A stretch of 64,000 nucleotides of DNA from Bryoerythrophyllum caledonicum (Eukaryota > Streptophyta > Bryopsida > Pottiales > Pottiaceae), in the NCBI GenBank assembly GCA_963971425.1, contig OZ020515.1, positions 17,190,291 through 17,254,290 of the forward strand, in the 5' to 3' direction. The translations under genes and the position numbers were made by a program. Below, piece by piece: positions 1 to 64,000 of the stretch. Within the stretch, counting starts at the first letter, position 1; each line of letters opens with the position of its first letter. The notes beneath the pieces are model-generated. The model was not told the origin of the DNA. It made no database searches and saw nothing but the letters and a program-made list of their open reading frames with translations.

Positions 1-687
1 AAGCCAGTGATCACAGACAAAGAACCTAGAAGTTCGGTGACGTGAACCCCCGCCACATATTCCAAGCTGAAACGAGATCCCCAAACCCTAACCCCAAAAC
101 CTAAACCCTAAACCCTACAACACAAACTCTAAAACCTGTCTCAAATCAACAACTTCGTGTCTCACAATGCAGAATCATCCGAGGACAATGGAATGCCACC
201 GTGACGGGCTTGCAGAATGCCACGTCTGGTTGCGCAGTCTCGGTGCATGCGACGTCGTGACAAGGAGACCCCCCTTCACTGCAGCCAGGAGCACCCCTTC
301 CCACCCAAAATCTACACCCTTCATGGATTTTAGGTCTCACGGGTATGGCGGAGCTACACATCAGGTGCAGTGTCTGTGTTAGGTGCCTTTCTATTCACGA
401 TGCTCTAGATTCTCCGCGCAGCACCTTCCACAGCGCCTCTGCCAAAGCCATGTCGAGGTATCATCTTAGCGTCAGTTGAAGTGTGTCTCTGCAAGGTTTA
501 CAGTGTTTGTAGCGGGTGGGATTAGTTTCTGGAAGCCATCGCAGGTGAGGGTGTCGGCTTGGTTGGGATCAGCGGTGAATTTTATTGTTTGTTCCTCGAG
601 ACTCGATGCTTGGTTACTGTTGGAAGGGTTTGGTGCTTTTGGCTGACTGTTCGGTGTCTTCATGTGCAGGTGCGGCAGTCTGTGAAG
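1..687. other. Upstream region of the universal stress protein gene
   Basis: No convincing gene is visible. The stretch carries a cluster of telomere-like motifs near its left end and is otherwise of mixed composition. Short open frames on both strands (for example 167-382) lack any recognisable domain and overlap each other antisense. Part of it must be promoter and 5' UTR of the downstream gene. The bases just before the start codon end in a pyrimidine run plus CAG at about 661-669, which could be the acceptor of a 5' UTR intron. Confidence 0.5.
78..117 (+). promoter_or_regulatory. Cluster of telobox motifs (AAACCCTA)
   Basis: Four to five copies of AACCCTA/AAACCCTA-type motifs lie within 40 bases, about 570 bases upstream of the stress protein start. 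Teloboxes are known in plant promoters and 5' leaders of growth and translation genes. The copies are imperfect and short, so this is a promoter-type cluster rather than an interstitial telomere array. Confidence 0.5.
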
Positions 688-1903
688 ATGAACGGGGAGA
701 GGTATGTGGGAGTGGCGCTGGATTACTCGCCGGGCAGCCGGTACGCGCTCAAGTGGGCCGTCGACAACTGCCTCCGCGAGAACGACCACCTCATCGTGCT
801 CGTCGTCCACAAGGAGTCCCTCGTCGAAGGCGGCCCAGCCGCTCTCTGGGACGCCTCCGGCTCTCGTAAGCATCCAATCCCATGGCTATGGGCTGGGAAA
901 TTCCGCGTGTGGGTACTCACAACGATTCTCCTGTGCAGCGTTGATCCCGCTGGCGGTCGCGGAGGAGCCTCACGCGCAGCAGAATTACCAGCTGAAGCTC
1001 GACGAGGATCTGACGAAGACTCTGCACGAGGCGGCAGCCAAGAAGGTGACTACCAGTGCGTCGACGGTGGATTTTGCTAGGGAACCTGGCTTCTTGCGTG
1101 GATCATGTGCTGAGAGGAGACGTTTTGTGTCTGTGGCGGGTGCAGATTGTGGTGGTGTTCAAGGTGTACTGGGGCGACGCCAAGGAGAAGCTGTGCAGCG
1201 CCGTCGTCGACGCGCCCCTCGACTTCCTCGTCATGGGATGCCGCGGCCTCAGCGCCCTCAAAAGGTGCCCCCCTCACTCCTACTGTTCTCCGGCATGCCT
1301 TCCACTTGTGTAGAATGCTTCCTATGGTAGAAGACCCTATTCCTGTTAGTAAGCCATATCCCGTTAGTACATCCTGTTCCCGTCAGTAGAACTTATTCCC
1401 GGTAGTGGATCCTAATCCCGGTAGTGGATCCTAATCCCGGTAGTGGATCCTAATCCCGGTAGTGGATCCTAATCCCGGTAGTGGATCCTCATCCCGGTAA
1501 TGGATCCTAATCCCGGTAGTAGATCCTCATCCCGGTAGTAGATCCTCATCCCGGTAGTAGATCCTAATCTCGGTAGTAGATCCTAGTCTCGGTAGTAGAT
1601 ACCATTCCCGTTAAACTTAGTTCCATGCAAGCATTAGCAAGCTACAATGATTTCAGTGAAGTGGGGTTGTGTTAAAATGGACCCAATGTGTACATGATGT
1701 TTTGCCTAATCTATTATGCTCATAGATTCTCTTAGGCTCTCTTGGTCCACTTAGGCATCAAAGGAACTAAGTATTGAGATTATATCCTAAGCCTCTTTGT
1801 TGTTGTGTCTTTTGGCAGGACTTTCATGGGGAGTGTAAGCAACTATGTGACCAACAATGTTCCTTGCCCTGTGACCATCGTGAAGTTGCCATCTGGTACC
1901 TAG
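688..1903 (+). CDS. Universal stress protein A-like protein (plant USP, ATP-binding type)
   Basis: Four exons: 688-865, 939-1045, 1146-1264 and 1819-1903, all with GT-AG introns and closing phase, giving 162 residues, the usual length for single-domain plant USPs. The start is the ATG giving MNGERYVGVALDYS, where the first beta strand of the fold begins. The nucleotide-binding signature G-x2-G-x9-G-S is present, starting at the MGCRG motif and ending at FMGSVS across the exon 3/4 junction, so ATP binding is expected. The last strand reads CPVTIVK as in the family. USPs are small cytosolic dimers linked to stress and redox responses; the exact role of this member is unknown. Intron 3 is much longer than the others (554 bases) and holds a 19-bp minisatellite. 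Confidence 0.93.
1389..1603 (+). repeat. 19-bp minisatellite inside intron 3 of the stress protein gene
   Basis: About eleven head-to-tail copies of a 19-base unit (tcccggtagtggatcctaa). The left copies are almost identical. The right copies drift from gtggatcc to gtagatcc, and from cccgg to ctcgg at the end. Degenerate copies extend left to about 1335 and right to about 1615. The internal gradient is typical of a replication-slippage array. Confidence 0.9.
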
Positions 1904-2064
1904 AATGGCTACACTTGGTTGTAGTCCTCATGTTAATTTTCAATAAAGTATCTATTTGGGGTCATAAGGTATAACCTCCCATGATTGCTACCTTTCTACT
2001 ACTATCACTCTATATTTGGTCCCATTTCCACGTCATGTCCACTCCATTTCTATCCATTCATTCT

Positions 2065-2278
2065 TTGTCAGCTCCAAATTAAGGCTTACTATTTCTCCTT
2101 AACTTTAGGTAGGTGCTAATGGAAGGTACCTAGTGGCAAAAATAGGTTAAACATGGCTGGCCACTTTGAAAATTCATAATTAAATCAAATCTCATGAGAA
2201 AAATATGAAATCACTTGGGTTGAGATTGTAATTCTATTGGCTGTCATTGAAAAATAATTGTAATATTGTTTGGGTTCT
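2065..2278 (+). repeat. Dispersed repeat family R3, copy 1
   Basis: Closely resembles 7225-7412 in the same orientation. Shared blocks include tatgaaatcacttgggtt and cactttgaaaattcata, with scattered substitutions and small indels. No coding capacity and no clear terminal repeats. Two copies only in this window, so it is unclassified. Confidence 0.6.
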
Positions 2279-2489
2279 CCTTATATTTACATTGCTTAAA
2301 CTGTTCATCATCGGGGTACACTTTATATTGTTACTATGGGCATTTCTTTGTGCTCTTCATTATATCTTATATGTGGATATCATAGAACAATATTTTTGTT
2401 TCTCAACTTCAAGTACAAATGAGTTCAATGAATGAGGTACTACCTATAGGCATGATTGAAATGCAAGTGTAATTAAAGTGTATGTTCAA

Positions 2490-3040
2490 ACCTTAACTTC
2501 TAAGTCTCTTTGACAATTTTACACCAAAAACACTTCAAAACTATTATTTCTAGTGCAATTATCAAGGAAGGAAATCAAAACTTTTATTTCAAGTTGCAAC
2601 CGTAGAATTCAAGTAACATACTAACAAAATTTCATCAACTTTGACCACAATTATTGAAGGTTCATTTTCTTCCTTTTGTTGAGTGGATGAGCGGACTTTG
2701 ACTTCACTTGGTGTCAAATTTTTGGACTATACAAGATCTAAACTTACTACCATGATGTTAAGCATGATATTAGTTCCTTGTACACCAATTTTTAGAGGTA
2801 GGTATGGCATGTAGCATATTAAAAAAACCATGCTAGAAGTAGAGGTTCAAAATTTATCAATTCACGTTTTGTTTAATTGTGAACTTGATATGATTTAGAA
2901 CGAGAATCCAAACCGTCAATAACAAGGTTCCCACCACAATTTCTTAGTAAAAAAATTAAAAGTAAAAAATATGAAGATCTTTTAGTTTCATGTGAAAAAA
3001 CAAAAGTTTTTTTGGTACTTGGCCCAACAATGTGTGAAAA
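2490..3040 (+). repeat. Dispersed repeat family R2, 5' half
   Basis: Aligns with 26575-27170 in the same orientation, and with 16515-16890 and 56275-56580 in the opposite one. Conserved landmarks are the block around atcaaaaacacttcaaaa, a block around ggactttgacttcac, and aatttttagaggtag. It is AT-rich, non-coding and diverged, so it looks like an old transposable element or non-autonomous derivative. Confidence 0.6.
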
Positions 3041-3331
3041 TGTTCATGTTGTGACAGATGCTTTTGAAAAGCTGACGTTACTGTTCTCGTCCTAATATGC
3101 ACAGAATATTTCCAAAAAGGATTCAGCTTACTCCCGCATCCTAAACTACGACGTCATGATGTTGGTGTCTAATACACAGGCTCAAAAGGAAGACCACCGA
3201 TCAAGGATTGGGATACAAATCCTCCACCTCTTCAAGTGTCAATGAGGCCTCCCTCTGGGCAACCAAAACTGTGTCGATGCTGGAAAGGTCAACTGCAAAA
3301 AATGCCTCCATGAAGAGTGTACCTGGTGCCT

Positions 3332-5206
3332 TCACGAAAATTGCTGGTTATAGAAGTTTTTCAACGCTTTAACTGTCCACTCTCCGGTGTAGGCCACTGG
3401 CTTAGACTTGGCTTCCGCTCGGAGAGGATAGATGAGGACCTTGGGGACTGATCGAACTCCTTGCTCCTTACAAAATTCTCTTTGGCTTTTGCAGTCAACT
3501 GCACCAACCTGAAACAATGAAGTCTATTAGCATGCATAGATCCAAGCATAGTGAGGAGGTTAGACAACCGACTCATCATTCTGAAGAGACGAAAATAAAT
3601 CTCCTTCGTAGACGAAGCCATAGATGAAATCAACATCGAATCAACTTCATGAGCATGGACAATACGGATAATCTCACCTTGATAACCCCCTTCATTTCCT
3701 TGGCGAAAGATGCAAGGACCTTCAGTCGGTCACCAATTCCAGGTTTGTCTGACAGATAGAATAAGACAGCCCAGGAGGCTTTCCTTGTCCCTAACACCTG
3801 CGTTTTGTATTGACTGGGGCTTAGTTTCTCCACCTCTTTGGGCCAATCCAGAGTCGTCTTTTTGGCGTTATTTTCTGGCTCTTTAGCCTGTCCAAATCCG
3901 TCACCGAAGGAGCTAAAAAGATTATTAAAAATCCCACCTCCAAAGTCTCCAAAACTAAAGCTGTCCTCGTTCATGAACGAGTTGTACATGTTGCTGGCCC
4001 AGCTTGGCTGCTCTCTGGACTCCTTTTTGGCGCTCTGCTTTTGCCTCGCCTGGCGCTGCGACTGAGAATTGCTGAAAAACTGTGAAAATCCTTGGTTTGC
4101 ACCGCCTCCAGGACCGCCGAAAGTGAAGGTGAATGTTCGACCCCCTGGCCCGCCCGCTTGGGAAAAAGGACTGCTGCTCTCATATTGACGATCCGAATAC
4201 TGCCCTCCGAAATCTTGAAATCCTCCAAATCCTTGACCCTTCTCATCACCGGTTAGATCGTACAGCTTTCTCTTCTCTGCGTCGGAAAGTATTTCATATG
4301 CTGCACCACAAGCCAATTCAGATGTGCGAAAATACAGATGAGAAATATCATTCCTCATTACCCTCCAACAAATCGCATACCATCATGCCTTCGTAAGCTC
4401 AAGATTAAAAACAATGAAAAAAATTCAATACTAATTGATTTCCAGATGAAAGATCTAACAATATGCGAGGGAATAAAGTGGACAAAATCCTAAACCCTAA
4501 ACCACACGATAAATAAAGGCAAGGCGCCATACCGTGACTAATCTCTTCAAACTTTGCTTGAGCGTTTTTAGCTTTGTTTTTATCCGGATGATACTTCAAT
4601 GATTGTCTGTTTCAACAAGACGCAAGAGTGAATATCGGAATACTTAGCAGCATGCTAATGAATCTGAGATTCTGGTATCACACATTGATATTACATGAAA
4701 ACAACCATCTGAAACTATTTGTCATCTATGTTTTACTCAACAACACACAAGAAAATTATCATCAAAGGGCAGAATCTCCACGATAAGGAACCAGCGCAAG
4801 TCCATCGGGAGGCTTAGAAGTGCTTACTTATGAAATGCTTTCTTGATATCTCGTACACTGGCATTTTTGTCTACTCCTAAGACCTGAAATCCGAACACCA
4901 AAACACACACATGAAGTTCACAAATTTAGAAAAAAATCGCCAGCAAAAAAATTCACAACGCTAAGGCAATGTCGAGAGCCCTGGCAAGCTTGCACGGCAA
5001 CTAAAAGAGCACTGATAAGACTAGACAACATTGCAGAGACAAACATTCAGCTACATATACGCAAGAATCAACAAGGCTCAGAGTTTCCAGAGACTGAAAG
5101 GATTGCTCACCTTGTAGAGATCCTTCGCATCCACCACCGCCACAACGAGCAGCAGGAAAGACACGACGATGAAGCAACGAAGGCTCAACTGTGACCTACT
5201 TGCCAT
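3332..5206 (-). CDS. ER-type J-domain co-chaperone with thioredoxin-like C-terminal domain
   Basis: Five exons on the minus strand: 5206-5111, 4883-4828, 4606-4533, 4300-3678 and 3508-3332, giving 341 residues with phase closing at each junction. Residues 1-27 form a hydrophobic signal peptide (FIVVSFLLLVVAVVDA), so entry into the secretory pathway is expected. The J domain covers about residues 28-93 and has the HPD motif at 57-59 that stimulates Hsp70 ATPase. A Gly/Phe/Ser/Gln-rich linker follows (about 95-200). The last 100 residues resemble a thioredoxin fold (WAVLFYLS, then VGAVDCKSQREFC, then VPKVLIYP) without a CxxC pair at the active-site position. The layout recalls DNAJC16-like proteins; the likely partner is BiP. 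The stop directly follows NQQFS, which is earlier than I would expect, and a weak GT donor overlaps it, so the true C-terminus may be longer. Confidence 0.85.
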
Positions 5207-5795
5207 AGCGAGCGAAGACCTACAAGCCTATAACCCTAATGTACGAGCCGGTCCTTCCAATCCTCCACGGCAATCACTCAAGGCGACCCAAATTGCGTCA
5301 ACGGAAAAAACAACGGACGGCGCAAAAAGATGAACCTCAAAACGATCACCTCAATGACGTCAATTCAACGTAGAAAACTCCAATCCCCCGGCGATCAATC
5401 CAAAAACCATAGGCTAAACAAACAGCTTATTGTCTTCCAAAAGCACTCCCTCGACCATAACTCTAGCAATACGGCGCCATATCGGATGCGGAGACTACCA
5501 AAACGACCACACGGCGGCGGCGGAGACGAAGCACGAGAAATGGAACGCAGCGTCCGAGTCTGTGAGCCGCAGAGCTCGATTCAAGCGCAGGCACGCAGTT
5601 CGGCGTCGCGGGCTCTCCACTGCGCTCAATTTCTACAGCCCGATTCGTAGATTCGTCCGGCGCTCCCTCTACGTAAACTCTAATTTCTTGCCTTCTATGA
5701 GGGACTTAGATTTTGGGACGACGGATGAGAAAAGTGGATGAAAGCTGTGAAGATGGAAGCGCTACGCGACAGATGGCGGGCGTGTGCTCGTCGGT

Positions 5796-5859
5796 TGACG
5801 TCAGGTTTGTGAGAGGGGGACGAATGGGGTTGTGCCACGTGGCAGAGGAGTCTCATTGG
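5796..5859. promoter_or_regulatory. CRE-type, G-box and CCAAT motifs upstream of the ER J-domain gene
   Basis: A perfect TGACGTCA palindrome lies at 5796-5803, a 10-base palindromic G-box GCCACGTGGC at 5834-5843, and ATTGG (reverse CCAAT) at 5855-5859. They sit 590-650 bases before the J-domain start codon. bZIP factors of the unfolded protein response bind CRE/G-box cores, and CCAAT plus CCACG form ER stress elements. Here CCAAT and CCACG are 12 bases apart, not the 9 of the canonical ERSE. Regulation by ER stress is therefore an inference. Confidence 0.4.
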
Positions 5860-6710
5860 CAGGCAAGCGTTGCTTCGTTGCTTCGGTGTTGACAATCTAA
5901 TAAAAAAGTGAAAGTGGAAAACGTGGAAAAAGGAAAAGGTGAAAAGGAGCCTAAAAGTGGAAGTGGCATCTTTGATGACATTTCAAGGATGGTAATTAAT
6001 GTGGTTGACTTTTTTCATCCAGTTCTTTGAGTGTGTGAGTAATAGATGATGATGACACTTGCTTCATTGAGGCAGCCATGTTTTATCTGGAGAAGAAAAT
6101 CTTTTTGTGACATGGATCTCAATGTAGTGTGTTCTAGAAACCTCTAGCTTATGCTTTTAATCTGAATTTGAGACATTTGAATGATGTTTTTTGTATTTAA
6201 AGAAAGGAAGCTTGTGGAGTGTAGCTTCCATTCCAATGAAAAATATATAAAATTGAACAAGTTATTGTGATTTGAACTCTGAACCTACATTCGTGGTTGA
6301 TTGATTTACTAATTTTAGCTGGACACGGAAGTTTCGTCTACACCTTGAGTTCTTGGCACTATCATGTACACCTCTAGTGACATTTTCAGAATTTATAAGC
6401 ATTCTTTGTATTTGATGTGAATTTCTTCAATTTTTCTTCAATAAATAACAATAGCTACAAAGTTTCACCAAAAACTCTGAAAATTTTGTGACATAAGCAA
6501 GACATAAGATCTCATACATGAAAATTAAAAACAATAAAATTCCACAGATATTTAATGAAAAAATAAAGCACACAATAGAATTGAAATTGGGATTGATGCC
6601 ACAATCATAAAGTATGTCCTTTAGGGGTTACAAGAAATCAAATGATTTCTTTTCAATCTAGTAAAGACATTGAAAGATATTTCCAAAAGATGATCAATTC
6701 TTATCTATAT

Positions 6711-6775
6711 TAGAAAACATCCTTTTACTTCTCAGGTAAAATAGAAAACATGCTTTTACTTCTCAGGTAAAATAA
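6711..6775 (+). repeat. Tandem duplication, about 32 bp x 2
   Basis: A segment around cttttacttctcaggtaaaa, preceded by tagaaaacat, occurs twice in a row with one or two substitutions. It is non-coding and probably arose by slippage. Confidence 0.7.
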
Positions 6776-7224
6776 AAAGTATTAGAGGAGAGGTATAAAA
6801 CATCCAAAAGTGAAAGGACTAAGCCTGACCACTTAAAACCAAATAGCATTCAAACCTCTTGATTTCAAATAGAATTGGAAACCCAAAAATATTTTGTTTT
6901 TTTTGTCTTAAAGTGATTCATCGATCAGAGGCTTACTTTTTTGAAATTAAAAAAAATGAAGACTATTAAAGGATGTTGTCCTTGAGTTGAAAATATCAAC
7001 TAATATCAACTCATAAGCATACAATTTTTTTAATCTTTTTTCCTTTTCACAACTATTCAACACACTCCTAACCAATCAAGAGTATTCTATTAGCAAGGGT
7101 TACTAGGGGTAACCATACATTTGAATGCACTTTAGAATGTACGGTAACCCCTAGGAACCAACCAAAACTCATAACCAACACCTAATAAATTGGGGTATAT
7201 CCAACCCACTTCATCCCATTACCA

Positions 7225-7412
7225 CCAAATCAGCTCCAAATGGAGGTTTGCTATTAATTAGGACTCCTTACTTTGATCGGCACAGGGTACCTATTAATGG
7301 CCACCAGCTAAACATGGCAGCACACTTTGAAAATTCATAACTAATTCACATTTCATCAGAAAAATATGAAATCACTTGGGTTAAGATTGAAATTCTATGG
7401 GCAATACTTGAA
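7225..7412 (+). repeat. Dispersed repeat family R3, copy 2
   Basis: Same-orientation match to 2065-2278, strongest from aaacatggc through tatgaaatcacttgggtt. It lies 260 bases downstream of the TBC gene stop and may be part of its 3' flank. Confidence 0.6.
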
Positions 7413-7671
7413 AATTTTATTATTATTATTATTTGTTGTAAGGGGGGTTTACCTTAATTGTTGGACACTGCGAAGGAGCCTAAACAGACCAATTCTCTCA
7501 ACAACTATACAAAAGAAGATAGTTCCCCTTTCATTATGCTCAAAACAAGCCGGAAAGTGTATTTACAGAACAAGAACAGTTTTATCCCAGCGACTCCGAA
7601 TTTCTACATGTCACTCTGTTTTAAATGAAGCTTCTATACAAACGATCAATTCACAAAGCTGAGAGAGAGAC

Positions 7672-10600
7672 TTACAATGATACAGGAAAGCCTGAGTCTG
7701 CTTCCACAGACAGGGACGGTGGAGTTCCGGGAGGGATGCACGCTGCTCCTCTCTCCCCAGCAAACAGGCACAGCGCCTCTGTGTCGCGCAGCGTGGACTC
7801 CAAATCGATGTGCCCACTCAACTCGTTGATGAACTTGAGCAAGGTGTCGAACTCCATCTGCTCGTCCATGATCTTCCGCCGGTGGCGCTTCAAGATTGCC
7901 ACCGACATGTAGAGGTGAAAGTGGTCGGACAGGTAGTGGCTCCACAGCACTTCCCAGAGCCTGAGTACGTTGTTGTAGTCAAACTCCCTACAACCCAAAC
8001 GATTCTGTTAATCCTACCGACCAGAAAACATCTTATGTCATCAGAGAAAGGATATCCATATGATTCATGTCAACCCTCAAAGGATGAGCCAGTTGGATAA
8101 GGATTATGCTCACCTTTTGAAGCAGATCAACATCCACCGGAAGCAGAAGAAGTAGTTCAAGCATTCGTTCTGCTTGAAGTAGTCGTGCAGCGGGTTGTCC
8201 AGCAGCTGCACTAGCTGAAACAACATCTCCGGGAATGTAAGTATCACCAAACTATGCTTGAGAAGGAGCAGGAAAACGAACGATTATACAATTAGAACCT
8301 ACAGAGCATTAGTGCAAAGTAGACCTTGGATAAAGCGAGAAGCTGCGCGTGCATGCCGTTTTGATCCCGATGGAAATTCGGAGCCATTCTCTCCATAAGA
8401 GCAGCAAAGCACCAGAAAGCCTCAGACGCGTCTTGCATCACATATAGAATCGGCGACAGCAGGTCACTCATGCCCTGTGCATGATGGTTATGAATGAGGA
8501 TTTCACTTGAAGGATCATTTAAGAAACTGTTAGCACCCAACTGGTCTTCAAATGGTCTCAGATGTCAAGATGGCAGAGCTAAAAAACAGGTTTTCCTTCA
8601 TCAAAGATAACTGCTCACCTGGCAATATCCCAAGTCGAAATTGTAAAACGAGTATGTCACGAGAATGTCACGTAGAAGGCCCACATTTGGGTTGTCATCG
8701 CCCTCATAAAATGGAAGTGTTCGATCGGTTCTAACCTGTACAATTTCTAGAATTAGACGGGGTACCAGAGAGCTAATTGTGTGCTTTCAACGCTTTCATA
8801 GGAGCAATGCACCACATTGAACACGTCCGGATGCAAACACGACATAGTTATGAACAGACATACCACATCCTTCTCAACCCGGTGTTTTCTTTCCCGATAC
8901 TTGGCAAATCGCTTGGCTTGATCCTTGGATACGCTCTACAAATCGAAGTAGAGCAAAATTAGACATAAGGTTTGAAAGGAACATGTGAAAGGAAGAAAAG
9001 CATCTCTAAGGGTGGTTAGAATTCTTGTTTCAGGTCACTAACGGATCCTTCTCACATCTCTAACCACTGCAACTATTACTCAGCAAACCGAAGCCTAGAA
9101 TTTGTAAACATCAAGTAGGCCCTACACGAGAAACATATCATCGTATTAAAGCACAATGGCTGACCTTCCACTGTGACCGGAGAACTATGTACTCCTCACG
9201 TTTGGATGACACCGATGCTTTTCGCTCTGCATATGTGGAATCGAATTCGTAACGACCCAATAAGAATTTCCACAGCTGCAGAAACATGACAAAGATAGGT
9301 GAGAGAAGAGGTCAGGATGCACCGTCACTAGACAGAAGTTACAAATATACATCAATTGTGACAAGATTGGTGCAGCGAGCAGATGTGCATAAGGTAATAG
9401 TCATCAATAAAAATGACGTCGTCATAGATGCGAATAACCATCTTATTTACACATAAAATATTGCTAAGAAGATCTCGAATCTTACATAATCTACAGATGT
9501 GTCAAGTCCTGACTATCAAATGTAATCTTAGCATGGTTAGGATGATACCTCGGGACGCAGATTAGGTTCAACTCCACCATGAAAGACTCGCTTCTTGAGA
9601 GCTTTGGGATCTACTACCCGGCCTTCATTATCCAAAAAGGTTACCCACTGCACCTCGGCATGACAAAACCAGTGGCAAGATCAATAAGCCAATACTTGGG
9701 CATATACGATATTCTGTACCAGTTTCTATCTAGTGGAAAAAATAGAGCCCCTAATTTTACGTTTATAATACCCATGACTCTAATGATTAAAAGGCAACTA
9801 TCCATAATTATAACTTTCTGAGACTTCACCAAATTTAGCAGTGGAACAAACCTCTTCATGACCAAGTGGTGGTGGCCGCGCTCGTCCCCACACCAAAGCT
9901 GGAGAGTCATTCTGTAGTCGGTTGAAGTTAGATATCTAACAAGCGGAATGTTTTACACCTGAAAAATCTAATGGATGAAAGAGCAGTTGTTCCAACAGAC
10001 GATTCATAAATAAAAATTCAATACCTGAGTGCCATCAACAAGCTCAAAGCCGTCTTCATCACTATCTGCCTCTTTCTCATCGGTTGTATTCTTTTGGTTA
10101 GACTCCTCTTTCTCCTCCATTTCTCTCTCTTTCTCTTGATTCTGTTCAAAGAACACGACGCTTCTGTTAAACACATGTACTTGGCAGGCACAACAGTGGC
10201 ATGAGCATGTAAACGAAGTTACAATGACTACAAAGTTGAGCCTCTTAAAGAGGTTTAAAAAAAGATTCTGCATTGCCAAAGTGTGAAACCCGCTATCAAC
10301 CTCGACAGAAGATGCTTCTTTGCCACCAAGAGCAGAACTTGGAACTTGAGCATCACTTGGCAGTGCTCCTGTACTTCTTGAAACAACACTTCCATCATGT
10401 AACCTGTCACGTGAACCAACAAGAAGTCTCTTAACAAGTCTGCAAAAGAAAAGTAAATCGAGGATTCCTGATGCTAAAAAAGAGAATTGTGGACGAGAAC
10501 TTATTTTGAAACAGTAAGAGATACAACAGGGCAGCTCATCCGCGAGGACCTTGCACTTGAGACGATTAACATCATAGTGAATGGGCTAATAATCAAACCT

Positions 10601-12363
10601 TATAGGTGTCCGATCAAGAATTATCTCTGAATTGCCCAGAAACCGGCTCTCTCCAAATAAGTGAGCCGTTGTATCTCTTGCAAACTTCGTCAGTATGGAA
10701 AACTTCTCCAAGACGTTGGTCATATCTCGTGATGCTTCCCTCCAGGGACCTTGTCTGTACACACTACTGCCACTGGGGCTCTCCTGGGCCACTGGTTGAA
10801 CAGGCACAACGACAATCGGGGCAGCTTCCACAACCACTGGAGCTAAGGGCGGTATATCTGTGAGCTCGAGTGATGTAAGACTCCTCTGAAACACACCAAG
10901 CACAATCAGAGATAATCTACTGTCATAGAATTCATAAGTGAAGTCCAAAGTACAAAACTGCATCACAAAAACGGGCAGTAAATGAAGAAAGCCGAAACGA
11001 ATTGACTCGATCTCAACCAATTGTGAAGCAACATGAACCTGCAAAGGGTCCTGGACATCGTTCACAAGATATACATTCGAATCATCGTTTGACCTGCATC
11101 CAAAAACAAATCACTCATGAATTGCATGACAGGTAGATCATAATAAAACTAACACATATTTCACTTCGTAGCATCTAAAGGAGATTCTGAACCACTCGTT
11201 ATACATGATAACTGCCCAAAATATCAATACCCGACAAAAATCAGATTATCGCATGCAACTTACTGTAAGATAATCACAAGTAAATAGGACAGTATCTATA
11301 GTCAATGTGTTTGTGCTGAATGAAGCCAACCTCACCATGTCCATAATGAATGTTGGACACCACAAGTATCTTATCAAACACCTTCACTCACCTCACAAGC
11401 GAAGCATGACCCCTAAGTGTTGATAAGAACTCTTTTACTCCGCCAATATGGAAATATAAGGGTGGGAATGCAAGGCCTGTACAATAGAGAACATGGTCAT
11501 CAATGCACTTCCTCTAAAAAACAAGATCATTGGCTAAAAGTAGCTTCACATCACTGCTTCTTAAACAAGAAAAGCTAGGCACGAAAGGCAGACTATGATT
11601 CAGAACCAAAAGCCTATCTAGATGTAACGATGGATTACAACCATTGAGTTCAGCACATAGTTCAAGAGGTAAATACCTGACGTTAGAACAATGATGATAT
11701 ACTGCAACCCGAAGGCAGGGGTATGACGACGAATCGACCGCATTTCTGCCAGCGAAACTGCACGTATTGTATACAGATTCCTGTCTGGAAAGATGCACAA
11801 ACCCGTAACTCCATCAGAAAAAAAAAAATTTAAATCACTCATCATCAGGAAACAGACAGAAATCCAAACCTCTCTCAATCACATCCTCATCATCATGCAC
11901 TCCACACACCTTTCTCTGCAGATTTCCGCCGCCCAGCGCCCTCCAGAGCATACGGAATCCATGTCTGCAACATATCCATCAAAAACGACGGCAGAGTAGG
12001 GTTAGGCTCGCCCTCCGACGCAACACCATGGCTTTCACATACTCACCATAAAGAGTGAAGGCCCCTGCTTGATGAGGCGCAGCCGCCCACTGATACGCTC
12101 CCGAGCATACTGAGTTGGGTGCACCGACACATTGTCCTTCAAAAAGACAACCTGGTACGAGTCCGGACCACCTCCACTTCCACCCATCGTCTTCTCCGTC
12201 TCCTGCACAGCCACAACCACAGAATCCATGAACACGTTCATACCGAAACCCTAATTCGAAAAATCGAAGTGAACACTGAAATCTCTCTACATAATTCCAG
12301 TCATACCTGGATGGTCTTCGATGGCGCGCAGTCGGTCTCCTCGACGAAATCGTCAGAGTCCAT
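7672..12363 (-). CDS. TBC-domain Rab GTPase-activating protein (TBC1D15/Gyp7-like)
   Basis: Seventeen exons join in phase to 694 residues: 12363-12307, 12202-12047, 11964-11910, 11784-11677, 11476-11392, 11093-11039, 10885-10599, 10439-10301, 10141-10025, 9911-9852, 9647-9549, 9275-9165, 8935-8864, 8735-8619, 8474-8325, 8214-8114, 7987-7672. The N-terminal half (YQVVFLKDNVSVHP through RSIRRHTPAFG) matches the Rab-binding region of plant TBC1D15-like proteins. The TBC domain covers about residues 390-630 and keeps both catalytic fingers: Arg469 in VEKDVVR and Gln506 in GYCQGMSD. It should speed GTP hydrolysis by a Rab of the late endocytic route, acting on cytosolic membrane faces. An acidic Glu/Lys-rich stretch (about 315-350) precedes the TBC domain. 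The donor of exon 8 is a weak GTTGAT. A telobox lies 28 bases before the start codon and another in intron 1. Confidence 0.93.
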
Positions 12364-12390
12364 GGCTGCACCAACTTGTGGGTTACTTCG

Positions 12391-12398
12391 AAACCCTA
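12391..12398 (-). promoter_or_regulatory. Telobox in the 5' leader of the TBC gene
   Basis: AAACCCTA on the plus strand, 28 bases upstream of the minus-strand start codon. A further copy lies at 12246-12253 inside intron 1. The same motif occurs near the starts of the EH gene (25241-25248) and both RPN2 copies. Confidence 0.5.
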
Positions 12399-12804
12399 AT
12401 TGAGCCAAAAACAGCCACGGGAGAAACTGTTGGGCCGCGGCAATTGCTTGAGACACCGATTGCTCTCACGCCATGGCCATCGTCGAAGAGAGATGGATGC
12501 TACTGCAACGGAGGAAACCCGAAAACCGCAATCACTCATTCGCAGGTGAAAAGCATATTCACATGACGTCTTGAAGTTGTGCTCAATACACAAATTCTTG
12601 TGGTTTTTCTCGTCATGAGCCTCGCAACTTGGAATGCAAACCTGCTTCGTAACGTGACTTGCCTCTCACACTTTCGCTGCCGGAGCACGCCTTCTTCGCC
12701 GCGAGAAAGGACTGTGGACCGAGGTTTATCGGATACGGATTACGTGTATTCGTATACGGGATACGAATACGTGTATGTACTTCGTATTCTTAACACCCTA
12801 ATAC

Positions 12805-13028
12805 GCCGTGGTCGCTTTCGTACATACTTCATCCAAAATGAGGAGTTGTCCAAAATTTTGAGTTTTTGTCCGGGTGATTCCCCATGTAATGTCAAGGTGC
12901 TACCCCTGTGATGCATAGGTGATATCCGTGTAATACTTAGGTGATACACTTTGTGTCTGAATCACTGCGTCAAAGAAATATTAATTCTATTGGCATATGG
13001 GTGTTGGAAGTGGCCGCTAGGTACGATA
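12805..13028 (-). mobile_element. MITE-like element family R1, copy A
   Basis: Reverse-oriented copy of a 200-235-base family also found at 17317-17518 and 60037-60271, with diverged relatives at 54113-54305 and 55262-55448. Its ends carry short inverted repeats of the type GTGGTCGCWTT. The body has three to four spaced copies of gtatcacct/acattac words. Non-coding. A target duplication could not be fixed by eye. Confidence 0.65.
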
Positions 13029-13204
13029 TGCGTGTGTATGTGATTGAGTGAGGCAAAGAGAATCTTGTTGGCTATGGCGCGACCATCAATCTACAAGTGT
13101 AGTAGATGATGCTCTGCAGAATTTGTTACCCTTGTGGATGAGGTTTGCACCGTAGCCAGCCTGGCGCGAAAGGGTGAAATGTCAGTCGGAATCGTATTTT
13201 AGTG

Positions 13205-13349
13205 GGTAGAATACATAAAGTGTACTAAAGATTAGCACGACTCACACCTTTGGATTGAAGATTCATCAACTAACCTCTTTCATTTGGAGGTCATTTCAAT
13301 CAATCTGAATCTTATCATGTTCAAATACGACACCATATATGTAGATTAT
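13205..13349 (-). repeat. Dispersed repeat family R4, copy 1
   Basis: The reverse complement matches 51036-51190 over about 150 bases (blocks gaacatgataag, aatgaaagaggttag, aatcttcaatccaaaggtgt) and partly 16917-17045. AT-rich and non-coding, of unknown class. Confidence 0.6.
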
Positions 13350-15200
13350 TGTGCCTACCAGTGGCACCTTTTGACATTGAAGGGTTAGTGAGGGAAAAGC
13401 ATTTGAAGGTTATTTTTGAAGACGAGGAAGAGGCGTTATTTGAGAAGTGCTTGATAGAGGGTAGACACCACACCGTTATTGGTCCTTTGCCTATAGGTGG
13501 CCTTACTCATGGGGGAGTAGAAGAATGGACGAAGGTGAATATGCATGCAAGCTTATCTTCAATTGACTCATCTGGAATGACTTTTTTGAAGATAATTTCT
13601 CAAGAAGCAAGGGAGTACAGTTCAAATTTAGACACTCTTCTTTTTGAAGATCTAAGAAGGTGATATTATTGATGTAGAGTAAGGATTTCTTTTCGGGGAG
13701 AGAGAGGAATCTATTTCGACAACTCAATATCTAGTTTGGACACACTTTTTAGGTATTTCGGATTAGTTACGGAACGAACCTTGCCTTAGGATTCTAGGAA
13801 AGGGCCTTGGCATAGTCTTATCTATGGATTTATCAAAGAATTGTCACTCAAAGACTGCGGGACGGTGAGTTCAAATTTTAGTGTGAGATGTTGAGAAATC
13901 ACCCTTAGTTTTATACATTCCATCTAGATTGGAGACGGTGTCAAGAATTCATAAAATCTCCTATACATGTCTAATGGAACAATTCGTGCAATGTAAGGAG
14001 TACGGCCATACATTGCCTCATTGTACTCTTCTTGCTCAGAATGGTTAGGCAAAGAATGCGGAGGAGAGAAAATCCTTTAGGGGGGCTAAATTCAAAAATT
14101 ATTTCCACCACATGGAGCTTGAAAAAGCAACAAACAAAACATATCGAGCTTTAAATTGTACTCCATGTAGGAATGAGAGGAATATTTAGGGTTCCAATTG
14201 GAGACAGGAGTTCAATTGAGGAGAATGGAATAATCAATTCACTTGTGACAATCGAGATAACGGCTTCAACCACGATTATGAAGACAATTGATTCAATCAT
14301 GACAATCATTTTAATGAAAACAATAGGGACAACATAGACTACAATGACAACTGGCAATTTGGTGAGGACCTTGATTTTTGGAACAAACATGAGGCTCAAG
14401 ATAATAAGGATTTTAGGATAGTACTTCTAAAGCAAGGTTTAAAGCGCTGAGACAATGTTCTTGACTTCAGAAATTGAGATGAAGGTACTCAAAAGAACAA
14501 AATGTTTGATAATAGAGGCCATACTAAATGGAGAGAAAAGAAATCAAAGCCGCCAAAGAACTCTTTTGCCAATTACTACAACAAATGGGAATCTGATGTT
14601 ACTACCAAAGAAGGTGACTCCAAAGGTCAAGGAGGTTAGTGGAGTAGGTAAGGAGATAGAATACACATAGGTACATCACTCTCAACATACGGCTGAGATA
14701 GAGGTTCAAAATAGTGATTCACAAGATCCATAGATTAAAGCATTATTCCTAGACGCACAAACAAAATATCACTCTGAATCTGAATGTGTTGATATGAGAA
14801 CAAACGTAGTGAGTGGAATGGATTCAACAATGGGCACGGAAATGTCTCAGAAGATTATCCCTCAAGCTCAGGAGATTAATTTAGAGGTAGTAGTCAAGGA
14901 AAGACTATTACCATCTTCTAAGGTTGATTCTCGCAAGTTTGGATTCCCATAACATCTTTACAAAGAGGATACAGAGATACTTGCCGAGACCTCAAAATCT
15001 AGAGAAATTCCTACTAAGACAGATAGTTGCGTGAAAAGGAGATATTTGCCTACAAATATCCTCCAACAATTTTTGGATGCAGCGGCATTCCTTTTCCCTT
15101 TCAAATTAAAGAAAAACCAATGTAGATTATTCTCTATATTGGTGTCTTCAACCGGCACAAAGAAGAAGCTAAAGATGCTTTATCTAGTCAAAAAACGATT
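13349..15200 (+). pseudogene. Decayed coding stretch with zinc-knuckle-like and Asn/Asp-rich segments
   Basis: I do not recognise a specific family. An open frame at 13349-13663 is followed, after stops and frame changes, by a segment near 13990-14040 reading QCKEYGHTLPHC, which resembles a CCHC zinc knuckle. Then comes an Asn/Asp-rich run at about 14220-14420 (NRDNGFNHDYEDN, NENNRDNIDYNDN) broken by a stop. Base composition is less AT-rich than the flanks. A degraded gag-like protein of a retroelement, or a plant DUF4283/zinc-knuckle gene, would fit, but neither is proven. Confidence 0.3.
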
Positions 15201-15429
15201 AGAGACTCTGTAATATCTTTTAAACAAGTGGCTATCTCCAAAAGCCAACCATCATGGAATGATAAGTCTGTAAAAGAACACTTGGTCAAGGAGTCATCAC
15301 TCTCTTTGAAGAAGGTGATTATTCACAAGAACAACAAATCAAATCTCATCAAATCTTAGAAGCAGCCTAGTACTGTAAATGGTCTAAGTTAGATGTAAAC
15401 AATGCTCCTTGCAAATGCTTTGCTATAAT

Positions 15430-15860
15430 CCCACTGAAGGTTCTCACCACATATAGATGTTGAAAAAATATAAAAGTGAAGAATATGAAGATTTCTAGAT
15501 TTTTTATAGAAAAGATGAAGTTTTTTTCTTGCTTGGTCAAAATGTGTAAAAATGTTTGCCTTGAGTTTGAATGATTTTTTACACTAAAGACAAGAATTTT
15601 TTCTTGACACCTTCAAAGAAGGTAATATTCCTTACATGTATGAAAAATCTCAATGTCAATCGAAACTTCTAGCAAAATTTTGGAACTCCCCGGAGTCTCC
15701 ATTTCTAACTTTGAGTGGTTCTAACTTTCAAACCATGAATCCAAAAAAAAAAAAATCATCATAAAGCTCCTATTAGATACAATCTAGAGTTTTAAAAATA
15801 TATATATACATTTTTTTTTTCAAATTTTAAGAACCTATAAAAAATCAAAGTTGTCCCTCC
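15430..15860 (+). repeat. Dispersed repeat family R2, 3' part
   Basis: Matches 27060-27170 and 27490-27760 in the same orientation (blocks gatgaagttttttt, aaatctcaatgtcaat, tctaactttgagtggt, tttcaaaccatgaatcca). With the 5' half elsewhere this suggests a full element of about 1.2 kb. It ends in A-rich and TA-rich tracts (15745-15830). Confidence 0.6.
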
Positions 15861-16514
15861 AAGGACACTTAGCACTTGGTATACTTAGCATTGTTTAACT
15901 AAGGTTTTTATATAAACTTCCGGATATTAAACGAGACTTGCTCAAAACTTGAAAGACCGGATAGCGGAATTAGATCCAACACCTAGACCATACGAGGGAC
16001 CATGTTTGGATTCTTAGAGTTTAGTTCTTAGAGTTTCTTATTCCCTCTTTCAACCTCAACCTACTCAAAACAATAACCTCACCAACAACCCAACCCTTAA
16101 ATAACAAAATCTTACAAACAATCATTTGGCCGTCGCTCAAAACACATATAGGGTTGATCCCAATACCCTGTTGCTCAAATTTGAGATAATCAATTCTAGC
16201 AAGTAATATCATTTCCTTTCATATTGTCAAAAAATATTTAATGCTTTCAGTGAAAAAATGCATTTTTATCTGAAGTCAAAGATTTTCACACATTGCCACA
16301 CATTGTGAGGCAAGGAACCAAAATTACTTCTTCTTTGCCACATGAAACTTCTTCATTTCCACATAATACTTTCAGATCTACAATTTTTTCACCATTAATT
16401 TTTTTTAAATTACAAGACATGGTATAATCCTTCTTATTGATGGTTTGGGTTTTCATTCGAGAACATATTTTATTCCCAAAAATTAAAACATGAGTTTGCA
16501 CTTTTTGAACCTCC

Positions 16515-16890
16515 GCTCTCTAAATTTTTTTTTTTGAATATGCTACACCTCTTATCAACCTTTGAAAATTGGTGTTCAAAGAGTTGATATCATGATCAGC
16601 ATGATGATATAGAATTTAGACCTTGTGTAGTGTAAAACTGACACCGAGTGAAGTCAAAGTCTGCTGATCCACTCAATGCAGGGATGATATGAACCATTTT
16701 TTTTGCTTCAAACACTCTATTCTTTCAATCTGTGCGGTCAATATGTATGAAAATTTATGAGTATATTATTTAATAAGTGTTTAACAAGATCATATCATGT
16801 AAAATAGAATGATGAATTTTTGTTTTCGTCGTTACTCGTTGCACTAGAATTGAAGTGTTTCTAGTGTGAAATTGTTAAGGAAATTTAGGG
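16515..16890 (-). repeat. Dispersed repeat family R2, inverted 5' half
   Basis: The reverse complement aligns with 2490-2840 and 26575-26940: atatgctacacctct, a gtagtg/aaactgacac block and ttgaagtgtttctagtgtga all have counterparts. Non-coding and diverged. Confidence 0.6.
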
Positions 16891-16916
16891 ATTAACCCGT
16901 ACACATAAAAAAGTGC

Positions 16917-17045
16917 CACTATTGGCCAGCATATTCTACATATAAAGTGTTGTATTATAACATGATAAGGTTCAGATATTGAAATGAATCCAAAGGTGTA
17001 AGTCTTGCTAAACTTTTATACATTTTCTATGTTCTATAGAGTTTC
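16917..17045 (+). repeat. Dispersed repeat family R4, copy 2
   Basis: Shares the aacatgataaggtt block and the aatccaaaggtgtaagtcttgct block with 51036-51190 and, inverted, with 13205-13349. Next to it a 31-base segment (tttctatgttctatag..cctgagtgac) occurs twice, at about 17024 and 17072. Confidence 0.5.
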
Positions 17046-17316
17046 CTGAGTGACATATATCATTGAAGTATTTCTATGTTCTATAGGGTTTCCTGAGTGA
17101 CGTTTAAGGGTTAATCAACCATCTAGAACACTCAAATTAAAAACCAAATTAAGTAGTTTTAATTTAAATTTACAAACTCAATTGTTTTAAATCTATACCA
17201 AATTATAAATCATACATAAGAATGTCTTTTACTCCAAAATTCTCATGTTTCAATGCTTGTATATTTGCAGGACTTATACTACAGTACTTGTTCTCTCACA
17301 AACTTCAAGACAGCAA

Positions 17317-17518
17317 GGTACCATACCTAGTGGTCGCATTCAACACCTCTCTGTCAAAAGGATTATTTCTCTTTGACACAGTGATTTCGACACAATGGAC
17401 ATCACCTAAATATTACATGGGTATCACCTTGCCATTACATGAGTAATGGCTAGACAAAAAATTTATATTTTCCAAACCTCTCCATTTTGAATTAATTATG
17501 TACGAAAGTGACCATTGG
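17317..17518 (+). mobile_element. MITE-like element family R1, copy B
   Basis: Starts at a cctagtggtcgcattc terminus and ends at tacgaaagtgaccat, its imperfect inverted complement. The body matches copies A and C, including tctttgacacagtgattt and ccattttgaattaattatg. Non-coding. Confidence 0.65.
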
Positions 17519-17538
17519 CATAGGGTAATGAGGAAATA

Positions 17539-17612
17539 AACCCAGGTGAAAAAGTCAACAAACCCAGGTGAAAAAGTAAACATAACCAGGTGAAAAAGTA
17601 AACATAACCAGG
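17539..17612 (+). repeat. 22-23-bp tandem repeat, about four copies
   Basis: Unit aacccaggtgaaaaagtcaac, repeated with small changes (ataaccaggtgaaaaagtaa). The last copy breaks into a purine-rich run. It lies 300 bases downstream of the EH gene stop. Confidence 0.7.
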
Positions 17613-17912
17613 GGAGGAAAAAAAACACCCAAGCCAGGTGGAATGGCTTGACTCGAAACTCTCACAAAACGCCACCATTATTACTGCAATTGCTAGTACA
17701 AATCAGAATCTCTGCCCTCACCCTCTCCTCTCCTCTACATTTACCCTACTGCTACTTAGAATGTATATGACTATGGAGATACACTGCAAACCATCATCTT
17801 CATCGAAACTACCATGCACATTTGATTTTCCTTACAAAATGCGTCTCGTAACGTAGGACGCAACAACATGCCTTCCTAGAACAATTCCACATACAACGTA
17901 CCTGTTTTACCT

Positions 17913-19536
17913 CTAGAACGCACTCCACACATTGGTCTGCTTGGCTGCAGGAGGCCCTCCACCAAACGATGCCCCAAACGGGTCCGAGTCATCATACGAC
18001 CCGAACCGGTCCCGCCTCATGCTGTTGGACGAGTCGAAGCGCTGCAACGACTTCTCTCCCTCGTGCCGGTCAAACTCGCTTCCACCTGAGTCACACAACC
18101 CAACACAACCCAACCCAACCAGAGCTTCAGCTTACAATACTCTGCCAACGCCGATACCTCAACTTCATGGGTGAGTGCAACAGAGTGCGCAACCAACCAC
18201 CGACAGCTTCGGATTCGCTACCCAACTGGACCCTTCCCCCACTGTCACCTACTACTTGCCACAGAAAACACACTGCAACTCTGTTGGGACCGGGAGTGAC
18301 CCAAACCTGAACCTCTTCCTCCAGCTCCAGGACTTCCGGGGCCGCCACCAAACGAGTCGAACCGTGAGAAGCTTCTGCCAGCCGACGCGAATGGGTCCTC
18401 CCTCCTGGACGCGCCTGGGCTCCCGCCGAACAATGACGGCGTGGCATCGAAACTTGAGTTGCCGAAAAACGACGATGAGTTGTTCTGCGACCCGAATGCG
18501 TTCTTCGGCGACCCGAATGCGTTCTTCGGCGACCCAAATGCGTTCTTCGGCGACCCGAATGCGTTCTTTGGCGACCCGAATGCATTCGACGTTGGGGATC
18601 CGAAAGCGTTCGATTTCGGCGAGTCGAATGCCCCAAACGCGCTCTTGTAGTCGTCGTGCCCATTGTTGTTCCGCTCAAAGCCCCACCCGGGGCTCGACAG
18701 CCCACCGAACCCTCCCGCGCCGGGGCTCGATTCCCTACGAGAGCTGTCGAAGCCCCCGGGACTGGATATCCGAATGGATCCGTCGAACAGGGCCCCCCTT
18801 GGGCTCGACACCCTCAGCGAATCCATGTCCAGAGAGTCCACAACCGACCCCCGCTCTCTCCCGAACCGCGTCTGCCCTCGTGAGCTCGTCAGATCCATTG
18901 AGGTCTGCACACCAATATCCGCTATCACAAGACAGAACTAGGAAGCGCCATGGTGTGGAAGAACCATCCGCGCTGAACGGGTTCCAGGACAACCACGGAC
19001 ACCGCTCATCCGGAACAACGCATGCAATGCAACACAACCGAAAAGTCTGATCGACCCTCAACCCTCTCAAAATGCTATCTTGAACTCCCACACTAGATCG
19101 TCCCACTAAGGCACCCTAGTTGCAAGACATCTCTGGACACTTCAGCAACACAACACACTCCACCCATCCGCAAACAACACCAACCTGAGTGCTGGGAACG
19201 CTGCTGCCCGCCTGCCCCCAAGAAGCACGGAAATCTGCATTCGAATCTTCGTCATGGAAACCCCACGCCGACCCGCTGTCGCCAAACGGATCTCTAGAAT
19301 CGAAACTACTCTGCCCTTGCCCAAAGCTGTGCTCATCACGCAAACCCAACCATCAGGATCGCTCATACAAACAGAACACACGGTTCATAGACACAAATCC
19401 ATCCCACGTCACAAATACGACGCTCAACGGAAGAGCTTTGTAGCGCCCATATTGCCGTTCTCGATTCAAACTCACCCAGACGCAAGCCGAGAAGAGCACA
19501 AAAACAGCCCAAGTACCCGAGAAAATCAAGACAGTA

Positions 19537-19568
<32 letters not shown>

Positions 19569-22500
19569 CTTTCATTCACAGTGTCGAACGTCGCTTCGCC
19601 ATGGAAAGCGTCGCCATCCGAGTCCACAGCACTTGAGAACCTGCATAGCCCTCTTGCTCAGTCACTAGTTCATGGATCCCTCCTCCACCAGCAAACCACC
19701 TCAGAACATCACCAATCACTAAAACACAAGCACATCACCCTCCCCCTCACCTCCCACTCGGAACACTCGAGTTGAAAGCGTCGTCTTTAGGCTGCGAATG
19801 GGACGTCGATGCGTCGTGATCGGGACTGTCCTCGAAGGCTCTGGCCTTCGAAGATGCCGAGAAAGCCTCCTCGTCGTGCCCCATCTTCAAGTCCTCGCCC
19901 GGCAGAGTCGGGTCTGATGAGAAGTCAAACCCATCGTCGAACAGGCTCTCGCCGTTGCCCCACGGTGCAGAGTATCTGGACTTCGTCGTCGATGGCACAT
20001 CGTCACCCAGATCGTCCATGATGTCACGCACGTTTGTGAAACCTGCAACCGCCCAAGGCCACTTTAGCTCAGCGATGCACCACACAACCATTCAAATGGA
20101 AGCGAACTGCATCACACGACGTCCTCTCACCAACATCCAGAAATCAAGCCACACTGCAGTATCTGCCATCTCCACCGCTTCAACACACCCCGACTCATGA
20201 ATGCACGAGTCCAACGCCAGTCACACCCATAGAAGCAAGACGGGACACATGACCACACACAAATCGAAAACAACCAAACCACCACATCTACACGCACCTT
20301 CGTCGTCAAACTTGTCCCACTCTTCCACCCATTCCATGGCATTGTCCGGAACTCCTTCGAAACCTAACCGCATCAACCCCACACACCACCACATTTCCTG
20401 TCAATACACCTCCCGACACCCTCACCGCCACCCTGCAACGGAATGTCCAACAACCATCCAAGACCAAATCCAATTCTAAACCGTACCGGTGGACACCTCT
20501 ATAGGAACCGCTGACTTTGGCCTTACGCCGAGCGCTCTGCCGCGTTCATGCAGGGCTTTCTTCAGATCGTCCAGACTTGCTGAAAGATGATTAGCACGAC
20601 TCTGAAACCCCAACCAGCACCTCCGTCAGATTCGAACCATCAAATTCTGGACTCCAACTACCAACTCCAAACCTATACCTATGCACGCACAGCAACTTCC
20701 CAATGAGAACCCCAAGTTCAAGCATGCAACAGACCATCCCGACAGATTGAGCAGGACAAAGGATAGCGATTACCACCATCCACATTAAACCCGAAAAACC
20801 AGATACACAACTCCGTGAAATGGGGAACCGAACTTCAGGCACAAACTCACCTCAAGTGGTTCACTAGCATCGCCACCCTTGTCGAGCTTCGCAATAGCAT
20901 TGTACAACTCCATCTTCTTTTCCTGTCACACACAACCGAATTACTTGAGAAACAACAACCTTGCAGAAAAAACCCAGCCGCACTTGACCTAACATCTACT
21001 CAATCCGAACACAGCGGTCACATCCACGTCCATCGAACATATCAGCAACCCTGCAAAATTCAAGACATGGTTGGTAGATCAAGACATGGCTCACCTGGAT
21101 ATCTCGGAAGGCTGCTTCTTCCGCTTGCAACCGTGAACTCACTTCTCCCGCTGCCTTGAACCGCTGGTCATACTTCTTGCCCAGTGCATCCATCTGACTC
21201 ACAAACCACGTCAAACCCTTACTTCACGCACTCATGCACCATCCCTCGTTCCGCACACACAGAAACACAACCGACTTGTGACTCGACCACCACCACCGTT
21301 CATACATGTGCGCACAATAAATCGTCTCATCTAACAGTTAAAGATGGGTCCACCAGACTACAAACCTCCCGTATTTCCGTGGCGACGCTCTCCTTCACTT
21401 CGTTCAGCTGATTGTCACACTTACTCTTGAACAGAATCTGCCACATTCCCACCGAATTCAACATCAGAAACCACGACACGCCATCCATAACAGCACTACT
21501 CCCAAGACACCACACGCCCATGCATCAAGTTCTGCCGGTCCAGTATCGCACGGCTCAGCAAAACAGCCAGATTCCAGATCAGTCACTCACAATTTCCTGC
21601 AATTTTGTCCGGTACAACTCAATCTTCTCCTTGTAATCCTGGATCTCCCTGTCCAACTCAAATACCTGCCATCACACATATCAGAAACAGCCACAAAATT
21701 CAGACATTTTCGTTACACGGAAAGTGACCATTCCCTCGTCCAACCCATCCTACATCCACACCGGCCCCAGAAGGACTTCTGAAGCCTCTATGCAGTGCCA
21801 TAAAATGCGCGACAACATTCACGCCCGGAACAATTCTCATCACAACCACCCGACATGGCCAAAATCCCCCACAATCCCACGACCATCCAAACGCATCTAC
21901 GCCACCCTCCATACGCCCTCAAACACCACACAGAACCCTGAACTCGCTGAAAACTCCAACCAAAAAATAAAACCCCTCTCCTCAAGCACTGCAAACCAAC
22001 TCCTTACACCTCGATGCCACAAGTGAACCAACAACCCCCACCATTCATACCCTCCTCAAACTACCTTCTTGTCTGCCTCTTCGGCGGCTTTGTGCTTAGT
22101 CTTCAGCATCTCTTGCTCGTCGCGGCTCAGCTGGTTCACCGAATCCCCATCCAATGCCGGCACCTTTGACTTGTAAGGCTCCTGAACGGGTGCCTCGGGA
22201 CCACCCTGGCCTGGAGCAGGGACCGCTCTCTCGGGCATCTGCAGCACCATCGAAGCCGGGGTCGACACTGGGGCCGGGCTCGCTTCAGCGCCTGGCTTAG
22301 GCCCCTCAGCCGTCTGTGTAGGACCTGATTGTCACCATCAACCACACCGTCAGAACACGACACTCGTTCCAACCCCCAAATCCTACCAGCATCCTGTCAT
22401 CCCCAATCTACTTCACAGAACCAACAACCCTACAAAAAAAACCCTGCGGAACGCCTCCCGAGCACCTGGTACGTGTCGCCAAACAGGAGCACTCTGAACA

Positions 22501-25160
22501 CCGGCACCCTGAGGAACCGCCCCCGACGATGCTGGCGGCCTGTCCGGGTGGATGCCCGCAGGCAGCGTCGATGGGAGCGCCCGCCCTTCCCTGAACCGCT
22601 CCATGAAGTACAATGCGGTGCAAAACTCACGCAGAGACAGCATGCTATCGCTGTCCTGATCAGACAGGTCCCACACTTGCTTCAAAACCCCTGAAACGGC
22701 CACGCAACCCACATCCCATCAGAACCTGCCCACACAGCCACCTCCCCGCGCCACTCTTCGCCACATATATCCATCCACCCTACCTCTTGGAAGATTCCAG
22801 CTCAAAAACAGCTCCCGGGCTTGCTCCCCCGTGATCTTCCCGTCCTTGTCCGTGTCCACCTTCATGAACACTCGGCTGTACTTCTCGACGTCACTCTCCG
22901 ACATCTGAGGCCACGAGCCCCCCACCGCCGGCCCGCCCTGCGGCCTTGGCCCGAATCGCTGCCCAACGTCCATCGCACCACCTCTCGCTGCACCCTGCAA
23001 GTTCGCGCCAGCAACTGGACCTCTTCCGCCGCCTTGCGCTGGCATAACCGGGGCGCTGAACATCGATTCGTCCAGCGGCAAGGCAACAGCCTGCTTCGGC
23101 TGCGCCGGAAGAGCTGTCGCTGGCACGGACGCGCTCTTCACGCCTTGACTGCCAGCGCCCGGAGTGGTAGTTGGAGTGGCCTTGAACCCGCTGCTAAACA
23201 GATCAATCCCGGGGTTGAACCCTCCTCCCGCAGACCCATCGTTCGTCGAGCTCCGCGCCACGACCTGACCGGCCGTCGCCGTCACATTTGAAGTCGTAAC
23301 AGTCGGTGCGGAAGATGCAGGCGTCACGGACCTGGATTGGCCCGAGCTTGGAGTCGTCGTCACGCTCGGTCCGCTCGACACGCTCGTAGAACCCGACGCA
23401 CTCACAGGAGTCGTCTCCTTCGGTGGCCAGGCCGAGTTCGTCGTGAACAAGCTCCCCAGCGATGGCCTCACTGGCTGACCGCCGGCGGTGGGAGGCCTCG
23501 CCCAGCCCTGCTGTGCGAACCCCGTCGGAGGCACCTGGACCTGCCCCGCAGATGGAGGGTATCGCGACAGGCTGCTCGTCTGGGACGTCAGCTGCGGCAC
23601 TCCAGAACCTCCCGCCGACAAACTGTTTGTCTGCGGAGCCAGCTGCTTTGCCGCCCCTCCGAACCCCCCCTGCGCCATGGGTGCGCTCGGGGCACTGTTT
23701 GTGTGCGGCGAGAACTGCTGCTTCGCCGGGGCCCCTTGCGGACCTGCCACTCCATTGCCCACCACCCCCGGTTGCCTCACGTTCATGCTGCCATTGCTGC
23801 CCTGAAGGCTACGCGCCTGCCCATTTGCCGCCCCCTGAGGCGCCGGAGGCCCTGGGGGCCGCACCGGACCCACCCCCGGCGCAGATGCTGCAGGACCTCC
23901 ACCAGCCGGGCCTCCGGGACTGTTGATTCGAGGCGGTGGTATCTGTGCGGCGGCCGGACCCGTCAACGCAGCTCGAACCAGCTCCGGAGTGATCTCCCGA
24001 CCTGTTTGGGCCACGGTCACCAGTTTCAGAGCATTGTAGAACTCCACCCGAGACAGGAAACCAGTCCGTCCCTGATCGGCGAATTGCCATATCTGAAACA
24101 ACCCACAGAACCACGAGCTTAGTCCCCCACAATTCCACGCAATCCACATCCACGCCGACACGACAATGCCGGGTTCATGGATAGAATTGCAAGTCCTACT
24201 AAGTGGGGCGGTTGCAAGGGTTCTGGAGAACAACACGAACGATGACTTGGACTCGCCATCCAGCATCCAACCGGAAGAGCCATAACGAGTTATCTATTCC
24301 CGGTAGAGTCACCAATCAGTCCCGGAATGTGGAACGAGCCTGGCCGGACGCGAAACCATACTAACTGGTCATGAATTTCAAGTCCAGCACCAGGAAGTGA
24401 CACCAGGTCCAGCCATGTACATGGCGAACTGTCCCCAATCAAAGCCTATTCTGCGCCCACTGCTTCGACAGATTCGCCTCTCCTCCACAATCACTGCATG
24501 GCTCCGGGAGCGTAACCTGTGTCCGGCCACTAGAACCGGCTCTGGAGGGTCACAACCCCTAAATGATGGTGCCAGCTCCAAAACTGGAACTCACGGAGGT
24601 TCTATGCACTACACCAAGAACAGATGCCTCTATCAATCGTTACAGGACGGCGCGCGCTGTGAACACTCACAAATGGTGAAGTACTTGATCACGATCACAG
24701 TATGTCACACCTTCCAGAGAATCTTCTCTCATGTCTAAATCATTCCAAAAGAACGGGATGGCAAGCGCGAACAATTGACATCCGTGATCAGCTGACAGCC
24801 TATTATTCCATTCCATGACAAGTCTATCCTAGCTCTCCTCATGACTGTGGGAGTTCAACACCATCTCCGCCACTCATGCCAGAACCTCCGCTCTACGATC
24901 ACAGATAATCTCTCCCACATACCCACAAATGCTTCCGTCTTACAAATGATAACTAAACAGGACCCCAGCCATCCGGAGATCAACTCACGTCGGAGCTCAC
25001 AAGGCAAAGAGCAGGATTCAGGAGCACGAACCTTGGCCAGGGTCATCTGCGAGAGCCCGGCGCCCTGGAAGAACCCCACGGCCTCCTGCCCGCTGATGCG
25101 CCCATCCTTGTCGAGATCCGCCCGCCGGAAGAACGAGTCGAACACCTCCGCATTGGCCAT
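17913..25160 (-). CDS. EH-domain endocytic adaptor (plant EH/Pan1 type, TPLATE complex subunit)
   Basis: Fifteen exons close in phase to 1,236 residues: 25160-25032, 24092-22784, 22690-22443, 22313-22065, 21665-21591, 21437-21366, 21193-21095, 20922-20851, 20601-20487, 20363-20298, 20042-19751, 19640-19569, 19326-19185, 18904-18307, 18085-17913. EH1 lies at about residues 5-95 with calcium-type loop DLDKDGRISGQE, EH2 at about 435-530 with DTDKDGKITGEQ. A Gly/Pro/Ser/Thr-rich low-complexity linker separates them. A coiled coil covers about 620-800 (DEQEMLKTKHKAAEEADKK onward). The tail is Ser/Phe/Asp-rich with DPF adaptor-binding motifs, five NAFGSP-type heptads and the family ending (VWSAF). 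Arabidopsis AtEH1/AtEH2 of this layout belong to the TPLATE complex that starts clathrin-mediated endocytosis at the plasma membrane. Uncertain points: the exon 3 donor and the exon 14 donor (18307 or 18313). Confidence 0.92.
18489..18594 (-). repeat. 21-bp in-frame coding repeats in the EH protein tail
   Basis: Five near-identical 21-base units (plus strand gacccgaatgcgttcttcgg) encode heptads of NAFGSPK type at about residues 1080-1125. The unit length is a multiple of three, so expansion keeps the frame. One unit is diverged (GSPTS). Confidence 0.85.
19533..19569 (+). repeat. (CAGA)n microsatellite at an EH-gene splice donor
   Basis: A tetranucleotide run of acag/agac lies directly against exon 12 of the EH gene. 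On the sense strand the donor is the first GTCT of a GTCTGTCTGTCT run, so the 5' splice site is part of the microsatellite. Confidence 0.8.
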
Positions 25161-28100
25161 AGCGGTTCACAACGAGCGCCCTACCTGCCCATTCACACCC
25201 CGAACCCGTCAACACATCGCCCCACTCCTCAAGCCCGTGGAAACCCTAAAACCAACCCCACACGACCCCCAACCAACTCGATCGCACTCATCCCCGACCT
25301 GCCCTGAAACAAACAGAATAGAGATCGATGCGAGGCGCGGGATCGGGCAAATGCGGGGTCGAATTACGGGACGATCGGAGAGGCGGAGGGCGTGCGTGCG
25401 TACCTGGATGATGGAGGAGGCGAAGAAGGCGGGTCCGAGTGCGACATGGACCCGAAGAGGCAGCAGAGGCGGCGAGATCGAAGCGCGAGCACGGGCGCGC
25501 GTGACAAATCCGGGGAGGAGCTTGAAGGCCAGGAAGAGAGAGTGCGAGAGAGAGAGAAAAGCAGTGCGGCAGCGACTTGGAAGACGAAGCCACACCGGCC
25601 TGCACCGCTCGACTGCGGGTCCTCATCGCCTCTCTAATGAGTTGCTCGCGGATGAAAATCGTTGCCAACGCTCATCACATCATCCGTGTTTCTCATCCTT
25701 GTGAGGTTGTGGAGGATGAGGCCCGGAGTGACCATGGGTGGAATGTACCCGCTGCCTTGATGATGGACAGCACAATCTACGACCCTCGTAAATTTCGCCC
25801 ATGGTCACTTTGGTCTCGTCCTTAAATTGTTAAACGCCAGACCTATGGTCTCCATAGTGGTCATGGGGATTTTGTTTAGTTTTATTCTTTCAGAGTTCCA
25901 TACTCAGATTTTTTTATTTTTTTTATTTTTTTATTTTTTCCTAAATAATGCTGTAGAGTTTCTATGTGTAGAATTGTTTTTTTCTTTTGCAAAGAAACCA
26001 AAGTTATTTAACCTTGTAAAGGATAAACCTAATATGAAGTAAAAAAGTAGACTAAAAGAACCAAGATTTCTACATACCGTTTACTATGGAGATTATCATG
26101 ACGGATGAAAATCATCTTTATATTTGAAATTAGTAGAGAAATGCTATCCCTTGAAACTAGGTACTAAACTTGCATTTCCTTGAGATTAATAAATTTGAGT
26201 GATTTAAAAAATAGTAGCTTTGTAAAATTTACTATACTAATAATTATTAAATGCATCAAAGATAATCTTCATGTTTTACACAAGGCTTTAGTTGAAAAGC
26301 CAAAAGTTTCAAAATACATATAATCTTTTGTCATGGCCCAAAGCTAAGTCCAAAATTATCCTACATGGCTTGAAATAAAGTGGGCTGGTTTGTTGAAAAC
26401 ACTTATGGTCTATATCTATACACAATAATGAAAGAAAATGTGTTATTATTACATTGAGTAGATTTTCGTCTCCACAACACTTAAGGGTAAATTGACAGAA
26501 GCTTTGCTTGGAATATACAATTATTTTGAATATTTAAATTGGGTTTATTCTAATGTGGAATATGTCTTGTATGATTAACCCTTAAAAGCCTGTGACAATT
26601 TCACATCAAAAACACTTCAAAATTGTTGATTCTAATGCAATGAGTAAGGAAGGACAAAACCTTATATTTATCCTTTTGACCGTATGATCTCCATAAAGAC
26701 TTACTAAGTAACATACTCACAAAATTTCATACAATTTGACCGCACGGATTGATAGATTATAGTGTTTCAAGTCAAAAATATGGTTCATTTTCTTCCTTAC
26801 GTCGAATGGATCAGGAGACTTTGACTTCACATGGTATTAAATTTTTGCACTACACAAGGTCTAAATCTTTTACCATTGTGTTGGGCATACAACAACAATT
26901 TTTAGAGGTAGAGAAGGGGTGTAGCATATTCAAACAAGTGTGCAAGGAGTGGAGGTTCAAAAATTGTCAATTCACGATTTATTTTTTTGAGGATTTAATA
27001 TGTTTTGGAATGATCATCTAAACAGTCAATAAGAAAGTTTACACCGTATATCGTTGTAGAAGAGATAAAAAGTGAAAACTATGAAGATCTCTAGGTTTTA
27101 TGTAAAAAAGATGAAGTTTTTTTCCCCGCTTGCCCAAAATGTGTAAAAATGTGTTAAAATGTTATATTGCACTAAAAGAGTTTTTCTGAAAGTGCTTCCC
27201 GAATGGGCAAGTCAGGAGGAATATGGTGCCAGAGTATGAGATGTATAAACGGAAAAAAAAGCATGAGGAAATTTCATATCGCCTTTTTTTGCACCAATGA
27301 AATGCTTTGCAATCAATGTTCTTGGGCCCTACCCCATGCAAGCTAAAGCTCCCCCATAGTACCCTAAGTTCTCACAGGGTTGACCAATAGTTCCCCCAAA
27401 CCTTTCCCAAGGCAAGACACCATGTGCATGTGGTCCCGATTACTAACATAAGGCCTTAAGATTTGGGGTACCTATCCTGTGTATTTTGGTGACTTTCAGG
27501 AAAACTCAAAAGACAAGAATTTTTTTTGACGTCTACAAAAAAACGTAGTATTCTCTACATGTATGGAAAATCTCAATGTCAATAGAGACTTCTAACAAAA
27601 TTTTGGAGCTGCCCAGAGTCCCCATTTCTAACTTTGAGTGGTACTAACTTTCAAACCATGAATCCAAGAAAAACAATAAAAATATCTCCATGGAGATCTT
27701 ATCAAGGACAATCTAGTGCAAGAGTTTAAAAAGAGAATTTTTTCGAATTTTGGGAACTTGCCCAAAATCCAAAACATATGCCCCACATACACTTGGACTC
27801 TTAGGGGTCTGACCAAGAATTTGAGCAATATGATTGGTGGAGAGGATAAAATGACCTCTTGCCTTCATTATAGAGGCCACTGGCCATGATACATTATGGT
27901 CCAAAATGGTGATATGGCAGCACTTTATGGTGGTTTTGGCCCCAAGAATTGTCTGCTTGACAAGGAATTGGGCTGACTAAGTCCAACTCATGGTCAAGAA
28001 GACAACAATGTATTTCATAATACTGTAACATTAATGATGTGAAGATGGAGATGGAAAAAGCGAAGATCTGGAGAGGCTCAAGGAGCTAAAGAAAGGTTAA

Positions 28101-28622
28101 AAGGGCAAAGGAAATGATAACGTTCTCTTCATAGCATACGGACATCCACAAAAAGTTGTAACAATGCAGACAAAAAAGGTGCAATGTATTCTCTCTGAAA
28201 TGAAACATGAACGAAGTCCTGATGTACGTCTAACACATGATCTTACTATCACACTTAGAATTGTTTCCATACTCTTTCAAAATTACCTGAAAAATGATAT
28301 CGTAGCAAGAACTGACTCCATCCAGCGCTTGAAGTCCGTCGGCAATCACGCAGCTCCAAGCCCGCTCACAGGTATCAGTTAACAGGCAACGCGGAGGATC
28401 GATCGAGAGCCAGAGAAAGAGGATAAACAGTAAGATTCTCAAGGTAAAGAAGTGAAATCTTGGACCATTGCTTCGTTATCCAAAAAATGATTAATAGATT
28501 CAACCTCTCCAAAGTCCCTGTCTATCACGACAGAAGGGGTATCCGACCAATATTCGCATCGAGATCACAACTAACAGTAATGGCCTCTGTCATTACTTTT
28601 GAATCCAGATGGTTTGCCGTAT
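25161..28622. other. EH gene promoter, then AT-rich intergenic DNA with repeat R2
   Basis: The first 550 bases are GC-rich leader and promoter of the EH gene. They carry a telobox at 25241-25248 and, on the sense strand, a pyrimidine-rich CTCTCT tract at about 25535-25560. From 25820 the DNA turns strongly AT-rich and holds a long R2 copy. The last few hundred bases should contain the 3' UTR of the F-box gene. No intact gene is seen. Confidence 0.5.
26575..27760 (+). repeat. Dispersed repeat family R2, longest copy
   Basis: Contains both parts seen separately elsewhere: 26575-27170 matches 2490-3040 and the inverted copies at 16.5 and 56.3 kb, and 27490-27760 matches 15590-15800. It is about 1.2 kb, AT-rich, with no long open frame, no evident LTR and no clear terminal inverted repeats. 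A fragment of the same family (tttgaccgcacggattgg) sits in an intron of the F-box gene at about 31056-31110. Confidence 0.6.
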
Positions 28623-31600
28623 TTAGGTGTGTAGCAGGAAGACCTCCAGATTTGGAAACAACTTCCTCAGCTCCTCCTTCGAACGCCGCTGCACCAGAAC
28701 AAGATCCAACATCTTTAGCAAGGTAATGCTATTATCCCAAGTTGCAAATGAATGTAGATACAGGCCCAGGATATTAATCTTCAGACTCAGATTGTTACAC
28801 GCTGATTAAAGCACAACAATCTGAAAAATCTCACCTTGATATTTATGCAACCGTTCACGTCAAGAGCCTTCAAAGAACTCCCACAGCACGATGCGAGACT
28901 TTCCAAGCCTACATCGGATACCCCCAAGAGACCATGCAAACTGCGCGCAAAGAACAGAAATGAATTTCGATCAGAAACAGCATTTCTTCCAAGTAACATG
29001 AAATAACTGAGCATCAAAATCTAAGAAGAAACCCGAAACGCCCCCACAGAGTTAAATCAACACTGAAGTGCATATGAGTCCTCTTCAAGTGATTCAAGCA
29101 CGATAATTCCATGTCTGACCTCAAACTCTGGAGACAGGAGCAGTTCACTGCAAGCGCCTGAAGTCCAAGGTCTGTTATATTGACACACCTGTTTCAAGAA
29201 TCACGAACATACATCAGCTTAAGACTTTGAACTAGACCTCAGTCACGTGGACAAATTCGAGTACTACACACTCTGAAAACACGCGAGGAAAAATAAACTA
29301 GAGACAAGTTACTCGAAGCAGAATCTTATTTAAATGCTGAAAGCATACCATGTCAGATTCAAGGACTCCAGTTTTGAGCATTCAGCAATTGCTGACAATC
29401 CTTCGTCAGATAAGAGCTGTACACACGACGTCACAAATTGATTCCAGGTGCAAGGACCACAAAAATGGGAATTTGATCAGCGAATTGTCATGTAGGCACA
29501 CAAGAGTTGAAGAACAATGACATCTACTTACGTGGGCACCGCAGAGGTCGACTAGGCGAAGCTTGGTCAAATTTTTTAGTTCAATAAAAGATGTGTCTGT
29601 GAAACTGCACATCCTCCAACAATGGTAAAGTTGAAATGGTAGATACATGGCAGATGCAATTAGCTTTTAAAACAAGATTAGTAAAATGTAGGTCGTTGGT
29701 TGGAAGTCGAGTGATGAGAAACAAATTGAAACCTGTCAAATGTCTGGTAATGTAAATAAAATCTAAGATTACTCGATTATGTCGTAAGTCATCATTGCAA
29801 ATCAAAACCAAGTTACTAAAAATATAGTGCTCATGAGGGTCTGGCTCGTACTTGGGGCTCGCATAAAGATATAATTCTTCAATTTCCCGACAACAATCCA
29901 ACACATCCACGAGCCCCTCGTCTGTCATCTTCACACCTCTGCAGCACCCACAATGGTGTAAGGTTCCCACGTCCTTAATTCATTATCTTAATAAGTGCGA
30001 CCCGCGCAACACGACCTGTGCATAGGACACTTTGTTTTCACGCAGTGATGAGATGAATTTCATATCCTTCGAGATTTACATGGTAACATAACATGAATCA
30101 AATACCCCACAATTGCGACCTGCAACAAGGCCAGGCACCACCATAACCTCACCTCGTAAGATTAAGACTCTGAATCTTCTGGCCATACTTAGCGATTGCA
30201 CGCAAGCTTTTGTCTGTGACGCTCTGCAGAACCAGATCCAGACTCAGTAATAGAACATTCTATGCAAAAAGTAGAAACTCAACGACCAACGTGGCGGTTT
30301 TATAATTAAATCAACGTGTCGGAATATAAATTTGGAAGATGGTGCATTTACATTTTCTAAAAAAAAACCATAAAAGAATGACGCAGCTTTTGTCTCTGCA
30401 GCCAATCGCTAGAGTTCGAAGCAAAGAGGAAGTAAAAATGTCGTAAAAGGCAAATAGGTGACTCACAAACCTTACACCCGCTGATGTTAAGATTCCTCAG
30501 ATTCTTGCAAGACCTCACGACTGCTTCAATCCCGGCGTCAGTCACCCTGGAACATACCCTCCAAAACTTGATCAATTTGAACTACCGTACCATATCCTGC
30601 ATTTGACTTCGTTCATATAGCAACACTAGACCAACGTTAGTAGGGAGTTTTCAAACACATAAACCATCTTATCAAAAACTGGTGAAGTGAAAATTGCAGC
30701 CAAAAGAAAAGAGCAATTTGGTCATACTTAAGATTCCAGTATATTGAGAATGACTTCAAATTTGGATTTGCCGAAGCTATGAAAATGACGCCCGAATCAG
30801 TGACCTTCTGGCACGCGTTGAGATTTATGTGATGAAGGCTCTGTGAGTAATCCAAGAACAAAAGAGCAGTGTCTAGTTAACACCATCCCAGACGGGTAAG
30901 AAGAGACAGACCAACCACCAATAACATGTTCGTAATCTACATTTTATGGAGAAACAACTTCATAATTATCGTTTAGACTGCCAATATAATGATCTCATCC
31001 CACTTCTGACAGTAAATTCTTGTTAGAAGAACATTTCAGATGTTTTGAATAACCTTTGACCGCACGGATTGGAAGATTATAGCATTTCAGACAGGTTCAA
31101 TGGTCTTTTTGCACCCTTAAGCATGTGATTACTCACTTTGTGCAGGTGTTTTTCTCAGCTCATACCTTAGATGCTATAGCTGTCAAATGCTTGTCTTCCA
31201 CATCCTGTGCAAACTCAAGATTGATTTCTTCCACATTCCGAAATCGCTTCTGCTTATCACAGGTTGCAAGAACTTGTAGTTACAATCGCTAAACACAACT
31301 CAAATAGAGAATAGACACACTAACTGCGAATACAATTCAAACGAGCCGTTCTCTTCCAAGATGCAACAAAGACGTTCTGCGCAGTAGCAAATTTACTTGA
31401 TCGACTTGAATCAGTGCTTATCTATTTCCTTCTTCACGGCACATAATACAATGTAAGAGGTATAAAAAGAAACCGCGAACAGAAGCATACCTGAGCCAGA
31501 GCAACAAGTAAGGTTTGACCACCCTTTTTTTTGTTATGTAAATCCAACACCTAGAACAATGGTAAAGCAATTAAGTTAAAAGAATTCCTACGCAACGGAC

Positions 31601-31922
31601 TCCAACGAATAACTTATGAATCGATTGAAGCGATTAAAAGCAGAGCTAAAGCACTCGGCACAAGATTGAATGCTTCAAATTCTCAGTACAGATGCCTCAA
31701 ATAAAAATCTCCGACATTTCGGCGTCAAGAAAATAGCGTCCGTACCTTCCACAAGGGAGCGTGCGAGGTGAGCTGATAGCAGATGGACGTGCTCACGCAC
31801 AGCAACGCGCAAACATCGCGCTGCCCTAAGTGTGCACTAACAAGCTGCATCACGTGAGGCACCACCTCCGTCCCCCACTGGTCCCGCTCGTCCTCCACCT
31901 CCTTCACGGCGTCCACTCCCAT
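28623..31922 (-). CDS. F-box/leucine-rich-repeat protein (At3g58530-like)
   Basis: Twelve exons close in phase to 349 residues: 31922-31746, 31550-31491, 31249-31166, 30840-30728, 30546-30471, 30223-30153, 29938-29852, 29604-29532, 29416-29349, 29188-29120, 28940-28835, 28688-28623. Residues about 15-60 form a degenerate F-box ([21 protein letters not shown]). The rest is a run of cysteine-containing LRRs: [70 protein letters not shown]. Length and order match the Arabidopsis RNI-like F-box protein At3g58530 as I remember it. Such proteins give substrate choice to SCF ubiquitin ligases; the substrate is unknown. Almost every exon carries one repeat. Intron 3 (30841-31165) holds a fragment of repeat R2. 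Confidence 0.92.
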
Positions 31923-33026
31923 GGCTCCTCCTCAAACTCGAATTCCAACAAACCTGAATTCTCAATCCCTTTCCCGATCCAGCATTCGCACCTCCTCCTA
32001 TCTCTACGCAACAACACGAAACCAAAAGCACTCGTCACAATCGCCTCCTCCAAAATCAACCTCATCTCATTACTCCCTTACCAGAGCGATCAAACTCCCA
32101 GCGCCTTCAATCCACTAAAATCCGAGTAAGAGCAACATGAAACCAAACTCTCTCACTGAGAGCAACGTGAAACCGAAAGCGCTCGTCACAATCGCCTCCA
32201 CAAGAATCAACCTCATCTCAATCATCGCATCCAACTCTCAGTGCCTTCAATTCGCTACATGCAATTCAAATTATCTCACTATCAGCAACACGAAACCGAA
32301 TCGCCTCCACAAAAATGAACCTCGTCTCAATCATCTCCTCCATCCCCTCCCCGGCGCGATCGCACTAGTATCCGAATAAAAACTCGAAATCTCTCTCTCC
32401 CCGCAACATGAACGATCATCCTCGAATTTACTGACACGATAGAGAGAAATGACGATTCGAATTTTACATACAGACCTGGCCGGTGTAGTTGTCGATGTAA
32501 CAGGAGGCGGTGAGAGTGAGCATGAGCGTGAGTGAGGGTTTGAAGGATCCGGTGCTGTCTATTAGCTATGCAAGTGTCGCTCTCGAATAGAGCATCCCTA
32601 AAAACTGGCTGGGCAGGTGGAAGACATAGAAACACTGCAGAGTTCGATGGCGAACGAGAACGGGATGGATGAATGAGGAGGTCTTCGCGGATGAATTCTG
32701 CTTCATGGATGAACAATTGATGGGCTAAAATGTGGAAATATACCGTAGAATACGGTGCGGGTTTCGTATGTTTTGTTTGGAATATATCATTACCTGTGAG
32801 GAACTCAACATCTTGAGAAGTTGTTGGATTGCATCATGTCAAAATAAATTGATACGTGAAAGTGACTCTACAAAATTGGGTAAACCGTCAGACACAGTGT
32901 AGTCTCATTCTACCCAAGTGAAGGTTTGACTTAACTGGGGAATAAAGGAGGGCGGAAAAAAAAGGCTGTGGGAAGACCGACCTAATTTGCAATATGATTG
33001 TACAGTTTTGTGAGAGTGGAATCTGA
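31923..33026. other. Promoter of the F-box gene and 3' flank of NUP107
   Basis: Upstream of the F-box gene the plus strand is rich in A and C, with three imperfect tandem copies of a roughly 120-base unit. From about 32700 the sequence is AT-rich and should include the NUP107 3' UTR. Open frames here share no domain. Confidence 0.5.
32010..32370 (+). repeat. Triplicated 110-150-bp segment upstream of the F-box gene
   Basis: Three imperfect head-to-tail copies start near 32018, 32166 and 32288. Each contains acacgaaaccgaaag-type, cgcctccacaa-type and tcaacctcatctca-type words in the same order. Divergence between copies is moderate. Confidence 0.65.
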
Positions 33027-36000
33027 TCAGAAATGAGGAGAGGCATGATCCCTTGAGGACTCCATGCTGCAAATGGTCATCTCTCTCTCCAGGAGAAGGA
33101 ACTCTTGAAGCTGTCTTTGGCTGAAGAGGTGATGAAGAGCTGTCTCCTTGGAAGCAACGAGCGAGATGAGATCCATGGATTCATCCTCGTCCTCTTCCGC
33201 TGTCTCTCGGGAACTTGCAGCAAGAAACACCTTGAGCTCCATGCAACGCAGGATGAGCTCGGGCAAACAACAGCGCCGGGACAGGCCTTGGAGAATGTAA
33301 GTGGCAGGGGTTCGGTGAAGCATGTTTTCGTCCCAACGCCAGGTCTCCATGGTGACAACTTCTAGAGCGAGGCCGGATTGGAAGTGCGGCATCTGCCCTT
33401 TGGCTGCTAGTGCTAAAATGGAGCCCAGAAGACCCCCGTCATGACCGGTTGCCAAGTCAAGCCCATCTCCAGAGACAGGCAAGCACCGTAATCTGACATC
33501 CACACAGTTGGAATCCCGCCTGTTCACGTCTACCTCCACAGTCAGCTGCCTTAGCAAACCCGCGTCCCCACCGCAATGATGTAGTGCGCTACTCAACGTG
33601 GTGCAAACAGTGGGATCAGGAGCCAGGTAGGCTCCAGTGCTTGCGGACATCAGCACAGCTGTGGCCTCAAGTTGTAACCATCCCACCTCCGTGTCTGCGC
33701 CCAATGTGGTGTCCATGCCCGCAAGCCACATGCCTTTGTCACTCGTCAGCAAGGCAGACGCTTGTTCCAGAGCCACCCGTGCAGCCGAAATGGCTCTCTC
33801 CTTCTCTTCAGTTGAGAGATACTCAGGCGGCACTTCGGCGTTCATTTGCTCAATGTTGAGCCAGCTTCGGTATAGACCGTCACACTCGTAGTAGAGCCTC
33901 CAATCTTCGAACTCCTGCAAATTCTCTTGCATACGATCGGGGAACTCGAGGGAGGCAAGAACGTCTGATGCCTGTTTTAGAGGCTCAGCCAATAGGCTTA
34001 GAAGTCTGTGCGGCCCGGCAGGGACCACAATTGTACGCAGCAAGGATGTCAAGGCAAATTCTCGGAACAACAGATTGCTGTGCTCTAGAGCCCGTGCCAG
34101 TAGCTCTGCTCGTATGCGCTCAACGTCCGGCATATTTACAGGGGGGGTAAAACACAGCCATTGCACAGCTTGGGCCTTCTGAGCACTTTGGAGCTGTCGC
34201 AATTCTCCTGTGCCCTGCCCTGACCCCTCCTCTTTCACTACTGCTTGCATGCCAGGCTTGATTTCTCGAGATCTGCTCAAGACCCTGCAGACCATCACCC
34301 GAGAACCACAAGAAACCTTGGTCAACATCTCAAACCATACATGAAGACCATACAATGGCTGTTTCTAGACTTCGTCACAAAATAAGGACACTGCACTACA
34401 GACACACCTTGACAATCGTTTCCTGCAAGTGGCTCTGCATACTTCACATTGACACCATATTTCACCCTAAACTACACCCTTCTCATTCAATACCCGCAAC
34501 CCAGAGTTGGGCAAGGGACAGAACACGAATGCAGGGTGCAACTAGATTCTCCCTCCCACCATTCTTCCCAAATTGAAAAAAATCATAAAAATGTTGGTTT
34601 GTAAGCAGATGATGGCACTTACTTGTCAAGTATGTCTGAGACGCAGCCCTTGCTTTCATCGCTACCTGGGGAAAAAGGCAGAAACTCAACGGCCGTACGA
34701 AATATCTTGTATTTGACGGGTACGGGATCATTCTGTCGGAGGTCCATGAAATTAACATAGAGCTCCACGCATAAATGAGGAGCCAATTGTGATGCATAGA
34801 CTCCCACGAGGTCTTCTTGGTGCTCAGTAAACAGAAAAATCACGTAGCCGTTGAGGATGAGGTCACCAACGATCCTTAACTTCTCAGCAACAATGTCATC
34901 TGTTGTATCTGCCAGAATACGCCGAAGAACAAGGACCAAGTGAGCTGCGAAACGAACTATCTGAGGATGACCATGGAACTTAATCATGCTGTCCTTCGGT
35001 ATCGTCCAATCTTTGAGCAAATCAAGAAGGTGGGAGAAGTCCCCAATAATAAGGTCCATTTGCACCAGCCTCTGCTGCTCTTTACAGCTCCGCTTCACGT
35101 TTTCATGCACCAGATCTCCAGAGTGCAGCTTCTGAAACATTCCCACAAGGTCACGAGGCTGCTGATCAATTACAGTATGCGGCCAGCTCTGAGGCCCTTC
35201 CGAAACCTCCATGTTCCCAGCAGTGATTGCTCTCCCCCGAGAAGCCTTAGGAGGATGCCGCTGTGAAAGCTCAGCATCCACCTGCGTATCCAGCCACGCT
35301 CGTGCCAGCGCCCAGCAAGCCGACTCCCAGTCGAAACAAACCGGCAGCATTCGCCTCACATTCCCACACTGAGACGCATACACAGCAGCTTCGTGCTTCG
35401 CCTCGTCGCCCCGGTCGCCTATCTTCTCCGACGCAATGTAACAAGCCCATTTCCACAGCCTCCGCTGGTGCGCAATCCCGCTTTCAAGCTCTTGCCCTTG
35501 CAGCGCTCTGTCCTTCCGAGTGTTACAAAACGCCTCCACTGACGGAGACGGTCCGAGGTCCCCGCACCCGCCAAGACTAGCCGCCCTCCACGGCTGGCCT
35601 GCACTGCGACAAAGATCCCGCGCTTCTCCCAGCCTCCCTGCCCGCAGCAACTTCCACACATCTTCCAGCAAATCCTCTTCCAATTTCTGGTCCTCGGGGT
35701 GCAACCGTCCGTGCTCTCGCGTCGGAGCATCGGGATCCACATTCTGCACCAGCATCGCATGGCCGGCATGCTTCCGGATCGCTCGCTGCGTCTGATGCCA
35801 CACACCTAGCTTCTGCATGTACGACCCCGCGTACCATCCCTTATGCTTCTTCTGGTAATCAAGATCCTTCGACGCCATCGTCTCCAACCACTGCACTATC
35901 CGCATACACTGCTGCACAAAAGGCTCCGACATAATAAACTGCACCGCCTGCTGCGTCGAAGTCGGCGGATACACCAGCGGATCATCAGCGTACATCTCCT

Positions 36001-36706
36001 GCGCTTCCTTCCCGAACAAATACCACAGCAGCAACCACGTCCCGGACTCCGCTTGCAGCATCTGCGCCGTCTGCCGCATCAGCCTCTCCTCCGTCACCCG
36101 GTGCCCTAACTCCGCCTCCTCCCGCACCACCTGCGCGAGGTCATGGCACGTCCCCTCACACTGCTCCATGAACGCCGGCAGCGACAGCTCGTCCTGCAGC
36201 GCCGCGTTCGTCATCGCCGCAAACCTCCCGTAGCTCTGCTCTGCGCTGTCCGGCATCTCCTCGCCAATCCCGGGCTCCGCCTTCACCTTCCGCAAAATCA
36301 CAGGAGTCCTACTCACAATCGGCGCCTCAATCCCCTCCTCCTCCTCGTCCTCCCGCCTCATCCACGGCGGCTGCTGCTCCTCATCGTCGTCGAAACTCAT
36401 CGGACTACTCAGAAACTCAGCTCGCAACCCTACCGGCGTCCGATACTCCCCCGGAAACGACGAGTGCATCCACGACTGGCGTGTCACGGACGGCGGCGAC
36501 GCCATCCCTTCGCTTCGCATGTCACGAAGCGACATCGACGGCGCTCCTCCACCCGTGCTCCCGAACACTCCTCCTCCTGCTGCTCCTCCCGCACTCTCTC
36601 CCGCATTCGCCTTCCGCCTGCGGTAGCGGCGGAATTGCTCCCGGGGCGCGGCCGGATCAAAGCGCTCTCCCCTGGCGATGTTGCCCTCGTCCGCCTCCCT
36701 TCCCAT
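33027..36706 (-). CDS. NUP107: Nuclear pore complex protein NUP107
   Basis: Two exons, 36706-34623 and 34284-33027, join in phase to 1,113 residues, near the length of other plant NUP107 proteins. An N-terminal disordered part (about 1-160) with GERFDPAAPREQFRRYRRR is followed by the long alpha-helical Nup84/Nup107 domain (HDLAQVVREEAELGHRVTEE, WLLLWYLFGKEA, KKHKGWYAGSY and so on). It belongs to the Y-shaped NUP107-160 scaffold of the nuclear pore. Only one intron (338 bases) is left, far toward the 3' end, while neighbouring genes have 12-17 exons. Codons are GC-rich at third positions in exon 1. It is divergent to RPN2, with 588 bases between the start codons. Confidence 0.93.
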
Positions 36707-37102
36707 CGAAGCCCCTCAAAAGAAGCCCCACAAGTGCAACCCAGGGTTTTAGACCTCACTCGGACTGTTTATAGACAACATTGCGGCAGGCTCGATTGAA
36801 GTGGAATTTAGAACTGCTTCATCGCGACGGCATCGGCTCCTTTTGGGTGACTTCGACCAGCTCGTCTTTGGAGGCGAAGTGAAGACGAAGAGAGGGCGCG
36901 GGTTTCGATCCGCCCGGCCCGCGCTTGGTCGGACCCGTCCGGTTTTGAACGGGCTGTAGAAACCTCATATACATAGTAAAGTACTTTCCTACTGAAACAG
37001 GACCCGAGTCAACATCGAGTTAACGATACGTTGTCCCACCAAACGACTTCAAGCAAGATAAAGCAAAACCGAAACGAAAAAGTGAAAGTTAGGGCAGACC
37101 CT

Positions 37103-37152
<50 letters not shown>

Positions 37153-37294
37153 ACATCAAGGCTTGTGTGTCTCTTTGGACAGCAAGACAGGGTTTGAAGC
37201 TCGATTCGGTCCTGCTCGTGGTCGGGTTGTGTAGAGTTTGTACATGTTTTGGTAGGGTTTGCAGGAGGAGAGGGGGGAGGAGCAGGCGATCGCC
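36707..37294. promoter_or_regulatory. Divergent promoter between NUP107 and RPN2 copy 1
   Basis: Head-to-head genes leave 588 bases. On the RPN2 side there is a long (CT)n tract at 37104-37149, a telobox TAGGGTTT at 37253-37260, and a gtttgcag acceptor-like end just before the coding region. The right boundary of the duplicated RPN2 arm (37181) falls inside this region, so only this copy keeps the CT tract and the shared promoter. Confidence 0.6.
37104..37149 (+). repeat. (CT)n microsatellite in the RPN2 copy 1 leader
   Basis: About 23 uninterrupted CT units, 145 bases upstream of the RPN2 start codon. CT-rich leaders are common in plant housekeeping genes. It is not part of the inverted duplication: copy 2 has unrelated DNA at this place. 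Confidence 0.9.
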
Positions 37295-40200
37295 ATGACG
37301 TTGGTGAGCACGGCGAGCGGCCTGCTGGCGATGCTGCAGGAGGAGCATCCGACGCTGAAATTGCACGCGTTGAAGAATCTGAATGTGCTGGTGGACAACT
37401 TCTGGCCGGAGATTTCGACGAACATCTCCGCCATCGAGTCGCTGTACGAGGATGAGGCGTTCCACGAGCGGCGGCTGGCCGCGCTGGTGGCGTCGAAGGT
37501 GTTCTACTACCTGGGCGAGCTGAACGACTCGCTGACGTACGCGCTGGGCGCGGGGCCGCTGTTCGACGTGTCGGAGGACACGGAGTACGTGCAGACGCTG
37601 GTGGCCAAGTGCGTGGACGAGTACATTTTGTTGAGCGTGAAGGCGGCGGAGGCGGGGTTGGAGGCGGAGCGCGGGGCGGCGCTGGATCCCCGGCTGGTGG
37701 CGATCGTGGAGCGGATGCTGGACAAGTGCATGCAGGACGGGAAGTTCCAGCAGGCGGTGGGGATCGCGCTGGAGTGCCGGCGGTTGGACAAGCTGGAGGA
37801 GGCGATTGGGCGGAGCGAGAACGCGCCGGCGATGCTGTCGTACTGCCTGCGGCTGTCGCAGACGTTCGTGAGCAGGCGCGAGTTCCGGCACGAGGTGCTG
37901 CGGCTGCTGGTGAGGAGCTACCAGGCGCTCCAGCAGCCGGATTATCTGAGCATCTGCCAGTGTTTGATGTTTCTGGAGGAGCCGGCGGGCGTGGCGGCGA
38001 TTCTGGACAAGCTGCTGCGCGGGGACAAGAGCGAGGCGCTGCTGGCGTACCAGGTGGCTTTCGACCTGTTCGAGAACGAGTACCAGAAGTTTCTGTTGAA
38101 TGTGCGGGATCTGCTGCCGGAGCCGGCGGTGAGCAGCGCGGCGGCAATTCAAGTGACGGATGCGGGGTTGAGTCAGCGCGAGAACGGGATCAGCGCGATG
38201 ACGGACGGGGGCCCGACGGCGATGGATTCGGACAGCCTGAGGGAGCCGTTGCTGGCGCGGCACGAGGCGGAGGAGGCTGCGGACGCAGCTGCGGCGGCTG
38301 CGGCGGAGGAGCGGTCGCCGTATGCAGAGAGGCTGGCGAAGCTGAAGGGCATCCTGTCCGGGGAGACGCCGATCAGCCTGACGCTGCAGTTTCTGTACAG
38401 CCACAACAGGTCGGATCTGCTGATTTTGAAGACGATCAAGCAGTCGGTGGAGATGCGGAACAGCGTGTGCCACAGCGCGACGATCTACTCGAACGCGCTG
38501 ATGCACGCGGGGACGACGGTGGACACGTTTCTGCGGGAGAACCTGGACTGGCTGAAGCGGGCGACGAACTGGGCGAAGTTCAGCGCGACGGCGGGGCTGG
38601 GGGTGATCCACCGCGGGCACCACCAGCAGGGGAGGTCGCTGATGGCGCCGTACCTGCCGCAGAACGGGGGGACGGGGGGCGGGAGTCCGTATTCGGAGGG
38701 CGGAGCGCTGTATGCGCTGGGGCTGATCCACGCGAACCACGGGGAGGGCATCAAGCAGTTTCTGCTGGAGAGCCTGCGCAACACGAGCAACGAGGTGATC
38801 CAGCACGGGGCGTGCCTGGGGCTGGGGCTGGCGGCGCTGGGGACGGCGGACGAGGAGATCTACGAGGACGTGAAGAACGTGCTGTACACGGACAGCGCGG
38901 TGGCGGGGGAGGCTGCGGGGATCGCGATGGGTCTGCTGATGGTGGGGACGGCAAGCGAGAAGGCGACGGAGATGCTGGCGTATGCGCACGACACGCAGCA
39001 CGAGAAGATCATCCGGGGGCTGGCGCTGGGGATCGCGCTGGTGGTGTACGGGCGCGAGGAGGAGGCGGACACGCTGATCGAGCAGATGACGCGGGACCAG
39101 GACCCGATCCTGCGGTACGGGGGGATGTATGCGCTGGCGATGGCGTACCGTGGGACGGCGAACAACAGCGCGATCCGGCGGCTGCTCCACTTTGCGGTGT
39201 CGGACGTGAGCGACGACGTGCGGCGGACGGCGGTGCTGGCGCTGGGGTTCGTGCTGTGCTCGGAGCCGGAGCAGACGCCGAGGATCGTGTCGCTGCTGTC
39301 GGAGTCGTACAACGCGCACGTGCGGTATGGGGCGGCGATGGCGGTGGGGATCTCGTGTGCGGGTTCGGGGTCGAGCGAGGCAATCTCGCTGCTGGAGCCG
39401 CTGACGTCGGACGCGGTGGACTTCGTGCGGCAGGGTGCGCTGATCGCGATGGCGATGGTGCTGCTGCAGACGACAGAGGCGCGGGAGCCGAGGGTGGCGA
39501 CGTTCCGTCGGCAGCTGGAGAAGATCATCAACGACAAGCACGAGGAGACGATGAGCAAGATGGGGGCGATTTTGGCGCAGGGGATCCTGGACGCAGGGGG
39601 CCGGAACGTGGCGATCATGCTGCAGTCCCGGACGGGTCACGACCGCATGACGGCGGTGGTGGGGATGGCGGTGTTCAGCCAGTTCTGGTACTGGTACCCT
39701 CTGATCTACTTCATCAGCCTGTCGTTTGCGCCAACGGCATTCATCGGGCTGAACGAGGAGCTGCGGATGCCCAAGTTCGACTTCGTGTCGGAGACGAAGC
39801 CGTCGCTGTTCGGGTACCCTCCATCGGTGGCCCCGCCGGCGGCGACATCGGCGGTGAAGGTGCCGACGGCGGTGCTGTCGACGTCGAACCGGGCGAAGGT
39901 GCGGGGTGCGAAGAGGGAAGCGGAGGCGAAGGCGGGGAAGGCAGAGTCGACGAAGGTGGAGGTTGTGGGGGGCGAGGAGGGCGAGAGGGAGTCGAGCTCG
40001 GGAGGGAAGGACGAGAATGCGATGGAGGTGGAGGGTGCGGCTGCGTCGGAGAAGAAGGTTGCAGCGGCGGAGGCGTCGTCAGAGGTGCTGAGCAACCCGG
40101 CACGCGTGGTGCCGGCGCAGGAGAAGTTCATAAAGTTCCGGGAGGACTCCCGATATGCACCGCTGAAGCTGAAGCGGGCGCCGTCAGGGTTCGTGATGCT

Positions 40201-40570
40201 TCGGGACATGACGCCGTCAGAACCCGTGGAGCTGGTGTCAACGGACACGCCGGTGTCAGGCGGGGCGGGGGGAGCGGCTGCGGTGGCGAACCCTAGCGCC
40301 GGAGCGATGGCCGTGGACGACAACGAGCCTCCGCCGCCCGAGCCATTCGAGTACGTGCCCTGAGAATGGGAAGAGGCGCAGTCTGTAGGTTAGGGGACGC
40401 ATGCTTGTGGGTAACTTGGGGTGCATGCCCGGACAGCACGCTGATGTCAACTGTTTATACACCATCATATTCTTCTCTGCCGGTCGAAACGTGGAGGCAG
40501 CTTCAGTGATTGATGTCATCTGTGAAATTTTCCTTGTAATGATAAGAGGGTCTTCAAAATCTAGAAATTT
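37181..40570 (+). repeat. Left arm of the RPN2 inverted repeat (about 3.39 kb)
   Basis: From agcaagacagggtttgaag to about 40570 this segment is matched in reverse complement by 44907-48297. It spans part of the 5' leader, the whole RPN2 coding region and about 207 bases after the stop. I count seven coding differences by eye, all before about 38330, plus a few in the leader. The inner two thirds look identical. Confidence 0.93.
37295..40363 (+). CDS. RPN2: 26S proteasome regulatory particle non-ATPase subunit RPN2 (PSMD1), copy 1
   Basis: A single uninterrupted frame of 1,022 residues, close to the roughly 1,000 of other plant RPN2 proteins. The ATG giving [14 protein letters not shown] was chosen because it matches the family N-terminus; an upstream in-frame TTG is not needed. 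The N-terminal helical part ([36 protein letters not shown]) is followed by proteasome/cyclosome repeats (about 440-780, for example [17 protein letters not shown] and [13 protein letters not shown]). Then come a Lys/Glu-rich acidic insert (about 870-950) and the C-terminal [19 protein letters not shown] block. RPN2 forms a scaffold of the 19S base and helps dock ubiquitin receptors and the deubiquitinase. It is intronless within the coding region and strongly GC-rich at third positions. This copy has the NUP107-shared promoter. Confidence 0.96.
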
Positions 40571-41650
40571 CTTGGGGCATGGTTTGTTGGTTCTTTGCTG
40601 GAATGGGGTCTTGTCTGAGTAGTTAGCGGTGTGGTTGCGATTGCTACGTGAACCCATGGTTCTGTTGAGTCAGAATCACACAAGCTGAAATATATCGTAC
40701 AAGGTTGGAACAATGGTGGAGGATTTGTTTTTATTAAGTAAGTAGCTAGCCACGACAGTCCTGATTTTGACATCTTTCGGTTATTTGAAATTTTTAAATA
40801 GTAGCAAGTGCTGCTTCCATGGAGTTTTTGGTCTGAGAGACTGCAAGCACATCTTCAAAATTTGGTGATGTACTGTACATTGGCTGGGAAATTGGTTCTG
40901 CAAGTCGTAAAGTGGCGGATCTGCTAGGAGCTTTAACAAACAGATGGTGGTATTACATTACTACAATAGAACGTGCAACTAGGCAAATTGATAATAAGGG
41001 GTCAAACCTGCTCTAAGACCGTGGTGGAAGCTGGTGGGACCGACGCCGAAGCCCGTGGAACTTGAAGAGCGTCACGATTGTGAAGGGGAAGTTTTTCCTC
41101 CAAGTTCAAAGTTACTTTGTTCGTATCGTGGTTGTCTGACGCAGCTAGGGATCGCCGCACGTTATTCTTCGCACAAGAAGCATCACGCTCCTCAGGTCGT
41201 TCGCAATTCGCTCCACATCGGATCATTCCTCGCAAAGGAAACCGCAGGAAAACCGGATTAGTGTGGCGCACATCAAGTTAACCTACCTTATTTGCTACGG
41301 AAAGGAGAGAGAGGGGACGTGCGGAAGACGAGAGCGCTATGCTGGAGGTTCGGAGGTTTTAGGAGGTAGAGGTGATGGACGAGAACGCAGTGTTTCGGTT
41401 CAACTTCGGGGGAACGCCGCAGCCGCAGCCGCAGCCGCAGCAGGTGTGCTTGCTGGTCCCTCAAGTTTTTTGATGCGTGAATCGGCCGTTTTGAGGACTG
41501 GTTTGTGTTGGACGGCAGGATTTGGTTTATAGTCCGTTGGGAGAGCAGTGTGTTGATGTTTTGGAGAGCTGTTTAATTGAGAGCTTGGAGGAGGAGGAGA
41601 GAGAGTTGTAGAGAGCGTGGAGAGGTTTTGAGGTTGGAAGGAGAGGAGAT
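40364..41650. other. RPN2 copy 1 3' flank and METTL18 upstream region
   Basis: The first 207 bases belong to the inverted repeat; after 40570 the sequence is unique to this side. An ATG at 41375 opens a 32-codon frame (MDENAVFRFNFGG then Gln-Pro repeats) that may be an upstream open frame or an alternative first exon of the METTL18 gene. No other gene is seen. Confidence 0.5.
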
Positions 41651-44360
41651 ATGAGAGGGCCGTCTCTCTTCGCCTGCTTTCCAGGCTTGACGAATAACTG
41701 TTTGCTCCAGGCTCTCTTGAAGAATAGCAATGCTCTCTGTATTGCTGCGGACCAGCCGCTTCTGCCTCAGCCTCCGCCTTCCGAGGAAGTGTTTCCGTCG
41801 GAGGTTCGTTTCTTGACACTGCTTTCTTTTCTCTAGCCTCAGTTGTTTTCTTGACAACATTTCTACTCTCCACTGCTGCACACAAGGGAACGGGAATATA
41901 TGAGAGGTGATACGTGTTTTGAAGAAACGTAGAACTGGCGCATCTAGTTGCAATTGCAGCGATTGTGTCGAAGATTTGAAGGGATATTCTGGTGGACGTT
42001 ACTGTTTGGCGATGTGTGAGAGTTTTACTCTTTTATTGTTTGACTGCAGGCAGAGGAGTCCACGTCCTGTGTGATGGAGCCTATCGCTTTACAAGGTGGC
42101 TTGACGCTTCTCAAGGTAGATGTTATTCTGTGGTTTGATGCGATTCGACCGTGTGTAGCGTCAACATTATCTGATGTATGACGGATGCCAAGGTTTATGT
42201 AGGGTTTAACCTGGCCATTGATCAGATTTTATAAATTCACTTGCGAGAGAATTCTCAGTTTCGCGTTCTTTTTTTTTGATGACAGGGCCGAGTGAATAGC
42301 CAAAACATACTCAATTTGGCCAACTCGGACTTAGTTCCCGGAAAGTATGAAGGTACTGGATTTTATTTCTGAAACATCGCTACTGACTCTGATCTGATTC
42401 TTTTCCTGTGACACTTTTAGAAATGAACAATTCAAGTGTTTTTCTGGCATTAGATTTTGCAATCGCAGGCTGACCACGAACGTAATGTCTGATGTAGGAG
42501 GATTGAAACTCTGGGAATGCACCATTGATCTCGTTGAAACTCTGCGTCGGGAAATCCAAGATGGACAGTTATCATTTCGTGGAAAGCGTGTGCTTGAGGT
42601 ATCCTACGGATATCTCTCGTCGAATGTTAACCACTGGAACTTGATCGTATGATTAGCTTATGCTTGATTTTTGTGTGATTCTATCGTAAACATTCCGATT
42701 TTCTTGTCGTGTTGAAGAGCTCTGATATCTTGCTGGATTGACGATGATGTTGCTGACTATATTCTTGCCTTTTCCTATGCGCAGCTCGGCTGTGGACATG
42801 GTCTTCCCGGAATCTTTGCATGCTTAAAGGTGAGATAGACATTGCAGTAGCCACTTTCAGTCCAGGATTCAAAAGTGATGCCGGCATTTGGCACCATCTA
42901 TCGCATATTTTGCAATCTCTTCGGTTTCTTACTGGAAGAGACAGATCTGTGCTGGGTTTGGTATTAGACCCATGCGCTCACGGGGAGTGATGGCTTTAGG
43001 AGGTGGTATTGACTCTAATATACCAGTAGTGTCAACGCAGTGCAGGAGGCACATTGGAATTGCTCATTACTGAACTGTGCTTGTTGCATGCAACAGGGTG
43101 CATCTAGTGTTCATTTTCAGGACTTCAATGCTGAAGTGTTAAGAAACCTTACGATAAAAAATGTGCAAGCCAACTTGGAGCAAGTACGAGGGGGTCTTGT
43201 TAGAATAAACTCTGTTAATTCTGACGGAATTGCGGCAAACAAAGGTTTAGCTGTATCACCTGATATTCACTACTATGCTGGTGACTGGTCAGATGTACAC
43301 GACGTGCTGTCCGTAGTGCGGTCTGATTCAGCTGGAAGTGGTGATAATGAGGATGGAGCCTTCAACTTCAGGTTCAACGAAAGTGAGTTATACGAGCCTA
43401 TGTCAGAGAGTGGGAATAATGAGATCAAGAGTGGTGGGCTTAGTCGCACTGGCTCCAGGAATCGACTTGCGAGGAAGCTTTCTGGAAGTCAGGCTTGCGA
43501 TAGGGGGCATGCTAACACTACTCAAGAAGGTGGGTATGACATTATACTAATGTCTGAGACTGTCTACTCGTTGGCATCACTTCCGAAGCTTTACGAGCTT
43601 ATTAAAAAGGTACATGCTTGGTTCTCTTGTGTCACATGCAACCTTTTGAAATGTTTCATACGATGTTAGTTTTTGATCACTTCCGATTCCCTCTTTTACA
43701 ATTGAAGTCTTAATTTATTGGCTCGACCTTTTGAGTGCAGTGCATACGTCCTCCTTATGGAGTTGTGTACGTAGCGGGTAAGAAACATTACTTCGGAGTT
43801 GGAGGAGGTACTCGTCAGTTCAAACATCTGGTTGAGGATGATGGTACGTATTTGAGACTGGCATTTACCATCTTCTCTTAGAAGAATATAACGTTCACAC
43901 GAAAGTCAAACCTTATGGAGCTGGAGGTTCTGCGAACCTTTTTTTGTAGTGATTGCATCTTTTTGTGAAACATGCGTTCCTGTTGATGTACACCAATCCC
44001 TGTAATCTATTCCATTTCAGCTACATTGCCTTTACAATGGATCACTAGCGGAAAGTAGCTGTGCTCATGTGTGAATTTGTCCATACACTTTGTTAGCTGA
44101 GTTCTGGAACTAAAATGTAGCGCTGGTAATTGTCCACCACTAATCGTTTTTTAAGTTTGACATGTATTGTCATCGTATTGTATGTTTTAACTCTTTGTTT
44201 CATATTTGATATACTAACCAATGGCAGTAAATACTAAGTTCCATCTTTCTAACTGTGCTTCATAATTCTTTTCGCAGGTGTTATGGCGGCACACCTAGTC
44301 GCTGATTTCGCGGATGGGTCCTCAAATGTTCGGGAAATCTGGAAATTCTTCTTCAGGTGA
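41651..44360 (+). CDS. METTL18/Hpm1-type protein-histidine N-methyltransferase (At2g43320-like)
   Basis: Eight exons join in phase to 376 residues: 41651-41803, 42050-42115, 42286-42352, 42498-42598, 42785-42829, 43097-43609, 43741-43843, 44278-44360. The start gives MRGPSLFACFPGL, like the N-terminus I recall for Arabidopsis At2g43320. Family blocks are GGLKLWECTIDLVETL, SAM-binding motif I VLELGCGHGLPGI (about 127-139), the post-I ASSVHFQDFNAEV, YDIILMSETVYS, and the C-terminal KKHYFGVGGGTRQF. In yeast and human this family methylates a histidine of ribosomal protein uL3. A Ser/Gly-rich insert (about 210-260) is plant-like. An upstream FRFNFGG peptide at 41375 resembles the N-terminus of animal METTL18 and could be spliced on. 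The gene lies in the spacer of the RPN2 inverted repeat. Confidence 0.9.
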
Positions 44361-44906
44361 CTGAACAGATGCTAAAGATAGCACTCTCAAGTCATGCAAG
44401 GGTGGATGTCGAAACTATTGAGTTTCAACGTAGGCTATGCCTGTTGCCTCTGCACTTCGAAGTCCACTGTCTACAGCGGCTTCAATTCTGGTGAATGCAC
44501 GATTCTCACCACTGATTGGCTGTCTCAGGAGACATACTTAAAGTTCGACTGTCCACATTTATTAGAAACAAGGTTATAAGAACACTATTAACGCCAGAGT
44601 TCATCACGTGTCGTTTATGCGGTTACTAATCAAACTACACAATTCTTTGTGCACGCATTGCAGTTTGGAATCTAGCAGTAAAGTAGTGAAACATGGCTTG
44701 ACACTGCAACTCAAGAACTTCAGAACTACACACAAAATCATCCTAACAGAAGACTGGGTTCCTAACAAAATGCAACAAACAAAATCCAGCACCAAAATTA
44801 CAGGAACTCAAAACTAAACAACCAACTGTCCAACACAACAAACAAAAAATCTACCAGCTACACAGGATTCCAACATCAACAACACCGATCAGAGGAAAGT
44901 CGTTAA
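44361..44906. other. METTL18 3' flank, inner edge of the RPN2 inverted repeat
   Basis: 546 bases between the METTL18 stop and the right arm. AT-rich on the right (A/C-rich plus strand at 44700-44880). It probably holds the 3' UTR of METTL18. RPN2 copy 2 is transcribed toward it, so the two 3' ends converge here. Confidence 0.5.
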
Positions 44907-47900
44907 AAATTTCTGGATTTTGAAGACCCTCTTATCATTACAAGGAAAATTTCACAGATGACATCAATCACTGAAGCTGCCTCCACGTTTCGACCGGCAG
45001 AGAAGAATATGATGGTGTATAAACAGTTGACATCAGCGTGCTGTCCGGGCATGCACCCCAAGTTACCCACAAGCATGCGTCCCCTAACCTACAGACTGCG
45101 CCTCTTCCCATTCTCAGGGCACGTACTCGAATGGCTCGGGCGGCGGAGGCTCGTTGTCGTCCACGGCCATCGCTCCGGCGCTAGGGTTCGCCACCGCAGC
45201 CGCTCCCCCCGCCCCGCCTGACACCGGCGTGTCCGTTGACACCAGCTCCACGGGTTCTGACGGCGTCATGTCCCGAAGCATCACGAACCCTGACGGCGCC
45301 CGCTTCAGCTTCAGCGGTGCATATCGGGAGTCCTCCCGGAACTTTATGAACTTCTCCTGCGCCGGCACCACGCGTGCCGGGTTGCTCAGCACCTCTGACG
45401 ACGCCTCCGCCGCTGCAACCTTCTTCTCCGACGCAGCCGCACCCTCCACCTCCATCGCATTCTCGTCCTTCCCTCCCGAGCTCGACTCCCTCTCGCCCTC
45501 CTCGCCCCCCACAACCTCCACCTTCGTCGACTCTGCCTTCCCCGCCTTCGCCTCCGCTTCCCTCTTCGCACCCCGCACCTTCGCCCGGTTCGACGTCGAC
45601 AGCACCGCCGTCGGCACCTTCACCGCCGATGTCGCCGCCGGCGGGGCCACCGATGGAGGGTACCCGAACAGCGACGGCTTCGTCTCCGACACGAAGTCGA
45701 ACTTGGGCATCCGCAGCTCCTCGTTCAGCCCGATGAATGCCGTTGGCGCAAACGACAGGCTGATGAAGTAGATCAGAGGGTACCAGTACCAGAACTGGCT
45801 GAACACCGCCATCCCCACCACCGCCGTCATGCGGTCGTGACCCGTCCGGGACTGCAGCATGATCGCCACGTTCCGGCCCCCTGCGTCCAGGATCCCCTGC
45901 GCCAAAATCGCCCCCATCTTGCTCATCGTCTCCTCGTGCTTGTCGTTGATGATCTTCTCCAGCTGCCGACGGAACGTCGCCACCCTCGGCTCCCGCGCCT
46001 CTGTCGTCTGCAGCAGCACCATCGCCATCGCGATCAGCGCACCCTGCCGCACGAAGTCCACCGCGTCCGACGTCAGCGGCTCCAGCAGCGAGATTGCCTC
46101 GCTCGACCCCGAACCCGCACACGAGATCCCCACCGCCATCGCCGCCCCATACCGCACGTGCGCGTTGTACGACTCCGACAGCAGCGACACGATCCTCGGC
46201 GTCTGCTCCGGCTCCGAGCACAGCACGAACCCCAGCGCCAGCACCGCCGTCCGCCGCACGTCGTCGCTCACGTCCGACACCGCAAAGTGGAGCAGCCGCC
46301 GGATCGCGCTGTTGTTCGCCGTCCCACGGTACGCCATCGCCAGCGCATACATCCCCCCGTACCGCAGGATCGGGTCCTGGTCCCGCGTCATCTGCTCGAT
46401 CAGCGTGTCCGCCTCCTCCTCGCGCCCGTACACCACCAGCGCGATCCCCAGCGCCAGCCCCCGGATGATCTTCTCGTGCTGCGTGTCGTGCGCATACGCC
46501 AGCATCTCCGTCGCCTTCTCGCTTGCCGTCCCCACCATCAGCAGACCCATCGCGATCCCCGCAGCCTCCCCCGCCACCGCGCTGTCCGTGTACAGCACGT
46601 TCTTCACGTCCTCGTAGATCTCCTCGTCCGCCGTCCCCAGCGCCGCCAGCCCCAGCCCCAGGCACGCCCCGTGCTGGATCACCTCGTTGCTCGTGTTGCG
46701 CAGGCTCTCCAGCAGAAACTGCTTGATGCCCTCCCCGTGGTTCGCGTGGATCAGCCCCAGCGCATACAGCGCTCCGCCCTCCGAATACGGACTCCCGCCC
46801 CCCGTCCCCCCGTTCTGCGGCAGGTACGGCGCCATCAGCGACCTCCCCTGCTGGTGGTGCCCGCGGTGGATCACCCCCAGCCCCGCCGTCGCGCTGAACT
46901 TCGCCCAGTTCGTCGCCCGCTTCAGCCAGTCCAGGTTCTCCCGCAGAAACGTGTCCACCGTCGTCCCCGCGTGCATCAGCGCGTTCGAGTAGATCGTCGC
47001 GCTGTGGCACACGCTGTTCCGCATCTCCACCGACTGCTTGATCGTCTTCAAAATCAGCAGATCCGACCTGTTGTGGCTGTACAGAAACTGCAGCGTCAGG
47101 CTGATCGGCGTCTCCCCGGACAGGATGCCCTTCAGCTTCGCCAGCCTCTCTGCATACGGCGACCGCTCCTCCGCCGCCGCCGCTGCAGCCGCGTCCGCAG
47201 CCTCCTCCGCCTCGTGCCGCGCCAGCAACGGCTCCCTCAGGCTGTCCGAATCCATCGCCGTCGGGCCCCCGTCCGTCATCGCGCTGATCCCGTTCTCGCG
47301 CTGACTCAACCCCGCATCCGTCACTTGAATTGCCGCCGCGCTGCTCACCGCCGGCTCCGGCAGCAGATCCCGCACATTCAACAGAAACTTCTGGTACTCG
47401 TTCTCGAACAGGTCGAAAGCCACCTGATACGCCAGCAGCGCCTCGCTCTTGTCCCCGCGCAGCAGCTTGTCCAAAATCGCCGCCACGCCCGCCGGCTCCT
47501 CCAGAAACATCAAACACTGGCAGATGCTCAGATAATCCGGCTGCTGGAGCGCCTGGTAGCTCCTCACCAGCAGCCGCAGCACCTCGTGCCGGAACTCGCG
47601 CCTGCTCACGAACGTCTGCGACAGCCGCAGGCAGTACGACAGCATCGCCGGCGCGTTCTCGCTCCGCCCAATCGCCTCCTCCAGCTTGTCCAACCGCCGG
47701 CACTCCAGCGCGATCCCCACCGCCTGCTGGAACTTCCCGTCCTGCATGCACTTGTCCAGCATCCGCTCCACGATCGCCACCAGCCGGGGATCCAGCGCCG
47801 CCCCGCGCTCCGCCTCCGACCCCGCCTCCGCCGCCTTCACGCTCAACAAAATGTACTCGTCCACGCACTTGGCCACCAGCGTCTGCACGTACTCCGTGTC

Positions 47901-48297
47901 CTCCGACACGTCGAACAGCGGCCCCGCGCCCAGCGCGTACGTCAGCGAGTCGTTCAGCTCGCCCAGGTAGTAGAACACCTTCGACGCCACCAGCGCGGCC
48001 AGCCGCCGCTCGTGGAACGCCTCATCCTCGTACAGCGACTCGATGGCGGAGATGTTCGTCGAAATCTCCGGCCAGAAGTTGTCCACCAGCACATTCAGAT
48101 TCTTCAACGCGTGCAATTTCAGCGTCGGATGCTCCTCCTGCAGCATCGCCAGCAGCCCGCTCGCCGTGCTCACCAACGTCATGGCGATCGCCTGCTCCTC
48201 CCCCCCTCTCCTCCTGCAAACCCTACCAAAACATGTACAAACTTTACACAACCCTCCCACGAGCAGGACCGAATCGAGCTTCAAACCCTGTCTTGCT
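44907..48297 (-). repeat. Right arm of the RPN2 inverted repeat (about 3.39 kb)
   Basis: Reverse complement of 37181-40570. The inner junction lies within aaatttctgg, where the left arm has aaatttcttgg and identity stops. The outer junction is at tcttgct followed by a C-rich run unrelated to the left side. No flanking target duplication or poly-A tract was seen at either end. Confidence 0.93.
45114..48182 (-). CDS. RPN2: 26S proteasome subunit RPN2 (PSMD1), copy 2
   Basis: Same length and frame as copy 1: 1,022 residues, intronless, start MTLVSTASG. The only residue difference I can see is Leu to Ser in the KAAEAG(L/S)EAERG stretch at about residue 121. Other differences are silent: GGC/GGG, CTG/TTG, TAC/TAT and three alanine codons near residue 335. 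All domains of copy 1 are present, so the protein should work in the 19S base. The duplicated leader keeps the telobox (48218-48225) but ends 115 bases before the start codon, so this copy lacks the (CT)n tract and the NUP107-shared promoter. Whether it is transcribed depends on the unrelated DNA beyond 48297. Confidence 0.95.
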
Positions 48298-48631
48298 CCT
48301 CCCCCCCCCTAACCTAATCGATGCCTACTCCCTCCTCACTGCCCCCAATCTCTTCAATCCCTAGCTTCTCCACCTCTGCAGACCACGACGAGGACTCTGC
48401 AGACCACGACGATGACTCTGCAGACAAGCTTGATCTAGGGGTCGGAGAATTAAGCTTTGCTTCAAGATTGTCGGAGAGACTTGTGTTGCACTCTCCAACC
48501 CTAACTTATTGAACTGATAGTCACATGCGCTTCGTTGACACTCTTCCGGGATCGGCCCTATAGTTTTTGGTCTTCGTAGATGTACGTTCTCGTAGATACT
48601 CGTATTTTTGGGGGATTACTTCGACACCAGT

Positions 48632-48766
48632 TCCGTCCTCGTCCTTGTCCCGGTCCTCGTCTTCGTCCCCGTCTTCGTCCTCGTCCCCGTCCTCGTCCCC
48701 GTCCGCGTCCCCATTCTCGTCCCCCTTCGCGTCCACATTCTCGTCCCCGTCCTCGTCCCATCTTCG
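48632..48766 (+). repeat. GTC-rich hexanucleotide tract
   Basis: Imperfect repetition of gtcctc, gtcttc and gtcccc words for about 135 bases. It reads as Asp/Glu runs on the minus strand and Ser/Pro runs on the plus strand in all frames. It is simple sequence, not a gene. Confidence 0.85.
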
Positions 48767-50274
48767 TTTGCTTGGACGTTGATTGAAAAATCGTTAATAT
48801 TTTTTAGGAGGTGCATGAGTTTTGAAGAATTCGTTGTTAAGAATTGAGGGAAGTAAGTTGCAGAAATGGAATGTTTAAGCCACATGTATGGAATTCTTTG
48901 AAGCATGGGAATTTTGGAATGTCTTTAAATAGTTATTACAACCATTTATTCAAAGTGATTTCAAAGTAGAAGATAAAAGTGCATGGTATTTGCTATGGTA
49001 CTCTTGAAGTGAAAGACCAAAGTTCCTCTGAGGAAAGTAAATGCCTACCTAGAGCATCGTATGATTTAGAAGAGTACTCAAACATTTAAGGAAAATCCAC
49101 TATTGCTTGAAAAGTAACCCACTTTGAAAATTCTCGTTTCTTTAAGTAGATTGAAATTATAATCCATATTGTTGCATTATTTCTCAAGTGCACCAATGAA
49201 GTCGTAATTTTAGGTCATATTGTCTATGTAAATTGTGTATATAATATGTCTGCCTATCATTCCATAAGGGCCTATATACTTCAAATTTTACAAGACAAGT
49301 ATATTTTTTAAAAATTGGAACCCTTGAATAGTATATCTCTGTATACACCTCTTGCTTTTACACCATAAATAAATTGTCAATAATTATTTATAATTTGTAA
49401 TGATATGCACGTTTAAATATTATAATATATTACCTTAAACTTTAAACAAAATATAATATGAGTGTGATAATGAATAGTCATTATCACACTTTAATAGTCA
49501 TCCGCACTCCTAAAAAACCGGTTTGTGACAGTTTTTCCATACTAGCGTACCGGAATTTTTCCTTGATGCATAAGAAAAGTAACTTACCATTATTGGCACC
49601 CACTCAATTTCAATGATACAAGAGGTTACCCAAACATTTGTAATAGAGTATTATATAATTATTTGAAACTATTCATGGTATCTTTTCCTCACTCTATGAA
49701 TTAATTGTGAATTATTTTCCTACAATTATTTGAAACTATTCGAGAAGTCGGATTTGGGTTGCAACAAGATGTTTTTGATGCATTTTACATATAAGGTGTA
49801 AGAATTGATGTATTCAATAATTACAAACGTTTGTAATTATATCGAGCTCGATTCAATGGCACATGAAATTTCAAATTTCAATCATTAATGTACCTACTAC
49901 CGTATCCTTGGTTACGGTTTGGCAAAAAATATTTATAAAAATAGCTGCCAATTTTTTTGAAAAATATTTTTTATAACCATTAATTTTTTAAAACGGTGAA
50001 AAATAGACTTTGATAAATAAAAATTTGAACTTTGCTACAACTTCTATTTTTATAAATAAACTAGCAGTCGGCGCTTGCTTTGCAATGCATTAGTTCAACC
50101 ATTTTAATGTAGTTTTTATATCACAAAATATTAAAAAGAAAGGTAACAATAATTTACATAAAATACAAATATGTCTTTGAAACCTATGCATGAATTTTAA
50201 TAATGTAAAAGAATAGAATAGGAGAAAAATAAATTAGTTTTAGGTTCTTGCATTTTAACAAGGAATTTCAAAAA

Positions 50275-50710
50275 TGTTTTGAACGTCAAATTTGTAATCA
50301 AGAGTTTCAAATTTGTAATCAAGAGTTTCAAATTTGTTTTGGATAAACACAAATTGCAAGACACAAATGCAAATTTCACACATCCACAAACTCAACTTGC
50401 AATTACAATCTCAATTCCACACACTCACAAACTCAATTTGCAATTACAATCTCAAAACTTGCAATCTCACCTCAAAACTTGTAATTTCAATCTCCACAAC
50501 TCAAATATGCAATTTTGCAACTCCAACTTTGTATGCTAATCTCCAAGATCACAACCCCAACTTCACAACTCCAACTTTTGTACTCCAAGGTTACAACTCA
50601 TACTTTACAATTCAATCAATAAGTGTTTAACTCAAAAAATATTTTGAACGTCAAATTTGTAATCAAGAGCACAAATTGCATTACACAAATGCAAATTTGA
50701 CACACTCAGA
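50275..50710 (+). repeat. Local AT-rich direct repeats
   Basis: The block from tttgaacgtcaaatttgtaa to about 50395 recurs at 50640-50712 with the sequence between partly lost. Inside, aagagtttcaaatttgtaatc is tandemly doubled at about 50296-50335, and cttgcaatt/acaatctca words alternate to 50560. Non-coding. Confidence 0.65.
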
Positions 50711-50771
50711 AACTCAAGACCCTAAATTTCAAAACCGAGCAGTAAACCACACAACAATCAACCGCATAGGA

Positions 50772-50955
50772 ACCGCGCAAATTATGATTTTAGTAGTATA
50801 TAATAGACTGTTAAATCAAAAACATATAGAGCAAGGTTGACTGCGCAATTAACTGCGCGGTTGGCTATAGCGTTTCTGTAGTTCACTGCACCATTGACTG
50901 CGTGGTTGATCGTTGCGTGGTTTGCTGCGCAGATTATGATTTTAGTAGTATGATA
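50772..50955 (+). repeat. Direct repeats around gattatgattttagtagtat and gcgcggttg words
   Basis: The word attatgattttagtagtat occurs at about 50780 and 50935, framing several copies of actgcgcggttg-like 17-20-base units. It is a small, decayed minisatellite. Confidence 0.55.
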
Positions 50956-51035
50956 ATAATTCGACACAAGGGTGCCAAATCCGACCCTTGGATACAATAC
51001 ATGTTTAAGAAGTTGCAAAATGTTCAATTTTTCTA

Positions 51036-51190
51036 CATGTATGGTGTCTTGTTTGAACATGATAAGGTTAAGTTATCGAAATGACCTTCAAATGAAAGAT
51101 GTTAGTTGAAGAATCTTCAATCCAAAGGTGTAAATCTTGCTATCCTTTAATACATTTTTTGTATACTACAGAGTAAAATATGTGACTATA
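51036..51190 (+). repeat. Dispersed repeat family R4, copy 3
   Basis: Matches 13205-13349 (inverted) over its whole length and 16917-17045 in part. AT-rich and non-coding. Confidence 0.6.
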
Positions 51191-51723
51191 TATATGGTCC
51201 TCCACAAACGTTTGAGATTTACACCTCTTTGAGGTGATAACAGACAATACAAAATATTCCAAACTAGTGGAACCGCCATCATAACCGACATTATCTCAAG
51301 TTAAACAAATGTACGTAGATGAAAACTTTAAATTTTGGGTTGAAAGTTGCCTGCAGTGTACTAGGAAGAGAAACTCAATGCTCTCCATGATCAAAAGAAT
51401 TTGTGGTATCTATGTAATGTACCCCACACAATCGCCTGTAAAGACTTCCGCCTGAAACACTTGTGCCAAGCACCAACGTACAATTAACCTTGTGCCATAA
51501 TACAATCCATTTGATGCATACAAATTGGAGAAAATCAACATGGGTGTATTAATTTATTTACTATATATCCATTATTTACTTTAAATACCCCATATTTACT
51601 TCATATACCCTGTAATTACATCCAAATAAATTGCATATGTAGAAATCATTAAATTTGAATTGTATTATAAAATGTGGAAAAAAAAAAGGCCAAAACTCAT
51701 AGTGTCTTCATCTCACTTCACAA

Positions 51724-51888
51724 ATAACTTGAAGCGACTCCGTTCCCACCGCGAACGAGGCAGAAAGAGGGTTCAAGAATAACCCGAAGTGACCGACTCC
51801 GTTCCCACCGCGAACGAGGCGGAAAGAGGGTTCAAGAATAACCCGAAGTGACCGACTCCGTTCCCACCGCGAACGAGGCGGAAAGAGG
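51724..51888 (+). repeat. 59-bp tandem array running into the assembly gap
   Basis: Nearly three copies of a 59-base unit containing gactccgttcccaccgcg and gaacgaggcggaaagagg. The last copy is cut by the N run. Copies 2 and 3 are identical where visible. GC-rich, in contrast to the AT-rich DNA to the left. It probably marks the upstream part of the following gene. Confidence 0.9.
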
Positions 51889-52088
51889 NNNNNNNNNNNN
51901 NNNNNNNNNNNNNNNNNNNNNNNNNNNNNNNNNNNNNNNNNNNNNNNNNNNNNNNNNNNNNNNNNNNNNNNNNNNNNNNNNNNNNNNNNNNNNNNNNNNN
52001 NNNNNNNNNNNNNNNNNNNNNNNNNNNNNNNNNNNNNNNNNNNNNNNNNNNNNNNNNNNNNNNNNNNNNNNNNNNNNNNNNNNNNNNN
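51889..52088. other. Assembly gap (200 N)
   Basis: Exactly 200 undetermined bases, a round number typical of a placeholder gap of unknown true size. It follows a tandem array, the likely cause of the break, and hides the 5' end of the first chloroplast RNA-binding gene. Confidence 0.97.
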
Positions 52089-52831
52089 CGTCCGTGAGCA
52101 TGGCCGCGCCCGCGATGTGCTCTCTGTTCGCGTCGGAGGTTGGGAAGGGCTCCTCGCGGAGCGGGATGAATGCCGCCATTGTGGCGCGCGCGTCGGACTT
52201 AGGGCAGAGCGCGGAGGCGGAGGCGGAGGCGGAAGCCGCGCCGGAGGTGCAGCAGGGGTCGAAGTTGTACGTAGGGAATCTGCCGTGGACGTGCAACAGC
52301 ACGCAGCTGGCGGAGCTCTGCCAGGAGCACGGGACGGTGGAGGCCGTGGAGGTGATCTACGACGCGGCGAGCGGGCGCAGCCGGGGGTTTGCGTTCGTGA
52401 CGATGGCCAGCAACGCGGACGCGCAGGCGGTGATCGCCGCTATGGACGGGAGCGACTTCGGCGGGCGCGTGCTGCGAGTGAACTACCCCCAGGCGAAGGG
52501 GGATAAGCCGCGGTTCGAGAGGAGCGAGCGGCCGGAGAGGCGTCAGGGCCAGGGCCGGCGCGAGGACAGCCCGAACAAGCTGTTCGTTGGAAACCTCGCC
52601 TGGGGCTGCGACGACGAGCAGCTGCACCAGCTGTTCTCCGACTACGGCAAGGTCGTGGAGGCCAGGGTTGTCATAGACCGGGAGACCGGCAGGTCGCGCG
52701 GCTTCGGATTCGTCACCTTGGAGAACGCCTCTGAGGTAAATTCCGCCATTGAGAGTCTCGATGGAACTGAGGTTGATGGACGTCAGTTGAGAGTCAACCT
52801 GGCCGGGGACAAGCCCCCTCCCAGATTCTAG
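52089..52831 (+). CDS. Chloroplast ribonucleoprotein with two RRMs (cpRNP), copy 1, 5' end in gap
   Basis: The open frame leaves the N gap in phase and runs 247 codons to a TAG at 52829. It contains an Ala/Glu-rich acidic linker and then RRM1 with RNP2 KLYVGNLPW and RNP1 RGFAFVTM. A basic spacer (RFERSERPERRQGQG) and RRM2 with KLFVGNLAW and RGFGFVTL follow, then the tail DKPPPRF. Two RRMs behind an acidic plastid-targeted N-terminus define the cpRNP family (CP28/29/31/33), which stabilise, edit and process chloroplast mRNAs. The transit peptide is only partly visible. There is no intron in the visible part. It is a paralogue of 58522-59412, sharing whole blocks such as GMNAAIVARA and PNKLFVGNL. 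Confidence 0.93.
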
Positions 52832-53357
52832 GGCTCCGGGGTTTTGTGTGAATTTTTGATAACTATCTTGTACAACTTCTTACAGTAACCGACAATTTTG
52901 AGCTCTTTTCAAATTCCCTTCTCGTATCCTCTAGTCCGACATCTTTTCATATCAATCACAGAGCTGTTTTCATGTGTCTAGTTCGTGGATGTCATGTGGA
53001 GAGCTGCAGAAGTTTTCGTAATGCTTTCTCTGATCACGAGAAACAACAGTTCACTAGGTAGATGAGTCTCGAGACTCAGGAATCTGCTTTCCAGCGTGTA
53101 TCTTAACGCATCTAAGGCACTGAATAATCTTCGAGTCAATCTCTCTTACAGTCGAAAGATTCAATTTGTGTCTTCCAGATACTTCGAACTTAATTGCCTG
53201 TAAACAATTGGAAGATGAACTGTATCAGGGTTTAAGAAATTCGGCGTTTCATCCTGAGATTCATCCGACTTTTCGTAGCTGATACCACGTGCTTTCCAGC
53301 ATGATTCTCTGGTCTGATTGAGCAATGTGCATAACCAACACTTGTCTTGACCGTGAA

Positions 53358-53875
53358 TAAGGTAGGGGCACCCAATTCCGATCAGTAGAGTATGCATGGC
53401 ATGGTGCATGAAGTGACCCAAACCCGATAACTAAAAATCTGAAAACACCAGTCCTTACCGGCATTGGGTCATGAAGTGTGCGATTTTGGGTTGCTCCACC
53501 TCAATTGAGCTCTCATTGGTGGCATTGCCTTGAAAGTCGAACAAGGGCGATTGGCATTGGGTACCCTCCATGAGTTGGTTATTCATGGCATGTCTTCTCT
53601 CTTTAACTTACTCTCACTTGTTGGCGTTGGGCGAAGGAGGGCACTAAATCTCACCTACTCTACAGTTTGATTATAGGCTTCAGTGGTTTTTGAGCTTTTA
53701 AATTCTACATGAATTTCAAATCTTTGAGATTAAATTTGAAAAAATATTTGTAGAGTTTCATTCCTAATTCCGCATCTTTTTACGTAAATGTTTTTGACAT
53801 ACAATGTCATTTGAGTCCACAACTGGGTTAAGTGATCGGAATTGGGTGCCTCTACCTTAGTTTTAGACAATTCAA
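53358..53875 (+). mobile_element. MITE-like element M1, copy 1, with terminal inverted repeats
   Basis: Begins with aggtaggggcaccc followed by aattccgatca and ends with the inverted complement (tgatcggaattgggtgcc then tctacct). This makes terminal inverted repeats of about 25 bases with one mismatch. TA flanks both ends and may be the target duplication, as in Tc1/mariner-type elements. About 518 bases, no coding capacity. At about 53757-53765 it holds the intact gagtttc site that is split by a solo LTR in copy 2. Confidence 0.75.
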
Positions 53876-54112
53876 GAAGTTGTTGTGTAAGCTTTCGCAC
53901 ATACGTTGATTTATCTGCTTTTTATGACCTCATCCTCTAGACTTTGTTGTGTTCTTCTGTTGAATTTCTTACTTGCCACCCTAGTCTTGGAGCCACAATG
54001 GTACAAAGTATTCTTCAGAATATGAGGACGGCGGTAACTTATGTGTCATCTAAGGGGGTGCATGTAATGGCAGCTTAACCCTTTAATGCCTAAGTAGAGA
54101 GTCAAAGACAAT

Positions 54113-54305
54113 CCTGTACTAACCAAATTTTTTTCACACACTGGTTTGAACACAATGGGTATCACCTAGGCATCACACAAGTGTTGCCTAAATATTATTA
54201 GGGTATGACCTTGGCATTACATGGATTTTACCTTAGACAAATATTTTATATTTTCCAAAAAATTTGGACACCCTCCATTTTGAATTAATTATGTACAAAT
54301 CCAAC
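54113..54305 (+). repeat. Diverged R1-like repeat, copy D
   Basis: Shares with its inverted partner 55262-55448 the blocks tggtttgaacacaatggg, tatcaccta, aatattttatattttcc and accctccattttgaatta. It is more similar to that partner than to R1 copies A-C. Confidence 0.65.
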
Positions 54306-55261
54306 AACCATATAGGGTAGATTATGCGGAACATCATCTACACAATGGGTACAGTTCAGTGCAACCCCACTTCTTGGAAATCACTGTAGTTTGCCAAGGC
54401 AAATCCATTGGAAAAGTAACGAGTAGCTTGAAATATGTTCTGGAGACAAGAGAGAAAATGACCAATTATAGAAAGAGTTAAATCAGCAAAAGCACCAAGA
54501 AGAAAAAGAACCCCGATCGCTAAAGGGGGCCGGGGTGAATAAAGTGACTGCTCGTTCCACCACTAAATCAACCAATTTAGTAGTATAGAACTACTCCTCC
54601 CTCGCGAGAAGAGACACTTTGAAACCAGTAATCGGTAACCAAGGACCAACCAAAGCCACAAGGCTCAAATCCAAGAGGTGATCTGTAAGGGTAAGTGTGC
54701 TTTTGAGAGGTTTTCGGGGGTATCATTTAATTCTACAAGAGGTTGGTTATTTTTAATTTTTTGTGTGTAGTAGTATGGACATCACATATTGGATAGCAAT
54801 GGTGTTAATGTTTGTGAATGTCTATTTAATTGGATTGATTGGGATATTGAATGTTTTTTTGAGACTTTTCATAGAGGGGATAAAGGTAGTAGCTCTAGCT
54901 CCAGCGGTGATGACAATAAGGGGGTCAATTTTCCATCCAAGAGCTGCAATGTCATTAATAAGTGGTTGGAATTTATTAATTGTTTTTTCAGCTGCTTCTG
55001 GGGAAAATCTATCATTACAATACTTGACTTTGATAAGTTGAATAGTATGGTTTGTGTTTATGTGATCCGACGGGGGGCAAGGGTACACACTATGTAATGT
55101 GTAACAAGAAATCAGACACAAGAGAAACTAGGAGCCCAAGATTTAATGGAGCTTATTTGAAGGTTTGTGTTGTAAGTAGGTTTTATGAGTGATTTTTTAA
55201 TCAGGGAGGGGTTGGTTGTTTTCAATTTTTTGCTTGTGTAGAAGTATACATACCCTACGCA

Positions 55262-55448
55262 TTGGTCAGTTTAATTAATTCAAAATGGAGGGTGTCCAAC
55301 ATTTTTGGAAAATATAAAATATTTGTCTAAGGTGATACCCAAGATAGTGCCAAGGTCATACCTTTATAATATCTAAGAAACACTTATGTAATACCTAGGT
55401 GATACCCATTGTGTTCAAACCACTATGTTAAAAAAAAATTGGTTTGTA
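55262..55448 (-). repeat. Diverged R1-like repeat, copy E (inverted to copy D)
   Basis: The reverse complement aligns with 54113-54305 almost end to end with about 80 percent identity by eye. The two copies face each other across about 960 bases. Confidence 0.65.
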
Positions 55449-56091
55449 TCGGATGTTTGAATTGGCGCATGTTGGTGTTTGTGTAGGTGGTTTCCGGTTG
55501 GAAACCACCTAGAGAGTTGTGGGGATACTGGAAGGCTAAGGACTTGGCTCTAATTGGTGAGTAGGGTCAGTGTTAGTACCGTGTGACGGCTAGGTCAACG
55601 GTGGTGTCTTTTGACACCTCATTTGGGACTTGAAACTCAAATGACCTCCAAGTGTGGTTGAGGGAGACTCATCTTTCTCAAGTTGAGTCTCCCACGTGCT
55701 GAGGTGAGGGTGTGTGCATGTTGCACATCATTAACCTCATTAGTATCATGCTTTCACTCTTGTCAATGGCATGGACTCAACTTATTGTAATTTGTGAGTG
55801 TTTTTCACTTATTTGTTAGCAAAGGGATCCTTGTAAACCAACTGCTCAACTTTGTGGTCTAGGTCATTTATTTCTTTTTCCTAGCTTAGGTTGTTGAATG
55901 GTTGATAGTTTCTTTTGTGAACTATTATTTTTTTGTTGTTTACGAAGATAACGATGATGGTTTGGTCACCATTGCTTCACGTTTTTTGCTAACAATGCAC
56001 TCTCACTTGTTGGCATGATGTTATCTTTGCACGATGTGTTTGTACACGACAAGGAGGTCTCCGAACCACACCAATGCGTACAGTTGGATTG

Positions 56092-56184
56092 CAATCATGT
56101 TTATCATTTACAATCATGTTTTATCATTTGGATTGCAATCATGTTTATCATTTGCAAGCATGTTGGATTGCAATCATGTTTATG
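56092..56184 (+). repeat. Tandem repeat, 25-35-bp units
   Basis: Three to four copies of ttggattgcaatcatgttta followed by tcattt, with some units partly deleted. Simple slippage product. Confidence 0.75.
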
Positions 56185-56274
56185 GTTTTTAAGGTATTCC
56201 AAGTTAAAGTAATGGGGATATCAAATGTTTTTTCAGAGTTCTCAAGGATGGGATAAAGGTTCACATGATAGTAA

Positions 56275-56580
56275 AGAGTTTCCTTCTTGTATAGTGCAAA
56301 AGTTTGACATCAAGTGAAGTTAAAGTCTGCAAATACAATCAACGCAAGGAAGAAAATGAACCATTTTCCCTACTTCAAACACTGTAAACTTTGAATCCAT
56401 GTGGTCAAAGTTTGTGAAATTTTGTGAGTATCTTGCTTGATAAGTCTTAATTGAGATCCTACGATTAAAACTAGCAAAAGATTTTTTTGTTTCCTTCTTA
56501 CTCATTGCTCTAAAATCAATAGTTTTGAAGTGTTTTTGATGTGGAATTGTCAGAGAAATGTGGGGGTTAATTGTTATCTA
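56275..56580 (-). repeat. Dispersed repeat family R2, inverted 5' part
   Basis: The reverse complement matches 2490-2760 and 26575-26880: blocks gtgaagttaaagtctgc, ttgaagtgtttttgatgtgga and the start ttaacccc. Non-coding. Confidence 0.6.
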
Positions 56581-56622
56581 TTTAATTTTGTATAATTTGT
56601 TTTTGAATGAATTGTGATTACA

Positions 56623-57409
56623 GTAGAGGCATCCAATTCCGATCACTTAAGCCAGTTGGGGACTCAAATGACATTGTATGTCAAAAATATTCATGGAGAA
56701 AGATGCGGAATTAGGAATGAAACTGTTAGGGACATAACCTCTCGAACCTTCTAAATTACTTTTACTTTAGAGTTACTTTTACTTTAGGTTAGGGTATAGA
56801 GGGGTTGAGACTGAAGAGTTCTTTAGTCTCGACAACGCATCTCGTGGAGCCATTGCTTACCCCTCTTGTTGTTTTCGTGTATTCATCTTGTTAATCCAAG
56901 TTCATATCAGTTTTCCTCTCGAAACGTTTTCTAGTTTCGAGAGTTCTTTGTTTAGTGTTCTTGTATTCATAACAGAAACTCAACAAATATTTTTTCAAAT
57001 TTAATCTCCAAGATTTGCAATTGATATAGAATTTAGAGGCCCGAAAACCACCGGAGCCCATAATCAAGCTGTAGAGTAGGTGAGATTTGGTGCCCTCCTT
57101 TGCCCAATGCCAACAAGTGAGAGTGAGTAAACAGAGAGAAGACATGCCATGGATAACCAACTCATGGAGGTATTCAATGCCAATCGGCCGTGTTCAACTT
57201 TCGAGGCAAGGCTTCCAATGAAAGCTCAATTAAGATGGAGCAACCCAAAATCACATACTTCATGACCCGATGCCGATAATGACTGGAGTTTTCAGATTTT
57301 GAGTTATCAGTTTGCGATCGCTTCATGCACCATTTCATACATTTACCAATTCCATGCACCATTCCATACATACTCTACAGATCAGAAATGGGTGCCCCTC
57401 CCTTACATC
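56623..57409 (-). mobile_element. MITE-like element M1, copy 2, inverted and interrupted
   Basis: Reverse complement of 53358-53875, with decayed termini (gtagaggcatccaattccga at the left; gggtgcccctcccttac at the right) and one large insertion, the solo LTR at 56724-56974. A 22-bp doubling of gtgcccctcccttacatc lies at its right end (57391-57434). Confidence 0.72.
56724..56974. mobile_element. Solo LTR (251 bp) with 5-bp target duplication
   Basis: Starts with TGTTAGGGACATAACC and ends with GTATTCATAACA, so it has the TG...CA ends and short TGTT/AACA inverted tips of a retrotransposon LTR. It is flanked by GAAAC on both sides (56719-56723 and 56975-56979). The related M1 element at 53358-53875 has the single uninterrupted target, so insertion and later LTR-LTR recombination are supported. 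The size suits a Ty1/copia-type LTR, but no internal domain is left to prove it. Confidence 0.85.
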
Positions 57410-58521
57410 ATTGGTGCCCCTCCCTTACATCATTGGTGTAGGAACTCAACCTGCTCCACAGTCCACACCACAACTATGGCATAAAGACATTATATACTTC
57501 ACATCCATGCCCCACACCTGCTCATCACACACAATTTACACAAACCAAGCAAGTTATCTCACCTTCCATTTTCTTCACTAATATAAAATCTAATGCTTTT
57601 GAAAACCTCATTTCACACTATTCCTCTTTATGTGCACATTCTCTTCCACTTTCTGTACACATTCTTTCTTTCCACCCTTTTAACAGATGTTGCAACATGA
57701 TGAATGAGGGTTGTTGTGACTCTTGGTCATGGCTTATGAACATTAGCTGAACACATTCATTTGTAGCCGTGAAAGTGTAGCATACCATATACCTTGTTTG
57801 CTAAAACCATAACCCTCAAAAGACCAAGGCATTTTACAGGAATCTAGTCTCCATCAATTTAAACTGCTAAAATGAACATTTTGAGAATGTAGTTCCTAAA
57901 CTTATACAAGATGGAGTGAAAGATAAATGCAGTCTAAGTGGAAAATGGACACTTGGTCCTTAAGGGATTGAAGTTCCCTACTGTACCTTGGCTCCTGTTG
58001 TGTGACAAAAAAGACGGCCTGCACTCAATAACCCTCATTAACCCTATTAAACCTGCACTTTCATCCTAAAGTCTTCGCAAAATTAACACACAAAAATCCC
58101 ACCTTAAACTCAGAAAGTAACTCGGATGTACCACTTCCTATCACTAATCATGAGCACATGATCAACCTCTGGTTCTCTGATGCAAATGATGTCGACGCAG
58201 CAGAATGTTGAAATTCAGAAGGTTATGTCCCACGTCACACAAATCGCTTCACAAATGACAGAAATAGGACGACTAGGTGAGCAAGCTCTCTACGGAAACA
58301 TCCACAAAACCTAACCAGCACACAAAAATGGTGAAACCTCGGTTGGAGTGATAAAATTGTCAATTACTATAGGAAGTTGTACAACATGGCCAGAGCCTTC
58401 GGGGATTCCTAGCACTGATGACTCTACTGTTCTCTCCGGGTGATTCTAAATTATTCCCCGGCAGCAAAAATCCATAACAAAGACGCACACAGACAGATCA
58501 CAAGAGCGGTTTACCTTGGCC

Positions 58522-59412
58522 TCAGAAGCGGGGGGGAGGCTTGTCGCTGGAGAGGTTGACTCTCAAGGGTCTGCCGTCGAAGTCGCTGCCGTTGAGGTTG
58601 TCGATGGCGGACCTAGCCTCGGACTCGCTGTCCAAGGTGACGAACCCGAAGCCGCGCGACCTGCCGGTCTCCCGGTCCACGACAACCTTGGCGTCCACGA
58701 CCCTGCCGTAGTCGGAGAACAGTTGCTCCAGCGCGGACTCGTCACAGCCCCAGCTGAGGTTGCCGACGAACAGCTTGTTCGGGCTGTCCTCGCGTCTCTG
58801 GCCCCGGCCCTGGCCCTCGCCGCCAGCGCGCCTGTCCGGCCTCTCACTCCGCTCGTAGCGCGGCCTATCGCCCTTCGCCTGCGGGTAGTTCACGCGCAGC
58901 GGCCGGCCGCCGAGGTCGCTCCCGTCCAACCCGGCGATCACGTCCGCGGCGTCCTTATTGCTCGCCATGGTCACGAACGCGAACCCCCGGCTGCGCCCGC
59001 TATCCTGGTCGTAGATCACCTCCACGGCCTCCACGGTGCCGAAGTCCTGGCAAATCTCCGCCAGCTGCGCGCTGTCGCACGTCCACGGCAAGTTCCCGAC
59101 GTACAGCTTCGACCCTTGCTGCACCGCCGGCGCCGGCTCAGGCGCGCCCTCGTCCGCGCCCTCGTCCGCGCCCTCTCCGCCCGCCTCCTCCGTCGCCAAG
59201 TCGAAAATCTCCGCGGCACGCGCCACAATGGCGGCGTTCATGCCGCCCGTCCTCTTCGGAAACTCCGCGAACACACACGACATCGCGGCAGGCGACGCGC
59301 CCACGCCCATGCTCACCACGGACGTCGAGCGCCCCTGCGCGCCCTCCGCGCGCGCCACCACCGCGGCGAACCGCGTGCTGGCCACGCTCATGCTCATGCT
59401 GGCGGTCGCCAT
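58522..59412 (-). CDS. Chloroplast ribonucleoprotein with two RRMs (cpRNP), copy 2
   Basis: Intronless frame of 296 residues. The first about 55 residues (MATASMSMSVASTRFAAVV onward) are rich in Ala, Ser, Thr and Arg and poor in acidic residues, as in plastid transit peptides. An acidic linker (72-95, two GADE repeats) follows. RRM1 (about 102-180) has RNP2 KLYVGNLPW and RNP1 RGFAFVTM; RRM2 (about 213-292) has KLFVGNLSW and RGFGFVTL. The Arg-rich spacer contains a GEGQGRGQRR stretch. The expected role is binding many chloroplast transcripts for stability and editing in the stroma. Arabidopsis cpRNP genes have introns as I remember them; this one has none. It is oriented tail to tail with copy 1, about 5.7 kb away, and the proteins share roughly 70 percent of residues by eye. 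Confidence 0.94.
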   Translation of the reverse strand: MATASMSMSVASTRFAAVVARAEGAQGRSTSVVSMGVGASPAAMSCVFAEFPKRTGGMNAAIVARAAEIFDLATEEAGGEGADEGADEGAPEPAPAVQQGSKLYVGNLPWTCDSAQLAEICQDFGTVEAVEVIYDQDSGRSRGFAFVTMASNKDAADVIAGLDGSDLGGRPLRVNYPQAKGDRPRYERSERPDRRAGGEGQGRGQRREDSPNKLFVGNLSWGCDESALEQLFSDYGRVVDAKVVVDRETGRSRGFGFVTLDSESEARSAIDNLNGSDFDGRPLRVNLSSDKPPPRF

Positions 59413-59645
59413 TGCTTCGACAAATTCCTCAACTCTGCGAGAGAGACACTAGACAAACAAACAGACAGACAGACAAACTAAACCCCAAAACCTTGACAAT
59501 AGAGAGAGATGCAAGCCTGAAGTAGTTTTCGGGCGAGCTCATTATCCAAATACCTATCCAAAGAGACGCTCTGTGCTCCGAGTTCATCCATGTGCTCAGT
59601 TTCCGTCGGTTCCCGGCACCTTATCCGTTAGGATGAACATTTCCC

Positions 59646-59815
59646 GTCAGGATATCGTTCGTCAGGAACCTCGACGACCGCCTGGCGTCGTTGGATGATC
59701 GTTCCCATCGCGGAAGGTGTATATGATGAGTCAGGATGTCGTTCGTCGGAAACCCCGACGAGCGCCTGGTGTCGTTGGATGATCGTTCCCGTCGCGGAAG
59801 GTGGAGATGACTCCG
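59646..59815 (+). repeat. 84-bp tandem duplication upstream of cpRNP copy 2
   Basis: Two head-to-tail copies starting at gtcaggatatcgttcgtc (59646) and gtcaggatgtcgttcgtc (59730), about 90 percent identical. Each holds tcgttggatgatcgttccc and gcggaaggtg. GC-rich, 230-400 bases before the start codon, so within the likely promoter. Confidence 0.85.
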
Positions 59816-60036
59816 GTTGCTCAGCCCTAACTTTGGTCGGAGATTTTTTGTGGGAGCCGCTTCAAAGGAACACCAAATTCCTTCGTCAATGTGAAAAATA
59901 CATCTTGTTGAAGAGCACCTTAACGTTGGAGGTTTCGCTGCCATTGAGCAAACATTCTAGATGCAAAGTCTACATTTTAGGTATTTTATACCACTTTTGC
60001 ATGTTCGCTTTGTAACATGTGTAGAGAAAAGGAACA

Positions 60037-60271
60037 GATACCGTACCCAGTGGTCACATTTGGCACCTCTATGTCGAAGGCAACTATTTTTCTTTGACGG
60101 AGTGATTTGGACACAATGAGTATCACCTAAGTATTACATGGGTATCATCTTGGCATTATATGGGTAGCACCTTGACATTACAAGAGTAATCACCTAGACA
60201 AAAAATTTATATTTTCGGAAATTTTGGACAACTCTCCATTTTGGATTGATTATGTACAATAGCGACCACGG
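60037..60271 (+). mobile_element. MITE-like element family R1, copy C
   Basis: Best-preserved ends: starts cccagtggtcacattt and ends with the complement of gccgtggtcgctattgta. Internal words tctttgacggagtgatttgg and gtattacatgggtatca match copies A and B. About 235 bases, non-coding. Confidence 0.65.
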
Positions 60272-61789
60272 CTTAGGCTAGTGTAATGAGAAATGTGAAA
60301 ACCGGCAATACAACAAAAAATTGCCGTTCGTTGCAATTCATGTCTAAAGGATGAACATCTACATGACTTTGGCAGAGTTTCACAAACTTTGGAAGACGGT
60401 TTTCAAACATTTTATAACTTTTTTACATGCCGTAATTTTAGAAATGATGTTAATATCTTCAGGGACTAGATTTTAAGTATAAAAACTAAGGACTAACTTA
60501 CACCCAATTGTTGCAGTTTTGGCCAAGTACGCAAGAAACTCAAAGCTCTAAAAGAGTCTATACATCTACATACCAAACCTCACTTATTTGTCAGACTAGT
60601 GTATTGGCCAATTGTCCGCAATAGGACAATACAACAACTTTGTAGGATGTACTGACTTTGAAGTAGGGCACATGTGAGGAAATTTCTTGCAAGTTAAGAT
60701 TATGATTATGGCATTAGAATTGGATGTTGGGTGCTACATCGTTGCTATGGTTGCTTGTTTTAAAATGAATTGATAATTGTTGCCTCATCCTCCTCTGATT
60801 CGCTCCCGCCTTCTCCACACTCTCGGAATCGCAATTGCCTATCTACCGACCTCTCCGGAAGAAGTTATTCTTGTCAGCGGAAAGCTGGCCTATCATGTCC
60901 TGATGCCCGCATGTCCCATGGTATCGCCTCACCACGTATATAAGCCACCACTTTTTTAATAATTAGCATAGTGGCATGTATACCTAGTGATTCTATTAGG
61001 AAAATATCCATGGCTTTTGATGATATTTCCAAGGTCCTCTTGATATTTCTGCATTTGTGTCAAATGGCTTGGTGTGCAACGCCTCGTAGGAGATTTGACA
61101 GTCGCAATGAGTGTGCTTATGAGGCTCCTTACAAAGATGGGAGACGAAGATGGGGGATCAAGGACGGAGATGGAGTTTGAAGACGGGGACAAGCTCAAGG
61201 ACATGAAAAGAAATAATGTTGTTATTTTCCTCCGTTGAGGACAACAAGTCAGTAGACTATATATATATATATATGATTTGTATTAATTTTTTGAAATTAG
61301 ATGTTTGGATGTATTTTTTCTTTGAGAGTAAAGAAATAGTTTGTTCTTATTGGAAATATTATCCGCCCTTTATAATGCAAAGGATATAGTTTCTTTTCCA
61401 TTCATTTGATTTTCCAAGTTTGAAATGTAGAGGGATAAAGTTTCTCCTCATAAAGACCTATTGAATGCTTTTATGTTTGCGGTTCAAGACGAAACACCTC
61501 AAGTTCGTTGATATCAACATCAGTGAGAATGACAAGCCGAACGCACCAACATTAAACTTGAGGCAAAGAATTCAGCACGTCAATGGAGGCAAGCAGAACG
61601 TTTGAATGACATTCATGCCTTATACAAGAATAATTGTCAAGTCATGGATTTGTCGTTGCCGCGTTGTGTCGTTGATGGAATAATTTGGTCATGAATTACA
61701 ACAAATAAACTTCCTTTTTGGCGCTTGTTGCATATTGCGTTGGTTGGAAGAGCACATCACCTCGTGAGGTTCACTTGCTAATCCAATTT

Positions 61790-62970
61790 TTTCTATGTAT
61801 TGTGTCATGGAAAAGTTGAACTTCCACCATTAAAAGTGACTCCGGACCCGTTGTGGCGGTTGTTGCATAAGGACTTCCGAGAAGCAAGGAGCTACAAAGA
61901 ATCAACCCATATGTATAACAACGCTTTGGCATTCATATTTGTAGAAGCCGATATTGATCAAGGCTTTGCCTAAGGCAAAAACTACATTTGTTTAATTTGA
62001 AGGCACGTTGTATCATATAATAGGTACCCTATTGTCCGCAGAAGGAGATAACTCATATATGGGTTGTTATATATTGTGGATAACCACGCCGCTTCATATG
62101 GTCCATGGAGATTTTTGGAAGTTTGGACCACAATACAATGGAGTCGCTCCAAAAACATGTTACAAGAGCATTATCTTAATGTATGAATTTTAAAAAAGTA
62201 TTTGTCAATGATTGACTAAGCAATCGGTAGTGGACTTATAACTTCGTTTATTGGCTTTGCAATTATATGATAAATGAAGGTACAATGCACCTACAACGGA
62301 CAAGGTTGGCGAGATTATGGTCGGCAACGGCTCTAATGGAAGCATGTTAGATAGGGATATTGTTGTCAAAAAAGTGGAAGGGCAACTTCAATGGATTTCA
62401 GCTTTATATTTTGCATATTTGCTACCGCATTATGTGCTTCTCTTTTTATGAAGGGGTCAAGGATGGTCTCCAAAATTTTCATTAAGAGCCTTTGAAGTTG
62501 AAGGCTCTCTGGTTGTTTAAGTATATTCAAATGCTACCAGGAGTAGAGACAAAGGCACATTGATGAGAGTAACATATGTCACTTTCAAGCGGACATGCTT
62601 CACTTGCATCATTGCGGCGACGACATATTTCATGTTGGCTAGCAAAACAAGGAGGACACATCAGAGTGCATTGAAGTTCTTTAGGGATAGTCCAAGGGCT
62701 TTGCAAAGTAAACTTTTTAGTGGAATGGTGGACACACTAGATGCATGCAAGCATGATCCGGCACGAATTGGCCATATATAGATCCTACCGCCGTTCTTTT
62801 TTGTAGGCCCTTGTCAGAAGAATCAATTCTATTAGGATGTCATGACCATTGTGCAGACGTTTTGATGACCAAACTTGTTGTGACGTTCACGTGTAATCCA
62901 AAATGGATTGAGATCACAGCCAAACTGAAACCTTCGCACAAAAGGATAAGACTAACCGGATTTTTCATGT
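61790..62970 (+). pseudogene. Decayed Helitron: Helitron-like N-terminal (Rep) region
   Basis: Pieces of the Helitron_like_N region appear in order, in shifting frames and with stops. They are CHGKVELPPLKVTPDPLW and FREARSYKESTHMYNNALAF (61803-61973), GTLYHIIGTLLSAEG (about 62003-62050), and DKVGEIMVGNGSNGS then DRDIVVKKVEGQLQ (about 62295-62390). They continue with LPPFFFVGPCQKNQFY (about 62785-62832) and TFTCNPKWIEI (about 62883-62920). These match the conserved blocks before and around the rolling-circle replicase of plant Helitrons. No intact frame is left and no helicase domain is visible before the window ends. Ends (TC...CTRR, hairpin) were not found. Confidence 0.8.
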
Positions 62971-64000
62971 TGTAAGGCCAATGCACCAAACAACAATTTA
63001 TCATCTTCTACGCAATTGAGGTGAATGATCCAATTGAGAAGTTCCACACTCAATCCTGAGTAGATCCCAAGTGTAGTCCTTGGTTTTGACTGTTCGTCCA
63101 AAATCAAATACGTGTACAAAAGTCCTTGCAACAGGGAAAATCCAAGTGCCACTTGCATAAAGCATGATAAATGTACCAAATTGTTGTGTAAAGAAAGATC
63201 AATAACCACAAGTGATGAAGAGTCCTAACCAACATCAAATAAATGAAAAACATACATTAAAACAAATATACATAATACACCCTCAAAGAAGAACTAGTAA
63301 ATTACAAGAATAGTCAGCGTCTCGCACTCCACAAAAGAAGAACCAACGAGTGCAAGTAGTATAAGAGAATGCGGATCCTTTACTAATAATAAACAATAAT
63401 CACTTACAAGCAAAGGTAATTACTAACCACTCTCAAACTCACTGTCAAAGCTTAACTTGACAAAGATGTCAAGTCAAGGATGTGTGCAACGCTATACGCA
63501 TATATACAACCCTAAGTGGATGGAAATCATCCACAAATGAATGCGGTGTACCGCCGTATGCTTCTAAACTCGTAGATTAGTAACAAACTAATCTATGTTA
63601 AAATACTACGGTGCAAAGAGGCTATCCACGCCACCTCCCATGACAACTATCGTGTAAAAAAAGATCGATAACCACAACAGATTGACAGTCCTATTCAACA
63701 TCAAATAAACAAAAAATATACACTAAAATAAGTATACATAGTACACACTCAAGTGCCCTCTTTTGCGGATAAAGAGACCTGCTATCCAGCTAAGACCAAA
63801 CAACACTAACAAAAGTAAACGCCACGGTGATGTTGTTGCAACAACTATACGCATCCAGTGGAAGATATCGCCCGTTGCCGAATCAATAGACATATGAAGA
63901 AGTAACAAAGAGAGGATAGGCCGGGTGCAATCTGAGCCCCATCTTTAATCTCCTTAGACAACTTTGTTGCCAATTCCTTGGTCAATCTCCATGTTGCCTA
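62971..64000. other. Right end: AT-rich DNA with a 110-bp direct repeat
   Basis: No intact gene. Segments 63187-63286 and 63652-63752 are direct repeats (shared gataaccacaa, agtcct, caacatcaaataaa and atacacyctcaa words). The sequence between them is unique. It may be the remainder of the Helitron or of an element nested in it. Confidence 0.45.
63187..63752 (+). repeat. Pair of about 100-bp direct repeats
   Basis: Copies at 63187-63286 and 63652-63752, about 75-80 percent identical by eye, 365 bases apart. No TG...CA ends, so they do not look like LTRs. Confidence 0.6.

Follow-up and report, generated by a model that had tools for sequence, protein, structure and literature searches.

The question raised by this locus was how two complete copies of the gene for the proteasome subunit RPN2 came to face each other across an unrelated gene, and why the differences between them are so unevenly placed. 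The window, that is the whole stretch of 64,000 nucleotides that was analysed (C2:17190291-17254290, G000), belongs to a genome of 437.4 Mb in 894 contigs. An initial annotation had proposed a young inverted duplication of the whole gene around another gene, followed by gene conversion. The features needed to follow the argument were as follows, in window positions.

33027..36706, minus strand: Nup84/Nup107-like gene next to RPN2 copy A, oriented divergently from it (PF04121, 2.1e-71 and 8.8e-9 for two ORFs)
37104..37149, plus strand: CT repeat shortly before the left arm, a possible core-promoter pyrimidine patch
37181..40570, plus strand: left arm of the inverted duplication (self-BLAST, base-by-base alignment)
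37295..40363, plus strand: RPN2 copy A, intronless intact ORF of 1,022 codons (RPN2_N 1.5e-91, RPN2_C 4.2e-45)
38300..40561, plus strand: run of 2,262 bp without a difference, a candidate for a converted tract (47177-44916 is the matching run in the right arm)
40571..44906, no strand: spacer, not duplicated, 4,336 bp
41375..44360, plus strand: intron-containing METTL18-like gene for a histidine methyltransferase (limits and exons approximate, by eye)
44907..48297, minus strand: right arm of the inverted duplication (self-BLAST, base-by-base alignment)
45114..48182, minus strand: RPN2 copy B, intact ORF of 1,022 codons, with one amino acid and six silent differences from copy A

Two facing copies of RPN2

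Self-BLAST of the window aligned 37181-40570 with 48297-44907 at 99.646% identity over 3,391 columns, with 11 mismatches and one gap. In this self-comparison the arms were the sole long near-identical inverted repeat in the window. A search of 93,991 bases around the window gave 12 repeat pairs of at least 300 bp at E values up to 1e-20, and the RPN2 pair was the only one above 91% identity. The only N run of the window (200 N, 51889-52088) was located outside the inverted structure. The arm started 114 bp before the ATG and ended 207 bp past the stop codon, and the two copies were arranged tail-to-tail, pointing at each other. The initial annotation was therefore confirmed in its description of two intact facing copies (99.65% identical arms, both ORFs of 1,022 aa), of a 4.3-kb spacer and of a segment running from the leader to about 207 bases after the stop. 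With two complete copies of almost the same sequence placed in opposite orientations within one contig, the locus is a nearby inverted gene duplicate. A young whole-gene inverted duplicate around another gene was supported, as had been proposed.

Both ORFs matched RPN2_N, RPN2_C and proteasome/cyclosome repeats. The best PDB matches of copy A were PSMD1/RPN2 chains, with 8amz chain N covering residues 3-1021 at 1,499.6 bits. The N- and C-terminal domains and the repeats over the full length identified the product as the 26S proteasome subunit RPN2/PSMD1. Copy A, which lies beside the Nup107-like gene, was presumably the parent, and both copies are presumably expressed. Nothing useful came from a scan for bacterial promoters or from folding the 3' end as RNA.

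A profile search with RPN2_N found four places in the genome, namely the two arms, C2:8.65 Mb and the contig C276. The gene at C2:8.65 Mb was diverged (51.6% and 61.0% amino acid identity over two pieces). The C276 gene showed 87% protein identity and 74% DNA identity over its length, or 75-80% in pieces. In addition, a DNA search gave two short RPN2 pieces, on C4 and C14. A 50-bp stretch at C4:1827360-1827409, on a chromosome-sized contig, was 96% identical to bases 469-519 of the RPN2 arm. The initial annotation had considered a fresh second copy surprising for a dosage-balanced subunit. This argument was weak and overstated, because RPN2 already has a diverged second gene at C2:8.65 Mb, RPN1_C matched two large contigs (C14 and C9) as well as the small contig C302, and Arabidopsis carries two RPN2 genes, RPN2a and RPN2b, as described in part of PMC11546751.

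The hand-joined exons of the spacer gene matched Methyltransf_16 (1.7e-11) and 4rfq, histidine protein methyltransferase 1 homolog (4.1e-28), which we take to be METTL18. A DNA search with 41300-44500 and 44570-44906 gave no other match in the genome. Since neither the spacer gene nor the inner flank of the right arm matched elsewhere, only the RPN2 segment was copied. A larger duplication taking in the METTL18-like gene or the flanks was rejected, as no such matches were found.

The outer side of the right arm had features of its own. A search with this flank returned at least 83 matching genome pieces, itself included, most of them at a dispersed repeat of about 900 bp (50059-50954). Tandem units of 59 bp at 51735-52088, with copies 98.9% identical, ran into the 200-N gap, so the assembly may lack an array at this place. 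Across the gap, about 4 kb beyond the RPN2 pair, a second tail-to-tail inverted pair was found, consisting of genes for two-RRM proteins (52100-52831, plus strand; 58522-59412, minus strand). This pair was much older, with 175 of 240 aligned amino acids identical and a dS of about 0.55.

Differences between the arms and the candidate conversion tract

The base-by-base alignment, which the initial annotation had called for, gave 12 differences. Seven affected the coding sequence, and of the others four fell in the leader and one at the 3' end. Those in the 114-bp leader were at 37222, 37223 and 37234, together with an extra base that the right arm carries after 37271. The coding differences were in codons 9, 122, 237, 252, 331, 333 and 335. 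Only codon 122 (Leu/Ser) changed the protein; the other six were silent. Some differences were clustered, at 37222-37223 and as three within an alanine-codon tract. The claim that all seven coding differences lie in the first third of the gene and that six are silent was thus correct (codons 9-335). The inner two thirds of the gene were identical as described; however, the identity did not reach the end of the arm, where one difference was found at 40562, 9 bp from the inner edge.

We examined whether such a pattern was expected by chance. For 12 differences spread evenly, P of a stretch of identity as long as 2,262 bp was about 3e-5 (300,000 simulations; 1.5e-5 in 200,000), and with the clustered changes grouped as nine events P was about 4e-4. 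The probability that all seven coding differences fall within the first 335 of 1,022 codons was 4e-4. Comparison with the C276 gene, the only outgroup, gave identical four-fold sites at 56/121 in codons 1-335 and 77/314 in codons 336-1022; amino acids were identical at 279/312 and 625/681 positions, respectively. The value of 77/314 is close to that expected by chance; C276 is therefore saturated in this region, and a cold spot does not account for the identity of that part. A slowly evolving inner part was rejected on the same grounds. The uneven differences and the long identical tract were therefore unexplained by constraint, in the sense that this saturated outgroup excludes a cold spot and gives no rate measure.

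The dS between copies A and B was 0.0078 over the whole gene and 0.025 over the first 335 codons. At a mutation rate of 7e-9 per site per generation, the latter value corresponds to about 1.8 million generations, as an order of magnitude only. Polarising by C276 placed four of the seven coding differences, the other three being in gaps. Copy B appeared derived at codons 9, 252 and 335 and copy A at 237, a weak indication given the saturation of the outgroup.

The 2,262-bp identical run supported gene conversion as the initial annotation had suggested. The proposed working from the inner side of the palindrome cannot be read from this run, because one tract, several tracts or a copy taken from a different allele would look alike. 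Neither donor nor direction is readable from the arms, and a copy from a different allele could itself have given the mosaic. A length of 2.26 kb is long for one tract, and several events may have contributed. In the review PMC3966223 (section 4.1), tabled conversion tracts of C. elegans range from 12 to 2,958 bp, and surviving Caenorhabditis tracts tend towards 50-200 bp. Section 4.3 of the same review relays the suggestion that conversion favours same-orientation paralogues.

Origin of the inverted pair

The pair was best explained by a local inverted copy of one gene at the DNA level followed by gene conversion, which we regard as probable though well short of certain. In a single event, about 3.39 kb with the whole intronless gene would have been copied in inverted orientation to a site a few kilobases away. 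We infer a route through template switching during replication or through repair of a break with the neighbouring gene as the template. Interlocus conversion between the two facing arms would later have removed the differences from at least 2.26 kb on their inner side. Local DNA copying was favoured by one gap-free stretch, copies 4.3 kb apart, near-identity, sharp edges and intact ORFs. In C. elegans, adjacent inverted pairs were frequent among newborn duplicates (PMC2728529), and of the young human duplicates on the same chromosome 77 of 143 were inverse, not significantly more than direct (PMC4546093). Against it, the arm ends sit about where transcript ends are expected, which a random DNA event need not produce, and the junction letters, read by eye, had no shared microhomology. 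The conversion step was weakened by the length of 2.26 kb compared with usual tracts, by the small number of differences (12, some clustered), by the saturation of the only outgroup, and by the suggested preference for same-orientation paralogues, which does not help facing arms.

The position of the arm ends would be explained if RPN2 mRNA or cDNA had been copied into a nearby break, so that the arm spans from transcription start to poly(A) site, 4.3 kb from the parent. The left arm begins at a C|A step, 31 bp past the CT tract, and a C|A step at a transcription start is initiator-like. It ends about 25 bp after TGTAATGATAAG, which we take to resemble a plant poly(A) signal, and the DNA upstream of copy B is unrelated. 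However, neither copy showed the marks of a retrocopy, since neither a poly(A) tract nor a target-site duplication was seen at the junctions read by eye. In a genome of 437 Mb, a copy inserted at random would also be very unlikely to land as close as 4.3 kb unless insertion was local. An RNA template thus explains the arm ends and not the closeness of the copies, and we consider this origin unlikely. Both copies and the C276 gene are intronless, with an apparent intron only in the diverged gene at C2:8.65 Mb; because the C276 relative is also intronless, intron loss is no test of RNA templating. An old inverted duplication, in which recurrent conversion kept the gene body alone alike while the flanks diverged long ago, seemed quite unlikely. 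It would agree with the crowding of four of the 12 differences into the outermost 114 bp and with a weak, diffuse similarity score in the inner 800 bp, reached by 10 of 200 shuffles, and conversion can make old duplicates seem young and hide their first span, as noted in part of PMC2728529. However, the inner score started more than 100 bp from the edge, and the outer 600 bp beyond the arms had no residual similarity, their score being reached by 78 of 200 shuffles. Homology ended abruptly at all four arm edges and did not decay.

The assembly itself gave some reason for caution, as one arm might have been misjoined or copy B might come from a second plant. rbcL was present on C821, C590 and C894, and psaA and psaB differed between C894 and C821 (722/740 and 746/766 ORF positions identical). 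These differing sets, with C821 as another plastome-like contig next to C894, make it probable that the assembly contains a second plant. The rbcL protein matched PDB chain 9chz best, and PsaB of C894 was closest to 7ksq, 6l35 and 8htu, which come from the moss Physcomitrium and give a lead rather than an identification. C276 and C302 may derive from it; for C276 this is suggested by a 1,741-bp non-coding stretch with only short matches elsewhere in the genome. The phage/plant composition of C276 is a further sign that mixtures and chimeras occur in this assembly. This contig of 24.65 kb, without N, was phage-like from base 1 to about 18545, and the remainder was plant DNA with the intronless RPN2 gene. 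Among seven ORFs tested, phage PHROGs for portal, major head, head closure, DNA ejection and HNH were found, and bases 1-8000 had only two short matches to phage records. C276 is probably an assembly chimera. For the RPN2 pair, however, an artefact or mixture appeared highly improbable. The four flanks were different, the 4.3-kb spacer had no other DNA match, 12 differences separated the arms and no N lay inside. Read palindromes from a missing adapter have no spacer. In addition, the C276 gene, as the candidate second-plant RPN2, was only 74% identical in DNA over its length and is not copy B. Taken together, the most likely history of the RPN2 pair was a recent local duplication of an ordinary kind, with gene conversion removing part of the differences.

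Comparison with known inverted pairs

Newborn inverted duplicates, such as low-KS pairs of C. elegans and young human pairs, likewise lie close together on the same chromosome in opposite orientation with low divergence, according to parts of PMC2728529 and PMC4546093. The RPN2 pair differs from these in that an unrelated gene lies between the copies and in that the gene encodes a proteasome subunit. It was not an adjacent inverted pair as defined in section 4.3 of PMC3966223, where no locus intervenes. Because of the METTL18-like gene in the spacer, it was classified as nearby.

Among plant systems, PAI1-PAI4 of Arabidopsis Ws is a tail-to-tail inverted gene pair with the same geometry (part of PMC3431836), and the RPN2 pair shared this arrangement with silencing inverted repeats of the PAI/CHS type. 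The soybean I locus, with its CHS1-3-4 cluster, is likewise an inverted repeat of plant genes (part of PMC3804491). However, PAI1-PAI4 triggers DNA methylation of unlinked copies (PMC3431836) and the I locus comprises several genes over 27 kb, for which siRNAs have been reported (PMC3804491); for the RPN2 pair the analysis covered the sequence. It also differs from PAI1-PAI4 in its 4.3-kb spacer with a gene of its own. Arabidopsis RPN2a and RPN2b are likewise two RPN2 genes in one plant, and the passages of PMC11546751 on them do not describe a young inverted pair. A literature search, in which RPN2 was only sometimes a term, gave no paper joining RPN2 with an inverted duplication, and we do not claim its absence from print.

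The pair leaves knowledge of the proteasome unchanged. It provides a clean and young case, from a moss-like genome, of a complete gene duplicated in inverted orientation in which a conversion tract can be read, and it might be used to study the birth, homogenisation and silencing of facing plant gene copies.
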